NCBI GenBank assembly: GCA_963931925.1
Contig: OZ007570.1
Location: 72,691,921-72,755,920, forward strand
Source of the DNA: Onchidella celtica
Lineage: Eukaryota > Mollusca > Gastropoda > Systellommatophora > Onchidiidae
Length of the DNA: 64,000 nt
Reading direction: 5' to 3'
Part shown: one piece after another, positions 1 through 64,000 of the stretch
Numbering within the stretch: position 1 is the first letter of the stretch
How the letters are laid out: each line of letters begins with the position of its first letter
Program-made: the position numbers and the translations under genes
The notes under the pieces: model-generated
What the model was told of the DNA's origin: nothing
Database searches by the model: none
Seen by the model: only the letters and a program-made list of their open reading frames with translations

Positions 1-2475
1 ACTGCCGTACAACGGCCTTATTCTCACATGCACTCTTCCTCGGATCCACAACCCGGTAGTTACTTCCTCAAGGCACTTCGGCCTCAGCCTCTCCCCTCAG
101 GGTCTTAATAGCACATTAATAATTCACTGACACCGCAGTCTTTCAATATCTCCTTCCTATTGTCATACACCTTAGCATTCCACTAGCACCTCAGCAGGGC
201 AATAGCACATTATCATTTCCATAGCCCATCAACATGGCAATAGTACATTATCACATTCGCGCTCATATCTACGTCCCTGTCCGTGGCCTGACTGCCACGA
301 CTTTATGTGCCTCTACTGTCCTGCACCGACAGCCTCACTCTTGGCCTATGTGTGGCCCCCGGCCCTATGCTGGCCTATCACCGTAGGCGGCGCGTCTAGT
401 TAATAGCATGTAAAGTTTTAAAGATGTGATACATGACACTCCATGATGACCCTACCTTAACCCCTGTGTGGCAGCAGGCGTTTATACTTCGTTTCAAGTT
501 CTCAACAGTTTGCGGCAATGAGTGTGAAAACGCAGGTGGGTCAGGCCGACCGTGCAGCATGGAAGGCGTGTTTTCACTTTCCAGGTCACTGTCCTCTCTG
601 AGATGTAATTACTGTCTTGTTCCTCACTATGTCTCTTCTAAATCAAAGGCAATATGACGAGAAGGACATGTTAATCAGTGACCCGCTGGCCGGAATCACA
701 AAGAGTAAGCTTTCGAAGGTTCACCCCACACTATCAAAAGATGTAGCATCCACATGCAAACTGCTGCTCAACAAATTTATAATATTGTCTCATTTTCTCC
801 TTAATTGACTATCATCTAGAGTTGTCTGTGTCTAAGAACCAGTCAGAACAAGCTCTGAAATTACCATTGCCCCAAATGCCCACATTGGGTCATGAGTATG
901 TGTCAATCTTGATGAAACCATTTGTTTAGTGCTTGAGGGGTTTGGTGAGTTGTCATGCTTTGTTCACAAGAAAATTACAGCTGTCAGTTTGGTACCATTG
1001 GTTAGACTTGAGGGTGAGGGTTTCATTGGTTGATTGATTCATTATCAAGCATGACAAGGCATGGCAGAAGTGTTTTCATATTGATCAAATACAAACAAGT
1101 TTTGTGGTCATTGGCAGGGGTCAGTGTGACCCAAATGAGATTCCCGTGAGTCGGTCAGAGGGTTTTACTGGTAGTGCGCGGGTGCTGCCTGGGGTTTAAG
1201 AGTATGTACTTGCACTCATGCCCAGCAGTATTCCCAAAGGGCCGTGGGAATTTCAGGGATCTTTTGGCAAGCCTTAAAAATTTAAGCCCTTTAATGGCCT
1301 TGGAACTTTTCTTACATGGAGGCAAAAATTTGAAATGCATAAATAAATAAATAAGCAGTGTCTCTGTTACCGTAAGCAATGTCTCTCTTACCACTCAATA
1401 CCTTGCATGGTAATGTCATTTAATTTTTGGTTTTCACTCATTTTCTTGCATTTAAGTAGCTAGCCCCGGAATTTAACTTGTTAGCAAGGAAACGCGATGG
1501 AAAAACAATCTCAAGGAGGTGCAGCAACCGTGTAAGTCAGCACATGCATTGAAATTGGATTCAGTTGTGACCTTCTCTCTATCATGATATGTATTGAATA
1601 TAGAGGTGCACCAGTTGCGTGGTAGTAATGTGAAACTTAAGGAAGGTTAGGGTTATCATTTTTCAGCAAAATCAGTTTGTTTTCAGTGAAACACATCAAT
1701 CGGAGTAATGATTTCATAAAACTCGTTTGTTCCATGTTGATAGATTTCTAAACTGGTAGATAATGTGGTCAAAACTTGGAAACAGAACGAGCACTGGTGA
1801 GGACATTAACAATTCATTTAACTGTATGGTTTTTAATGTGTTTCAGAATATAATTATCTACATACAATACTGTGTATGGAGATCTTATATGGACACGTCT
1901 ATTGAAATTGAAAACATTTTTCTCTACTTGATTGACTATTGTTGGCATGAAGAGGTGTTGACCTGGAAGCACAAAATAGAGCAAAAAGTCAGCAAATATA
2001 CAATCGTCCAGTCAGTTGCAAGTTCAAATATACATGTATATGTTTTCAAGTGATCACTAAATGGTGCGGGTTGGCTTTTTTTTTGTTTTTTGTTGCTTAT
2101 CTCTGTGGCACACATGGAATATGTTTGTTGGTGATAGAACTATCACATAGAGTGTGATCACCATCTGTGAATGAAACATGCAAACACAAAGTACACTGGA
2201 TTCACAATACAGAAGGAACATGGTGAGATGAAAGCATGGGTTTTTGTGCCCTTTAAAAGCGATACAGCGGTGTCTAAACTGTTTTGTACGTGTGGTTGCT
2301 TTGCTATTTCTTGAAGTACAAGTATGCATCTGAAAATACATTCCGAAGATTATTTTAGAATAACAGTATTGGACAGTTGGTCTACGAAACACGGGATGGC
2401 CTCATTGTCTGGTTGATTATGAGACAGGGTGAAACATTTAGAGAACTCCTACAGTATGACATTCATGGCCTAGAA
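1..2475. other. Non-coding stretch, no gene recognised
   Basis: No reading frame here has a recognisable domain or convincing splice borders. Open frames are short and biased by AT-rich sequence. The only exon-like feature is the weak candidate at 1485-1531. Because the next coding exon downstream is a 3' terminal one, this stretch is probably intron of that gene; this is inference. Confidence 0.5.
1485..1531 (+). CDS. Candidate small internal exon (weak)
   Basis: A 47-bp segment is bounded by a TTAG acceptor and a GTAAGT donor and stays open in the frame that reads QGNAMEKQSQGGAATV. The donor is good, but the acceptor has a poor pyrimidine tract. It could be an exon of the gene ending at 7540, or chance. 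No domain is recognisable. Confidence 0.2.
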
Positions 2476-2848
2476 CAGTGGTTCTCAGTTTGGGTGATAT
2501 CATCCCAGGGGAGAAGGGGTGCAAAATCAAAGAAAAGGGCTACAAGGGGTTGTTAAAGATGAAAAAGTGGGGAGAGGGGGGCAAAAACATGAACGGAGGA
2601 TGATTTGGGGGCAGGCATAGGGCAGCCACTGACTTGTTCAACAGCATGCATAATTAGCATTGATGAACAGAAAAGGCCTATGTTTTTTCACTGCATTTGG
2701 TAAAGAATGCTTCCTGTTTTATGATGAATAATCAATATGGCTAATGTCATTAGTAAAGCTTTATTAAACCTAACAGTGTAATTTGTGGGGGGGGGGGGGG
2801 GTTTGGAACTTAAGGGGGCAATTGTCTGAAAAAGGTTGAGAACCGATG
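2476..2848. mobile_element. hAT-type MITE with CAGTGGTTCTCA ends
   Basis: The left end reads CAGTGGTTCTCA and the right end is its inverted counterpart (reverse complement CATCGGTTCTCAACC). These are typical ends of hAT/Charlie-like elements. The flanks are GCCTAGAA (2468-2475) and GCCTAAAC (2849-2856), a 6/8 match to the 8-bp target duplication expected for hAT. The interior has no coding capacity and includes a G16 run near 2787, so it is non-autonomous. Confidence 0.7.
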
Positions 2849-5800
2849 GCCTAAACTCTCCTTTGACTATTCATTTTGAAAAGAGACACACAGCATTCCC
2901 AGTGTATCAGCAGATTTCAGCTGTTTTCATTTACCCAAAAGATTTGTCTGAAAGTCATGAGCTGTGCCTTTGTGATCGAAGAGTGGAAATGATTGGGAAA
3001 GGATGTAGTTACCACTGAGATTTTGCCTACTTGAAATTTCTACTGTTTTATTTTGGGTCCTCAAATTAGTGAGTGTAATGTAAGTATCTTAGTGTGATTT
3101 TTTTTTTCTACCATAAGCAGTGTTTGTTTTCAGTTACACTTCCCAACACATGATGGTGTGGGGAAGTTGCTGAGCATAATATTGGTCTGGTACGAAGTTT
3201 GATGTCACTAAACAAGGTCTGAAAACTGCAGTTCGAACAGGGAAAATTGCCTCAGTCCCAAGCCTGGTTTTGATCTACGTCGCGTTGATGTTGGTTCTCC
3301 TGAAGGGGGTGGGGATATGATTGGCCTGGATTGTCATATGAATGGCTGATTTTGCACCTTCATAACTACTGTGCTGGCACAACAAATTTAAGTCTTAGCA
3401 GACTTGATCGGTGTATTTATGTCTTGTTTTTTCTTTTGTTCATGTATGATGTTTGTGTTGTTTGTTTTTTTTTTTTAACTGTTGAGAGTGGTGTGTCTTT
3501 TTATTGTTGCTACCGTTTGTAAGCACCATGATTACATATAGTAGGATTTCTTCCTAATTAATCATCTCAATATTGGTATGTGAAATTTTCATTGTGAACA
3601 AGATATGGTTTTGTCATTTCCTTTGCTCCTTCTGTCTTTCCTTATTCTATGATCTAACCGTCAGTCCTTCCTTGCTTCCACAATACTATCCTTCCTTCCT
3701 TCCGTCTCCAGCCCCACGGTGCCTTCCTTCTTCATTCATCTACCATCCTAAAACTTGAATGTTCCTCAGCTGAAGCTCTGACATCATTGGTTTATCGTTG
3801 TTTGCAGCATTTTTGTTGTCAAATGAAACAATTTGTTTTGAGGCATTTGGTGATTATGTAAAACTGTTGGCCAACTTTGGCTGAGGTTGTTGATGTATGA
3901 CCCATCAGTCAATCAAAAGGGCATTGAATGTGAGTGGGAAGGTTTTCGTGTGAAATATTCCCCCCCCCCCCCCCCTTTTTTTTTTCTTCCCTCTTTCACC
4001 AGCATGAACAAGCGCTTGGAAATGAAATCATTGTTTGAGCTACCTATATTGAGTGATGCACTTGGTGGGGACATTGTCACCTATCACTGGGTCCTCTAAT
4101 TGCAATCTTTTATTCTGCTGTATCTTTTCTGTGCATTTCGTATAATTATAATTTCATCACTTTTCTCTTTCTGTCTCAAATCTCATGCGGCAAAATTTAC
4201 ACTTTGCAGAACCATGTAAATGACACAAAAATAGCCAGTTTGGTGAGAGGGGGATTAATGTAGATTTCCGTGTAGTATGTGGCAAGCCAGTACCTCTGAG
4301 TTTGGGATGTAGAGACAGTTATATAGTTCTTGCATCTCCGAGAAGAGTGTCCAGGTCGTAGGAAGAGATGCAGGTATAAAACCAGGGTTACTTACATGTT
4401 ATTCTACATGATTAAAATAATTACTCAATCCCAGAGCAGTTATGGACCATATTTCATCGGTGTTCCAGTCAGCTTTTAACCAAACTGGTTGGTCAGATAT
4501 TTTCTAAGATATTCACATTCCAAGTTTAACTGTTTTTCTAAATTTGAAACAGCCGATGGGTTGGTGACAGTGTGACCTTGTTATTGGTCGTCATCCTTAG
4601 TCTGTGCTTTTGATTGTCTTTGCTGGTTCCCTTTACTAGTAAAATTTCCAAATGCCAAATGTGAGACAGGGTAATGATATTGCAGGTACTCAATGATTTG
4701 ATGCAACAGATAACATGAAGTCTAGATGAGACCGCACTGTAATGTATAATGGTGCAGTATGTTAGAACATGAGATTGAAGCTTGGTTAAAAGGGGTAGAA
4801 ATAACACCCGTTGCCGAAAAAAAGACTTCATTTTTGTCAGAACATTGATATATATCTATGTCCTTCTTGGTGGGGAGTTGGAGGTGATTTACTTGGAGGC
4901 AACATTCGAATGAAAAGAGATTAATAATTATACAATATGTATTGTTTTTATTAGACCTTTCTGCCACACCTGCCAGCAACTGCACATCTGAACGTGTAAC
5001 ATAGGGTTGAGGAGGTCAAAACAAGTGAAGATAAGTTTTGAAATTTGAATTGGAGAGCTTGAAAATTATGATGTTCAGGAGATGGAAAACCTGAACTTAA
5101 GAATATCCTCAGATAGGGATGAAGGTAAAAAGATCATATTATGTTGCATTAAAGTCAAAGCTGTGGTTGGTAGTGGCTGTCTAATTTAAACTTTGAACTT
5201 ACACACATAAATGGTATTTGGAACTTGTTGCCCTGGGAGTCGGTCCTTTTTTCGTTCCATGTGGATTACTTGACAAGAACTTGGCACATTCTTCCTCGTA
5301 ACTTCATTCTTATGTGTGGCATACCTCTGCCCTGACATACTGTCTCTTGTAACATCGTTGTGAACTGTGGTCTAGGATTTGCCCTAGTATATGCTGAGAG
5401 TGCAACATGTTTGTTTAACTAAACAAGTTGGTTTAGAACAAAGCTTGCATTGATGACTTCATATAGCAATGATCAGCCATGATACGCTAGTGGTATTTCT
5501 GAGCAAACTTTGTTCTGCGTTTCAGTGAAATAGTTCATGTTTGAAGACCGCCCCTTATGCCGTATGATTAATGGAGTTAATTATGCGAACAACTTCCCTT
5601 ATAAAACTTGAAACAATGAAATGAAAAGGAAGAAAACCCACCCCCCCCCCCCCCACCCCCCCCCCCCCCCCCATGTGGCACTGGTTTAGTGGTTTTCTGG
5701 TGACTGGAAATATAAAATGTATCAAATATATAAAATATTCGTTATATATAAAATATTCCTTGCAAGAACTGTGGGATGAATGTTTTGCACCTCAGTCATA

Positions 5801-7213
5801 CCTCTTGCAAGCACCTAAAAAATCCTGTGCACAGTGGTCTAACACGTTAATTCGTGAACCAGACATACATTTAGTGCCTGTAAATCTATTTCATAAGTTA
5901 CACAGTTTAAAATTATTATCTATCAGATTAACTGTCCGTACAAGATCACTGGCCTTTTTGTGCTGGAAGGAGTTTTCTTCCTTTTTTTTTTCTTATCTAG
6001 TAGATAAGCCCCATTCTTAAAGGATTTGACCAGTTATCATGAAGATCTGCTACATGTACAGTGTCTTAGATGTGTTGTAATGTGATGTGGAGAGTGATTA
6101 ATTTAATATTCTTGTATGTTGCGAGTTCACGGCTGAGTGTATATGTGTGTTTAGTCACTGTTCCCTAAGACTAGTAACTCAACAAAAAAATGTGAAAAAT
6201 GGATATTTGTATATGCTCAGCTGCATTCGAAGCCACCTCGAATGATCTTGGTTCTAGACTCCTTCTCTGAAAAAGTAATTGAACAGCAATTTTCAAAAAG
6301 TCATTGCCACCAGACTGGTTGTGTTAAAATAAAACAGGTTTTTGCTTTTCCTGAAAAGTAGTTAAACCCAATTACCACAGTTTTAGTGAACAGTGACAGA
6401 TTTGTAGGGGATGGGTATTTGAATGGCAGTGAAAGTTGTAAGAAAGCTGAAAGGTACTGATTGAGGTCTTGTATTTGCCATCTCGCTTGTGTGAACCGTG
6501 AGAACCTTGACCCGAGCCAACAAACAAATTGTGCCTCTCAACAACACATTGTTTCTTGTTTCAGAAACCCATTGAATGCCACAATTGTCAAATGACAAAA
6601 TGTTCACGAAGGACTGATTTTGAGCAACATTTTTTTATATTTTTTAATACTCTTAAATATTCATAGCTGCTTATACATCACCAGTGATTTCTAAGTTTCA
6701 GCTGAATGGATTGTGTTGCAGATTTGCACACGTCTCTGTAATGGGAAATACATTTGTTAATGCTTTTGTCTTTCTTTTCTTCTCTCATTTGATTATGTGT
6801 CTGCGGCTTGCTGACTACTGTACACACCCTGTGATGGCGATGTTACTGCGATCTACTGATGGCCCTACCACTCATTCTTGGATATTTTGATTGTTGTAAA
6901 TATTTACTTGGACATTATGGTTATTATATCTGATCAATATGGACATTGCGTGATGAACAACCTGCGTGTGCGTAATGACCTGCGTGTGCGTAATGATCTG
7001 TTTATCTATTGTTTGGACACTTTATTTTCAAAATACTGCGACCTGTGTCATTAACTGCGAACGTTAAAAAAAAAAAAAAAAAAATTCTATTGATATTTTT
7101 TGTGTGTGTGTGTGTCTGCTGAAATAACAAAACATTGTGTTTCACTTCGTATGACAACACCAACTCCTGTGTGATGGGATTCCTAAAATCAGAGGCGTTC
7201 TCGTTTTGATCAG
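2849..7213. other. Probable intron, no exon supported
   Basis: About 4.4 kb of AT-rich sequence with homopolymer tracts (poly-C/T at 3960-3990, a near-pure C tract at 5641-5672, poly-A at 7065-7083). I found no segment with good acceptor, open frame and donor together. It is probably intron of the gene whose last exon begins at 7214. Confidence 0.5.
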
Positions 7214-7540
7214 GGTGGCCCTGAGGGCAACTTCCAGAATCAGCGTGGTGTTTTGGGAGCTCCTCCTGGGGGAATGGGTGGTCCAGGTGGCATGGGCGGT
7301 CCCGGAGGGATGGGTGGCCCGCAGGGTGGTTTAGGAGGTTCACAAGGCCCGATGGGTCCCTCTGCAGCTGCTCTGGCCGCTGGCCCCATGAGAGGTGGTC
7401 CGGGGGGAATGGGGGCTGGAGGTGGAAGCCCAAACATGTTTCAGTCACCAAACAGTCTAAATGAACGCATGATCCTTGAGCGACGCCGAGAAGCAGCACG
7501 AGAAGAGCTCAATGACATCAAGAGAATGCGCAGATTCTAA
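7214..7540 (+). CDS. Terminal coding exon: Gly/Met/Pro-rich tail of a nuclear-type protein
   Basis: The exon opens after a TTTTGATCAG acceptor in phase 0 and reads 108 codons to a TAA. Residues 1-14 are GGPEGNFQNQRGVL. About 65 residues of GGM/GGP repeats (GGPGGMGGPGGM) follow, then a charged, probably helical end, NERMILERRREAAREEL, finishing IKRMRRF. There is no methionine start at the exon border, so this is a C-terminal fragment and earlier exons lie upstream or outside. A Gly-rich low-complexity tail with a basic C-terminus is usual for RNA-binding nuclear proteins. A DBHS (NONO/PSPC1-like) protein is one possibility, but no RRM or NOPS domain is in view and the family is not established. 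Confidence 0.72.
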   Translation, partial: GGPEGNFQNQRGVLGAPPGGMGGPGGMGGPGGMGGPQGGLGGSQGPMGPSAAALAAGPMRGGPGGMGAGGGSPNMFQSPNSLNERMILERRREAAREELNDIKRMRRF

Positions 7541-8874
7541 GTTTCTGTCAGGAGCTTGTACGTCAAACAGCTCATTTGGAAAGTACCCATCATACATTCA
7601 GTCTTTATTAATTGTTCATTATAACAAAGCGGTATATCTTGTCTGTATGTCAGCTCACTCATGGCAACTCCAGTTATTGTTTGTTAGCCCAGAGCTGTGT
7701 GATTTAGTTATTCATCAAGACCAAGTGTGACTTCTGGACTGTCCAGTAAGTAGGAAATGTTTTAGACCTCCACTCCCCACTTTCTATGATCATTGTTGTC
7801 AGTGTAGTTGTGTAACTTTTGTGTTCTTCTTGGTAATGGAAAAATTCCAGTTTGTTCCCCTTTACTTTGCTATGTAAGATGATTTTAAATTTTGCATGCC
7901 GTTAACTGTATTTGTCACTATTTTTAAACTTGAACCTGTCTTATGTAAGTTTCAATGAGCTTGTAGAATCCGTGAGCAGACAGCCATTGTTTGCTGATGC
8001 TTTTCTGCCAGTATGGTAGTAATGCTGTTTCCTAACTGAACTGCCTAGACAGGTGAACAGAATGATGTTTGTCTTCAAGATCAGATGGATTGACTTCTTA
8101 CTGGCTGCAGCTGATACTATAGATCTTCTTAGAATGAGAATTTTTAGTCTTAGCAAGAGAACCGATGCTGTTTATTATTAAACAAGCCAGTTCTTTGAAA
8201 GAAATTCATGAAGTGAGACATCTGCATATATTTCACGGGGGAATATTTTGTCTCTTAACCTTGATCACAGTACATGTAATTAACGTCGATATTTGGTCAA
8301 GTGATTCAGACACCTTTTTTATTCATTTCGCAGTTACAAGGAATGGCAATGTTTAATTGCTCTCACGTGTTAAATGTTTGAAATTTTGTGACGAACTTCA
8401 TCTCACCAGCCAGTAACACCCAGATCAGCGTAGTCACCCAGGCGTAAAAAACCCATGGACTTTTATTATTTCATCTTTTATAACTGTAATCCTAATAATT
8501 TTGTGTTGTGCATGCTCAAATTTACATTTAAAAAAATTTTTTTTTGGCTTTGTTCGTCCAGCACTGTTTCTGCTAAACTCCCCCCCCCCCCCCATTTTTT
8601 TTTCTCTGGCCTTAGAAAACTACACACAGATGGTGTTGCTTTTTTTTTTTCTTTTTCCCAGTCAACTTATTTTGATGTATTCTGTGGTGTGTTGTGGCCA
8701 TTTTGAACTTCAGAGCATCCTACTGGTTAATGACCAAAGAAAGAAATGAATTCTTAATTGTGTTACGTTCAACATCATTTGTTTGTTCATGATCAAAAGA
8801 GTAAAGAATTCTTATTTGTGTTAAATTTGGCATCAGCTATGTATTTGAAATTCATTGTACTATTTTGTGTCGTC

Positions 8875-8880
8875 AATAAA
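8875..8880 (+). promoter_or_regulatory. Poly(A) signal AATAAA for the upstream gene
   Basis: AATAAA lies about 1.33 kb after the stop at 7540 and is followed within 50 bases by T/GT-rich sequence, the usual arrangement of a 3' end. This implies a 3' UTR from 7541 to roughly 8900. No earlier canonical AATAAA after the stop stood out. Confidence 0.55.
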
Positions 8881-8900
8881 GCTAGTTGAAGAAGAAAAAA

Positions 8901-10641
8901 TAACAGTTTTCATTATCCTAAATGTATGTGCATCTCTTCCTCTTCTCTCTCTCTCTCTACTGAAACCAGACCTCTTGTGTCCAAAGCCGTCTGAACGTGC
9001 GCTCCGCCTACAGTGCCTATTCTCATTAGCTTCTTCACACTCCCATGCATTCTATTTCATCAACACACCCATTTTTTTAAAAACATTGGCTACAATTTAC
9101 ACCGACGTATTTCATCCTGCTGCTGTCCCATTTTACACATCTGACTTTTCTTTGTGCTCTTTATCTCATTTGCCATTCCAAATGACACCAAGCATATTCC
9201 AATTCACACCACCATCGACATGTTTTCCAAACTGTTTTTTTCTTCCATCCCCTAGTATCAGTCATTTTTTGACCATTCTTTGACTATTACATCCTTCTGT
9301 CTCCATGTCTTATTAGCATCTGCTTCTGTGAGTGAGAATGACAAGTACTCTTTGCCATTGCCTTTGAGGAAAATCATTTTATATATATTCAGTGTAATAA
9401 AATCCTTAGTGGTAGGGGCAAATGGGAAAAACTCAGAGCAATGTGCTTGTAGCATGATGTTGGTGTGGCATGGCATGATTTCACGAAAAAATGATCATGC
9501 TAAACGTTTAGACAATGAGAAGATGCAATAATTTCCTTCAATTAATCAGGAAGAGAATACAGGAAAACAGAATTTCAGAAAAAACTTACAAGAACTGGTT
9601 GTGCAGTAATTAAAAAGAAAAAGAATTAATCACTTATTGTGTAAATTGTAGTCATATTACTCGAGATACATTCCACATTCCAATACATGTATTTGGAAAG
9701 CAGTGTTGAAACTTGAATGTCTGAACATCACTCAAGCACATTTTATTTATTGTATTCCCATGGCATCGGATCATTATAGGAAAGGAATCCCAGTTTAAAC
9801 AAAACTAATGGTAATTTGAAAGATGAAATTAAAAAAAGGCGTGCTTCTGAGCAATAAAATGCACGATGGCAGTTTGACATAAAGAAGTACGAAATAGGTG
9901 ACAAACATTCAAGGTGATTGTGATTGTTAGGACGAACAAATAGAATGTGTAAACAGGACCCAACCACTGTGTCTCTTTAAACTCTATATTTCTCTTGCAC
10001 GGTTATGGCGCATTATGATAGCTTGTGGGTCACCGTTGTCGTTACAATGATTTCATGGCCCTGCTCGATGTGATGGCAAGGTCTGAGCTGATTAGTCCCA
10101 GTGGTACCATTCTTACAAGACGCTGGCAGAATACAGCGTTTCAGAAAGGAACTAAGAAGGGCAGTTTTTGTATTTTCATCCATGAAATGGGTGCCACCTG
10201 TACAAGAAAATAGTCTAAACTAAGTCTTTTATTGAAATCAAACACATTTTGTTAAATTTTGCTGGAGGTTGGCAGTTTCCCGACCAAAACACATAATTCT
10301 GATGTCTGATGTGGAAGAAAAGTAGAAAGCTCAAAGTCTCTCATTTAATGCCCCTTTTGCTGCCCTTTGCTTTACAAAATTAGTCTATATTACACCACAA
10401 AATGTTAGAAAATGATAATACATAGACAAAGAGTGCAGAAATTGTGCACCAAAATGCATACCTTTCCTTGCAGCATTGATAAACATGACTGCAAAAGATA
10501 AATATTTTGTTGGGTGAACCGCAAACTCATCCTGGCCAGTGTCTGAAAGACGACAGAGGGACAGAATGCTGACAGTCGTTTTCTGATTTACATCAGCTAT
10601 CTCTAAGATTGGCAGCTTTTTAAAAAATCATGACCATAGTG
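8901..10641. other. Intergenic stretch, nothing recognised
   Basis: AT-rich sequence with a short CT repeat near 8945. The longest open frame (142 codons from 8855) is Ser/Pro/Phe-rich, lacks splice or start support, and matches no family I recognise. Confidence 0.5.
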
Positions 10642-10814
10642 CAGCCCTGATATGCCAACCAATACTAGAACATAGCTGCTACCTCACTTTGGCCATACAT
10701 TGACATTTCAAATCTTACTGATTTTAAAATTACATGATTAAAAGTTTTGAGTTGTGATATGCATTTCCTATGGCAGAGGCCCTCATCAAAACGTAAGCCT
10801 GGATATCAGGGCTG
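10642..10814. mobile_element. Small inverted-repeat element (CAGCCCTGATAT ends)
   Basis: The left end CAGCCCTGATAT and the right end ATATCAGGGCTG are exact inverted repeats separated by about 150 bp of AT-rich sequence. This is the shape of a short MITE. No clear target-site duplication is visible, so the superfamily is not assigned. Confidence 0.45.
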
Positions 10815-10873
10815 TACACACTGCAGAGTATACACCGGAGATGGGTGATAGGGGCCAAATTTTATACAAATAG

Positions 10874-11239
10874 CAGGGTTCACACAGGTCCTTAAAAGTC
10901 CTTAATTTTCATAAAAGAAAAAATAAGTACCTCAAAAGTCTTTAAATTCTGAAAATGATGTCAATGTCCTTAAGAGTCCTTAAAATTTGTTTTTCAAGTG
11001 AAAAATAATTTGAGATTAATTTAAATCTTCCGATAGCGATACAGAAACATCCGATTTCAATGTGTGAAGCACACCACTTGTATATCTGTAACATTTCTTG
11101 TGTTTTTTTTTTTTTTTTGGGGTTGTTTTTGAGTGCTGCATACATGGAATATTTTTTTTGTCACAGGCCCTTATTTTTGTTTGTTCGGAGACCTTGGGAA
11201 GTCCTTAAAATTAGTTTTCAGGACTTTGTATGAACCCTG
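10874..11239. mobile_element. hAT-like MITE with CAGGGTTCA ends and 6-bp target duplication
   Basis: The left end is CAGGGTTCACACAGGTCC and the right end, read in reverse complement, is CAGGGTTCATACAAAGTCC. The hexamer AAATAG flanks both sides directly (10868-10873 and 11240-11245). The interior repeats AAGTCCTTAAA-like words several times, as subterminal repeats do. It has no transposase and is non-autonomous. CAGGG ends fit hAT; 6 bp rather than 8 bp is unusual. Confidence 0.7.
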
Positions 11240-11754
11240 AAATAGGGTTTGTTGCAAGAGTCTCCTCCAAGATGAGATCATGAACATGAAGGATGCTGTG
11301 GATATGCTAATAAGTGCAGCTCACTTCAGGAAGGAAAAGTGACTTTGGAATTTCTTCATAGTTTCTTAATGATAGTCCAGAATGATGTGAATTTTAATAT
11401 AAAAGATTGTATTGCCAGGCTAAACCTGTTACTGACTTTTTAATATTAATTTTATTATTTTCATTTCTTAAATAATTATTATTTTAGTGGAGTTAAAAGG
11501 TGATTATTTAACCTGCAAGAAGGTAGTGTACTTTTTTCACTGACCTAGAGGGTCCACACCTTTCCATAATGCTTTGATTTGCTGACCACTTGTTTAATGT
11601 GCAGAGAATACGGAATGAGGAAAACAGGCATCAAAATTTGTATGTCTGCCCCATTGAAAGCTGAGACATAAACTCGTACCGCAGAAGCACATGGCTGTTC
11701 ACCTGTAACCAATCTACTGTCCGTTTTTTTTTCTTCTTTTTTTTTTCTTGGCAG

Positions 11755-11884
11755 GATGTAGGTGGTGTGAGAGGGAGAGCTCAAATGCAATTGAGTATTG
11801 AGTGGGATGGATTAAGTGTGGGGGCAGGCAGTGAAGATTCGGATTTTAATTCTAGTAGTACTAGTACATTTACAGATTTAGCAG
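11755..11884 (+). CDS. Candidate internal exon, unrecognised Ser-rich segment
   Basis: A strong pyrimidine tract (T8CTTCT9CTTGGCAG) precedes 130 bp that stay open in phase 0 and end at GCAG|GTAATT in phase 1. The translation begins DVGGVRGRAQMQLSIEWDG and becomes acidic then Ser/Thr-rich (SEDSDF, SSSTSTFTDLA). The splice signals and composition look genuine. It may be an upstream exon of the disordered protein at 25332-29658. That exon begins in phase 0 and this one ends in phase 1, so at least one more exon would be needed between them. Confidence 0.42.
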
Positions 11885-14179
11885 GTAATTTCAGTCTCCG
11901 AAGTTGAATGATCTTCCGCACTTTGTCTGCATCTTAACTAATTTTGTCATTTTTTTTGTGCCGGTTTGTGTCCAGTGGAAATGTTAATCACTGTTCACAC
12001 CATGCAGAACTTAAAACTGGGATCCACAGGTATGGGGACAAAAGGCTGTCTCCTGCTCAATATCTTCATCAGTTTTATTGGATTTGAAAGATTTTCCACA
12101 TAATTCATTTAGTTTCATTGATCCACTTCTGTAGCCACAATCAAATATCTCTGAATCCTTCTGTCTATGTCGCTCCCCGCAGGTGTGTTTGCGTGCACCA
12201 GCCTGCGTCAAACAATTGAGACTGAGAAAGTTGTACTGTAGTTTTCAAGAGAGAGCCACATGGTAAACTATCGTCTCAACTTTTTTCTTTAAATTGAGAT
12301 ATTTGTAATGCTTGTAGCCCTTGGCAGCCCACAGATATTAGAAATTTGGAAGTTAACTTCTGAAAAACTAAGGGTTAGATAACATTATTTAAAATATTGG
12401 TAACTATTATTAGGAAGGGAATTCTCTCCAAATTTCATGATTTTTTGGATTTTTATTTTTTCTTTCTTTCTTTTCTTCTGTCTTTTTCTGTTTTGTTCCA
12501 ATTTAGAATCATTTAACTGTTTAAATTTTCCGGATACAGTTTCCCTGCTGCCCCCTTTAGAGGGCAGACACATTTACCTTCTACAAGACGCGTTAGCACT
12601 ACCTGTGGCCTAGCAGGCTATTTGTCAAAATCATGATGTGGGCATGCTACATCTTGCATACCCTTGTGACTTACCTTCAGTTTCCCTCCATTACTGTTAT
12701 GTTTGGTGTTTTTGTCTCCAGAGTACCAAATCTATAAAAACTGGCCAATTTTGGCCAGGAACCCAGGGATATAGGATTGTAAGGGTTAGGCCGCCAGTGT
12801 TCAAAGGGTTGAAAAGGGGAACTATGTCTTTTAGTATAGTAGACACTGTTTGGTATTGGGTTTGGGGTTGGCATAACGTGTCGAGTCTAGAGCTCAGGCA
12901 TTTTCATATCAGTAGTTCTCGTCCCTACTGTACATTGTTTGACCAAGAAAATCATTCAGTTTCTTTGCTTCTGAAAAATTTGTCAAAACGGAGCTAAGAT
13001 AATGTACCATGCAGCCCTGGCAATGCAGTTCCATGGAAACCGAGAGCATGAGACTCATTGAAAATTTTCTTTTTGTGGACGTGTATTTTTGTTTGTCCTT
13101 TAATTGTTTTTGTCTGTTTGAGAATTCAGCCAACCACCAACTCATACAGTCAGAGTGTTATTTGAAATCTTCCCTGAAAATGGAATGACTATTTGAGTTT
13201 GATCAGACACCACTTGTCTCCGGATTTTGTTGAATGCCACCTCAGATATTGGCAAGATTGACGTCAAACTCCATGCTAGCCGTCTATAATGCTGTGCTGA
13301 CGTGGACAGACTTGTCTAATCTTATTGGGTCATGGGAACGTCTTGGAGCTGGCACATTCAGTGCATGTTGCAGCACAAAAAAATGCTGTTTACATTGTTT
13401 GCATTCTCCCTAAAATGTGGTGAACATTTGTGGGTGGGAGTGGGGAGCCAGAAGTGTTGAGGTGTTTAAAACATGTTGAGTGATGGTGGTATGAAATGGA
13501 AAATATGTTGTGGTTGGTGGCAGGACGGATTTCAGATTTGAAATTGCAGGATTATCGTTTTTATCTCTGATAATTGGAGAGGAGAGAAGGTAAGTGACTG
13601 TGCATGGGGGAGTTTGGGACATTGCCTAACAATGCATGCATAAATGTTAATGACACGTTTATTAATCCGGGAGGGGGGGGGGGGGACACTGAGATTTAAC
13701 ATGGTTCTTTAATATTTGTGGGACACTGGAATTGGACCATAAAGGGAGAGAGGATAAAGATGGAAAGCGAGGAAAGGCAGATGACTGGAATCTGTTTGAA
13801 CATTAGCCAATGGTGGACAAACAAGACTTTTGGCAACCTTCCTACTCCTAGCGTCTCACATATGTAAAGGTGTTTGAAGGTATGACTGTTTGCTCAGAAA
13901 TTTGGCAGAAGCAGCAACAGAAACATATGGTAGCTGGTTGAACGAGAAGCTACCATGACTTGTGGTCCATCTATCTTTCAGTTTGTGTTCTTATACATGG
14001 CAAAAATTTCACAGAGGGGATAGGATGAGTGGAAAGTAATAACGAAAGGCCACCTCGGAATGTGACCTAATTGTGGCAGGGGGCAGAAGTAATTAAATAA
14101 AAAGGGCATTCTCTTTCGATATCCTGTTGGTTTTTTTCCACCAAAGTGAAATCATGTCTTACTTAAAAAAGACGAATAA
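11885..14179. other. Non-coding stretch
   Basis: No exon with joint acceptor, frame and donor support and no terminal-repeat element was found. Open frames on both strands are short and compositionally biased. Confidence 0.45.
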
Positions 14180-14365
14180 CAGGGATGGGAATTCTCAGGA
14201 AATTTCCTGATTCCGGATTTTTAAAAATCTTTTTTCCTGAGTAAACAATATTTTGTTGTTGAATATATGAATCGCCTTAGTGTATATATAATGTGTACTG
14301 CGGTTGGCAGTGGTGCAATATGTCAAAGTTCTGGAAATTTTTTCTGACAGTAGTTCTCATCCCTG
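14180..14365. mobile_element. Short hAT-like MITE, family copy 1 (CAGGGATGGGAA ends)
   Basis: A 186-bp element. The left end is CAGGGATGGGAATTCTCAGG and the right end in reverse complement is CAGGGATGAGAACTACTG. The flanking hexamers are GAATAA and AAATAA (5/6). A second copy at 23768-23952 aligns along its whole length, which shows this is a dispersed family and not a chance hairpin. No coding capacity. Confidence 0.7.
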
Positions 14366-16076
14366 AAATAATAGTAATTAATTGATAGTTTTCCCGTTCA
14401 TTTTAGATGGACTAGACTAATGAACATTGTGTCCTGATGTAGCTTTTGTTGCAAAAGATTTTCTTACACTCTGCCATAACTATATAATGCCATTTAATAG
14501 ATGAGTCTCAAGTACATGTATAGTGTCCTGTGCCCCCCCCCCCCCCCCCTCAATGCACAAATCATGTATACTTGTATTACACAAAGCAGTTCTTTTCACA
14601 GCTTCCCCATTTTGACTAAGAGAAACCTGGAAGCGCCTGTTTGCAGAACATAAGAAGAACCACAATATATCATGAAAGATAGTAGAGGTGTGGTAGATAA
14701 GACAGGGCATCTTTATCCCGCCTCTAAAAATGTAGTGTGCACAGCATGAACGCTTGCTGCGAGTATGGGTTGGCCTATGACACATTGGGTGCAGGTGCAG
14801 ATATATGATTTAAAGCACCTGCTGAAATAATATAAAATTTATTAGCCTCCTGAATATTGCAGACAGTGAAAGATGACAGGTTGATGGATTTTCAAATTTA
14901 AGCCTGCAGAAATGTCTCTAGGGAGGACAGAAACCATGTTCTGCAATCCAGTTGGGAAAAAGTGTCAATATTATTTTTACTACAGCATTTTCCTGGGTGC
15001 TTGGCATTGTAAGTGCTGTTTTCTCACATTGCCATGACAGCTCCCCCCCATGTTTCAGTCAAAGTTAGTAATAATAGGCCTAGAATCTAGTAGAGTGGTA
15101 GCTGAACACCACTGAGTGTTGTCTCTGTTTGGCTTTCAAAAAGAGCTCAGTTGTTGTCTGTCTCATGCTGGCTTACTGCTGCGTGGCCATGTGAAGTCCC
15201 TGAACACAAAACTCCTCAGCTGTCTTACTGTCTTTGTGTTGAATATTTCAGCTGACTCTTAACTGTCAGACAATTGTCTGTTGTGTGGGAAGTTTAGTGA
15301 AGGAAATAATAAATGAGGGAAATTTTGTGATGAAGATTTAACTTTTATCTCCAGTTACATGGATCTTAAGTTGCCAATAGGTTTCCAAGCCACCCCAGCA
15401 TCTGCCCAACCAAAGATATTGCTTTTGAAAATACTGGTTCATGTGGCATGCACTTCTGATTTGGGCCTGAAGAGAAAAACGGTCAGCAAAAAAAATGAAC
15501 GGAATTTACACATTCATGTATAATGGTCTGGTGGGTCATGAGTCATGGATATTCTTGGATATGAATACTGCAGGTATTCCGCAGGAAGTCACGATCTTCT
15601 TCAGTTTTGTGGCACCTGATGTCCCTAAATAAGGGGGAGGGGGGGTCCCCACCTCTACCCAAATTATTGGTGTTCACTCAACATTGCAAGTAGTGTCTCT
15701 GATGTAAAAGGTAACTATCACAACCACCGTCTTTTGACTTTTTGACAACTGGCCACTTCATATTGGTCCTGACTACCCATATTGAGATTTTAATGTTTTT
15801 AACAGGAAATGGAAAAGACATGGTGGCTCATTTGGGCTGAAACATATCAAGGATGTAAATTATTGCTTTCCAGGCTGTTTTGTGGAAGAATGTGGCAAAG
15901 TAACCAACTTTATTACTACATGTATGGTTTTCTTTCTCCCACCTAAGGTCCTAGATGAAGTGAGATTGACACTCTGTTCCTCGGTCCTGATAAAAAAAAA
16001 TAATTGTGCACACAGTTTGGGTACTGATCGGGGGCGGGCCATGATGCATTGCATGAAAAGAATGCTTGATATAATA
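14366..16076. other. Non-coding stretch
   Basis: Contains a poly-C run near 14534 and AT-rich single-copy-looking sequence. No gene or element boundary was identified. Confidence 0.45.
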
Positions 16077-16786
16077 CAGTGGTCACCGCCTAACAGCACG
16101 GTACCCGGGAGACAGTGTTTAGCGAGCTGGTACGCAAACGTGCTGTTAGGCGTATAGGGGAGGGAACCAAATTAAGGCCTAATCATAACAAAATTGGAAA
16201 GAATCCGACCAATTGAATGCAAAAGCCAATCAGATGCAAAAACCAATCAAGTGCGACGAATGTTTTCTCTGTTCTTTCCTATCCGCCCACGCAAACCTTT
16301 GCAACTGATTAGGGCGGTCACAGACCTTCTGTTGTTTCCACCCCCCACCCATACAGTCAGTTTGATCTACGTACGCAACTGATCAAAGCAGCGCTGCTGC
16401 CATGTGTCCATTGTAAAGAGCACATCTGTCTGGCAAGAGATTCTGGCGGTCTCATACCCTCTGTTGACTAATAACTCCAGCCCCACCCTCACATGCCAGC
16501 TTGATCTACCTATACGTAACTGATTAAAGTAGCGGCGCCTTCACAGGTTCATTGCAAATTGTGCCTGCCTGTCTGGTGGTCAAGTATATGTGATACGCAT
16601 CGTTTGTAAAAAATGTTCATCTCTCTGATATGAAAAAAGCGTGCTCTTAGGCGAATGGTACTTAAATAAGCATGCTGTTAGATGGGACCTTTTAGTTTTA
16701 TATAGAAAACTTTGTTGTTTTTTTAAAGAGTGTGCTGTTAGAAGGCTCGTGCTGGTAGCCGGCGTGCAGTTAGGCGGTGACCACTG
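16077..16786. mobile_element. Tc1/mariner-type non-autonomous element with TA flanks
   Basis: The left end CAGTGGTCACCGCCTAACAG and the right end (reverse complement CAGTGGTCACCGCCTAACTG) are near-perfect inverted repeats, each flanked by TA (16075-16076 and 16787-16788). TA target sites and CAGTGG ends fit Tc1/mariner/pogo elements. The 710-bp interior encodes no transposase. The end motif GTGCTGTTAGGCG recurs near 16139, 16642, 16672, 16730 and 16764. Longer direct repeats containing TTTGATCTACGTACGCAACT-like words also lie at about 16320-16590. Confidence 0.72.
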
Positions 16787-17452
16787 TAGTAAATTAATGA
16801 TGTGGATTTGTTACAGTGCGACTGCGACTTCAAGGGGGAAAAAAAAAGCCAGAAGTTTCCTGCAGCGTTTGAAATTATAATTACGAAATAAGTGTCTTCA
16901 GTCAAGGTCAACCAGTGGTTACAGCAACAGCTGAACAAAGTTCAATATTTTCACTCTGTTGGCTTTATGAAGTATGGCATTGTTCATGACTCCCGCTTGT
17001 TCGCCATTAGGCGGTGGTGCGAAACCTGTGAACACTAACTGTGCTGCCTCATTTTATTGTATCTAGTGTCTTTGCTCCCACCTCTCAACCTCATCCTCTT
17101 GTAACACTTTCAGTATTCAGAAAAACTTTTTAAAACATTTTATTTTGGAAGGCCTCCATGGCCAGTTTTCCTGTTGCAGTTATTTGCCAGGTGCTGCTTT
17201 GGCTTCCATGTCGCTGGTTTTATAATGCCCAAAAGACGTCTTACCACAAGTCAGCGTTCACTCTGGCCACATTATGTAAGAGTTAATTGTAAATGTGAGT
17301 GGAAAAAGCAAGTGGTCGAAGGATTCGGACTGTGAGATCAGACATGTGATGCAGACCGACAAAATGGAATTTGGGCCTATGGAGTTTTGCTATGTACACT
17401 GTACATTAGTTTTCCTGTCTCGTTTTCTGACGGTGTTGAGATGAGAGAAAAC

Positions 17453-17981
17453 CCCACTTCAGAAAATATGATGGTGTCAAGATTAGAGGAGACTCCACCC
17501 CGGACATATGGTGGTGGTAACATTAGAGAAGACTCCACTCCAGACATTATGATGGTGGTAAGAATAGAGAAGATGCCACTCCTGACCATGGGTGAAAAGT
17601 TTGCCGGAAAAATTGGGGCCGTCGGGCCTCATGCCAGAAAACGTCCGGGAAAACTTCTTGTATTTTTACACTACTTGTGTTTGTGGCATTGATCCGCGGG
17701 ATTTTGTGTGGCAGAAAAAATATTGCAGGAAATTTTTGACTTGGCTAACTTTCACCCATGCTCCTGACATTGTGATGGTGGTAAGATTAAGGAAGACTCC
17801 ACTGCAGAGAATATGATGATGGTAAGATTAGAGGACTCCACTCCAGAGAATATGATAGTTGGGAGATTAGAGAAGACTCCACAAATCTGATGGTGGTGAG
17901 ATTACAGAAGACTGTACTCCAGAGAATATAATGATGGTGAGATGAGAGAAGACTCCACTAGAGAAAATATGATAATCTGGA
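17453..17981. repeat. Minisatellite, about 40-bp unit, nine degenerate copies
   Basis: Copies of a unit like CCAGAGAATATGATGGTGGT followed by AAGATTAGAGAAGACTCCACT run head to tail. The fourth copy is split by a 174-bp transposon (17587-17760). Copies differ by point changes and small indels, so the array is old. Some copies read open together for about 100 codons, but this looks incidental. Confidence 0.8.
17587..17760. mobile_element. hAT-type element inserted inside the minisatellite
   Basis: The left end CATGGGTGAAAAGTT and the right end AACTTTCACCCATG are inverted repeats. The octamer CTCCTGAC lies immediately outside both ends (17579-17586 and 17761-17768), a perfect 8-bp target duplication diagnostic of hAT-class insertion. 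The 174-bp body has no coding capacity. Removing it and one octamer restores a normal minisatellite unit, so the borders are exact. Confidence 0.85.
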
Positions 17982-17990
17982 AGTCTTTAA

Positions 17991-18074
17991 CCCTATTTTT
18001 ACATCCATTTGGGGGATGTTATGATCAAAACAGTGAGTGTGTGGGGTCTGTCAGACCCGGAGAGTAAAATAGGG
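17991..18074. mobile_element. Tiny piggyBac-like hairpin element with TTAA flanks
   Basis: CCCTATTTT and AAAATAGGG form the two ends, each flanked by TTAA (17987-17990 and 18075-18078). An inner palindrome, GGGTCTGTCAGACCC, lies near the right end. TTAA target sites with CCCT ends are the piggyBac signature. At 84 bp it can only be a deletion derivative. Confidence 0.65.
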
Positions 18075-20645
18075 TTAACTGGCAAGTGGCAGTGGAGGTT
18101 CCCTGCGAAAGACTTGTGCTTCAAAGTTGGTGAGGATGGTTCTTTCAGCGGCAATGCCATTTGCATTTTATTATTTAAGGTACATTAGGGTGGGGGAGTA
18201 ATTATTCTGGTGTGTTTTATTGGTGTGAGGGCTTGTGGTCGGTCGCTCAAATTTAGTTACTTGAACCAGGGCCACACGCGCAAATTTTAGTCCTATTGTG
18301 GGCTACTCAGTTTTAGCCAATAAAATGCTATGGGAATGGGGTAGCAACTTGAAAGTTGTATAGTTAGACCTGTGATAATTGCGGAAACTAGGACTTGCTT
18401 GAATTAATTTGGTTAGACTTACAACATTCGTGTGCACATACACCCCTCCCCCAAATTAACATTTGTTCAAAAAAAGACTGCTTGTTCATGTTGGGATTGT
18501 TTTGCTTGATTAAAGACTTGGGTGAGCGGGATTGTGGCCTGTAGGCCCTACCTGGAAGAGATTGGGGGGGGGGGGGTTGTAATTGCAGATGAGACAAGGT
18601 GGGACAGCGTTATTAATGTCTTTATATACATAGAAATTCAGTGTGAACATAATCTTGTGATACCTTGCCTGCTTTCACCCTTGCCCTGAAAGCCTGGACT
18701 TGTGTCATTAACTTGAAAATACTTGTTCTGCACATTGCTGCTCATGACCATCAGCCCATGTTAGTTGTGTGGCTTTCTTTGCTGTCATTTCTCCATGTAA
18801 AGCTTTCACAGACAGGAAGGTAAAATACATCTAGGTGAGTTCTCGTGATGTGAAATACATTGTACTATAATTTGAAATGAAGAGCAGTTTGGTTCTTGTA
18901 ACCCTGTGACATAATACACATTTATGTGCTGTTGCCTGGTAGGAGGATGAAAGGGAGACATGAGGGGGGGGGGGGGGGGAGGAGTGTATATATGATATGA
19001 GTGCAAAGTTGGTCATTAGTATGGGGATTACCAGATTATTGTATTGTAGAAACAAAGAGGTGATGGGAGGAAATTTAGAACTGAAAGTGACCCACACACT
19101 TGTACTTTTATTGTAGGTCAACGAAGCGTTCACAAGTCTAGAGAATGAAAAATTGTGATGAAGGGGGCTTCACCACTTGCGAAGATAAATAACCTTTAAC
19201 CTACAGAGTAATTTCAGCACTGCAACATACAGTGGAATATGGCTAGCAATATACAGTGGAATATGGCTAAAGTGACGCCCAGTTATACGAAAGGCCCCCT
19301 TTATCCTCAAAAATGTTCACAGTCCCGCCAGACCCTTCTACATTTCTTGTTAGTTTCTTTATACCCAAATATTATGTAAATCCTTTGCAACCGAAAGATT
19401 CTCTTTCATTTACTGGGCTAAAAGAGGGCGCCGTCTGTCTTGAAATTGCATTGCTTCTGTTGTGAAACTGAATGAATACATACACTTGTGCCTTGTCAAT
19501 GTCAACTTGTTCATGTCTTGGCCATGTAGGCAGAAAGAAATAAGATTGCGGGGGAGGAGGAGATCAGATGATAACATGGCAGGTGAAGAACGGACCGTAG
19601 TTGCCATGACACTAGTCACTGTCATTTCTTCAATTCTTTTCCTGGGCGGTTGCAAATGTGTCGTGCATCTCACTTTGACCACAATACATTCACTAACAAT
19701 ACCTGTCAAGGAGTCAAAACACGATATTCTCGATACAGCTGGTGGATTACCACCCATTGTTTCGGCTACCACATATATAAATGTGTAATGAATACAACAT
19801 ACCAAGGAGGTAATAAAGTAAAAAGACCACCAGCATGTCTTGCATCGCTTCCCTATTTAAGAAACAAAAAATGGTGATTTTAAACCATGTACTCTGTATC
19901 CAAAAATATTGTTAATATGAAATAAAATGTTGGTACCATAAATTTCAGCTTAATTAGGTTCCGCTGTCTCAGACATTCACACCATGTTTGCACGTGGATG
20001 ACTTAGGACTTAAGACATGGTGACAATGATTAGGAATCAAAACAAAAAAAATTGTTTCTAGCTATTTATGTAAGGAGAGGCCAGTAAGGCATTAGATTGT
20101 ATGAGATTGAGAAAAGGACATCTCTATCCAGACAGAAATGTGCTTTTATTCATCACCATAGATTTGAGGGGAGGCCACAAGGTGCCCTTGTTCATAACTC
20201 TTTCAGAATGTCAGTGTTAGGGGCTTTGGTCAAGTCTGGGCCTAATTAATTTTTTTCCCACTTTGGTAATAAACAGTATGGTTCAGAAAAACACTAACAG
20301 TTACAGAAAAAAAAGTAATGATAGCAAAGTAAAATGTACAGTACATCAAATAAAAGAGAATTGAATGTAGAATACAATATAATTTGACGATATCCAAAAG
20401 CGTTTTATGATGTCAATGATAAATTAGGGATACGCCCCGAAAGAGTTAAAATGTTTTACAACTGCCCATGTAATTCATGTTGGTGTTTCTTGTGACATGA
20501 CACCAATATATTTCACATCATTTTACATGTGATACTTTACCTCTGAATTATATTTTACATGTAGTTTTATTGTACAACTACAAGAGTCTATATTTTGTAT
20601 GATTGCTCTCAGAAAAAGCACCAGGTTTGTTTCCTGATTTGCAGA
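18075..20645. other. Non-coding stretch with homopolymer runs
   Basis: Poly-G runs lie near 18564 and 18964. CAGTGGAATATGGCTA occurs twice near 19230-19270 and resembles a lone mariner-type end, but no partner end was found. The 108-codon frame from 19462 has no recognisable domain. Confidence 0.4.
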
Positions 20646-20830
20646 TATGATGAAGAAATTTGTCACTTGTGTCAATACTTATGGAGAGAAATAATATACA
20701 GTGGAGAAATCTGACAGTAGTTATGCAAAGAAACAATGTATTGTGGAGAAATCCGTCAGTAGTTATGGAGGGAAACAATATAATACAGTAGAGAAGTCTG
20801 TCAGTATTTATGGAAGGAAACAATATACAT
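20646..20830. repeat. Minisatellite, about 45-bp unit, four copies
   Basis: Four degenerate head-to-tail copies of a unit resembling GTGGAGAAATCTGTCAGTAG followed by TTATGGAAGAAACAATATA. The third and fourth are the most alike. No function is implied. Confidence 0.75.
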
Positions 20831-21820
20831 GTATACAATGGCTTATGATGTTGACAACACAACCTAGTCAATATCTAAGACTAAAACCAACGAAACCTAC
20901 GGATCTGAACACTTTCAATTACATGTATAAAATTGTATTTCTACAACCGCTCCGCCGTCATTAGACACATGACATCCTCAGTTCCTTGACATTAGAAGTG
21001 CTCCTCTGGTATTGTCTTTAAGAAATCTTATTTGAAACGTTAATATCATGAAATATGGTGTTTAAAGAAGGCTAAAAGGCTAAAAATCCAATTCTTGTTG
21101 CATTTTTATTTTGGTGAGTCAAGATTTGGCACCTTTTGACCATGGCTCATGTACTATGAATGATTTAAACACTTAAGTTTGTCTATTGTATGCTGTTGGG
21201 GGTGGGAGTGGGGAGTGTTTTTATAAACTGACTTCATGTATTTGTCAAACAAGTATGTGTCTTCATTGTCAATACGCATCCAACATATGGTAAATTAGTG
21301 AAAATATGCAAGTAGTTCATGGGGTGTTAATAATCGTGACTTTCTTTACCGCGCTTTTAACCAGGGACTGTTTCAGTAATTACACATGTATAATGTCAAG
21401 AATAAAGTGCTGCTTGATGAGGATGGTGGTCACACTGGCGTGGGTGTGCATGGAGGGAGGAAGGGTGCATAAGTCCTATGCCATATCAACTTGATTACTG
21501 AATCTTGTGATAATTGTTGTGGAAAGGTACTTGTCAAATTCTTGAGAGACTGAATGCATCTTTGTTGGGGAGGTGGGAGCCTGTTATATGTCTTCAAGGA
21601 CATCTTGCATTTCATCTTTGTTTTCCCTCTACCTGAGCACCATTTCAGATATTTGCCAGCAGATATGTTGATGGAGAGCTCCCCAGGGTGTGATTATCTA
21701 TAGTGTCTCCCATCTGCAAGCCCAGCTCGTCTGTTTTTTGCCGTGTCCGACCAGCCCCCACAATTCCTTCACTCTGTTCATATTTTAACTTTTTACTGCT
21801 TATTTTCTCCCCTCATGCAG

Positions 21821-21838
21821 TTGAACAGGTCACAACAG
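21821..21838 (+). CDS. Candidate 18-nt microexon
   Basis: TTGAACAGGTCACAACAG sits between a very good acceptor (TATTTTCTCCCCTCATGCAG) and a consensus donor (GTAAGC). Eighteen bases preserve any phase. After the phase-1 end of the 11755-11884 exon it would read V-EQVTT. Splice strength is the only evidence, so it may be a cryptic pair. Confidence 0.3.
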
Positions 21839-23767
21839 GTAAGCTTTTTTTTTTTTTCAATCTTAAAAGTGACTTTAAAATGTAACATGCAAAATAAATG
21901 CTGTAATTTACATGCTGTAAACTATAATATCGGATCATGTATGGAGCACAACACATACCTCTTCACTCTTGCGGTATCGGTATAGTGAACTCTGTCATGT
22001 CCGAACAAGATGACCATTGCGACTTCCGAAAGACAATATGCGTGCACTGCTCAGCTAATGGAGAAATTTGGGATATCTTTGAGTAGTTTGGTTTGACAAG
22101 CAGAACCTGCCTTTATTTGATTAAGTTTGCATGTGTAATGTTTACTAATGGCTGCAGGCATGTGCAAAAATTTAAACAAAAAAAAAAAAAAAATGTTGAG
22201 GAGTGAAAAGCTGATGAGAAAAGTTCACACGTTAGTTCAGCTCTGTCAAAGGGTATGCTTCTTGAATGAATGGCTCGGTTAAATTTGGTTTGAAATTATC
22301 TGTCAGTTCTTTTGCTGGATTGATAAAAAAAGGGTATTTAAAAGCCTTGGATTGTCTGTCGTGTATTGTTGATGATGGGGGAGAAAAACATCTGACGGTG
22401 CAGCATTAGTTATCTTTCCATACAAAACTGGAAAGTTGTGCCAGTAAATTTCATGTAATCACACTGAACCAGGACAAATTTTGCCTGTTCAGCAACTTTA
22501 AATATTTTTGTCAGACTCGTATGAAACTCATTTAAACTGGGGATAAATGGTTATAGTAATTTGACAAATGGGGTTTACAAAACAAGGAGAAGGCAAAGAC
22601 AATACCGGCAAGTCTACAGCAACATGGCTAGATCTCATAAATGTTCTCATGAGCCAAGAGTTCAGTGATTTGTGCATTTTTTGCATTACTTTCCTTGGCC
22701 GGACCTAATTTCATTGTTTATTAGGCTATTTGGTCTACAGCCCTGTTTCATTTTTTGATGCCTAATTTCAGTCAGATTTGTTCAGCAGTTTTCAAGCCAA
22801 TTGGGAACAAAGGGGTTTTCTTGTATTTATATGCAATAAAAGATAGCGTGCTAATTTACAATTTTCATTGTCTTCTTAATCTTAGTGCCCACAAAAACGA
22901 CTGTGTTGTGATTGCCATGCATTTTGCTGGCTCAGCTATGTGTACTCAAAAAAAATTTTTTTTTTAAATATAATGGTCTCATTAGTTGACATGAACCAGC
23001 AGTTAAAATTGTGACTCCAAATGACAGGCATTTCTTTGTTACTACTAAAGCGAAAGTCTGTTCTTGCTGCACAGGGCTTGGATCCAGTGACAAAATTAAA
23101 AAAAAAAAAGGTGCATGGTTTGCTCTGAAAAGTCATCAGCAATGTGCCAGAAAACATAAAATTGAGTGCTAGGTCTAAAGTTTACCTGTATGAATAATGA
23201 CCTTCTGTTTTTCAGTGTACCCTGTGATCTTGTTCTTTGTTATTGTTTACTAGTTCGTTTTTGTAGTCGTCATTGTTATCGTTTACCAATCACTGACCTC
23301 AACGGCATGTAGGCCTACAAGGTAGCAAAAAAAAAACCAGGACAACCCTGCAAACTTGATTTTTCCTATATTGATTGACAGTGGTGGAAAGTGGCAGAAT
23401 GAAATTAGTTGAGAATAAGTGTAGTAACAAAAATAGTTGGCTTGGAATCTGTATTAAGTACATGTCTGCAACAGCAAATGACCTTGTTGCTGAAAAATCT
23501 TGGGAAACATCAGGTAGCAAAGTAGTGGCACAGGCATGGAGAACTATAATTATTTTTATTGTAATGTTAATGGCGTCTCTGGTGACTTACATTTTTCCTG
23601 TCAGTGGGCATTTAAATGATACATGGTCAGTATTTAGTGGCCAGACTTCATTAGACAACTGTGCTGAAAGTGATAAAGTATTAAACAAGTCAATAGGCCG
23701 TGATGTCCGCACTGAAACTCACCTTTGTGAAATGCCGATTTACAGATCTGTCTTTCTCAGTAGGAAA
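21839..23767. other. Probable intron or intergenic DNA
   Basis: AT-rich, with an A-run at 22181-22195 and no supported exon. A 151-codon frame starting at 23375 contains a hydrophobic stretch (IIIFIVMLMASLVTYIF) but has no start or splice context and runs into the MITE at 23768. Confidence 0.4.
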
Positions 23768-23952
23768 CAGGTGGGAATTCTCAGGAAATTGCCTCATTTC
23801 CGGATTTTTAGAATTTTTTTTTTTCCTTAGTGAACACAATTTTGTTTGTTGTCGAATATGAATTGTCCTTAGTTTATGTGTGTATTGCGGTTGGCAGTGA
23901 TGCGCTGCATCAAAAGTTCAAGAAATTTTTCTGTCAGTAGTTCCCATCTCTG
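23768..23952. mobile_element. Short hAT-like MITE, family copy 2
   Basis: Full-length relative of the element at 14180-14365: left end CAGGTGGGAATTCTCAGG, right end in reverse complement CAGAGATGGGAACTACTG. The hexamer AGGAAA directly flanks both ends (23762-23767 and 23953-23958), so the duplication is 6 bp, as for the 10874 element. Confidence 0.72.
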
Positions 23953-25331
23953 AGGAAAATGACTTCAGTTCCTTTTACCAGGAAAGAACAACAGAAGGTT
24001 GAGTAGAAACTATAGTTGTTGGCATAGAAGAAGAAGTGGTATGCTGTCCTGGGCACAGATGGTTTGGGGGGGGGGGGGGGCGCAGAGGGGAAGCATTGTT
24101 ATGGGAATGGAAAATGATTTGGTCAAAGAGCAAAGAATGCTGGGACTGGTTCTAAATCATTTACTTTGCTCCCCTGTCGGTCATTATCTTGTTTCCTGTA
24201 ATTTCAGTTGAAATTAAACTGTATATTTATGCCGTATTAATTTGTCTTTTGGGACAGGAAATTCACAAATTGTAGAAATTTTCACAGACAGATGATGAGT
24301 GGCTACTTAATAAACATTGAAAGAAGCTGTTTCCTCCAAATGCTAGGATATTGTGATAATCCGGCTGTCAGTGAGTGTATGATGGGACAATAACATTACA
24401 GAAAGCACGGTGTCGAAGTTGTGAGAGAGGTTAATAGAAATTTGTCAGTTATCCAACACATTCCACCGTGGCCGAGCCAGTAGAAAATGGATACATAAGC
24501 GTGTTGGTGATGTGACTGACTCGATCTAGCAGCAGCATGGTGGGTAGATGGTTTGGGGAAAGATTGGAGGGGTGTGGGTCATGTTTCGGAAAGCTTTTTG
24601 TTGGATGCGAGAAATGGAATAATTGTACAAAACAGTACAAAAGTTAAAGAGATGTGACCCATGGTTCAATGTGGCGTTGTGGGACAGGCGTGACTTCTCA
24701 ACCAAGACACCAGGAGTTGTTCATATGTAACATACTTGGTTTGTGAAGGATTTGACTGAAATTTTATGCCAGGTGACCAAAAAAAAATAAAAAAAATGGC
24801 GGAACATTATTGTAAAGTGACCAGCTTTACTTGGAGGCATCATTTTCATGTGCAGGAGGAAATATTTCAATTCTGACGCCCCCGAGGATAAATGATACGC
24901 TTTTACGTGATGTGAAACTTTCGGCTTTAGTACATGTCGTATTTGTAAGAAAATTGTGTGTGTGTGTGTCGGGGGGGGGGGGGGGGTGTAAACTGACTGA
25001 GTGAATATTTATCCTGGATAAAGATGGTACCAACCTGAGGCAGTTGGTGAATTTTCCTTGAATGTTATAAAAAAATAACAGACTCCCCCCATGTTTGGAA
25101 AGAAAGCAATATTATCCATTTTAGTGGGCAATGATTGACATGTCAAAATTGTTGTTGAGAAACTTTTCTCCTAAAAAATGTATTCAAATTTTTAATGACA
25201 ATACTCAGAAAACAGATCATATCCAGTGCTCCCGATCCTTTTTTTCATTCCTCTTTCATCCCACAGATACTGTACCTAAGAATGATGGTATATGTGTATA
25301 CTAATCTATCATCTGATGTCTCCACATACAG
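23953..25331. other. Probable intron preceding the large exon
   Basis: Contains G runs near 24065 and 24971 and a short GT repeat at 24957. A possible 21-nt microexon follows the acceptor TTTCATCCCACAG at 25266 and ends at GATG|GTATAT (DTVPKND), but it is unproven. Confidence 0.4.
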
Positions 25332-27339
25332 GATGAAGACAGTTCTGAAACTCCCCAGGCTGAGTCGCTGCCAGAGACAGCCATGGCCCTGTCCCTGACA
25401 GGATCTCAGCCTCATTTCTCTGAGGACTATGCAAGCTCAGGCGTGACTGATCAGTTGCCTGAGGAATCTGTGGACACATCCAACAGCAGTTCAGTGACAC
25501 AGATGAAGAGAACTCCTCCCAGGTCCAGTATTTCAGACATAGATGAAGCTGACCAGCTTTGGGAGACCGACACAGATTACAGACTCACCAAGGGAACTCT
25601 GGAGCTGGAAGGTCAACAAACTTCGGTGGAGGTGACACCATCTCTTACTTGTTCTTCCCACACTACTAGTGACGATTCCATCCAAGTCATGTCAGACACA
25701 GAAATAGGCCCACAGGACGTGGACTACAGAATAAAACCATTAAATAATCCATCCAGATTGTCCACAACCCCACAGCTGACTACACCAGAAAGTCCCCTGG
25801 TCATGGGAGGGAGGTGTCGGTCCGAGGAAAGACCCAGCTCATCCACTTTTCATACTTGTGAGGAAAATTATTTTTCACACAGATTGACAGACTGTACACG
25901 AGCAAAATCAGTTGAATCTTATTCAGCTGGTTCAAATAACACTACTAACAGTAGATTTGGTGATAAAACATTAAATTTTACATCAACTGGAGGCAGCGGA
26001 CACATGTTGAACAGTTTTATAGTCAAAGAATCAACAGATACAGCCCATATGGAAAACGATTATGGGATAGATAAGGCCAATGAACATTCTACCTCAGCAT
26101 GTAGCCAAGGAAGTCAAGACTCTGGTATAAAAACTGCCAATGAGTCATATGAATCCTTGACAAATGTAAGTGGTGATGATAAAGAATGTGGAAGACCACC
26201 CATCCAAAGGTATCTGTCCTCAGACAATCCTGTGAATGGTTCAGAAGATAGCTATCAATCAACAGGAACTAAATCCTGCCCTCATGTGGCCAAGATGTAC
26301 ATGTCCTCTGATACTGTCCCATCCCCTGCATCCACAGCTCTCAACTCGCAATCAAAACAGTCCAGTAGTCATATACAAACATCAGAAATCATGGCCTGCT
26401 ACAAATCCAGGCCATTGTCAGAGCAATGCAATATTGTCAGTGGTTCTCAGTGTTTAAGGAAGTTGGTGGAGGAATCTAATTATTCCACCACAAATACCTT
26501 ACCTAAAAGTAGTATTCCATATGAAGACAATGCTCCTATAAAATCTAAATATACCCAGAGCATGGAGGACTATAAAGCTACAGGGGAGGGTGGGTATGAG
26601 CACCCAGCAGCTGATAGTGAGGGTGGGTATGAGCACCCAGCAGCTGATAGTGAGCACGGTAATGAGTCATACTATCAACAGTCGCAAGAAGAAGATGGAA
26701 CCGAGTTCAGTTATGAATCCACAGGTAGTGCCAAACATGTCTCTTCCTACAAGCAACACGCTGGTGATGATGTAGAGGATATGGATGCTGAAACTTTAGA
26801 AGAAGAAGATGGGGCTCGCGTCACTGTCAGCCCTAGTATCTACCAGAGTTATGAAGAGGATATGATGGCTGCCCACTATCACACTGCTGCTCTAGCCAGC
26901 ATGGTGGGGAGCACACCTGTGGTAGAACAGTACAATAGTGTTGACCAGTCTGCTGGCTGGGTCTCTGAGAATGGGGGTGGGCAGAAGATCTTGCCAGCCA
27001 ATAGCCCACAGGTTCCGAATGGTGGCAGCTTCAGTAGTTCATCTACCTACACCTCCACACAGAATACTCTAACAGTGGCAGCCACCCAGTCCTCCAGAGA
27101 GCAAGCTAAAACCAGCACCTCATCTACCACATCATCATCATTGTCATCCAGTCAACCACAATGCTCAGCTGCCAGTGAGGAGGGGGACCATGAAGGAGCT
27201 CTCTGTACTGGTGACCAAAACTTTAAATCAGCAGCAGCCAGGCAGTCAGCTCTAGTTCCCTTTATGAAATCTGGCCAGTCTCGGACTTTTATTTCAGGTG
27301 TCAATCCTTCTGTGTATGCTGGTCCAGCCATGGTTCAGG
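25332..27339 (+). CDS. Large exon of an unrecognised Ser/Thr-rich disordered protein
   Basis: The frame is open from the acceptor CCACATACAG at 25331 (phase 0, first residues DEDSSETPQAESLPE) to the donor GTAAGTATAA at 27340 (phase 1): 669 codons. A methionine at 25383 lies inside this frame, so it is probably not the start. Composition is very rich in Ser, Thr, Gln, Asn and Glu, with no hydrophobic segment or globular domain, implying intrinsic disorder. Visible features are two exact tandem copies of GGYEHPAADSE, an acidic patch (DDVEDMDAETLEEEDG), many YES/YQS-type tyrosines, and a poly-Ser segment (STSSTTSSSLSSSQ). Splicing to 27948 keeps the frame. If the intron is kept, translation adds a short tail and stops at 27401. 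Function unknown. Confidence 0.8.
26586..26651 (+). repeat. In-frame 33-bp tandem duplication inside the large exon
   Basis: Two identical 33-bp units encode EGGYEHPAADS twice. Identity at every base points to a recent slippage or unequal-exchange event that kept the reading frame. Confidence 0.9.
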
Positions 27340-27401
27340 GTAAGTATAAAACCTACAGTGGTCAAGACATGTATACAGCCACGTTTATGACCAGCCTATG
27401 A
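27340..27401 (+). CDS. Possible intron-retention C-terminus of the disordered protein
   Basis: Reading through the consensus donor at 27340 adds GKYKTYSGQDMYTATFMTSL and ends at TGA 27399-27401. The donor is strong and the next exon fits in frame, so splicing is probably the main form. The extension would be an alternative short isoform lacking the Gln/Met tail. Confidence 0.3.
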
Positions 27402-27947
27402 TATTGGTGGTTCCAGTTGAAATTCTATTCCTGTGAAAAGGCAAAAGTTATGGGCAGATTTGCAGGGACTTTCCTGGGGTATCTTCTTTTCATTGTTTGA
27501 TAGTGGGATAGGAATAGTCCATATCATTATCTGACTGAGAGATGATGTAGCACCTAGAAATGCCAAATTTCCTTCAGCAGTTTATGAGAATATCATGATT
27601 GACTTGGCTGATGCAGTGTCAGATTCACTTTGTTCTACTCTGCTTCACTCAGTTGTTCTTAGTGGACTTTGAAAACCCTGTGATGCTAGATATGAACAGG
27701 AAATTATTCATGTTGTTGTCTGTGTACCGGTATGATCTAGATTAGAACCTTTTGACTGCTTTTTATCAGATGATCATTCTTATAATACACAGTCAGTTAT
27801 CACCCTGTAGGTGCAACTACACCCAAGGTATCTGCATTAAGTTTAGTCTTTTTTGCTGTAATCAGATTTGAAAGGTGCAGAATTTTTATTGTCATGTGTA
27901 CATCAGCGTACATATACTAGAATCAGAGTTGTTTTATATTGTAACAG

Positions 27948-28338
27948 GGATGAGCGGCCCTTCAGTCATGACAAGTTCTTCTGTACACATAGCTCAGCAT
28001 CCCGGGGGTGCCACCATCATGCGACAACAGAGCATGAGCGCTGGACTGAATGGTGGGGTGGCCCAAGCTACTGTCATGCAACAACAAGCTGTTCGCAATG
28101 GTGTACAAGCCACCGCCATGGTCCAGCAGCGCATGCTGACCAGCGGGGGCCAAACTATGCTGGTGCAGCAGCGTACCATGACGACAGGTTTAGGAGCAGT
28201 GGCCCAGCAAACTGTTGTCCAACAGCGCATGGCAGCACCAGGGAACATTGCCCAAGCTGCAGTATTGCAAGCTAATGCCATGAGACAACGGACCATGGTC
28301 TCACAACAGGCAGGCATGATACCACACAGAGCAGTCAG
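27948..28338 (+). CDS. Gln/Met-rich repeat exon of the same protein
   Basis: Acceptor TTTATATTGTAACAG, phase 1 in; donor AG|GTAAGA, phase 2 out. The 130 residues begin MSGPSVMTSSSVHIAQHPGG and then repeat a loose unit of about 15 residues with cores MQQQAV, VQQRML, VQQRTM, VQQRMA and MRQRTM separated by Gly/Ala-rich spacers. Such Gln/Met-rich repeats are usually flexible and may assemble or act in transcriptional or RNA-granule proteins. That is general knowledge of composition, not an assignment. Confidence 0.8.
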
Positions 28339-28648
28339 GTAAGAAAACTGCCTGAAACTAAACACTGGTTAAACCTTCCCTGTTTACAACAGAACAATTT
28401 GGCAGAAATGTAACAAAATTTGAGATTGATGCAAATAGACTTACAGTGTGTTGTTTAGTTTCTGTAACCTGGAAATCAGAGATAGATTTTGGAAATAGGT
28501 TTTATTGTTTCATTTCAAAGGTACCTAGCTTCTAGCATTTGCTTAAGTGAATGTATGGTCAGCTGTGGTACAGCTTTATCTTTTTATTTGCCACCAAAGT
28601 ATATGTGAGGATGAAGTAAGTTTGCTCAAGTAGAAGTTACAGAAGCAC

Positions 28649-28793
28649 ATATTGGAATCCTTAGGAAATTTCCTAATTTCCAGCCCCTCCCCACACACAC
28701 ACATGACAGACACAACTCTTGGCCTATAATAAGAAATAAAGGTATAGTTTGAGGTTGGGTCAGGAATTTTAGTAGTTTCCATCAACCCCCCCA
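28649..28793. mobile_element. Degenerate third copy of the CAGGGATGGGAA MITE family
   Basis: TTGGAATCCTTAGGAAATTT at the left and AGTAGTTTCCATC at the right match the ends of the 14180 and 23768 elements. The middle is replaced by CA-rich sequence. It sits in the intron 28339-28882. Confidence 0.4.
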
Positions 28794-28882
28794 AGTTAGC
28801 CTGATAGTGCATTTTCATGTGACTTGTTCATCTGCATTTGTTATGGTTTGCCAGTATATAAAACTGTTTGTATATGGGACAG

Positions 28883-29116
28883 GCTGGTCCAGACACGTGT
28901 TGTAGGTAACCCTCTAATGAGAGCCCAGGCATTAAGAGGACCAGCCGTGATCCAGAGGGTGAACAGTGGCTCTGCCTCCACAATGCTGGGCACCAACCTC
29001 GTCCGTGGGGGGGTCAACCAGGGATCTGTCATGCAACAGTTGGTCAGGCAGAGGTACTTAGGGGGCCCAGTTATGCCAGGCAGAGGTATACAGATGATGG
29101 CTGGCCGACCTATCAG
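28883..29116 (+). CDS. Third 3'-proximal exon of the disordered protein
   Basis: Acceptor TATATGGGACAG with phase 2 in, donor AG|GTGAGA with phase 2 out; 234 bp is a multiple of three, so the exon can be skipped in frame. It encodes LVQTRVVGNPLMRAQALRGP, then VMQQLVRQRYLGGPV and GRGIQMMAGRPIR. This continues the Gln/Met/Arg repeat style of the previous exon and ends in an Arg/Gly-rich stretch. Confidence 0.78.
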
Positions 29117-29606
29117 GTGAGAGATCATGTTGGCAAGAGGCAAAAATGATTTGGTAGTAGCACAATTGGCATAATATATATGTGAAGTTGAGATGTTCCA
29201 TATATCTATCTTTCCAAATCAACCTGCTTACAATATTAGCTGCATCATGCAAATAATCAAAAGTTTGAGGTGCCCAGTGATAAGAGATAAATGTGGAACC
29301 TTTTTTTTCCAAAAGTGTGTACTTCGGTGTGAACATGCGTGAAATATCCGCAAAAAGCCCTAAAATAAAATAATCCACCAATGAAAGGCAGGGAATAGTT
29401 GGTAGATCTATATCTGTCAGAACAGCATGAACATGGAAGAAGTTAAAAAAAAATAAATAATAATAATCCGCACACAGTTTTGTGAGGGACAATGCTACTA
29501 GTTTTACAAGAGTAAAATTTAAGGGGTCAGTCATATTCTTTAAAATTCGGTCTCTTTGTGCCTCCCTATGTCAGGACTAACTTAACATTTTTTCTTTGTC
29601 TTGCAG

Positions 29607-29658
29607 AGTGAAAATGACTTATCCAAGAGAGACACTACCAATGGAATCAAACACGTGA
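29607..29658 (+). CDS. Terminal coding exon of the disordered protein
   Basis: After the strong acceptor TTTCTTTGTCTTGCAG the frame reads R-VKMTYPRETLPMESNT and stops at TGA 29656-29658, giving 894 residues for the four exons in view. Using the AG two bases further (29607-29608) would shift the frame and encode SENDLSKRDTTNGIKHVKKS plus seven residues, stopping at 29687. The first acceptor fits the consensus better; the second product looks at least as protein-like. Both are possible. Confidence 0.6.
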
Positions 29659-32600
29659 AGAAGTCATTCTTTGAAGAGACTCCTTGACTGTGTGGAATGT
29701 GTGGAACCTGCTGCCGTGTCAAGTTCTGTCCAATCTGTATGTTATTGATGCCTCTATACATCAGTGAGATGAGATGAACATGCTACAAACACAGACAGTC
29801 CAGACTCCGGGCTGGCTGTGGACAATAAAATCTGGGGTTACATTCCTCTACCTAGGTATTGGAGTAATATCTTTGGTGCTGAGAGAGACTGGCCAATTTT
29901 GCCCAGCAGTTTTAAGACCTGTTGAATATTTTTTATTTACTTTAACTTATCGTTTTGTATTGAATTATTTTAGTTGAGCTTTTTAGGCTGATATTAAGAC
30001 TTTTACACATTAACTTATATTGCTTTTGAGACTCGGTCCACAGTGTTGAACAATCATTTGTTGAGCCACAGAAATACGTTTTCCTTTTGGAACTTTTTTG
30101 TGGGTCCAATAATTTGTTCCTAGTCATACCTAAGAAGATGTAAGCAATTCACACTTTTTCATTGGCTGTGAGAAGCATGAATTTGGTTTTCTCCTCTTGA
30201 AGAGGGAAAGAATTTAACAGTTGAATTGAGTTTTATGATATTTTGAATTTCAGATTTTTAATCTAAGTTTTACAAGGCCAGGAGCTGAATGTGTTGCTTT
30301 TCAAGCTATTGTATAATTGTGAGTGTCCATGAGGGATGGAGAGAGGAGTCATTTCATGTTTCTCATAAAATATATGATATTGAGTTATGTAGACCAAGAA
30401 CAAGTTGTCTTACTGACAATGAAGGTCCGATGATTTCCCAAATGTCAATACATTAAATTGTTTGTAAATACTTTCAAACTGATTTGCTTTTTATTATGAA
30501 TAGTAAATGATGTTACAAAACACTGCAGATGTTTTCACTAGCTTAGGTGGCATATCTTTTAACATCTGTCAAAAAGGAGCCATGTCATTTTTACTTATTT
30601 TTATCAGCTTTGGGAGAGAAACAAATATTCAAGGATGTTTCAAGCTGGGATAATCTATACAAATTAGCTATTCTTGTTTTACGGTTTCTCACAGAAAAGG
30701 CACAAAGAATTTTTATTTTCTTCTGGGAAACCTAATTTTCTTAACTGTGTAAAGATAGGCATATTACTGAACATATTTTCAATTTGTTAACTTAAAATCC
30801 TAGACTTCCTGAAACCCTTTTAGCACAATGTAAACAACTGTGGTATTTGATATCCACCATTTTGCTTTGATCATCTGATGTCAATGGTGGTACCATAAAA
30901 GAACGAGGAAGTAGTTTATAATTGAACAGACTGTTAGGTCAGGGAACACGACCCAAAGTGTGCAGAAGAAGCTGTTCTATGATATGAAATATCTAAAATG
31001 AATTTGACCCAGTTCCAACAAGTTCTGCCTTTCCTCAAGGACACTCACATTTTTGTCATTTTGAAGGGCTGGACTCTTTTTGCTTTGTCATTGATTGTTG
31101 TTTTATGTGGTTTTGAATCTTCATCTAGACCCATCAGTGTCTGTGTTTGATGGGCTGTCTGGTGGGATTGCTTTGTGCTCATATTTCTTGTTGTTGTTTG
31201 AAGGGGGGATTTGATCATGAATTGATCAACAGCACATAGTTTCTCACCTTGGAGAAGTTGCTACCTAGAAGTTTTTTTGTTGTTTTTTTTTAAAATTTTT
31301 CCTCTGCAGCAACAAAACAATTATCAACTGCGCTCTCAGAAATCCAAATTTTATTTCAGCTGCAGATCTCTCGTGTGTCCAAGTAGCTTTAGACTGCTGT
31401 GTGATGTTTTGCTAGCTGACTGCAAAGTCCCCATCAACTCCACCGTCACTCTGTTGTTTAGGCCAGAGTGACAAATCATTCAGCAGATTGCAAGTAAATA
31501 AGACCCTAGAGTGTGCCTCCTGTAGATTTTAAAATCCATTCCCAGGAAATTTGCAAAGATTTGGCATTTTTATCTAGTTTGTAAAGAAATCCAATCGAAA
31601 CATTCAGAAGTATACCTAACTTTCCATTTTGTTCTTTGTTTTTTTCTTTTAAAGCCCAGGTCAGTCACTTTGTTGGCAGCGGTTGGACACTTTACTTTCC
31701 TTTTGGGAAAAAAACGGGAAACTATCGGAATGTATTTTGTCAAGGCTTGAGTAATTTAGATGAGTTGGCATGTTGGGATTGGTTGGTGAGAATCATGGAA
31801 AGAAGAGAACAACAGTTGAGTTGGTCATTGGGATGCTTCACTATGGTAGTACTGTGCATCAGTCTGCAGCCTCAGGAATATCATATTACTGGGGCCATCA
31901 TGAGTTCAGAACATCATTATCATTTGCATTTTTATCTTCCCGTTCTTTGGAAAAATGTTCATTGTTTTTGAAAAATGAATTGACTATCTGTGATTTGTTT
32001 TCTAGTTTTTTATAAAATTTATTTTGAGTCACAATACAAGACTAGTTTGCTTGCACTATTTACGAACCTAATCCAAGCAGATGTGTCCTTACATAATTTA
32101 TTTAATTGAAAATGAACCAACCAAATTGCCTGTCCTGGCCAGGGTACACTTTCACATGACAGAGATGAGTTCACCTCTATTCAAACATAATTATGCCAAA
32201 CCCAAACATAATTCAAATGAAATTGGCTGCCAATTCTGTTTCTATCTTGTTTTGCAGCGATGCTGGTCAAAGCGAAGCTGTACTTTTCTCAAATTATCTA
32301 AACATTTTGTTATCTGTGATAAAACTGTCAAACCAGTCTCTGCAAAACCAGCACATTTAGATATAACTTTAATGTTCCTGTGCATTCTTGTTTGATTTCA
32401 ATAAGAGGAATCATTTACCTTGAGGTTGTTTGGAATTGGGACACAGGCAAGGAAATCTCTTAAAGTCCCATTGTATGTCACTGGTCAGCTGCACCAAAGA
32501 GATGGTGGGACTAACAGGTTGATTCTGGATGATGAGCGACACCCCGGTGTTAGTTGGTCCAGAGGTAGCATGTCCTATTGCCTGACCCAGCTTTTCCGTT

Positions 32601-33272
32601 TGGCCTAAGCCTACCTGGTAGTTCAGTTGTCCCGAGCTGTGCTTCTAATTTACTGAATGCTTTTGTTTGCTTCTCCACTACTTTACTTCATGTATCTAAT
32701 CTTTGAGAACCATCAGATGAGCAATGAAGTTGAACTTCGACACTGCCAAAATGTTAAATTTTATTGCCCAAATGCACAATGGTGACTGTCATGTGAGAGT
32801 GTACTAGGTGGACTACACTTGAACCAAGTACATGGAGGTCAAGCACAGCTCTGTGACAACAGTTTCTTGCAATTGTCACTAGTTCCAAATTCAGGATTCA
32901 CAGCAGGAATATTGTAGTGGTTGTGATAGGAAGGTTTGGTGATCTGTATGGCAAAATGGGATTTGAACAGAGTTGACCTATTACATAGAAGAAAAATATA
33001 TTATTACCAATGTTTCATTTATTTATGGTGCTTTTCACCTGTTTTATTCAACAATTTCAGGAGATATTTATATATTTACCCACAAATTGTGTGTTGTGTT
33101 AATCACAAGCATCACCAGTCTTTCACCATTTGGCTGTTGTTATTTGATTTGTGTACATCAGTGTTATATGTTGTGCCAGGCTCACTTGTTCACTGTCTGA
33201 AGATGTATGTGTAAGGCAGGTGTAGATATGTGTGTGGCTTGATTGGACTGTCTGTGGCAATATTGACTATAG
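29659..33272. other. Probable 3' UTR and downstream non-coding DNA
   Basis: AATAAA at 29824-29829 could end a short 3' UTR, but U-rich, stop-filled sequence continues for kilobases and a better-looking signal lies at 38879. No gene is recognisable. The 111-codon frame at 31636 lacks exon borders. Confidence 0.4.
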
Positions 33273-33276
33273 TATA

Positions 33277-35320
33277 TGGGTCAGTGCCAAAAAGCTCTAA
33301 TAGAAACATGGACAGAGGGACTGAAAAATGTACAACACACAAAGGGGAAAAGAGACACATTCTGTGACACTATAACCATCTTTGTTTTAGATTTTATAAG
33401 TTTTATGACTGTAAGTGTTCTTAATTTGGTGAAATGGGATGATTTTCACATGAAAGTGAAACGTGTCGGACATTACTGTGATGACAGAAAAGTAGCAATA
33501 AAGTCACTAATATGGCAAAGAATGCACATTTCACCTGTAATTGAGAGTTAAAATCATTACTGTTAGCCAAAAGTTTCAATGATGTATAAAAGAGTGCACT
33601 TAATGCATAAAAAATGCTGCTCTTTTGTAGTCACAGTAACGTCCGCCACAGGCAAAATTAAAGTTTTTACAGTGTTGTTAATGAGGACAGATTTTATCAT
33701 GTGCTACTGCTCCCATCGAGACTTGATTTAAATTTACTAATTTTAGCGGTTAATTTTGATTTATAAATGCTACTATAAAAATTAGATAACTTTATTTGTT
33801 TATTTTGTGTTGGACGTTACAGGATGACAAACATTGAAAAGTAATGTAATTCCCCATTTTTAAGCAAGTATTTAATGGTTAAATACAGTTGACAATACAA
33901 TGGACATGATACTTCAGTTTGCATTGATAGCCGAGATAATTTGGATGGGACTACAAAAATTAGATGACTTTATTTCTTTATTCTGTGTTGGACGTTACAG
34001 GATGACAAACCATGAAAAGTAATGAAATTCCCCATTCTTAAGCAAATATTTACGTGTTAAATATACAGTGACCATACAATGGACATAATATTTTAGTTAG
34101 CAATGGCAGCCAAGGTAATTTGGATTTATTATTGGGACTACAAAAATTAGATGACTCTATTTCTTTATTTTGTGCTGGACGTTACAGGATGACAAACCAT
34201 GAAAAGTAATGTAAATCCCCATTTTTAAGCAAGTATGTAATTGTTAAATATACAGTGACAATACAATGGACATAGTACTTGAGTTACCATTGACAGCCAA
34301 GATAATTTGATTTTAAGTGCAGTAAAATCAAGGATAATGCCATCATGATTATAGAAACTCTAGTGATGGTGGCCAGTCACAGTGCCAGATTTCTCATTGT
34401 TCATCCTGTGTTCATTGCTGGGACTGGGAAAGTGCATTTTTAGGGAACATGTTGCAAATAAACTTATCAGAGCAAGAATTAGACAAAAAAGAGACCAAAA
34501 AAATGTTGGTCATTACAAACAGATAGAGGAACGTGTCGGACGTTACTATTAAATATAGTGTGACGACAAAAATTTCAATTTCTCTGGAGATTTGTTGTTG
34601 CATTTCTTCATATTGAAAACACTATCCTGTGCTCCCCATATGAGAAAGACTACATACAAACTACAAAAGACCTGTTTAGATGGACGGGGGAAATAAAATG
34701 ACTGTATCCTTGCAATGTGGCTGGACGTTACGGTGTGACTACAAAATACATGATTTCTCAAACTTTCTTTGTGAAGCCTTTGCAGCTGTAAACTGACCAG
34801 CCAAAGGCAACAATTCCCATTATTTGAATGATAACATGTTATTGGAACACATGGTTAACCTGCTATTACTTTGAGGTATTTCACAGTAAGCTCTCATTTT
34901 TTCATTAAAAGTGTGACACCATAAGTAACGTCCAGCCACTTTTTTTAAACTAGCAATTATTACTTTCTAAGCCCATGCAGAAACTTTTTTTGTTCAGTAT
35001 TGTCATCTTGATTTATCACTCTAAACAAAACATACCTGCCAGAATCCACAGATAAAGCAAAATACCCTTCTATTTTGGTTTTTCTGAGGTTCCATACAAT
35101 GTGTCCATTTTGAAAATGTAAAAAATCAGTCATTTTCCAAAATCAAATTCAAATTCGAAAAAAACGAGAGAAACAACTGTGATCATCTTGCTCATGCAGG
35201 TTGTTGGATCAATTTTGAATAACCATGCACAAAGAAAACACAAATCGGAGCAAAAATGACTGAAATAACACGATCACAGAAAGGCATATGTGAAAAAGAG
35301 AGCTTTTTGGCATTGACCCA
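33277..35320. mobile_element. 2-kb DNA transposon with inverted ends, non-autonomous
   Basis: The left end TGGGTCAGTGCCAAAAAGCT and the right end AGCTTTTTGGCATTGACCCA match at all but one position, and TATA lies directly outside both (33273-33276, 35321-35324). The interior holds three direct repeats of about 180 bp (33773-34317) and the word GGACGTTAC or its complement at least seven times. No transposase frame is visible. The superfamily is not assigned; a TA or TATA target site is consistent with several. Confidence 0.8.
33773..34317. repeat. Three direct repeats (about 178-187 bp) inside the 2-kb element
   Basis: Units start at 33773, 33951 and 34138. Each carries CTACAAAAATTAGATGACTT-like sequence, then GTTGGACGTTACAGGATGAC, then CAATACAATGGACAT. 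Units are roughly 85-90% alike by eye. Confidence 0.85.
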
Positions 35321-35397
35321 TATATGTTCCATGGCCAGTTACATGTAGATGCTTCTACTTCTGGAAATCTCCTTCTGTGTTCACTAATTGGTAGTTA

Positions 35398-35684
35398 AGG
35401 CCTGTTTACACTGGTAGGTTTTAGGAATAGAAAAAAGGAATGGGGGACAGTGTGGGAAGAATTCTCCTGGCTTTCCGTCTTTTGTTTTCCGATTTCCCCC
35501 TCCGAAAGGGCTGTTTGTTTACACTGGTCCGTTTTCTGAATGAGAAACGATGCTCATCGTTTGTTGTGGTCATGTTTCGAAGGGGGAAATCGGAAAACAA
35601 AAGACGGAAAGCCAGGAGAGTTCTTCCCACACAGTCCCCCATTCCTTTTTTCTATTCCTAAAACCTACCAGTGTAAACAGGCCT
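35398..35684. mobile_element. Foldback MITE, PIF/Harbinger type, TTA target duplication
   Basis: The element is almost wholly palindromic. Arms of about 115 bp begin AGGCCTGTTTACACTGGTAG, end with the exact complement, and enclose a loop of about 60 bp. TTA flanks both ends (35395-35397 and 35685-35687), the TWA duplication typical of PIF/Harbinger. Because of the symmetry both strands show nearly the same 73-codon frame, which is not a gene. A GTTTACACTGGTCCG word in the loop echoes the terminus. Confidence 0.85.
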
Positions 35685-36259
35685 TTATGTTCAGTTTAGA
35701 AAAGAAGAAAACGTGCACATTGATTGTGATGAGAGAGAGTATGTGTGTGTGTCAAGTGTGTGTGCACGTATGTGTTTACAGCTTTCTAGACTCTTTGTTT
35801 CTTCTTGTTTTTTTTTTCCAAAGGAGGGGGAGGGATCAATCAGTCAAAATAGAATAGAAAATTTGCATTGGCTAGGAAAATTTTCATCACAGAACGGGAA
35901 TTTCATACCTGGTTTTGATTTTCCTGCAAGACCAAAAAATGATGAAAATCCCACCCACCCACCTATTTATTTAATAACTAAATTTTTCAATCTCTTCCAG
36001 TGGATTTTTCAGGTTCATCCTGCCCATGAACTATGCATGCATGTCTTATCCTCACAGATAAAATCAGCTGAATATTTGCCATCATGTCTGGAATTCTTGT
36101 TCTCATGTCATAGAGATAAAAGAGAATTTAACAAAAGCAACATATTTTTTGTATCTGGTCAGTGGCTGAGCAGAGCCTGGCTTGTAGAGATGACTTTCAA
36201 ACTGTGAACAATGATCAAAATTTTATGAAGAAGGTTTAAACTTCAGTGGGCTTTCATAC

Positions 36260-36776
36260 ATGTGAGTGTGCGTGAGAAAACCCACAATAAGTCGCAAACA
36301 TGAATTTCGAGTTCTGTACATGAAGTCAGTAACCCCCCTAAAACAAGATTTTGAGAAATCGACATTTAATCCTAAAAGGGGCAATAGCTAATTGACCCAT
36401 TAATATTGGAGTGATTGCTGTTAGGAGACCGTAGTCTAATAACTAGGCCGTTATAGAGATCATACTGAGTAGTATTCACTGCTCATCTACAGTTTACCCT
36501 GTAACATGCCACGGTCCCCTAAACAACAGCCAAGTTGGAAGTTTTTGGATCGTTAGGAGACCGTATTCTAATTACAAAGCCTTTATAGAGATCATAGTGA
36601 GTAGTGTTCACTGCTCGTCTACAGTTTACCCTGTAAAATGCCACGGTCCCCTAAACAACAGCCAAATTGGAAGTTTGTGTCGGACCCATATTTTCACTTC
36701 AAAGCCGTTTTTCTCAAAATCAGCTCTGTCGACTTATTGTGGGTTTTCTCATGCACTCTCACACATCTATATAATA
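36260..36776. mobile_element. Inverted-repeat element with internal 132-bp tandem duplication
   Basis: The ends share TGAGAAAACCCACAATAAGT in inverted orientation across about 34 bp (36260-36295 and 36741-36776). Inside, a 132-bp unit is repeated (36421-36552, 36553-36684). Each unit itself starts TTAGGAGACCGT and ends near CACGGTCCCCTAA, a second inverted pair. No target duplication is clear and there is no coding capacity. Confidence 0.7.
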
Positions 36777-38025
36777 TATATATATGCATTGTAATTGTCT
36801 GTTACTGGGTCCTCAGTAACCCTGGCTTTACAATTGGCTGGGGATTGTTCTATATGTGATGTACAGTATTTTGCATTTTCTATTGAACTCTCTGTGTGAC
36901 CAACATGTTTAGCAAATGTTATGGTGTGTTTTTCTTGATTTGTGAGAAATTTTCACACTATAGGTGTACTTTTTGCAGTCCAGGGACTACAGAGCTCATT
37001 GGCAATTTGATGTTTGTCATGATGTCGTTTGAAGATATTGTTTCGTTGTGTTTTAATTTTTTTTTGCTTTTATCATTGACTGACTTGTAGGCATGTTTTG
37101 TCATTCCTTAATCAATTTTATTTCTTACAAATTTACCATTAAATGGTTGGTTTGATATTATCCCATGTTGTTTTTCTTGTTTTGTCATTGACTGTTGCAG
37201 TTGAGACCTGGAGCATGTGTGGACAGCAATGGAAGCATCAAAAACCCCTTCCAACAGCAGAATCTATAGCTTCCACTTTTTTACAGTCTAAGAAAAAAAA
37301 AAAGGGGCACATTGATAAATCAAGTTTTATGATACTCTGCTGTGAATTTCCTGTCATTCCATATACATGTACATTGTATTTACTCTTTGTACACGCCAGA
37401 ATCCAGTGTTTTATTGTTTTTGTGTGTGTATGTTTTTTTTATTTTAATTGTCATTTTATATCAAAGTACAAATATTTTTGGATCTTGAGCCGATTTTTCT
37501 TATCACAGTAATCAGTGAATGACCTGTTGTTGAATTAACCTAGGAATTGTCTATGTCAGGCTCGACTTGGGCAGATCTCAGAGTTTGACAATTTGCTGTC
37601 TACCTTTATTTGTGGTTGTAATGTGAACAACTTTTGTGGAGTCATTTGTTAACTGGTTTTTTTGTTTTTCATTGCAGAGCAGAATGAACATTTGTTGAGT
37701 TGGAGACTTGGGCTCTTTTTGCTCTTCCTAACAATCTCTGAAAATGTTTTTTTTTCTTCTATTTAGCTGTGCACTTTGGCTTATTGTTTATGTTACAGCG
37801 GTGTCTTTTCAGCATCTGTGTTGCGAGTTTTACACAGCATTTCTACAGATCTTAATGTATGGACTATCATGGGAATATTCGATTTACAGGAGTGGCATAG
37901 GAGAGTTAAAAACAACAACAGTTAAGACTATAGGTCTGAGTAGTAACGGAATATCAAAACATCCTTGTGATACACACAGTTTTGATGGTCTGTTATCAGT
38001 GCCACAAGATAGGATGCATTTAAGC

Positions 38026-38284
38026 CAACAAGGCTTCTGGGGCACAAAGTAAGAGAACTAGTCACAATTGTAGCTGCATGAAGTAGGCTTGATGGGGCGC
38101 AATTTAAGAGAGCTACTCACAGTTGAAGTTTTAATTAACTAAGCTCGTCCAGGCACGCAGAGAGCAACTCGCGATTGTAGCTGCGTGTATAAATTAAATT
38201 AACAAGGTTTGTCGAGGTTTCATATAATTGTAGTTACATGTATTTAACTAGGCTTGTTGAGGCAAAAAGTAAGAGCTACTGTAG
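38026..38284. repeat. Degenerate tandem repeat, about 55-bp unit, five copies
   Basis: Copies follow the pattern AACTAGGCTTGTTGAGGCAC, AAAGTAAGAGAACTACTCAC, AATTGTAGCTGCATGTA. Copies 2-4 carry indels. It lies in non-coding DNA. Confidence 0.65.
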
Positions 38285-38878
38285 GAAAGTTTTTTTTTTT
38301 TCTTCAGTTTTCTGATCATAGTTTTTCCCTTTTTTTTTTTGCCATAGCATTCCAAGTCTCATGTTCCATTGTAGGTTGATTGGTTTCACTGTAACTGTAG
38401 GCAAGTTACACAACAGTTACCCATACCGGCGGTATTCTCTCGGGTTATTCCGGCTTTTGTAGTGTACTGATGGACGACATCCCTGAAGCGTAAATAGAGA
38501 AAAATCAGAGGAGATTGGATCTAGTCAACTTTTGTCATAGCTTCTTTATGTGATGTTTGGGCTAGCTAGTCAGGCTTGAATGTGTGGGTATGTGTGTGTA
38601 TGTAAGCTATGCGTATATCATTAAAAATCGATGCCGTGTTAAATAAGAGAATGTGTGAGATTATTCCTAATGCTAATGTTTGAGTAAATCTAAAGGACTG
38701 ATCTGTTTACCACCAAGCCTGTCTGCCTTTCATTCCATTATAAGACAACAGCGTGTATGTTTGTATGGACTTCTAATACAGTCATTGTTCTCAGTATTAG
38801 GGCCGTTTATTGTTTTACTGATCATGTTGTTGCCCTGAATTGAATATTATATATGTTGTTTCAATGGTCCAATTTTTA

Positions 38879-38884
38879 AATAAA
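38879..38884 (+). promoter_or_regulatory. Candidate distal poly(A) signal
   Basis: AATAAA is followed 25-35 bases later by GAGTGAGTGTGG, a GT-rich downstream element. If used by the gene whose stop is at 29658 it implies a 9-kb 3' UTR. It could equally serve an unseen transcript. Confidence 0.35.
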
Positions 38885-39149
38885 TATTTTTTACAAATTT
38901 CTCTGAGTGAGTGTGGACTTCAGATATTTTTCCACAACTGGTTTGCCTACGTTTGTACTTGTGAGTACTGTGTTCATGGGTAATGTAAGTCTGTTGTCAG
39001 CAAGGACACGATGCATGTTGTCGTGGGACTGGACGAAAACAGAATAGTTTATCTAGTTCAAGCATGGACGAGGTAATGTTTGTTTCCACAAACTCAAGAG
39101 CAAGGAGAAAGAGCTGCGGTTCTTCCTGTTTTTTTTTTCCCTAACCCAG

Positions 39150-40330
39150 AGCGGAAGGAGCTGTACCTATGACCTATGCTTCACTGACTATTCAAAAGCT
39201 TTCGATAAAGTTAAACGTGAAGAATTATTTAAAATTCTGGAAGAACTGGACATGGTTGGAAAGGGATTATTAATTAGAAATCTCTACTGGGACCGGACTG
39301 CTGTGGTGCGAACTGAGGGAGAATACAGTGAATACAAAAACATCAAGAGAGAAGTCGGGCAAGGATGCGTCATGTCACCGGATCTCTTAAACATAATTAT
39401 ACAGTGAAACAATCCTTAAAAATATAGAAGAAATTCCAGGTCTTAAAAAGCAAATGGAGAAAAAAATTAATATAATATTATTATTAGATATGCTGACGAC
39501 ACTGACTTAATGGCAGGTTTAGAATGAGACCTTCAATTGCTTCTGGATACTATGGTGACCGAAAGTGAAAGTTTGGGGTTATTCTTAAACATCAAGAAAA
39601 CAGTATGCATGACAATATCTAAAAAGGCGATAAACCCTATCTGTAATCTCATATTATAAGTAAAAGTGAGACGATTAAACAAGTTCAAAAGGTTAAATAT
39701 TTAGGATTACAATTACACCCGATGGCAAATGTACAACAGAATTTATACAAAGAAGAATAGCGATGGCTAAAGATAGCTTTAATAAAATGAGCTCGATCCT
39801 AAAGAACAGAAACATCTCAATGTCAACAAAAACGAGGGTTTTGAAGAGCTATGTGTGGTCAACCCTCCTGCACGGATGTGAATGCTGGACATTAATTAAG
39901 GACATGGAAAGGACGCCAGAGGCAATGGAAATGTGGTTTATAAGGAGACTGAAATATTTCATGGAAGGAAAAGAAATCGAATGAAATGGTGATGAAAGAC
40001 GTCAACACGGAGCAATCACTAATAAGTAATATTTAATAAAAACAGGAGAAGACAAATTTTTGCAGTTCGTGGGACACCCGAATCAACACAAAGGTCTTGA
40101 ACTCCTTGCTCTAACTGGAAAAATAGAGGGCAAAAAGAAAAAAAAAGCAGAGGTAGACAAAGAATAACATATCTAGAGAATTTGAACAGATGGGCGACAG
40201 GGAAAAACCAGGACAATATGGGCTCTTTGAGAGCATCTGGGTGGAGGAATGAGTGGCGAACCATGATCGTCGATATCTGTTCCAGATCCGGCACTTGAAG
40301 AAGGAGAAGGACCCTGAGCGGTGACTGTGG
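39150..40330 (+). pseudogene. Decayed RTE-like LINE: reverse transcriptase and C-terminal region
   Basis: Pieces in shifted frames align in order with a non-LTR retrotransposon. These are the RT motif FTDYSKAFDKV near 39180, REVGQGCVMSPDLLN near 39350, the catalytic box RYADDTDLMAG near 39486, KVKYLGL-type sequence near 39690, the thumb segment VLKSYVWSTLLHGCECWTL at 39840, and RWATGKNQDN to RNEWRTMI near 40190-40260. This motif order and the GCECWTL signature are typical of RTE-type endonuclease/reverse-transcriptase elements. Several frameshifts and stops make it inactive, and the endonuclease half is missing. The poly-T-like sequence just before 39150 may mark 5' truncation. Confidence 0.8.
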
Positions 40331-40600
40331 TTGTGGCAGTGGTAACATGTAGACCTTATTACATGTATTATAAACGGCTGCCATAAATTCTTCACACTGC
40401 AATTCTTATACATGTACAAACATTTACATGTTATCATTCCTACAATTCTTGGAGGTTAATCACAAGTTATTGTCTGTTGGTAAGACCTTCGTATGTCCCA
40501 GAAACCATCATCCGTTGGTGGTAAATTGGTAGAATAGAAGAAAAACGAATTCGAAGTGTTCTTGCCATCCTTTATCACTAATACATGTATCAGTCAGTAA

Positions 40601-41292
40601 GGTCCTGATTACAATGGGCGACACGAGACGCGTGATTAAACAGTAGTAACAATACATGTAGTTATTTATACATGTAGTAGTGATGGCTACATAGATCGAC
40701 ACGTCAAACGCGACACCGGCAATGCATGGGACAACACGGATCAAGAAAGTGTGCATGCGTCCACTTTTTTCAAAACGTGTTTTGAAAAAGTTAGGAATAG
40801 GAGGCAAGTGGACTGCGCAGGTAGATCCTATAGATGGGCTGTGAGTCTGGACGCACAATTGTCTTCAGTTCGCTGTAGGGGAGCCTACGTCATATAGTGG
40901 TAGTAGTAGTAGTAGGGCATTCTTAATACTTTAATGCAGTGTACATGTATTTATTATTGTAATTGAAGAAAAGCATCTCATCCTGTCTATTCATCAGTGA
41001 ACAAAAGGTTCGGTGAAATTCCCTTTTTGTATTTCTCAACAAGAAATGTCTGCACCACATCTGGCGTTTCCTCCTCCTTCTTTTGTTTCTACTTAAAATT
41101 AATACAACATCGCAGCAAGGTATCGTCTTCAGGGGAATCCATCTTGTCTGCATGCGTACTGTTCAAATTGGCCACAATACTCTGTGTTCGTGAGGGTGTG
41201 ACATGACATCTACATGTACATATATGTAAATTGGTGACATGAGGAGTGGGGTGACATATTATGTATCGGTGTCGCCCAATGTAATCGGGGCC
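40601..41292 (-). mobile_element. PIF/Harbinger element with TAA target duplication
   Basis: The left end GGTCCTGATTACAATGGGCG and the right end (reverse complement GGCCCCGATTACATTGGGCG) are inverted repeats of about 24 bp with 3 mismatches. TAA flanks both (40598-40600 and 41293-41295). The 692-bp interior keeps a fragment of Harbinger transposase on the minus strand, so the element is a deleted derivative of an autonomous copy, not a random MITE. Confidence 0.85.
40953..41090 (-). pseudogene. Harbinger transposase N-terminal remnant
   Basis: About 46 residues, beginning RNKRRRRKRQMWCRHFLLRN and continuing TKREFHRTFCSL and FFNYNN, match the segment just upstream of the catalytic domain in PIF/Harbinger (HARBI1-like) transposases. 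There a basic run is followed by W-x-R-x-x-x-x-R, an EFH/EFHxL motif, and a Phe/Tyr-rich FxNYxRM box. The Met of that box is lost and no DDE residues remain. The position inside an element with Harbinger ends agrees with the reading. Confidence 0.65.
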
Positions 41293-41929
41293 TAATAAAG
41301 TACATACATGTAATAATAAGCCGTACTTGGGAAACGCGTGCAGCCAATACAGGGACCGGACTCTTAGGATTATTTTGGTTTTAGTTTTACAAACAAGAAG
41401 GTAGAAGACTGAAAACTGTCGTAGCTTCACTCAAACCGGATATGTCCGTTGTCGAATGTACTTTCTCCTCGACAGATATTGAACAAGTGCCAGTCCTTGG
41501 CAATATCACGTTTCTAGTGATTCCACTTCCTGGTTGGCTCTTTCAGAAAGGTTCCACGTGGTTGGTTGTATATAATATATCATGACACTGATAGTAATAC
41601 AAGTACATGTATGTAATAATGCCGGGCAAAATTGAAATTAAAATTAATAGATTAAAATTTATCCCTACCACCCACCCCACCGCCCCACATCACCAACAAA
41701 AAATTATAATTCATTATTAAATAAATATTTTATATATAGTATATTCAAATATTATTATAATACTTTAGAATACAAGTTGTGAGTTGTGAACTGTTGTGAG
41801 TTGTGGACTGCGCCTAACAGGCAGCGTTACAATTTGCTCGGAGATAGAGAGGAGTAGAGAGAGTGAGAGAGAGGGTGAGAGAAAGGAAAAGAGAGTGAGA
41901 GAGATGCAAATCGAGGGAACAAGACTTTC
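41293..41929. other. Non-coding stretch
   Basis: AT-rich with GA repeats near 41845-41900. Part may be the body of the retroposon whose tail is at 41930. Confidence 0.4.
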
Positions 41930-41998
41930 TGTAAAGCGCCTAGAGCGAACTCGTTTGGATTAGGTGCTATAAATGATCTGCATTAATAATAATATCAT
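41930..41998 (+). mobile_element. Retroposon 3' tail (SINE/LINE type)
   Basis: CTGTAAAGCGCCTAGAGCGA, then TTGGATTAGGTGCTATAAAT, then an AATAATAAT tail. This stem-loop plus trinucleotide tail is a widely shared 3' end of LINEs and their SINEs in marine invertebrates and fish. The 5' part is not identifiable. Confidence 0.6.
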
Positions 41999-41999
41999 A

Positions 42000-44100
42000 A
42001 GGTAGTAGGTACGATGTCTCTGTCACAGGAGTTTTGCTGAATGTGGCAACGTCCGCTGTTGTCATGAATTGCCCATGCTGGTTAGTAATCAAATACAAGT
42101 ACACTGTAATAAACACTAACAGAAGTCATCATTTGCGTACGTGTATTTCATGGTAGAAGTATATATGGCATGCCGAACTTTCAAGCAGAACTAGTGTTTC
42201 TTCATATCACTCAGCTCATTAGGACAACATTATATTAGCTAATCCTACTACAGGACATGAGTTATGTTACACAAGTCATGTACAAGTACTGTGGGTACAA
42301 TGTCTGCGTGCATTTTATGAAATCAACTTCTTAAAATTGATGTTTGCCAGCATACCCGGACACGTAAGAATCTATGATGTGTGTCGGCAATGTTAATTGT
42401 TATGTCCTGGTCTGATTATTTTGGGGAGGGGGGGGGGGGGGGGGGAGGTACATGCATAACAATGGCGTCGCATGTTTAAGGATCTGCTTCATTCCTCTCT
42501 CAGAACATACATTGTATTCATTCTCTTTTTCATACCAGAGAAAGGAAAGGTGGAAAAACAGCGACAACAAGAAAACCTGGGTACAGGAAGGGAGAAGTGT
42601 GGAGGAGGCTGTGTTTGTTCTGGGCATTCATCAGATGATTTATAACAGTAGCGGACAAACAAGTTCCTTTTCAAGCCTGTCAGCTCATATACATGTAATT
42701 TCATTCCCGCTGAGATGATATTGTCGTAGTTTTTAAGTCTTGAAAAACACGTGCTTGTACCGTAATCTTGAAAACAAAGGAAGAAAGGTTAGAATTAGAA
42801 ATAGCCATGTTAAGTATTTTATGCAAACTATTGGAACGTACGGTAAGTAGGCCTATATTTAATTTGTAAAATACATGTACATGTATTGTAATTGACCGGA
42901 CAAATAAGGAATAGAGAAGAAAGTAATTACATGTATTAAGAATTATACAAATCAATTTCAGAAGACGAGATATGGACTGACGAGGCTGAGATCATCATAC
43001 ATGTACATGTATGTACCTTTTACATAGACCATCAGACCAAAAGAAATTCTGGAAAAGCAATTTCAGAGATGACGGGATGAAAGGGCATGTGGCTTAAATT
43101 TTTGTTTTCAACTTTTTTTTGTATCTGCTGAAAACGTAAAATCTTTAGATAGTAAGTAGGCCTCACATGTACCTTTTTTTAAAAAAATGTAACTGATCAA
43201 ACAAACGAACAGTGAAATTCTAGGGTATATACATGTATATAGGGTAAGTTGTCTGACTTCTAGGCAATACGGTTTGAGTTTGGGTTTGGAGACAACATAT
43301 CGACTCAATAATAGCCACGGTGTGCTGGGCCGGAAGAAGCAAGACAATGGACAGCATATCGTATAATGATAGGGCAGAAGGGCCCACCAATCACCCGCAT
43401 GTAACACAGTTGCACGGCATTTTATTTTGTCTTGAGAAACTCGAAAGGTTATTTACTTCTGGTAGAAGGGTTTCATTATTTCGTTGCATTGTTAGACCCA
43501 AGAGGTTTGGTATGCTCTACAGATCACCTGATAATCAGTTAAAAAAGAGACCCTGAAGACACGGAGTTTTCCTAGTAATGGATAGAATAGAATATACATG
43601 TAGTTCACAAACTCGCCTAAACTGAAAGAGCACTAGGTAAATTGCGGCAATGTCTGCTTGAAAGGCCAGCCTTAATTAAAAAACAACACAAAAATGACGT
43701 ATATTAATATTTACTTGCACCTATTGCACCTTTTTTTTTGCATTATTTTTTTTTAAACACGTTCTGAAGTTTGTCTGGCTTGGATTCCGGAGCTTTTAGA
43801 ATTCAGTGATTGTATCTTAGAGGGAACATATTAATCGACAATGGATTCTGCGCACTGAGAGGCCGAATGCAACAACAGTTTCTCGTGCTATTTATCAAGC
43901 TGATTTGTTATGGAGGCTCAAACGATAAATTCCACAATCTATTACTATTAGCTCTAAATAAAGCTCAACGATAACTAGGTTATCTCATGTGTACAACCAG
44001 ATACCATTGAAATCTCTGCAATGTGCAGTGCTGGTGCAGTGTATTTTCTGTGTTCGTTTAATACAGCCAGTTAACAAAAAAAAAAAAAAAAAAGCCAAAA
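42000..44100. other. Non-coding stretch rich in TACATGTA words
   Basis: Many ACATGTACATGTAT-type words, a G18 run near 42428 and A/T tracts. No exon or element borders were identified. Confidence 0.4.
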
Positions 44101-44409
44101 ATACAACAACAACAACAACAACAACAAACTTACAGCTGAATTCATTTGATCAAGTATTTTGTATTTACTAAGTTTTATCGTTCGAACTTCATGCTCTTTC
44201 GATGACCTTTCTCTCTGTCTTACTTTCCTTCTTCCTTTCCGTCTTTCTTTTTTCTCTCTTTCTTTCATTCATTCTTTCTTCCTTTCTGTCTTTCTTGCGT
44301 TTGCCAATATTTACCTGCTATTTTGTCCTATGGGTACAAAATTGAGATACAAAAAGAGCAAAGATCAGATGGACGAGTTAGAGAGAGGAAGGAGAAGGAG
44401 AGAAAGCGC

Positions 44410-44440
<31 letters not shown>

Positions 44441-44628
44441 GGAGCGAGATAGACAAACAGACAGAGTGAAAGATGAAAAGAGAGAAAGAGAGTGCAAAAA
44501 AAAAAGAAAAAGAATACGGTCGTCAATGGAAGTGGTGTGAAGGTGAGATGAGAGAGAGAGAGAAGGATGAGTCAGTGTGAGGGGGAGAACGAGAGAGAGA
44601 GAAAGAGAGAGAGAGAGAGCGAGCGAGC

Positions 44629-44667
<39 letters not shown>

Positions 44668-44755
44668 AGAGAGAGAGAGAAAGCGAAGGCAGGACAAGTC
44701 AGTTATGAGGACGGGCAAGAGAGAAGAGGAAAAATGTGAAAGAAAAAGAGACAAC
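44100..44755. repeat. Low-complexity block: CAA repeat, CT-rich then GA-rich microsatellites
   Basis: A run of 18 A at 44077-44093 and (CAA)n at 44104-44127 are followed by CTTT/CTTC-rich sequence (44205-44300) and long imperfect (GA)n tracts at 44405-44440 and 44590-44690. Reading frames here are repeat artefacts. Confidence 0.9.
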
Positions 44756-44973
44756 TTATAGTAACTAATGCGCTACTGCGGCTATCTGTGGAAGGAAGGC
44801 TGAGAGTGTCAGTGCATTGTGCAGTAATAATAATAATAATAGTTCGTCCATCAGGTATGATGATGACCTTAACAACACCAGAGGAATAAAGAACAGAAAT
44901 TGTTGAGAATTTCAACACATGGACAATAAAGAGAACTAAAGGACACAGAGGACAGAATGGAAAGACTGTTCTT

Positions 44974-45420
44974 TCATGACTTATGGCTTCTCATGTGACT
45001 GATAAGTCCTATTTTTGCCCTGCAGACCCTTCCGCATAAATGACAAGAGTGCTCTGTTGGTTCAGTACCACTGGGCCTTTTCTTGCGCCGTTCTCTTTTT
45101 TTGATAGCCTGCTGGACTCTGTCAGCTTCCCATGCTTTGCTGCCTCTGGTAAGGGCCGCCCTCCAATTTGCACGATCAAGCGAGAGCTTTTCCCACTCAC
45201 TCACATCAATGGCAAAGGCCTTCAGTGGTTGCTTGAGAGTGTCTTTGTAACGTCTCTTTGGGGCCCCAACATTCCTCGTTCCATTGGAGAGCTCAGAGGA
45301 GAAGATTTGCTTAGGGAGTCTGGAGTCGGGCATTCTGACAACATGTCCTGCCCAACGTAGCTGAATTTTTTTCAGGTGGCAGAAGATGCTCAATGCCTTG
45401 GCAGTATCGCACAGTGAATA
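44974..45420 (-). pseudogene. Non-LTR retrotransposon C-terminal fragment with zinc-finger end
   Basis: The minus strand reads open for about 148 codons. It carries IQLRWAGHVVRMPDSRLPKQ, then GAPKRRYKDTLKQPLKAF, a spacer with WEKLSLDRANWR, a basic KKRERRKKR run, and a terminal CHLCGRVCRAKIGLISHMRSH zinc finger before the stop. The RWAGHVxRM...LPK and terminal C-x2-C...H-x-RSH arrangement is the conserved tail of a class of invertebrate LINEs. Reverse transcriptase is absent, so it is a 3'-end fragment. Its integrity suggests it is younger than the plus-strand LINE at 39150. Confidence 0.8.
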
Positions 45421-45697
45421 GCGTAGGATTCAATTATGCTCTTATCAATACTAAACCGAGAAGTTGTTCATTTATCATATTGCGTCCACAGGTAACAGGA
45501 CCGCTGAAATGTTTGTTACCGTATCTGGGTAAAAAGACGCTGTTTAATCTACTGTTGAACGCGGAAGTAAAAAGATAACGCAAGATTTCTCTCTTACTCC
45601 CCACCCCATCCCTTGTATTCCAATGTGTATGGTTGGGTGGGAACAGCTTTATTGTCATAGCCATTCTGGGGTCCTTCTGTCTTTTATCTGCATTGTG

Positions 45698-45745
45698 CTA
45701 TAAATGCTGTGGTGACGCAAGCGGATTATTCTATTTATAAACAAC
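45698..45745 (+). promoter_or_regulatory. Candidate promoter of the EB-FN3 gene
   Basis: Two TATA-like boxes, CTATAAAT at 45698 and TTTATAAA at about 45735, lie 122 and 85 bases before the start codon. The second would place transcription start near 45765 and give a 5' UTR of about 55 bases. Not tested; AT-rich DNA gives such boxes by chance. Confidence 0.3.
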
Positions 45746-45819
45746 AGTGACAATCTTTGTTGGCCATTATGGTTCATTCTACAGCCTGAAGGTTTACCGT
45801 GGCGGACAGGGCTTACATA

Positions 45820-45894
45820 ATGGCTGGAGACAAACCGTCCATGCCAGGCAAAAGGGAATTAGTGAGTTTGGCTGTTTTAGTCCTGGCTTTGTCG
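45820..45894 (+). CDS. Exon 1: signal peptide
   Basis: ATG in good context (A at -3, G at +4) opens MAGDKPSMPGKRELVSLAVL followed by VLALS, then donor TCG|GTAAGA in phase 0. A basic n-region, a Leu/Val/Ala core and a small-residue end are a classic signal peptide. Cleavage is likely at ALSA/QIQ, just inside exon 2. The match in phase with 50513 supports the link across a 4.6-kb intron. Confidence 0.75.
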
Positions 45895-48779
45895 GTAAGA
45901 AATACATGGCTGTTTTCATTAGTATAGATCTTTAAATATGTGTCTAGAGTTCGATGTTATTTATGCCAGCAATGGTTTTTACTACTGGTTTTAATAAAGA
46001 ATGGACTGCTGTCAGACAACATCCCGGATTTTCTGTGTTAACATTGGACCATCTGGCAGGAAAATGAAGTTATTACTCGTATTATGTGGCAGTTATCAAT
46101 ATGATGGTATTATGACAATCAGATTTTACACTAGTTACGACGTTGCACAGTCTACTGTGGGCTTCACTTCACCACCATAACATTTTTAGAAGAATGAAAT
46201 TTTGTATTTTTTTTGTATTTTGTATAACTCTTTAATCCCATTTGGGAAATTTGCCTTTTTGCCATTGCAGCCCAGTTATAACTGGAGCGGGCACGTCGTC
46301 GCCACAGTGCAGCGCCGGCGGGCGGGTAGTTTTTTTTTTGGGGGGGGGGTGAGCGGGAGGGCGACGGAAACGTAGAGATGAATTTTATTTAATTTTGCCC
46401 GGGCAGCGGCCTGTCCGGCCGGCCCTTTTCGATTTTCAACTGCCAAGGTGTCTTTAACGTGCGCAACGTGCACACGGGCCCTCCGAATTTTTTAGTCCTT
46501 ATCCGAGAAGGCTAGGTACTCGATCCTATCCCCCAATAGGATGAGGGACAGGAAAATATGAGAAAAATCCCAAACTTCCAACATGCCTGCACGGGCCGAG
46601 CACCTTGCCTCTAGACCACCAAATGGAAAATCATAATAAAGTTTTATTTATTATATTTATGTATGTAATCTGTGAAGACTAGCGATGGTCAGCAAATACA
46701 CACAGTTGTCTGTACTCGTACACTTTGTTATCTTGTCCTTCCTGAAAGAGATTAAGCTCAACAACATTGACTTCAAGACTTTGATACACATTAACAAAAT
46801 TCCTTCCGGATCTAACGAAACTATTTTTGAGAACTTTACCAATGTAATCAATTCTATATGGAACTTTAAACGGTTTTTCTTGTAAAATTTGATTTGATGT
46901 AGATCTGAATATCAAACCTAAAAAAACACCCAAAAACCTCAGGAAAGGCTCAAAATAGCTCTTATCGTGGCAAGGCGCCGTGAAACCCCTAGACAAACGT
47001 AAAGTGGCACAGTGCCGCCTGATAGTAGCATTATTCATATCTTTTTTAGTTCTTTTAATCGACTGTCTTGGACAATCTGTAATTATTATTGTGATCTTTG
47101 TTGGTTGTAACTTGTATTTATTACCCTCTAAATCAGATCTCTTTCTCGGTACACCCTGGCAATCCATTGGAAGCAATCCCTGACTTATAACCTGCTACTT
47201 TCATTCATTCTGTATTCAATACTATCAAAATTCAAATTCTGTATGTCCGCACTACTGTTCTTCTGTCTGTCAAAGTGTCATGTCAAAATAGCCAAATTGC
47301 AAAAGATGCACGTTTCAAAATTTGCACATTGAGTACAGGTTACAGTTATACATGTTCTCTGATCAGCACACTATCACTTACGATTACCTATTAAAGAGTC
47401 TATTTTTCCAATATATATATATATATTTTTTTTTTTTTTCTATTCATTTTTTAGAATTAGAACGGAAGGCCATCAAGCCATTAGCATGTGATATATTGCT
47501 GTTCACTACAATTTACAAGTCTCGCAAACACGGTCGCCATAGGACAGTGAATGAGACTTTGTGATAGAGGGGAAGCAGAGGGACAGGGGAAGAGAGAGGG
47601 AGGGAGGGAGGGCAGAAGCCGGCTTAGCCCGGGTAACGCTGGGAATCTCATTGAATTTCTCGCGGAAAATGAAGAGAATGTTGTTGTTGGAGGAGGCGAA
47701 AGTTTTATCTTGTTCTGTAACAGATGTTTTATCTCTATTTGTGGCGGTTAAATATCAGCTAAAGCCATCTCCACCCATGGGCGTGCGCTCGAAATCAACA
47801 CTTAATAGGTCTAGTACCGCGGGAGGCCCGTGATGACGTAAACGCTGAGACACGGCAGCACTAGTAGCAGTCAATGGAATGACATTGGTGCTATTTTCTG
47901 TTCTCTTTTGAAATCCGAGAAAAACGGAGTGGCATTACTGTCAAGCTGGTTGTTGGTGATCTCTGTGCGTGTGACATTAGGTGTGTCTTGTGTTCAGGAA
48001 AAGAAAAGCTGGTTGAAGAGGGTCTCCGTGATCATAGATGTGTAGTGTGTTCTTCCAATCCAAGGACAATAGAGAGTGATATGATGGGACAATCTCTTCT
48101 TGACTCCTCCAAAAAAAAAAAAAAGCACGCCTCGACATAGAGTCTGCCCATGCCTAGCGCGCAGATTTAGCACTTCGTACACTTTACTCTTGTATAGAAA
48201 ACAAAGCATAGCTGCGCCGATGGGTCGCATCAAATTGAGATGGTAGGAAAGATGGGATGTAGAAACAAGGGACAAACTAGACTCTGTCAAAGACCAACTT
48301 GTACAGTGGACTCAGCTCTCTCAGAAAAATCGGAGAAATAAAATTGTCCTTCGTCGACTCCATCTGGGTCGTACACAGCTCACACAAAACAGCTTCTTAC
48401 TCCGGATTGAAGATCCCCCGGAAGTACAATGTACAATGTATAGCGTATGACCGCCAGCTCGCTGTCAGCCACAATGTTAGAATCTACAAGTTGATTTAAC
48501 AGATTTTCATCTACAAAAATTCATTATTACAGATCCATAGACATACTTCACAATAAGGGCCTTTTACCTTTAGATTTTTATTTTCATTTTTAATTGACCC
48601 CAGAGCTGAAAACTGACACAAAATAAGACAACAACAACAACAAAAATAATAAAAAAAAGGTGCAAAATGGTGTTATGGTGCCGACCAGCAGTTTATTCAA
48701 ACTCATTTCCAGAGGCAATTAGAATTTAGAACTAGTGACATTAAAAAATCAACAACTCGCAGAAAAACCTGATGTGTGT

Positions 48780-48835
<56 letters not shown>

Positions 48836-51800
48836 AGGGGGGGGGGCCTTTATTCAAATAGTCAAATATATTCCTTTGAATCCGGCGAACTGAAACCAAT
48901 CTAGTGACTGGTGATTATTATACCGCACTGCTCTGTAGGTCCATTGCGGATAACGGCCATTTTAGTTGTCAGGACTGACGCAGAACCATGGCATTGATTT
49001 TGATTCGTTAGCTGATTTGCACTGCGAGCACTTCAGGCGTCGGGGACCAATCGGAGGCGATGTAAAAATAAGTTCACTATAGTAAACAATGACACGTGTG
49101 TTCACGCACATGGGAGACGATCAATCAATTCTTTCACTTCCTTTCCCTTGTTTACACGGATGGTAGGGAATCTGACCAGCTTGGATCCATCCTTTCCACC
49201 CCTGACATAACAGTCAACTGCAATGCAACCAGCAGGCATTTTAACCGCTTAGACAAATCTCGAAATTGCACTCGTCAGCTGATCCACCGGCCACCATTTT
49301 TGGTGTCGGAAGTACAAAACAAAAACACTCTGTGACGTCATTCGCAATGGGTCTATAACGTCTGTCCTCAGCTGGGTCACGGTGTGGCTTGTTAGTAGTG
49401 TTTTAGTGTGATGCATAATAATTAGGTGGCGTGTCACCACACCCCAGTCTTGGTCTGGCTTACCCTTGGTGATCCTCCAGCAACCATCCAGCTGGGTTGT
49501 GGTGCGGATTGTGAGTAGTGATGATACAGTATGATGCCTTGGTCTGGCTTACCCCCAAATCAGGTGGAAACTGGCCATTTTCGTTCAGTTACGAAGTTGT
49601 GTGGTGGGCATTGTTATATTCTTGACATCGATGACACGCGCGCAAATCCACGGACGGAATTTGGCGAGTTGATTCATCTCGATATCCTGTGTCTCTGGTA
49701 CAATGATAAGTTAACATTACAATGTAGTTACAGCTTCGATAATTGACAATAAAAAAAAAAGGTCAGAGTTTCTTAGGGTGATTTAAGTTTATAAAAAGTA
49801 ACCTATTTTAATCAAGGCCTAGGGGTAGAACTGAACACCACTCAGTATGTTTTCTAGGCCCATTGCGGATATTGGCCATTTTAGCTGTCACGACCGACGC
49901 CTCGCCATGGCGATGGTACCATTGATTTTGATTCGTTAGCTAATTTGCACGGCGAGCACTTCAGGCGTCGCGAACCAATCGGAGGCGAGCTAAGAAAAAG
50001 TTAACTATAGTAAACAATGACACGTGTGTTCAGGCACATGGAAGACGTTCGGTCAATTCTTTCACTTCCTCTCCCTTGTTCACACGGATGGTAGGGAATC
50101 TGACCAGCTTGGCTTTATCCTTCCCACCCCTGTCATAACAGTCAACTGCAATGCAACCAGCAGGCATTTTAACCGCTTAGACAAATCTCGAAATTACACT
50201 CGTCAGCTGATCCACCCGCCATTTTTGGTGTCGGAAGTACAAAACAAAAACACTCTGTGACGTCATACGCAATGGGCCTCTACTCGGCTCTTCAAAGTAC
50301 TCCTTTGTTTATGCCACCAACCATTCGCCGCTAGGTGGCGTGCATGAAACCTGTGAACGCAATAACGCCCCAATCTGTGGCTGTCCCTTCTTATAGTATC
50401 TAGTATCTTTAGTTCTTGTAAAACAAAAATGGAAGCATTTTCATTGCTTAGTCGTTTGGTATTGTGACTATTAAATGGATCTGTAGTCATTCGTTGTATT
50501 CATTACTGACAGGCGCAGATTCAACCAACAGATGCTGCCGTGGGTGGGAACTGTACAACAGATCCCAGCATTTGCGCCAGTGGCTCGGAGATTTGTAATG
50601 CCAACACCTGTCAGTGTGCGGCTGGTTACATAACAGACAGTGCCGTGTGCAAATGTAAGTTGGCTTGGCTGTGTTTGAGAGTGTTCTTTTTGTTGTGATG
50701 ACTATACTAGCTGACCTAGTGTTTCTATATCGATCAATCTGTTATTACAATTCTCGTTATTCTCATCCTTTTTTCTTGTAACCTCAGGCGTTTCAGTCAT
50801 TTGCATTGTAGTTGTTCACAAACTTACACCGAAAAAAGGCGTATGCAATTTTGTTTTGGGGCCATTCATAAAGCACGTGTCTTCAGAGTGTATGTGTGTG
50901 TGTGTGTGTGTGTGGGGAGGGGGGCCCCTCCCCCCTCCATAGCATATGAAAAGAATATATCGTGGGGTATTTACCATATTATTATTGCTGTATGCAGTTT
51001 GCGGATTTTGAGGTTTTGTCATGAAAATGGTTCTCTCACTCCTAATTTCGTTTGTATAAGTGACGTCATTCCAATCGGTTGAAAACTTTTCGAGATGTGT
51101 GTTTGTGACGTAATGTTGTCCTCTGATTTTTACATAATTCTTCAAAGTTTCGATCCTCATTATTTCCAAAGACAAAAAGGCACAAAATGTCATACAACAA
51201 AAAATACCCGACGATATGGAAGGGTGGGGGGTCATTTGTGGAAAATGTACGTAAATTGTCTGTTATGGTAATGAATTGAAAATACTGCATGTATAGAGAA
51301 GGAGAGATAAGTTGTTGAATTCTACAAAAACAAAACAAAACAACAACAACCCCCCCTCCCCCCACCCCCACCCCCCACAACAACTGTTTCTGATGAAATA
51401 AGAAATAGTCCATGGAAAAATCCCAACCGGATCTTCAGAACATCCAGGCCTTATCGTGGACAGGCACCATATTCAATCAGCAGTGCGCCAAGCATACGGT
51501 CTTGAAACCTACATATGGGAGGTGGGGGGGGGGGGGGGAGGAGGAATGTTCCAAATGGACCTACGTATTTTATGAATGGTCCCTTCCTTAATAGTTTGTA
51601 ATTTGTCATCAAGTAGTCAATGATTTGGTACCATGTGCCCTTAATCGCAAAAAAACGTAGCTGATAATTGTTTTAAAAAAACTAAACTACCGGTATATGT
51701 ACAATGTCAAGAGCAAAAGTCCTTATAATGATAGTACATTTTCCCCAGTACCCGGGCATGGTGAACAATGTCAAACATCACCCGGTTGTGGACCCAGTCT

Positions 51801-54800
51801 TCAGTGCGATGCGGCGACAAAGACATGCCAGTGTGGGACAGACCAATATTACGGCAGTTCTAGGTGTGAAAACAGTAAGTTCAGAGTAATGTGTTCTCGT
51901 CAGCGCCATATTCAGTACTAGTTTACGTACCTTTCTGATCTACCACTCTTTCTTTGAGGTATGATACCTTCATAGGCATTGCATGATAACTTTAGTTATA
52001 CGTGCAAGTATTTTGCGCCTGACTATGTGGGGTTAGTGCGATTATCAAGCAAGGAATATTTGTCAGCGAGTGTCAAGAACATACTATTATAATACCACAG
52101 AAAAACTGGGGTCGCAGCAAGGCTTAAAGCAAAGTGAAAAATGGACAAAAAGACAAAGTTGTATGTTGCAAAGCCTCGCGTAAGAAATAATATCCAAACA
52201 ATACAATAAACGCAAAAGAAAAAGGGAAGAGAGAAAATGCCAATATTTCGGCAAAAATCTTCGCCAAGAAAGAAAAGAAAAGAAAAGAAAACAAAAAAAA
52301 CCAAAACAACAAAACACAAAAAAACAACAGAAAAAGAAATAGAAAATTGAACTGTTAAAACAGTCGAACAATTAAAAAAAATTAGAATATAGAATATTAA
52401 ATAAATGCGTCTACTTATTTGCGAGTCCTGGTTTGTAGTTAAAGATGCACGTCTCATATTAGTGACTACAAATTGCAAAATATTTATGAATTTACCCATT
52501 TGTACTATTGTAAAACGGGCGGTTATCATTATGTCATAAATGAAGAAGTTTTTGTTTCATGATTGTTTGTTTCAGATAAATTGTGTACCTTTTTATCTTT
52601 TCCGAATTTCTTCCTGTATTCAAGACTCTGGTGCTGCCTGTGCAGTGAACGCTCAGTGTCGGTCAACTCTCAGTTGTCTATCTAACAAGTGTGGCTGTAC
52701 ACCTGACCAGTTCTTTAATAGTTCACAACACAAGTGTCAGACAAGTAAAGTGTCACAGTTTGTCATAATATGTTATGTCAGGTCACATAGTATTATGATT
52801 ATCAGATGAATAATAGATGGTGGTGAGACAGTTCACGATGAAGTCTGACATAAGTTTATTGGACGTGTGACATTAAGCTGCTTAAGTAGACCTACACTAG
52901 CACTGCTTAAACTTCGAGCTTTCAATGCAGCCGTAAGTTTAATTTCGTTAAACAAAATACCTTTGTTGGGTTCGGTGTGCAATGATTTTTATCGTTGCTT
53001 TCTTTCCGAGATTGCATATTTACAGCCATGCAACCCAGCCCAGCCCCTATGGCATTGAATGAAAGCTGTGATTACACTTAGCCCACTTTGACGAAATATA
53101 AAAACTTCAGAAAAACTGTGGGATTGCAGCAAGGCTATATGCAAATTCAAAATTTGGCAAAAAGAAAAAGTTGCCTGTAGCAAAGCCTCGTGTAAGAAAT
53201 AATACCCAAACGATACAATGAAAAGCAAAGTAAAAAAGAAGACAGAAAATGGCCGATATTTCGGCAACAGCCTTTTTCAAGGAAAAAAACAACAACACAA
53301 ACACACACACAAAAAGGAAAATTGAACAGATAAAATCGAACAATAAAAGATTTGAGTAAAAAAAAAAAAGCATTTGACAGCGAGCCTTGAGAGTATAGCA
53401 CTACTTGTTACACACTTTTAAGACGATCCACTGAAAGTATTATATTATGAGTGATGAAAAGAGTTCCAAACGTCCCGAACAAGCAGTCAAGATACCCAAA
53501 TTCTATTCCTAATCCTGTCACCATCTCCAATTCTAAATCTTTGTTTTCTGGTTGAAATGGTTACGGGATAGGTTTAGTGTACTCTTCGGGTATCTTAATT
53601 GAGTGATCGGGACGTACGGCACTCTTTTCCTGACGATTATCATTGCACAGTGAATGAAGTTTTCGTGTGATTTTTGTTTAATGATTATTTGATTCTTACC
53701 AGTCTGCATATCTTTCGTCATCTATTCCATGTTTCTTCTTGTATTTCAGGGAAAGACTTTGGTGCTGACTGTGCAGGGAACACTCAGTGTCGGTCAACTC
53801 TCGGCTGTCTATCTAACAAGTGTGGCTGTACATCTGACAAGTTCTTTGACAGTTCACAACACAAGTGTCAGACAAGTAAAGTGTGACAGTTTGTTATAAT
53901 ATGCGATGTCAGGTCACATAGTCTATGATTATCAGATGTATCATAGACGGTGGTGAGATCGTGAAGTCTGTTCTTTTTTCATCAATCGTGTTAGATTGTT
54001 GATATAATAATAATAATAATAATAATGTATAGCATTATATAGAAGTACGGCTTGAACTTCAAGCTTCAAGACAACTTTAAGTAACAGTTCAACTTTGTTA
54101 AATAATGGCCAACCTTTGTTGGGTTTATTTTGTACTGATCATTATTGTTGATTCCTTTCAGAGATTGCATATTCACAGCTATGCAACTCAGCACAGTCCA
54201 GTAACAATGTATGTGCTGAAGCGAATACAGTTTGTATTGCCGCTAAGGACAACACAAATCGCTGCTTGTGTGGTCAGGACTACTACAGGACCGATGGTGG
54301 AGCTTGTAACCACTGTAGGACATCTTTATTTTTGATCCCTTTTATCAAAGTCCATACTGATATTGTGTTTCTCAGATAAACATCTATTTACAGTGAAAGT
54401 TAAATGTTAAAAAGTTCAGGTGATAATAAGCTCCAGACCGTGACAGAAGGTGACGGTCTGAATGTAAATTTGGTTTCCCTCTCTAACATATGAAATAACT
54501 AGAGGAAATCAGTGGTCAAATTATGTTTAGAAATTATGATGGAAAAATTGGTAGAAATATCATTAAGGAAAATCTCAATTTTCAGTCGTACCCATAAAAT
54601 ATACCAAATGTGGGGCTGGACAAAATGTTGCACCAACGACTTTCTGTCACGTCACAGTCTCATGTCTGAAATAATTTAAAGGATAGAGGGGCACAACCTG
54701 TTCATTTGAACCAGAGGAGATTGAAGGGTGTTGAATCATTAAATTAATACGCTTAATAGACTTTTAAATACTGCATATTTTGTATTCTTGTGTTTTGTAT

Positions 54801-57800
54801 TTTGTACACTTCTTTAATCCTACTTGGGAAATTTGCGTTAGTGTCATTGCAGCCCAGTTACAACTGGAGCAGACACGTCGTCGATACAGTGCAGCGCCGG
54901 CCGGCGGTTTTGTGTGTATGTGGGGGGTGGGGGGGGGGTGGTATTTTTTTTTTCGTCTCTCCGGCCTGCTTTTTCGTTTCAACTGCCAGGGTATCTTTAA
55001 CATGCGCAACGTGCACGGGCATTCCAAGTTTTTCATCCTTATCCGAGAAGACTAGGTGCTCGATGTGCCTACCATAGGATCAGGGACTGAAAAATATGAG
55101 AAAGATCCAAAAATTCCAACATGCCTGCACCGACCGGGAATCGAACCCAGCCATCGGTTTGAGGGGCGAGCACCTTGCCTCTCGACCAAGGTGTCCCCTT
55201 TCATACTTTAGCAACCACTGTCTTTCTCCAATAAACCGTAAACGGGTGTAATTTACTATAGCTGCCATGGAGCCATGGAGGTCTTATTATGTTGTTATGC
55301 TTTTTTTTTCTCCTCAAGTAAACAGCCTGAGAGTGACATCAGTCAGGACTACCAGAGAAACAGCACGTATTGTCTTTAACTGGAACTCTGGGAATCCTGG
55401 GAGAAATGACGTCACTTATACCGTAATGTACAACAATGGAGTGGCCAAGGCCAACCAGACAGGAGGAACAGTTTCTGGTCTTACCCCAGGCACACAGTAC
55501 AACTTTCAGATCATTTCCTCTCTACCAGCGGGCACATATTATTCAGAGAAATTTGCCATAGAGCCAGTCAATGGAATTTGGACAAGTGTGTTTTTTTTCT
55601 TATTGGTTGTAAATTTTTAACTGCATTTTTATTTTCAGTCTTTCATATGCGTGACAGGTGTCAGCAGAGTGGACCATGTGACCCAAGTAACCCCCTGTCA
55701 CAGTGCCACAGTTTATTCCATCATTATACGCTAACGAGTGAACAATAAATGCATTGAAAGTCACTTAATTGAACACTATTTGCCTTTACAGAGGAATCAT
55801 CCCGTCCTTAATCGGCATACCTATATAATGTATGTGTATGTGTGTGATTGTGCGCTCGAGTCCATTCAATATTTATACACGATTTGTTCAATATACATCT
55901 TTATTGGCAATGCTATAGACAGAGGCATGGATGTGAGACTAGTTAGTGAAGTTCTTGTAGCTTGATGAAAAACGATGAAAAATGGCTTAAAAATATCCAA
56001 ACTTTCGCAGACAAAACTAGCCAAAAATTCCGTATCCCTAAACATAATGTGCAATCGCATTCGTTATCTGTAACAATCACTATTGTGTCATAAGAGTTGG
56101 TTGAAGGATGGCATTATTTGTAGGGTCAGTCAGTGATAGGTTTAATAACGTCCAGCCTTTCACCATACCTCAACTGTTGTGATATTGTTTGACCGGACAG
56201 AATCAGCTAGACCAGGAACTGTACAAAACCCAGTTCGCTGCAGCCAACTAAATTAATGTGACCCACTTTCATTACCAATCCGGCTTTCAGTGTTACAGAA
56301 ACGAGACAATAAAACCTCAAGGCAAAGGAGAAGTAAAACGAGCTAACAGTCAAAGAGAGTCTCATGTAGCCAGAAATGGAAACTATGAACAAAAAATTAA
56401 GTAATGTATTTCTGTCTTGAAACTGACCAGAATCTCAGTGACATGCTTAAGGCCACACAAGCGCTGACATTCACATTGTGTTGAATACATTTTCAAGGTG
56501 TGTTACATTTTTTAAAGACACTTTATTATTAGGGGTCTAGTAAAATCACAGGATAAAGATGCCAAAAACACTCGTTCAGTAATGCACCTGACATAATGTA
56601 GCACTGAACAACCTACGCCCAAGGAAGTAAAGAAACGAGGAGGAAGTTAAACGGAATTAAGAACAACAACCAAAAAATTATTCTTTGTTGACAGATGTTA
56701 GATAGTGCAGAGTGGTACCCAAGTCACAGGGTACAGACAAGAATCAGGTCGTCACATTTCGTCCATCGTCTTGCGAGCGTATTATCGATGTCAACATTGC
56801 AACAATTCGCACCACGTCGCTTCATAATTGAATGAAAAACAATAGTACTCACCGCATTAATAGCCGCGCAATTTGTGGACATATCGTGGGAAAAAGAATG
56901 GTTCGTTTCGGTATTCTGTGTCTCGGGTGGTACACACGAAACAAAGTACACGTGTCTGATTTCATCCTGCAGATTTAAGACTGTGATGCCATTTGTCTTA
57001 TTTTTTTTGTTAATAAAATGTGTATTTTCATTTCAGAATTTTCTTACAGTCAGCAGTGTAACATTACTCAGGCCACAAATGTTGTCTGTGATGAAACAAA
57101 TACAGCATGTGTTGATGACCCTGACAATTCAAAACGATGTTTGTGTAGTCAGAATTACTACAGGCCTACTAGTGGATCATGCATGTCTTGTAAGAATAAC
57201 TATGGTTAATGTTTAATCAGCACAGATTATTATGTTTAAATGTATTGCAACTAAGCAGTCATGCTTCACTTTAGGAAATAGGATATCTCAGACGCTTTTC
57301 TTTTTTCTTTTACTTCTGCGACAAAACTGGTCTCTACAGTAAAAAGTATGTATTGATTTTGTTCTGTCTCCCGTTGGATGAGCTACCATCGGGGCTTTTA
57401 CTTTTACTGGGTCTCTGGTGAGAAGTGTTCTGGGTACATACGTTTATCACTTGAATAAGTAAAAACGTGTAATAAACATTTAAATACTTTCATATCTTAG
57501 CGATCATTGTCTGATTTCAAACAACCGTTTCGGATGTAATTTATTATACATGTCATGGAGCCACAGAGGTTCTACTATGCTGCCATGCTTTTATTTTTCA
57601 AGTAACTAGCCTGAGAGTGACATCAGTCAATCCTACCACAGAAACAACACGTATTGTCTTTAACTGGAACTCTGGGAATCCTAGGAGAAATGACGTCACC
57701 TATACCATCAAGTACAACAATCGAGAAGTGCCGGCCAATCAGACAGGAGGAACAGTTTCTGGTCTTACCCCGGGCACACAGTACAGCTTTCAGATCATTT

Positions 57801-60800
57801 CCTCTCTAGCAGCGGACACATACTACTCAGAGAAATCTGCCCCTCCTTTGTCAGTCAATGATTGGACAAGTGCGTTTTTTCTTCTTCATTATACATTTTT
57901 TAAAAATTGCATTTTATACTTTCAGTCTCTGATATTTGTGACAGGTGCTGGTTAGCAGAATGTAAGAAACAAATACAATCTTTTATTGTATTGTCAACAT
58001 GTAATTTAAATCTCTATGTGGTGCAAACTTAAAACTAGAAAGGAAAGAATATACAAAGAGAAGGTAATAAACAACAACCAAACCCCTGGCATTTAATAAA
58101 GATTGGATTGACATTTTTTACCTTTGGCGCTGGGTAGCCGCTACACTAACATGTGTTGTTGTGCAGCACACAGAGTGGATCATGTGTCTCAAGTACACCC
58201 GGACTGTCACAGCGGATCCATTCCACCATTTCTGGTGTACGATAAAATGCACTGAAAGTCACGTGACTGAACATCTCTCTATTTGCCTGTACTGACAAAT
58301 CATGCCATCCTTTACCGGCATACCTACATAATGTGTGTATGTGTGTGTATGTATGTGTGCATGAGAGTGTGTGTGTCTGCCTGCCGTGCATGTGTGTGTA
58401 CGTTTGTGTGTATGTATGTATTCAATGATTATGTATGATTTGGTTTATAATATAAATGTTTAATAGCGGTGCTATCGGCCGAGGCATGTACGAGGGACCA
58501 GTTTTGCAAAGTTTTTGTTGTTTGATATAGCATGATAAAAAATAGCTTTAAAATAGTCAAACTTTCGCTGACAAATGTAGTTGGAATTTTTCACGTATAA
58601 ATATGCAATTGTTTTTGTAATCTCTACCAATTACTGTAATGTCATCAGAATTGGATGAAGAAAGAAGCCATCGATTGTCTGCGCTGTGTACGGTCAGTCA
58701 GTGATATGTTTAATAAAGTCCAGCCTTTCTCCATACTTCAGCTGTTATGATGTTGTTTGATCTGACAGAACCAGCCAAACCAGGAACTGTAGGAACCCCA
58801 GTTCGCAGCAGCCAACCTAACGAGACATACTTTATTTACCAAGTCACTTTTCAAGGCTCTACTGGGAATGTGGCTAAATATACTTTGTCGGTGACGGGCA
58901 ATGAGGCAGCAACAATACCAGGCGGTAGAACATCTCAGCCCATACAAGTATACCTATACAAGCTGGTACCTGACCGTACCTACAGTTACATATTGACAGC
59001 TTATAATGGGAACTTTCCACAAGACCCTAGTGAACCTGTAAGGAGTACGTTCAAGACAGGATCCAAAGGTGAAAGAACATACTTGTTATACTGGACAAAT
59101 GTCCTATCCTGCCTGTCGTATTGTATGTTATTTATGCATTTATGGCTCACGATAAAGCAACATCATTTCATACTCAATGACGTAAAAGATACATTTATAG
59201 ATAAGTCAGCCCTACTTGCTGCCATGCCTATCGCTTCTCTTCCCCCCCCCCCCCCAGCATGTCCCTTTAGGCTCAAATCTGTTGGGATCAGGAGATTTTA
59301 ACGCTGTGTTATATGAATATTTTGCACATAGGTCTGTATATATCGCAGACAATATGAGATTTCACACCTCCCCCTTCCCCCAACCTCCCGCACCATTGCC
59401 ACAGTATTGTATCTGAAATCACCCCATCTCATCATGTTTCACACCATGATCACATATGCAGCGCTATTTTGCCTCATCTTAGCATGAGAATGTACATGTA
59501 ATGTCATGAAGATTAAAAAAAAAAAAGCTTTTTTTGTCATGATTCAAACGACTCTCCAGTTCAGTTTTCCTTACACTTGGAAAGAAAGAGAGAAAAAAGG
59601 GGAAGCTGTTTCCACATGCAATGATCGCTACTGCTGCCATATTAACAGACAACAGTTAAGTTAACTATAAATATTATTTTCATTCCACAATTTTGCTAAA
59701 CAGAACTACGCATGTGCCACTGATTAATCTTGGCACCCAAGGGCACATAGCACGTTCAAGATAATAATAATAAATTAACTTTTATCATTGCAGAAGTTTT
59801 CTTATCTGTGTGGATAAGCAAGGATTGTTGTGCCCTCAGATTATTCGTTGCATCTTATTATATCTTTTATTCAGGCTTTTTTCAGGAAAGAGCAGGAGAG
59901 AAATGGGAGGGTGGGAGTAAATTTCAATTCTGCGTTGCATTAGGAGTGAAAATTTTCTCTAAGTATTTTCTGTTGTTCTCTTTCCTTCTTCTTTTTTTTT
60001 TTTTTCTATTACTTTTTTGACAAATTCTGTTGTGAAAAGAAAAGAAACACTGCAATACATGAAAGACAAAGTTGGGGTTGATATCTGTTCCAGTCTTGTT
60101 GCAAACCTGCAATATCTTGACACATAAAAGTCCGATGCAGCATTCAAATTGGTATAGGTTAGCAAAGGAGCCATATAGAAAGTAATATAGCACGATGTCT
60201 TTGTCACCTGACACTGGCGAGCTATAGCATTTCTTCTTGCTGACATGATTGTCCATGTACACATGTGTCTGACCAGGACCGGGACCAGTCCAGTTCCTGA
60301 ATGTCACAACAATCACAGAGGACAGTGCAGTAATCACGTGGACGACTCCGCGCAGCCCTAATGGCAACATCACAGGATATCGAGTGGAAGTCACACAAAA
60401 TAACCGCTGTCTGTATGTGATGAGGGAAACGTGCCCTGATTGTGTCCATGGGCAGATCATTGTAAGTTTGGCGTCCCCGTGACCAACTGGCCATATATGG
60501 GACAATTTCATATTCATACCTAGAGTAAATCAGGCCATACATTGTTAAAGCATATGGAGCAATGTTATGGAAAAGGCACTAAAATTTTAACAAAATCAAA
60601 AAATAAAAAAATAAAAAAATAAATTAGGACTGTAGATATCTGAAGTTGGAAAATGAATCTTGCAAAGTATGGTTAACTCTGAATTCCCATAGCATCCTAG
60701 CTGGCAGTGATGTTAGGAGTGTCAATGTTTTTGAAATACCAATGTCTTACAGATAGTTCAGACAATATTACAAAAACTTAAGGTCTCGAAATTACCATTC

Positions 60801-63153
60801 AAACAAGAAATTCTTCAGTTTGAATTGAGCTGTGTCATTGCTTATCATAAAGGATGTTTTCTCTCTCATTCAGCTAAATAACTTTGCGGCTATTTTAGTT
60901 GTCTGTCCCAGACGTCAAGCTGCAAAGTTTTATTTTAAGTATGTAATTCCTCAAACCTCCATGTAAAAAAGGATCACCAGATGTTTGATAATTTGTTCGA
61001 ATGTCGATTTCGCTATTACTAATAATCCATCTGCCTGCCCGCTGGCGACCGCTTCTTGTGCAATTAGTGTCAAAGTTGTCATTTTCTGTCTGATAGCTAC
61101 ATAAACAATTCATGTTGTTCTGAAACGAAGATCATTAACATGAATAATTATACTAACAGTGCATCATACTTTTGTGTTAAATAAATCTATCAGGGACACC
61201 AAGGACTGTCCTTTTTTTTCCCGAGCTCACTAAATTTTTTTTTTGGTACCCCATTAGCGAGTCAGACTAACCTGTTAAATATGGTAATGTTTAGACAATA
61301 CTGTTAGTACTGTGACACCCTGTTAGTTGTCTCTTTCGTATTTTATGTTTTAGTTGCTGTTTGAAAAGCAAAGAGGAAATGAGATCTGTCACTGAAAATG
61401 TTTGTTAGTTTTCTACTTGCGCCTGGTCTATACAAAACCTAGGGTGAGCTCTTCCCACTTTCCCGCGTCTTGAAAAGAAGCGCCCGTTGTTAGTCCTGAT
61501 GCCACAACGATAATAAAGGTCTCCAAACTATAGAGGACCGGTCTAAAGTAGCTGTTTATGTTAGTTCTGTTCATGTCCCGACCAACACCTAACTGAATGC
61601 GACAAAGTGTAAAAGTTGCATGGACAGAGAGGCCGAGGTAAATAGCGAATAGATGATCCGAAGGGAGCAAAATTTTCTTAGCAGTAAAAAATGAGGGGGT
61701 TGTAAATTTGATTATGGCACACCGAGACTGCCCCATGCCGAGCCTCACCAACTATCTGTTGGGCGTCTTAGGATGTAAAAACCTGCCAAAAAACCACCCG
61801 TGACCTCCAGCAGTTACAATGACACTATCAGTATACATAATGAAGTTCACACAAAGCTTGGTGTATGTGGGTGCTTTCCTCGGGACAGTCACCAAATACT
61901 GTTTTATATTGTGTGAACCGCTGATTCTGTCAGTAACTGCGTAAAGCCTCTCCAGACCACCGTTGACAGTTCTCATGACTTGGAAAAAACATTATTTTGT
62001 AAGGCTTAAGTTTGTAGTTCCACTCTGAACTCTGATATTGTGATGCTAATCTAGTAACTTTCCTATCAGCAGTTCTGCATTTTGGGCAGAGCCATTGTAA
62101 TTTTACATTGTACTGTTACAGTCGACCCCCAGCTCCTGCTCAGTGAATGAACACAAACAGTACAGTTTTGCCCAGTTAAACAATGCCAGTACCACATACA
62201 AACCGACCTTGCCACAGCTGAAACCTTACACTCTCTACACAGTCAGTGTTCTTGCTGAAGATGAGGAAGGACCCGGCACTCCCCAGCAAACCTCTTTGAC
62301 TACACAGGTTGCAGGTGATCTGTTGTTGTTATCACTGACTTAGTATAAAAACCACCATAAAGAAAAGTCAAGACAGATCAGGTCTGGCAAAAGATGACAT
62401 AAATATTTTTCATGGTAACTCTGACATCCTCACCCAGACGTCGCCCATGATTGAGTACAAAACCGAGATTACATTTCTTCATAAGTACATGTATGTGCAT
62501 CTCATCTGTATTTGCCATTAGCCCCTCTTTCCGAAAGTATAATGATGTCAGAAATGAAATGTCTTTTGTTAAATTTGTACATTTCTGTGTTACCCAGCTG
62601 CCAATGCTGTGCAGAAGATTGAAATGAGTTCCACCCTCTCTGGAAGAATGATCATTCTCAGGATTACATGGAGCCCAGGAGAATTCACTGGTCCCACGTC
62701 TTATGATGTTTCGGTGTCAGAAGAGAAAAATCTCAACTCTGGAGAGTTTGTAATAGTTAAAACAGCGAACATCCCAGGCAAGTCCTTCAATGGCAGGTAT
62801 TGCTGACAGGTGGTAAACCATTCACTAACATTTGCTCGATGCAGAAACAATACAAAACGACCATTTACTGCCCTGAGAAGAAAGTCAAAATTGAGCCGAG
62901 TATCATCTAAATTAAATCTTATCATTGCAGAAGTTTTCTTACCTGTGTAGATAAGCAAGGATTGTTGTGTCCTCAGATATTCGTTGCATCTTATTATATC
63001 TTTTATTTTATAAACAGGAGAGATGTTTCTAATGTTGAATGTGTTATCACTGGATCTCCTGCTACAATAACCATGTGTCTGAGTCAGACTTTCACTGGAT
63101 CTCCTGCTACAATAACCATGTGTCTGAGTCAGACTTCTGACTATAGCTTCTGA
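45820..63153 (+). CDS. EB/EGF-like + fibronectin III secreted or cell-surface protein (14 coding exons, gene span)
   Basis: Exons: 45820-45894, 50513-50654, 51749-51874, 52625-52744, 53750-53875, 54162-54314, 55319-55585, 57037-57189, 57603-57869, 58769-59068, 60277-60461, 62122-62314, 62598-62796, 63018-63153. They join with matching phase at all 13 junctions and total 2442 nt, 813 codons plus TGA. Order: signal peptide, four EB modules, EB-FN3, EB-FN3, FN3, FN3 (two exons), FN3 (two exons). EB and FN3 modules are extracellular and bind proteins or glycans; repeated FN3 domains are common in adhesion receptors and receptor phosphatases. No transmembrane segment precedes the stop, so this is either a secreted protein or a receptor whose downstream exons are cut off by the TGA or lie outside. 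I know no named orthologue. Confidence 0.82.
46204..46620 (-). mobile_element. tRNA-derived SINE, copy with deleted B box
   Basis: On the minus strand the head reads GGTGGTCTAGAGGCAAGGTG (A-box like) but joins directly to the body, missing about 35 nt that contain the B box in the 54774 copy. The shared body includes GTGCACGTTGCGCACGTTAA and ends AAAATACAAAAT-rich. Without a B box it should be unable to promote itself. Confidence 0.75.
48225..48490 (+). pseudogene. LINE fragment, C-terminal region after RNase H
   Basis: Translation gives ERWDVETRDKLDSVKDQL, then NRRNKIVLRRLHLGRTQLTQ, NSFLLRIEDPPE, and in another frame CIAYDRQLAVSHNV. The order W..W-type segment, R-L-x-L-G-R-T-x-L-T, ED-P-P-E-C, and R-Q-L-x-V-S-H is the conserved end of I/jockey-type LINE polyproteins. 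One frameshift after PPE and stops upstream mark decay. Confidence 0.7.
48773..48832. repeat. Compound (TG)n(AG)n microsatellite
   Basis: TG dinucleotides with one TC interruption run into AG dinucleotides and then a G tract. Noted as a likely polymorphic site. Confidence 0.95.
48937..49354 (-). mobile_element. Inverted-repeat unit carrying a THAP first exon, copy 1
   Basis: Ends AGGTCCATTGCG and CGCAATGGGTCT are inverted. The 418-bp unit is about 90% like copy 2 at 49856-50279, in the same orientation. On the minus strand it begins with promoter-like motifs: a CRE (TGACGTCA is present near 49334), ACTTCCG (ETS-like) and AAAATGG (YY1-like), then a THAP start codon. It is either a TIR transposon that encodes or captured a THAP exon, or a duplicated gene 5' end. 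Confidence 0.6.
49102..49239 (-). pseudogene. THAP zinc-finger N-terminus, copy 1
   Basis: The minus strand opens MPAGCIAVDCYVRGGKDGSK, then LVRFPTIRVNKGKEV, and stops after 45 codons (DRLPCA). M-P-x-x-C-x-A-x-x-C followed by a basic Gly/Lys stretch and R-F-P is the start of a THAP C2CH finger. The C-terminal C-x2-H half and the AVPTIF box are absent, so it is an isolated first part; a splice donor may have been lost. THAP domains occur in transcription factors and P-element-like transposases. Confidence 0.6.
49356..49560. repeat. Local direct repeats between the two THAP units
   Basis: CAGCTGGGTCACGGTGTGGC with GTTAGTAGTG recurs as CAGCTGGGTTGTGGTGCGGA with GTGAGTAGTG, and CTTGGTCTGGCTTACCC appears twice. 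About 95 bp per unit. This may reflect how the larger duplication arose. Confidence 0.6.
49856..50279 (-). mobile_element. Inverted-repeat unit carrying a THAP first exon, copy 2
   Basis: Ends AGGCCCATTGCG and CGCAATGGGCCT are perfect inverted repeats of 12 bp. The unit holds the same CRE (TGACGTCA), ETS-like and AAAATGG words and THAP start as copy 1. Copies differ by scattered substitutions and a 6-bp length difference. No clean target duplication is seen. Confidence 0.6.
50030..50167 (-). pseudogene. THAP zinc-finger N-terminus, copy 2
   Basis: MPAGCIAVDCYDRGGKDKAK, LVRFPTIRVNKGEEV, ERLPCA, stop: the same 45-codon length and stop as copy 1, with six or seven amino-acid differences and no frameshift. 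An equal open frame in both copies could mean selection or simply recent duplication. Confidence 0.6.
50513..50654 (+). CDS. Exon 2: EB module 1
   Basis: Acceptor ATTCATTACTGACAG in phase 0, donor CAAAT|GTAAGT in phase 1. AQIQPTDAAVGGNC leads into a 6-cysteine module (C..C..C..CQC..C), with core CNANTCQCAAGYI. The first residues complete the predicted signal cleavage site. Confidence 0.82.
50655..51748 (+). other. Intron 2
   Basis: Contains a (GT)n tract at 50890-50915, C-rich (51350-51376) and G-rich (51520-51540) runs, and no further exon with support. Confidence 0.55.
51749..51874 (+). CDS. Exon 3: EB module 2 (symmetric phase 1-1)
   Basis: Acceptor CATTTTCCCCAG; donor AACA|GTAAGT. 126 bp encode PGHGEQCQTSPGCGPSLQ and CDAATKTCQCGTDQYYGSSR plus a last Cys: six cysteines in EB spacing. 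In-frame skipping is possible. Confidence 0.82.
52083..52380. repeat. Intron repeat, copy 1 of a duplicated EB-exon unit
   Basis: Matches 53106-53372 along about 270 bp, including CAGAAAAACTG at the start, AAGCCTCG(C/T)GTAAGAAATAAT in the middle and AATTGAAC near the end, in the same orientation. It sits before exon 4 as its partner sits before exon 5, so intron and exon duplicated together. Confidence 0.75.
52625..52744 (+). CDS. Exon 4: EB module 3 (symmetric phase 1-1)
   Basis: Reads SGAACAVNAQCRSTLSCLSN, KCGCTPDQFFNSSQHKCQTS: six cysteines. Donor CAA|GTAAAG. The acceptor is weaker than in its duplicate: GTATTCAAG where exon 5 has GTATTTCAG, so this exon may be spliced inefficiently. 120 bp, in-frame if skipped. 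Confidence 0.75.
53106..53372. repeat. Intron repeat, copy 2 of the duplicated EB-exon unit
   Basis: Partner of 52083-52380. It is followed by exon 5, whose sequence is about 88% like exon 4. Confidence 0.75.
53750..53875 (+). CDS. Exon 5: EB module 4 (symmetric phase 1-1)
   Basis: Acceptor TTCTTGTATTTCAG; donor CAA|GTAAAG. KDFGADCAGNTQCRSTLGCL, SNKCGCTSDKFFDSSQHKCQ: six cysteines. Nearly identical to exon 4 in sequence and in the donor context, so a recent duplicate. Confidence 0.82.
54162..54314 (+). CDS. Exon 6: EB module 5 (unit 1 of the EB-FN3 duplication)
   Basis: Acceptor GATTCCTTTCAG; donor CACT|GTAGGA, acceptable but weaker than most here. IAYSQLCNSAQSSNNVCAEA, NTVC, NRCLCGQDYYRTDGGAC: six cysteines with the longer first loop also seen in exon 8. 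153 bp, phase 1-1. Confidence 0.8.
54774..55199 (-). mobile_element. tRNA-derived SINE with intact A and B boxes
   Basis: On the minus strand the head has TGGTCGAGAGGCAAGG (A box) and GGGTTCGATTCCCGG (B box) in tRNA spacing, the internal RNA polymerase III promoter. A GC-rich body shared with 46204-46620 and an ATACAAAACACAAGA-type tail follow. The corresponding site in the second EB-FN3 unit (about 57487) lacks it, so the insertion postdates that duplication or was never in that copy. Confidence 0.85.
55319..55585 (+). CDS. Exon 7: fibronectin type III domain 1
   Basis: Acceptor TTTTTCTCCTCAAG; donor CAA|GTGTGT. Eighty-nine residues make one complete FN3: NSLRVTSVRTTRETARIVFN with the conserved Trp (FNWNSGN), VTYTVMYNN (C strand), VSGLTPGTQYNFQIISS (the E-F signature L-x-P-x-T-x-Y). 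Exon 9 is its duplicate. Phase 1-1. Confidence 0.85.
56201..56345 (+). pseudogene. Decayed FN3 exon (duplicate of exon 10)
   Basis: From GTCAGTCAGTGATAGGTTTA (about 56128) through the acceptor GACCGGACAG the sequence follows the 5' side of exon 10. The translation SARPGTVQNPVRCSQLN then meets TAA at 56254-56256, and similarity fades by about 56345. The acceptor is intact but the frame is not, so inclusion would truncate the protein. Confidence 0.75.
57037..57189 (+). CDS. Exon 8: EB module 6 (unit 2 of the EB-FN3 duplication)
   Basis: Acceptor TTTTCATTTCAG; donor TCTT|GTAAGA. FSYSQQCNITQATNVVCDET, NTACVDDPDNSKRCLCSQNY, YRPTSGSC: six cysteines, the same 153-bp length and phase as exon 6. Confidence 0.82.
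57603..57869 (+). CDS. Exon 9: fibronectin type III domain 2
   Basis: Same length (267 bp) and phase as exon 7 and about 88% alike. TSLRVTSVNPTTETTRIVFN, WNSGNPRRNDVTYTIKYNN, LTPGTQYSFQIISSLAADTY. Acceptor TTTATTTTTCAAG; donor CAA|GTGCGT. Differences include an extra Leu-Ser and loss of the Ile-Glu near the end. Confidence 0.85.
57960..58460. repeat. Intron part of the duplicated block, microsatellite-bearing
   Basis: AGAGTGGATCATGTGTCTCA to CGGCATACCTACATAATGTG parallels 55665-55850 (AGAGTGGACCATGTGACCCA to CGGCATACCTATATAATGTA). This copy then expands into a (TGTG/TATG)n microsatellite at 58330-58420. Confidence 0.7.
58769..59068 (+). CDS. Exon 10: fibronectin type III domain 3
   Basis: Acceptor TTTGATCTGACAG; donor AAAG|GTGAAA; 300 bp, phase 1-1. 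PAKPGTVGTPVRSSQPNETY, YQVTFQGSTGNVAKYTLSVT, YLYKLVPDRTYSYILTAYNG: FN3-like with L-x-P-x-x-x-Y and the terminal tyrosine strand. Its decayed twin is at 56201. Confidence 0.82.
59069..60276 (+). other. Intron 10
   Basis: Includes a 94-bp sequence (59783-59876) repeated at 62921-63010 just before exon 14. Otherwise AT-rich with a C run at 59241 and no exon. Confidence 0.55.
59783..59876 (+). repeat. Intron repeat shared with the acceptor region of exon 14
   Basis: TTATCATTGCAGAAGTTTTC through TCGTTGCATCTTATTATATC matches 62921-63007 with a few changes. The second copy leads into the exon 14 acceptor; this one leads to no homologous exon, so it is probably the remnant of a lost duplicate. Confidence 0.8.
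60277..60461 (+). CDS. Exon 11: first half of FN3 domain 4
   Basis: Acceptor CATGTGTCTGACCAG; donor ATT|GTAAGT; phase 1 in, 0 out. PGPVQFLNVTTITEDSAVIT, WTTPRSPNGNITGYRVEVTQ: conserved Pro, Trp and the GYRVEV C strand. A cysteine-containing insertion follows (CLYVMRETCPDCVHGQII). Confidence 0.85.
60462..62121 (+). other. Intron 11
   Basis: No plus-strand exon. On the minus strand 61428-61976 reads as one frame of 183 codons broken by a single stop, containing hydrophobic stretches (IVVASGLTTGA). No family is recognised; it might be an old pseudogene or chance. Confidence 0.45.
62122..62314 (+). CDS. Exon 12: second half of FN3 domain 4
   Basis: Acceptor TTGTACTGTTACAG in phase 0; donor GCAG|GTGATC in phase 1. 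STPSSCSVNEHKQYSF, then LPQLKPYTLYTVSVLAEDEE and GPGTP: the E-F signature L-x-P-Y-T-x-Y-x-V-x-V-x-A of FN3. One more Cys could pair with those in exon 11. Confidence 0.85.
62598..62796 (+). CDS. Exon 13: first part of FN3 domain 5
   Basis: Acceptor TTTCTGTGTTACCCAG; donor CAG|GTATTG; phase 1 in, 2 out. ANAVQKIEMSSTLSGRMIIL, RITWSPGEFTGPTSYDVSVS: conserved W-x-P and SYDVSVS C strand. If the donor is ignored the frame ends a few codons later (RYC stop). Confidence 0.8.
63018..63153 (+). CDS. Exon 14: last part of FN3 domain 5, ends at TGA
   Basis: Acceptor TTTATAAACAG; 1 base completes the codon AG|G. RDVSNVECVITGSPATITMC continues with an exact 15-residue tandem repeat and ends SDYSF-stop at 63151-63153. 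FN3 folds normally continue beyond the YSF strand with V-x-G-x-N/D-A; the codons just after the stop read MVGEDALSN, which fits. The stop may be a nonsense allele, or the end of a truncated isoform. Confidence 0.65.
63049..63138 (+). repeat. In-frame 45-bp tandem duplication in exon 14
   Basis: Two units of 45 bp starting at 63049 and 63094, virtually identical, each encoding TGSPATITMCLSQT plus one residue. It inserts 15 residues in a beta-strand region of FN3. Confidence 0.9.
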
Positions 63154-63198
63154 ATGGTGGGTGAAGATGCATTATCAAATAAGGTCTTGGAAACGAAC

Positions 63199-63336
63199 GC
63201 TCAGTGATCTCAGAATTATATTCTCAGTGATATTAGAAATGACTGTATTCTCAGTGATCTTAGAAAAGTGCTTTTAGTGATCTTAGAAACGTATCGGGTA
63301 CCCTCAGTGATCTAAGTAACGTATTCTCAGTGATCT
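63199..63336. repeat. Tandem repeat of CTCAGTGATCTTAGAAAC-like units
   Basis: Six degenerate units of 20-28 bp with core TCAGTGATCTTAGAAA lie just after the stop codon of exon 14. Confidence 0.8.
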
Positions 63337-63951
63337 TTTCCGCATAATGCAGTTTTATGTACGGTATATAAATGGTAGGCCAGAGAGCGATATGGAGTTA
63401 TGAATTAGATCAGACACCAGAATTGGCATGAAGAAAGAAGAAAGGTATACAGCAATTGTTTATTACTTTGTAGGGACCTGTTGCATCAAATGGCGTGAAT
63501 TAAAATTTCATGTGGTCTTATCATGTGGATGGGTTCCGATCACAGAGATTATCATTGTTATCAGTACAGTTTTTATTATCATAATTTGTATTTCATCAAA
63601 TGATTCTGTGGACATTGTGCCACATGCCAAGAGAGTGATAATATGTTTCAAGAGTACAGTCACTGCAAATCACTCTCTTCACAAATGGATTACAAAACAA
63701 AATATCCGACGGGTTCCTTCTGTCAGAATTAAGTCATATAGGTAAATCGGCCAGAGGCTGCTATGACATAAACCATATCTGCTTCCCTAGTTGGCTAAAA
63801 GTCAATGCACAATTATGTTAAATTTCAAACTGTCCGAAAAGCCAGAATGTCATTCCTACAATTATCTGTACACAATTAGACGATCAAAAAACAAATTGAA
63901 CAAAAAAAAAAAGGCGCTACTCATGCCTAAAAGACCCACCCCCTCCCCAAA
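63337..63951 (+). other. 3' flank or intron of the EB-FN3 gene
   Basis: An open frame at 63428-63745 contains a membrane-like segment (ITEIIIVISTVFIIIICISS) but lacks a clear acceptor, so it is not called as the transmembrane exon. No poly(A) signal was identified. Confidence 0.35.
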
Positions 63952-64000
63952 ACAACAACAGCATCAACAGCAACAACAACAACAACAACAACAACAACAA
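63952..64000. repeat. (CAA)n microsatellite at the window edge
   Basis: ACAACAACAGCATCAACAG followed by uninterrupted CAA units to the last base; it continues beyond the window. Confidence 0.95.

Follow-up and report, generated by a model that had tools for sequence, protein, structure and literature searches.

A stretch of 64,000 nucleotides of the Onchidella celtica genome (hereafter the window; C4:72691921-72755920) carries a series of exons in which small six-cysteine modules are interleaved with FN3 domains, and the locus raises the question of what kind of protein these exons encode and whether that protein has a counterpart among described genes. An earlier note on this DNA joined 14 exons, all on the forward strand, into a protein of six EB modules and five FN3 domains, and left it as a receptor or a secreted ligand apparently without a named counterpart. 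We re-examined the join and extended the analysis to the flanking sequence and to the whole genome (1.14 Gb, 43 contigs).

The 14-exon join was reproduced: all 13 junctions are of the GT-AG type, the phases are consistent, and 813 codons are followed by a stop. E1 (45820-45894) contains the start ATG and a putative signal peptide of 25 aa (judged by eye), and its assignment as the first exon is a prediction from the ATG, the hydrophobic stretch and the donor site. It is followed by four EB-like modules, E2 (50513-50654), E3 (51749-51874), E4 (52625-52744) and E5 (53750-53875), the last a duplicate of E4, and by an EGF-like module in E6 (54162-54314) and an FN3 domain of type a in E7 (55319-55585). 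A relative of E6, the EGF-like E8 (57037-57189), precedes the E7 duplicate E9 (57603-57869), the FN3 domain of type b in E10 (58769-59068), and E11 (60277-60461) and E12 (62122-62314), the first and second halves of an FN3 domain of type c. E13 (62598-62796) encodes the first half of an additional FN3-like domain. Introns are in phase 0 after E1, in phase 1 after E2-E10 and E12, in phase 0 between E11 and E12, where the intron splits the domain, and in phase 2 after E13. The earlier count of exactly six cysteines per small module holds for E2-E6 and E8. Two relic exons lie on the same strand within the gene, namely the start of an E6-type exon (53006-53046) and an E10-type FN3 exon with stops in all three frames (56201-56278). 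Within the first intron a unit of roughly 430 nt occurs twice, at 48929-50282; its copies lie about 925 nt apart and are 80-94% alike depending on the part compared. LINE or other reverse-transcriptase-like fragments were recognized by eye at 39057-39407(+) and 44974-45429(-) of the window, and at L003:6828-8744(-).

The proposed terminal exon E14 (63018-63153) fits in phase, yet the length of its frame is at the chance level: in the region 62797-64000, 10 of the 74 AG sites yield an equally long or longer frame in the E14 phase, a count that takes in E14 itself and in which several sites share one frame. A 94% copy of the repeat at 59771-59871 ends just 5' of E14, and E14 itself carries a perfect 45-nt tandem duplication. 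It does not provide the missing half of the E13 domain, and a search for this second half across 62797-64000 gave a best E value of only 0.24. On account of the chance-level frame and the adjoining repeat copy, E14 was rejected as the last exon; it looks like a chance open frame and is probably no exon. The receptor gene extends past the window, and its last exons lie beyond it.

In the 10 kb directly 3' of the window, which were read in part (the remainder being N), we found five C-terminal exons on the same strand as the window gene (5014-5133, 5753-5855, 6116-6186, 6983-7192 and 8325-8599, numbered within this 10 kb), and the phases at their four junctions are consistent. Translated, they give a juxtamembrane segment, a single transmembrane helix (recognized by eye) and a tail some 130 residues long, after which comes a stop. 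Because the first of these exons needs a predecessor ending in phase 1 and E13 ends in phase 2, at least one further exon must lie between them. By their order, strand and phases the C-terminal exons would belong to the same gene as E1-E13, in which case the helix would have over 50 residues on either side. In the paralogous copies at C4:68.2 and 68.4 Mb, E12-, E13- and C1-type places follow one another in the same order. The cytoplasmic tail has seven tyrosines (YSGI, YEEV, YVNQ, YNND, YNNM, YETA and YSNI), four of which are in a YxN context, which we take to be the kind of site bound by Grb2-type SH2 domains. A 'YCNGP' stretch, of a kind known from RPTP-like FN3 domains, sits in the juxtamembrane segment. 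The transmembrane exon and the tyrosine-rich tail thus favour the receptor of the two options originally offered, the secreted one leaning on the chance-like exon 14. Of the transmembrane or kinase/phosphatase exon that the earlier note proposed to look for downstream, the former was found, but no kinase or phosphatase signature: a pattern scan of the window and of the 100 kb beyond it, 10 kb of which are N, detected no phosphatase HC-loop or WPD and no kinase HRD. One RNRY and two DFG matches were the only pattern matches, and their frames are short (16, 57 and 35 residues); on these patterns a phosphatase or kinase exon was rejected for the part of the window gene that was read. A PDB search with E13 plus the C-terminal part returned two chance matches only (E 0.22).

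Pfam recognized fn3 in four stretches of the joined protein (1.2e-29, 102.8 bits), so that four of the five FN3 domains originally counted were recovered and the fifth is present by half, in E13; relatives of E13 occur at C4:68197166(-) (52%) and C4:68397837(-) (49%). The six EB modules were recovered in part. Over the whole protein EB reached 0.0016, below the cut-off, and on the E2-E5 block alone (PF01683) it reached 5.7e-8, with 33.1 bits against a cut-off of 24.3. When eight EB-type modules (four from the window and four from paralogues) were scanned singly, four matched EB at E<=1, the best with 22.3 bits against the same 24.3. With EB module proteins the window gene shares the block-level score of E2-E5, and it differs from them in E6 and E8: E6 alone matched no Pfam family, and EB was not matched by E8. 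EGF_MSP1_1 was weakly matched by five of eight modules of the E6/E8 type (E6, E8 and six paralogue modules; best E 0.004), E8 reaching 15.5 bits where the cut-off is 27. When profiles of the E6/E8-type and E2-E5-type modules were compared, 19 columns aligned with a probability of 16.9; a PDB profile search with the E6/E8 type gave a best E of 0.098, and an AlphaFold model of the E8 module, built with eight sequences, had a mean pLDDT of 58.5.

The window gene is a member of a clustered, duplicating receptor family. An FN3 query (E9-E12) matched at least 47 places genome-wide at E<=0.01. At least 43 of them fall within the 68.2-74.4 Mb part of C4 (the window gene itself accounting for five), and at least two each on C2 and C11; a few of these places contain stops. 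A query with the transmembrane exon matched seven places on C4 at E<=0.1, its own place included, and a Y-x-x-I/V motif after the helix is kept in four of the five aligned transmembrane exons, F replacing Y in the other. Four of the C-terminal exons recur, 91-96% alike, at C4:70264147-70274916(+); in its transmembrane exon, at C4:70274821, the frame stops three codons past the helix, and this copy may be tail-less or decayed. A dense EB-type array near the receptor cluster, at C4:70851590-70936893(-), perhaps represents one or more EB-rich genes. The receptor blocks at C4:68.21-68.30 and 68.40-68.48 Mb, about 203 kb apart, have identical or nearly identical FN3 exons, and are either the product of a recent segmental duplication or duplicated in the assembly only.

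Comparison with the neighbouring paralogue at C4:72883-72893k(-) accounts for the domain order that had seemed to match no described family. The order in this paralogue is EB, EGF-like, EGF-like, FN3a, FN3b, EGF-like, FN3a, FN3b and FN3c (two exons), so that the unit [EGF-like, FN3a, FN3b] occurs twice. The window gene follows this plan but for its first FN3b exon, which is reduced to the relic at 56201-56278; the intact counterpart in the paralogue is C4:72888799-72889104(-). The relic is 0.811 identical to E10, near the 0.781 of its intron. The odd order of EB and FN3 domains is thus explained by duplication of exon blocks followed by the loss of an FN3b exon. Among 12 FN3a exons, pairwise dN/dS (Nei-Gojobori, with few changes in some pairs) was 0.33-1.49 for the 42 defined values among the 43 of 66 pairs listed, and 0.37-1.49 for those of the listed pairs with dS <0.8; these values fit relaxed or diversifying selection. 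Within the window gene the ratio was 0.71 for E7/E9 and 1.11 for E4/E5. For E6/E8 it was 0.17, with dS near saturation, so that fast change is not common to every duplicate.

The surroundings of the receptor were then compared with described loci. NOPS is a domain of the NONO/PSPC paraspeckle proteins, and a genome search for it found two places, which are the two halves of one domain (C4:72674602-72676581(+)); this gene is the only NOPS gene found in the genome, and the receptor starts 61 kb downstream of it. A Gly/Met-rich frame at 7187-7537(+) of the window ends with ERRREAAREELNDIKRMRRF (KRMRRF), the NOPS exons being located 15-17 kb before the window, and to judge from its sequence this frame is probably the C-terminus of the paraspeckle gene. 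A NONO-like segment had no match in the window itself; the NOPS exons lie before it. With one paraspeckle gene found in 1.14 Gb, its nearness to the receptor is unlikely to be due to chance, although three neighbour families were tested. The interval that separates the paraspeckle gene from the receptor contains an open frame of 694 aa (25317-27398(+)), Ser/Thr-rich and containing GGYEHPAADSE twice; neither this frame nor those at 27917-28339 and 28824-29117 matched a Pfam family. The genome has 33 places matching the haemocyanin domain PF14830, which we take to be a molluscan family.

In the literature searched, paraspeckles and Biomphalaria come together in a single report, on the Guadeloupe Resistance Complex (GRC) of Biomphalaria glabrata (PMC4361660), a locus that makes this freshwater snail resistant to schistosomes. 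As described there, the GRC has seven single-pass genes, of which four have FN3 domains and one, grctm2, resembles a receptor phosphatase, and the paraspeckle component gene pspk is on the end of a scaffold thought to adjoin the grctm genes, with a hemolysin-like gene between. In B. sudanica, the orthologues of grctm2-4 are described with FN3 and/or TMEM154, that of grctm2 with TMEM154 (PMC10875847). According to these descriptions, the window receptor shares with the GRC/PTC1 grctm genes the clustering of single-pass genes, long segments both outside and inside the cell, FN3 stretches in the ectodomain, and linkage to a paraspeckle component gene; the receptor-phosphatase likeness of grctm2, its tandem duplication, and fast protein change are, by description, further points of likeness. 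The window gene differs in its EB/EGF modules, which are not mentioned for grctm genes in the accessible parts of PMC4361660 and PMC10875847. TMEM154 (Pfam) was absent from the receptor matches at E<=1. Further, ArfGAP and hyaluronidase, in distinction to the GRC as described, are not within about 1 Mb of the window receptor: the seven hyaluronidase matches in the genome are all on C4 at 6.3 and 51.6 Mb, and of 11 ArfGAP matches one, the best, is on C4 at 23.9 Mb. To look for counterparts of the GRC znf genes, the window was scanned with a zinc-finger pattern, and none of the four matches was convincing. The distant ArfGAP and hyaluronidase places and the missing TMEM154 match speak against simple orthology. 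The likeness to the GRC, as far as the descriptions go, consists of one nearby gene and the same kind of receptor, and orthology would be a tentative reading. The PTC2 genes of Biomphalaria, which in the accessible parts of PMC7494358 are polymorphic, have no known domains beyond a transmembrane segment and are not GRC homologues, share the clustering of single-pass genes with the window receptor and differ from its EB/FN3 architecture in lacking known domains. In the literature searched, no report combined EB modules with fibronectin, so the view that the gene has no named counterpart stands for this combination, but not for the receptor kind, as single-pass receptors with FN3 domains are described from the GRC.

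An arrangement that bears on the ancestry of the family is found in a sister copy. Behind its juxtamembrane exons (C4:68186853-68183774(-)), on the same strand, there is a protein tyrosine phosphatase domain (C4:68167468-68162878(-)), which matched PF00102 with one exon piece at 6.5e-17 and with two further exons joined at 6.6e-25; with some 14 kb of unread sequence between them, the two parts possibly belong to one gene. No other phosphatase places near the receptor family were found in two phosphatase listings, in one of which 150 of 286 candidates were scored, and none for the window gene in the window, in the 100 kb downstream (10 kb N) or in these listings. Many tyrosine-phosphatase exon places on C5, at 3.2-4.2 and 11.2-13.5 Mb, suggest a separate expansion. 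Like receptor-type protein tyrosine phosphatases (RPTPs), the window gene has an FN3 ectodomain and a single transmembrane helix, and in contrast to them it has a tyrosine-rich tail, no phosphatase signature having been found in the sequence read.

Two readings of the receptor deserve weight. The first, to which we give about an even chance, is that it is a single-pass (type I) surface receptor of the mollusc which serves immune-type recognition at a GRC-like locus. The second, possible but distinctly less probable, is that the same receptor acts in adhesion or guidance, as RPTPs do; the cluster would then be the product of ordinary tandem duplication, and the nearness of the paraspeckle gene would be old synteny without functional meaning. 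The phosphatase domain behind the sister copy speaks for adhesion, as do the PDB sequence relatives of the receptor, which are generic FN3 proteins (titin, DCC, RPTP-delta and RPTP-F, Eph receptors and contactins). Against it stand the recent gain of copies and the many FN3a pairs with dN/dS >0.5, a combination that is unusual for conserved adhesion receptors, and the failure to find a phosphatase signature in the window gene as far as it was read. What tips the balance towards immune recognition is the clustering of the genes, the gain and loss of exon blocks, the dN/dS values and the GRC-like location.

That the locus is a decaying pseudogene is improbable. The two relic exons inside the window gene and the stop soon past the transmembrane helix in the C4:70274821 copy would agree with decay, but the 13 credible exons in the window and the five C-terminal exons are open and have GT-AG sites, and duplicate exons are closer to each other than are the introns. 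E7 and E9 are 0.897 identical, compared with 0.767 and 0.836 in aligned introns, and E4 and E5 are 0.917 identical, compared with 0.776 and 0.815, a modest gap computed on short stretches. Since the duplicates exceed the identity of the introns and protein-level relatives of the exon types E2 to E13 occur at other places in the genome, the exons appear to be coding beyond chance. Still lower is the probability that the EB and FN3 parts are two genes; at C4:70.85-70.94 Mb many EB-type places do occur away from FN3 matches, and EB-only genes may exist, but the small modules alternate with FN3 exons in the window gene and in the paralogue at C4:72883-72893k, and exon phases are consistent across the junctions. 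Equally slight is the chance that the 813-aa protein is complete and secreted, as a decoy or a matrix protein, by way of exon 14, possibly an alternative 3' end, for which the fit in phase speaks and against which stand the chance-level frame, the half-built E13 domain and the transmembrane and tail exons downstream.

Returning to the immune-type receptor, we envisage that the small disulphide modules and FN3 domains would form a stalk with variable faces, and that the ectodomain would bind a ligand that is probably either foreign or carried by another cell, upon which receptors would cluster. A kinase could then phosphorylate the tail, and SH2 adaptors would be recruited. The ectodomain would diversify through duplication, divergence and loss of exon blocks in the expanding cluster. 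The receptor type is known in kind; what is new is the EB/EGF-FN3 architecture, in which relic exons persist, together with the tail and the linkage of the cluster to a paraspeckle gene. Only tentatively, we propose that the locus is the counterpart of the schistosome-resistance complex of snails, an old molluscan immune complex anchored by a paraspeckle gene, in which a phosphatase-receptor ancestor would have given rise through tandem duplication to catalytically empty receptors with phosphotyrosine tails and with ectodomains reshuffled as exon blocks were duplicated and lost. If the link to the GRC is true, the schistosome-resistance locus of Biomphalaria would represent a more ancient immune-receptor complex of molluscs, the sister copies, with a phosphatase behind one and a tyrosine tail in others, would show the passage from an enzyme receptor to an adaptor receptor, and the origin, ligands and signalling of the complex would become open to study across molluscs.
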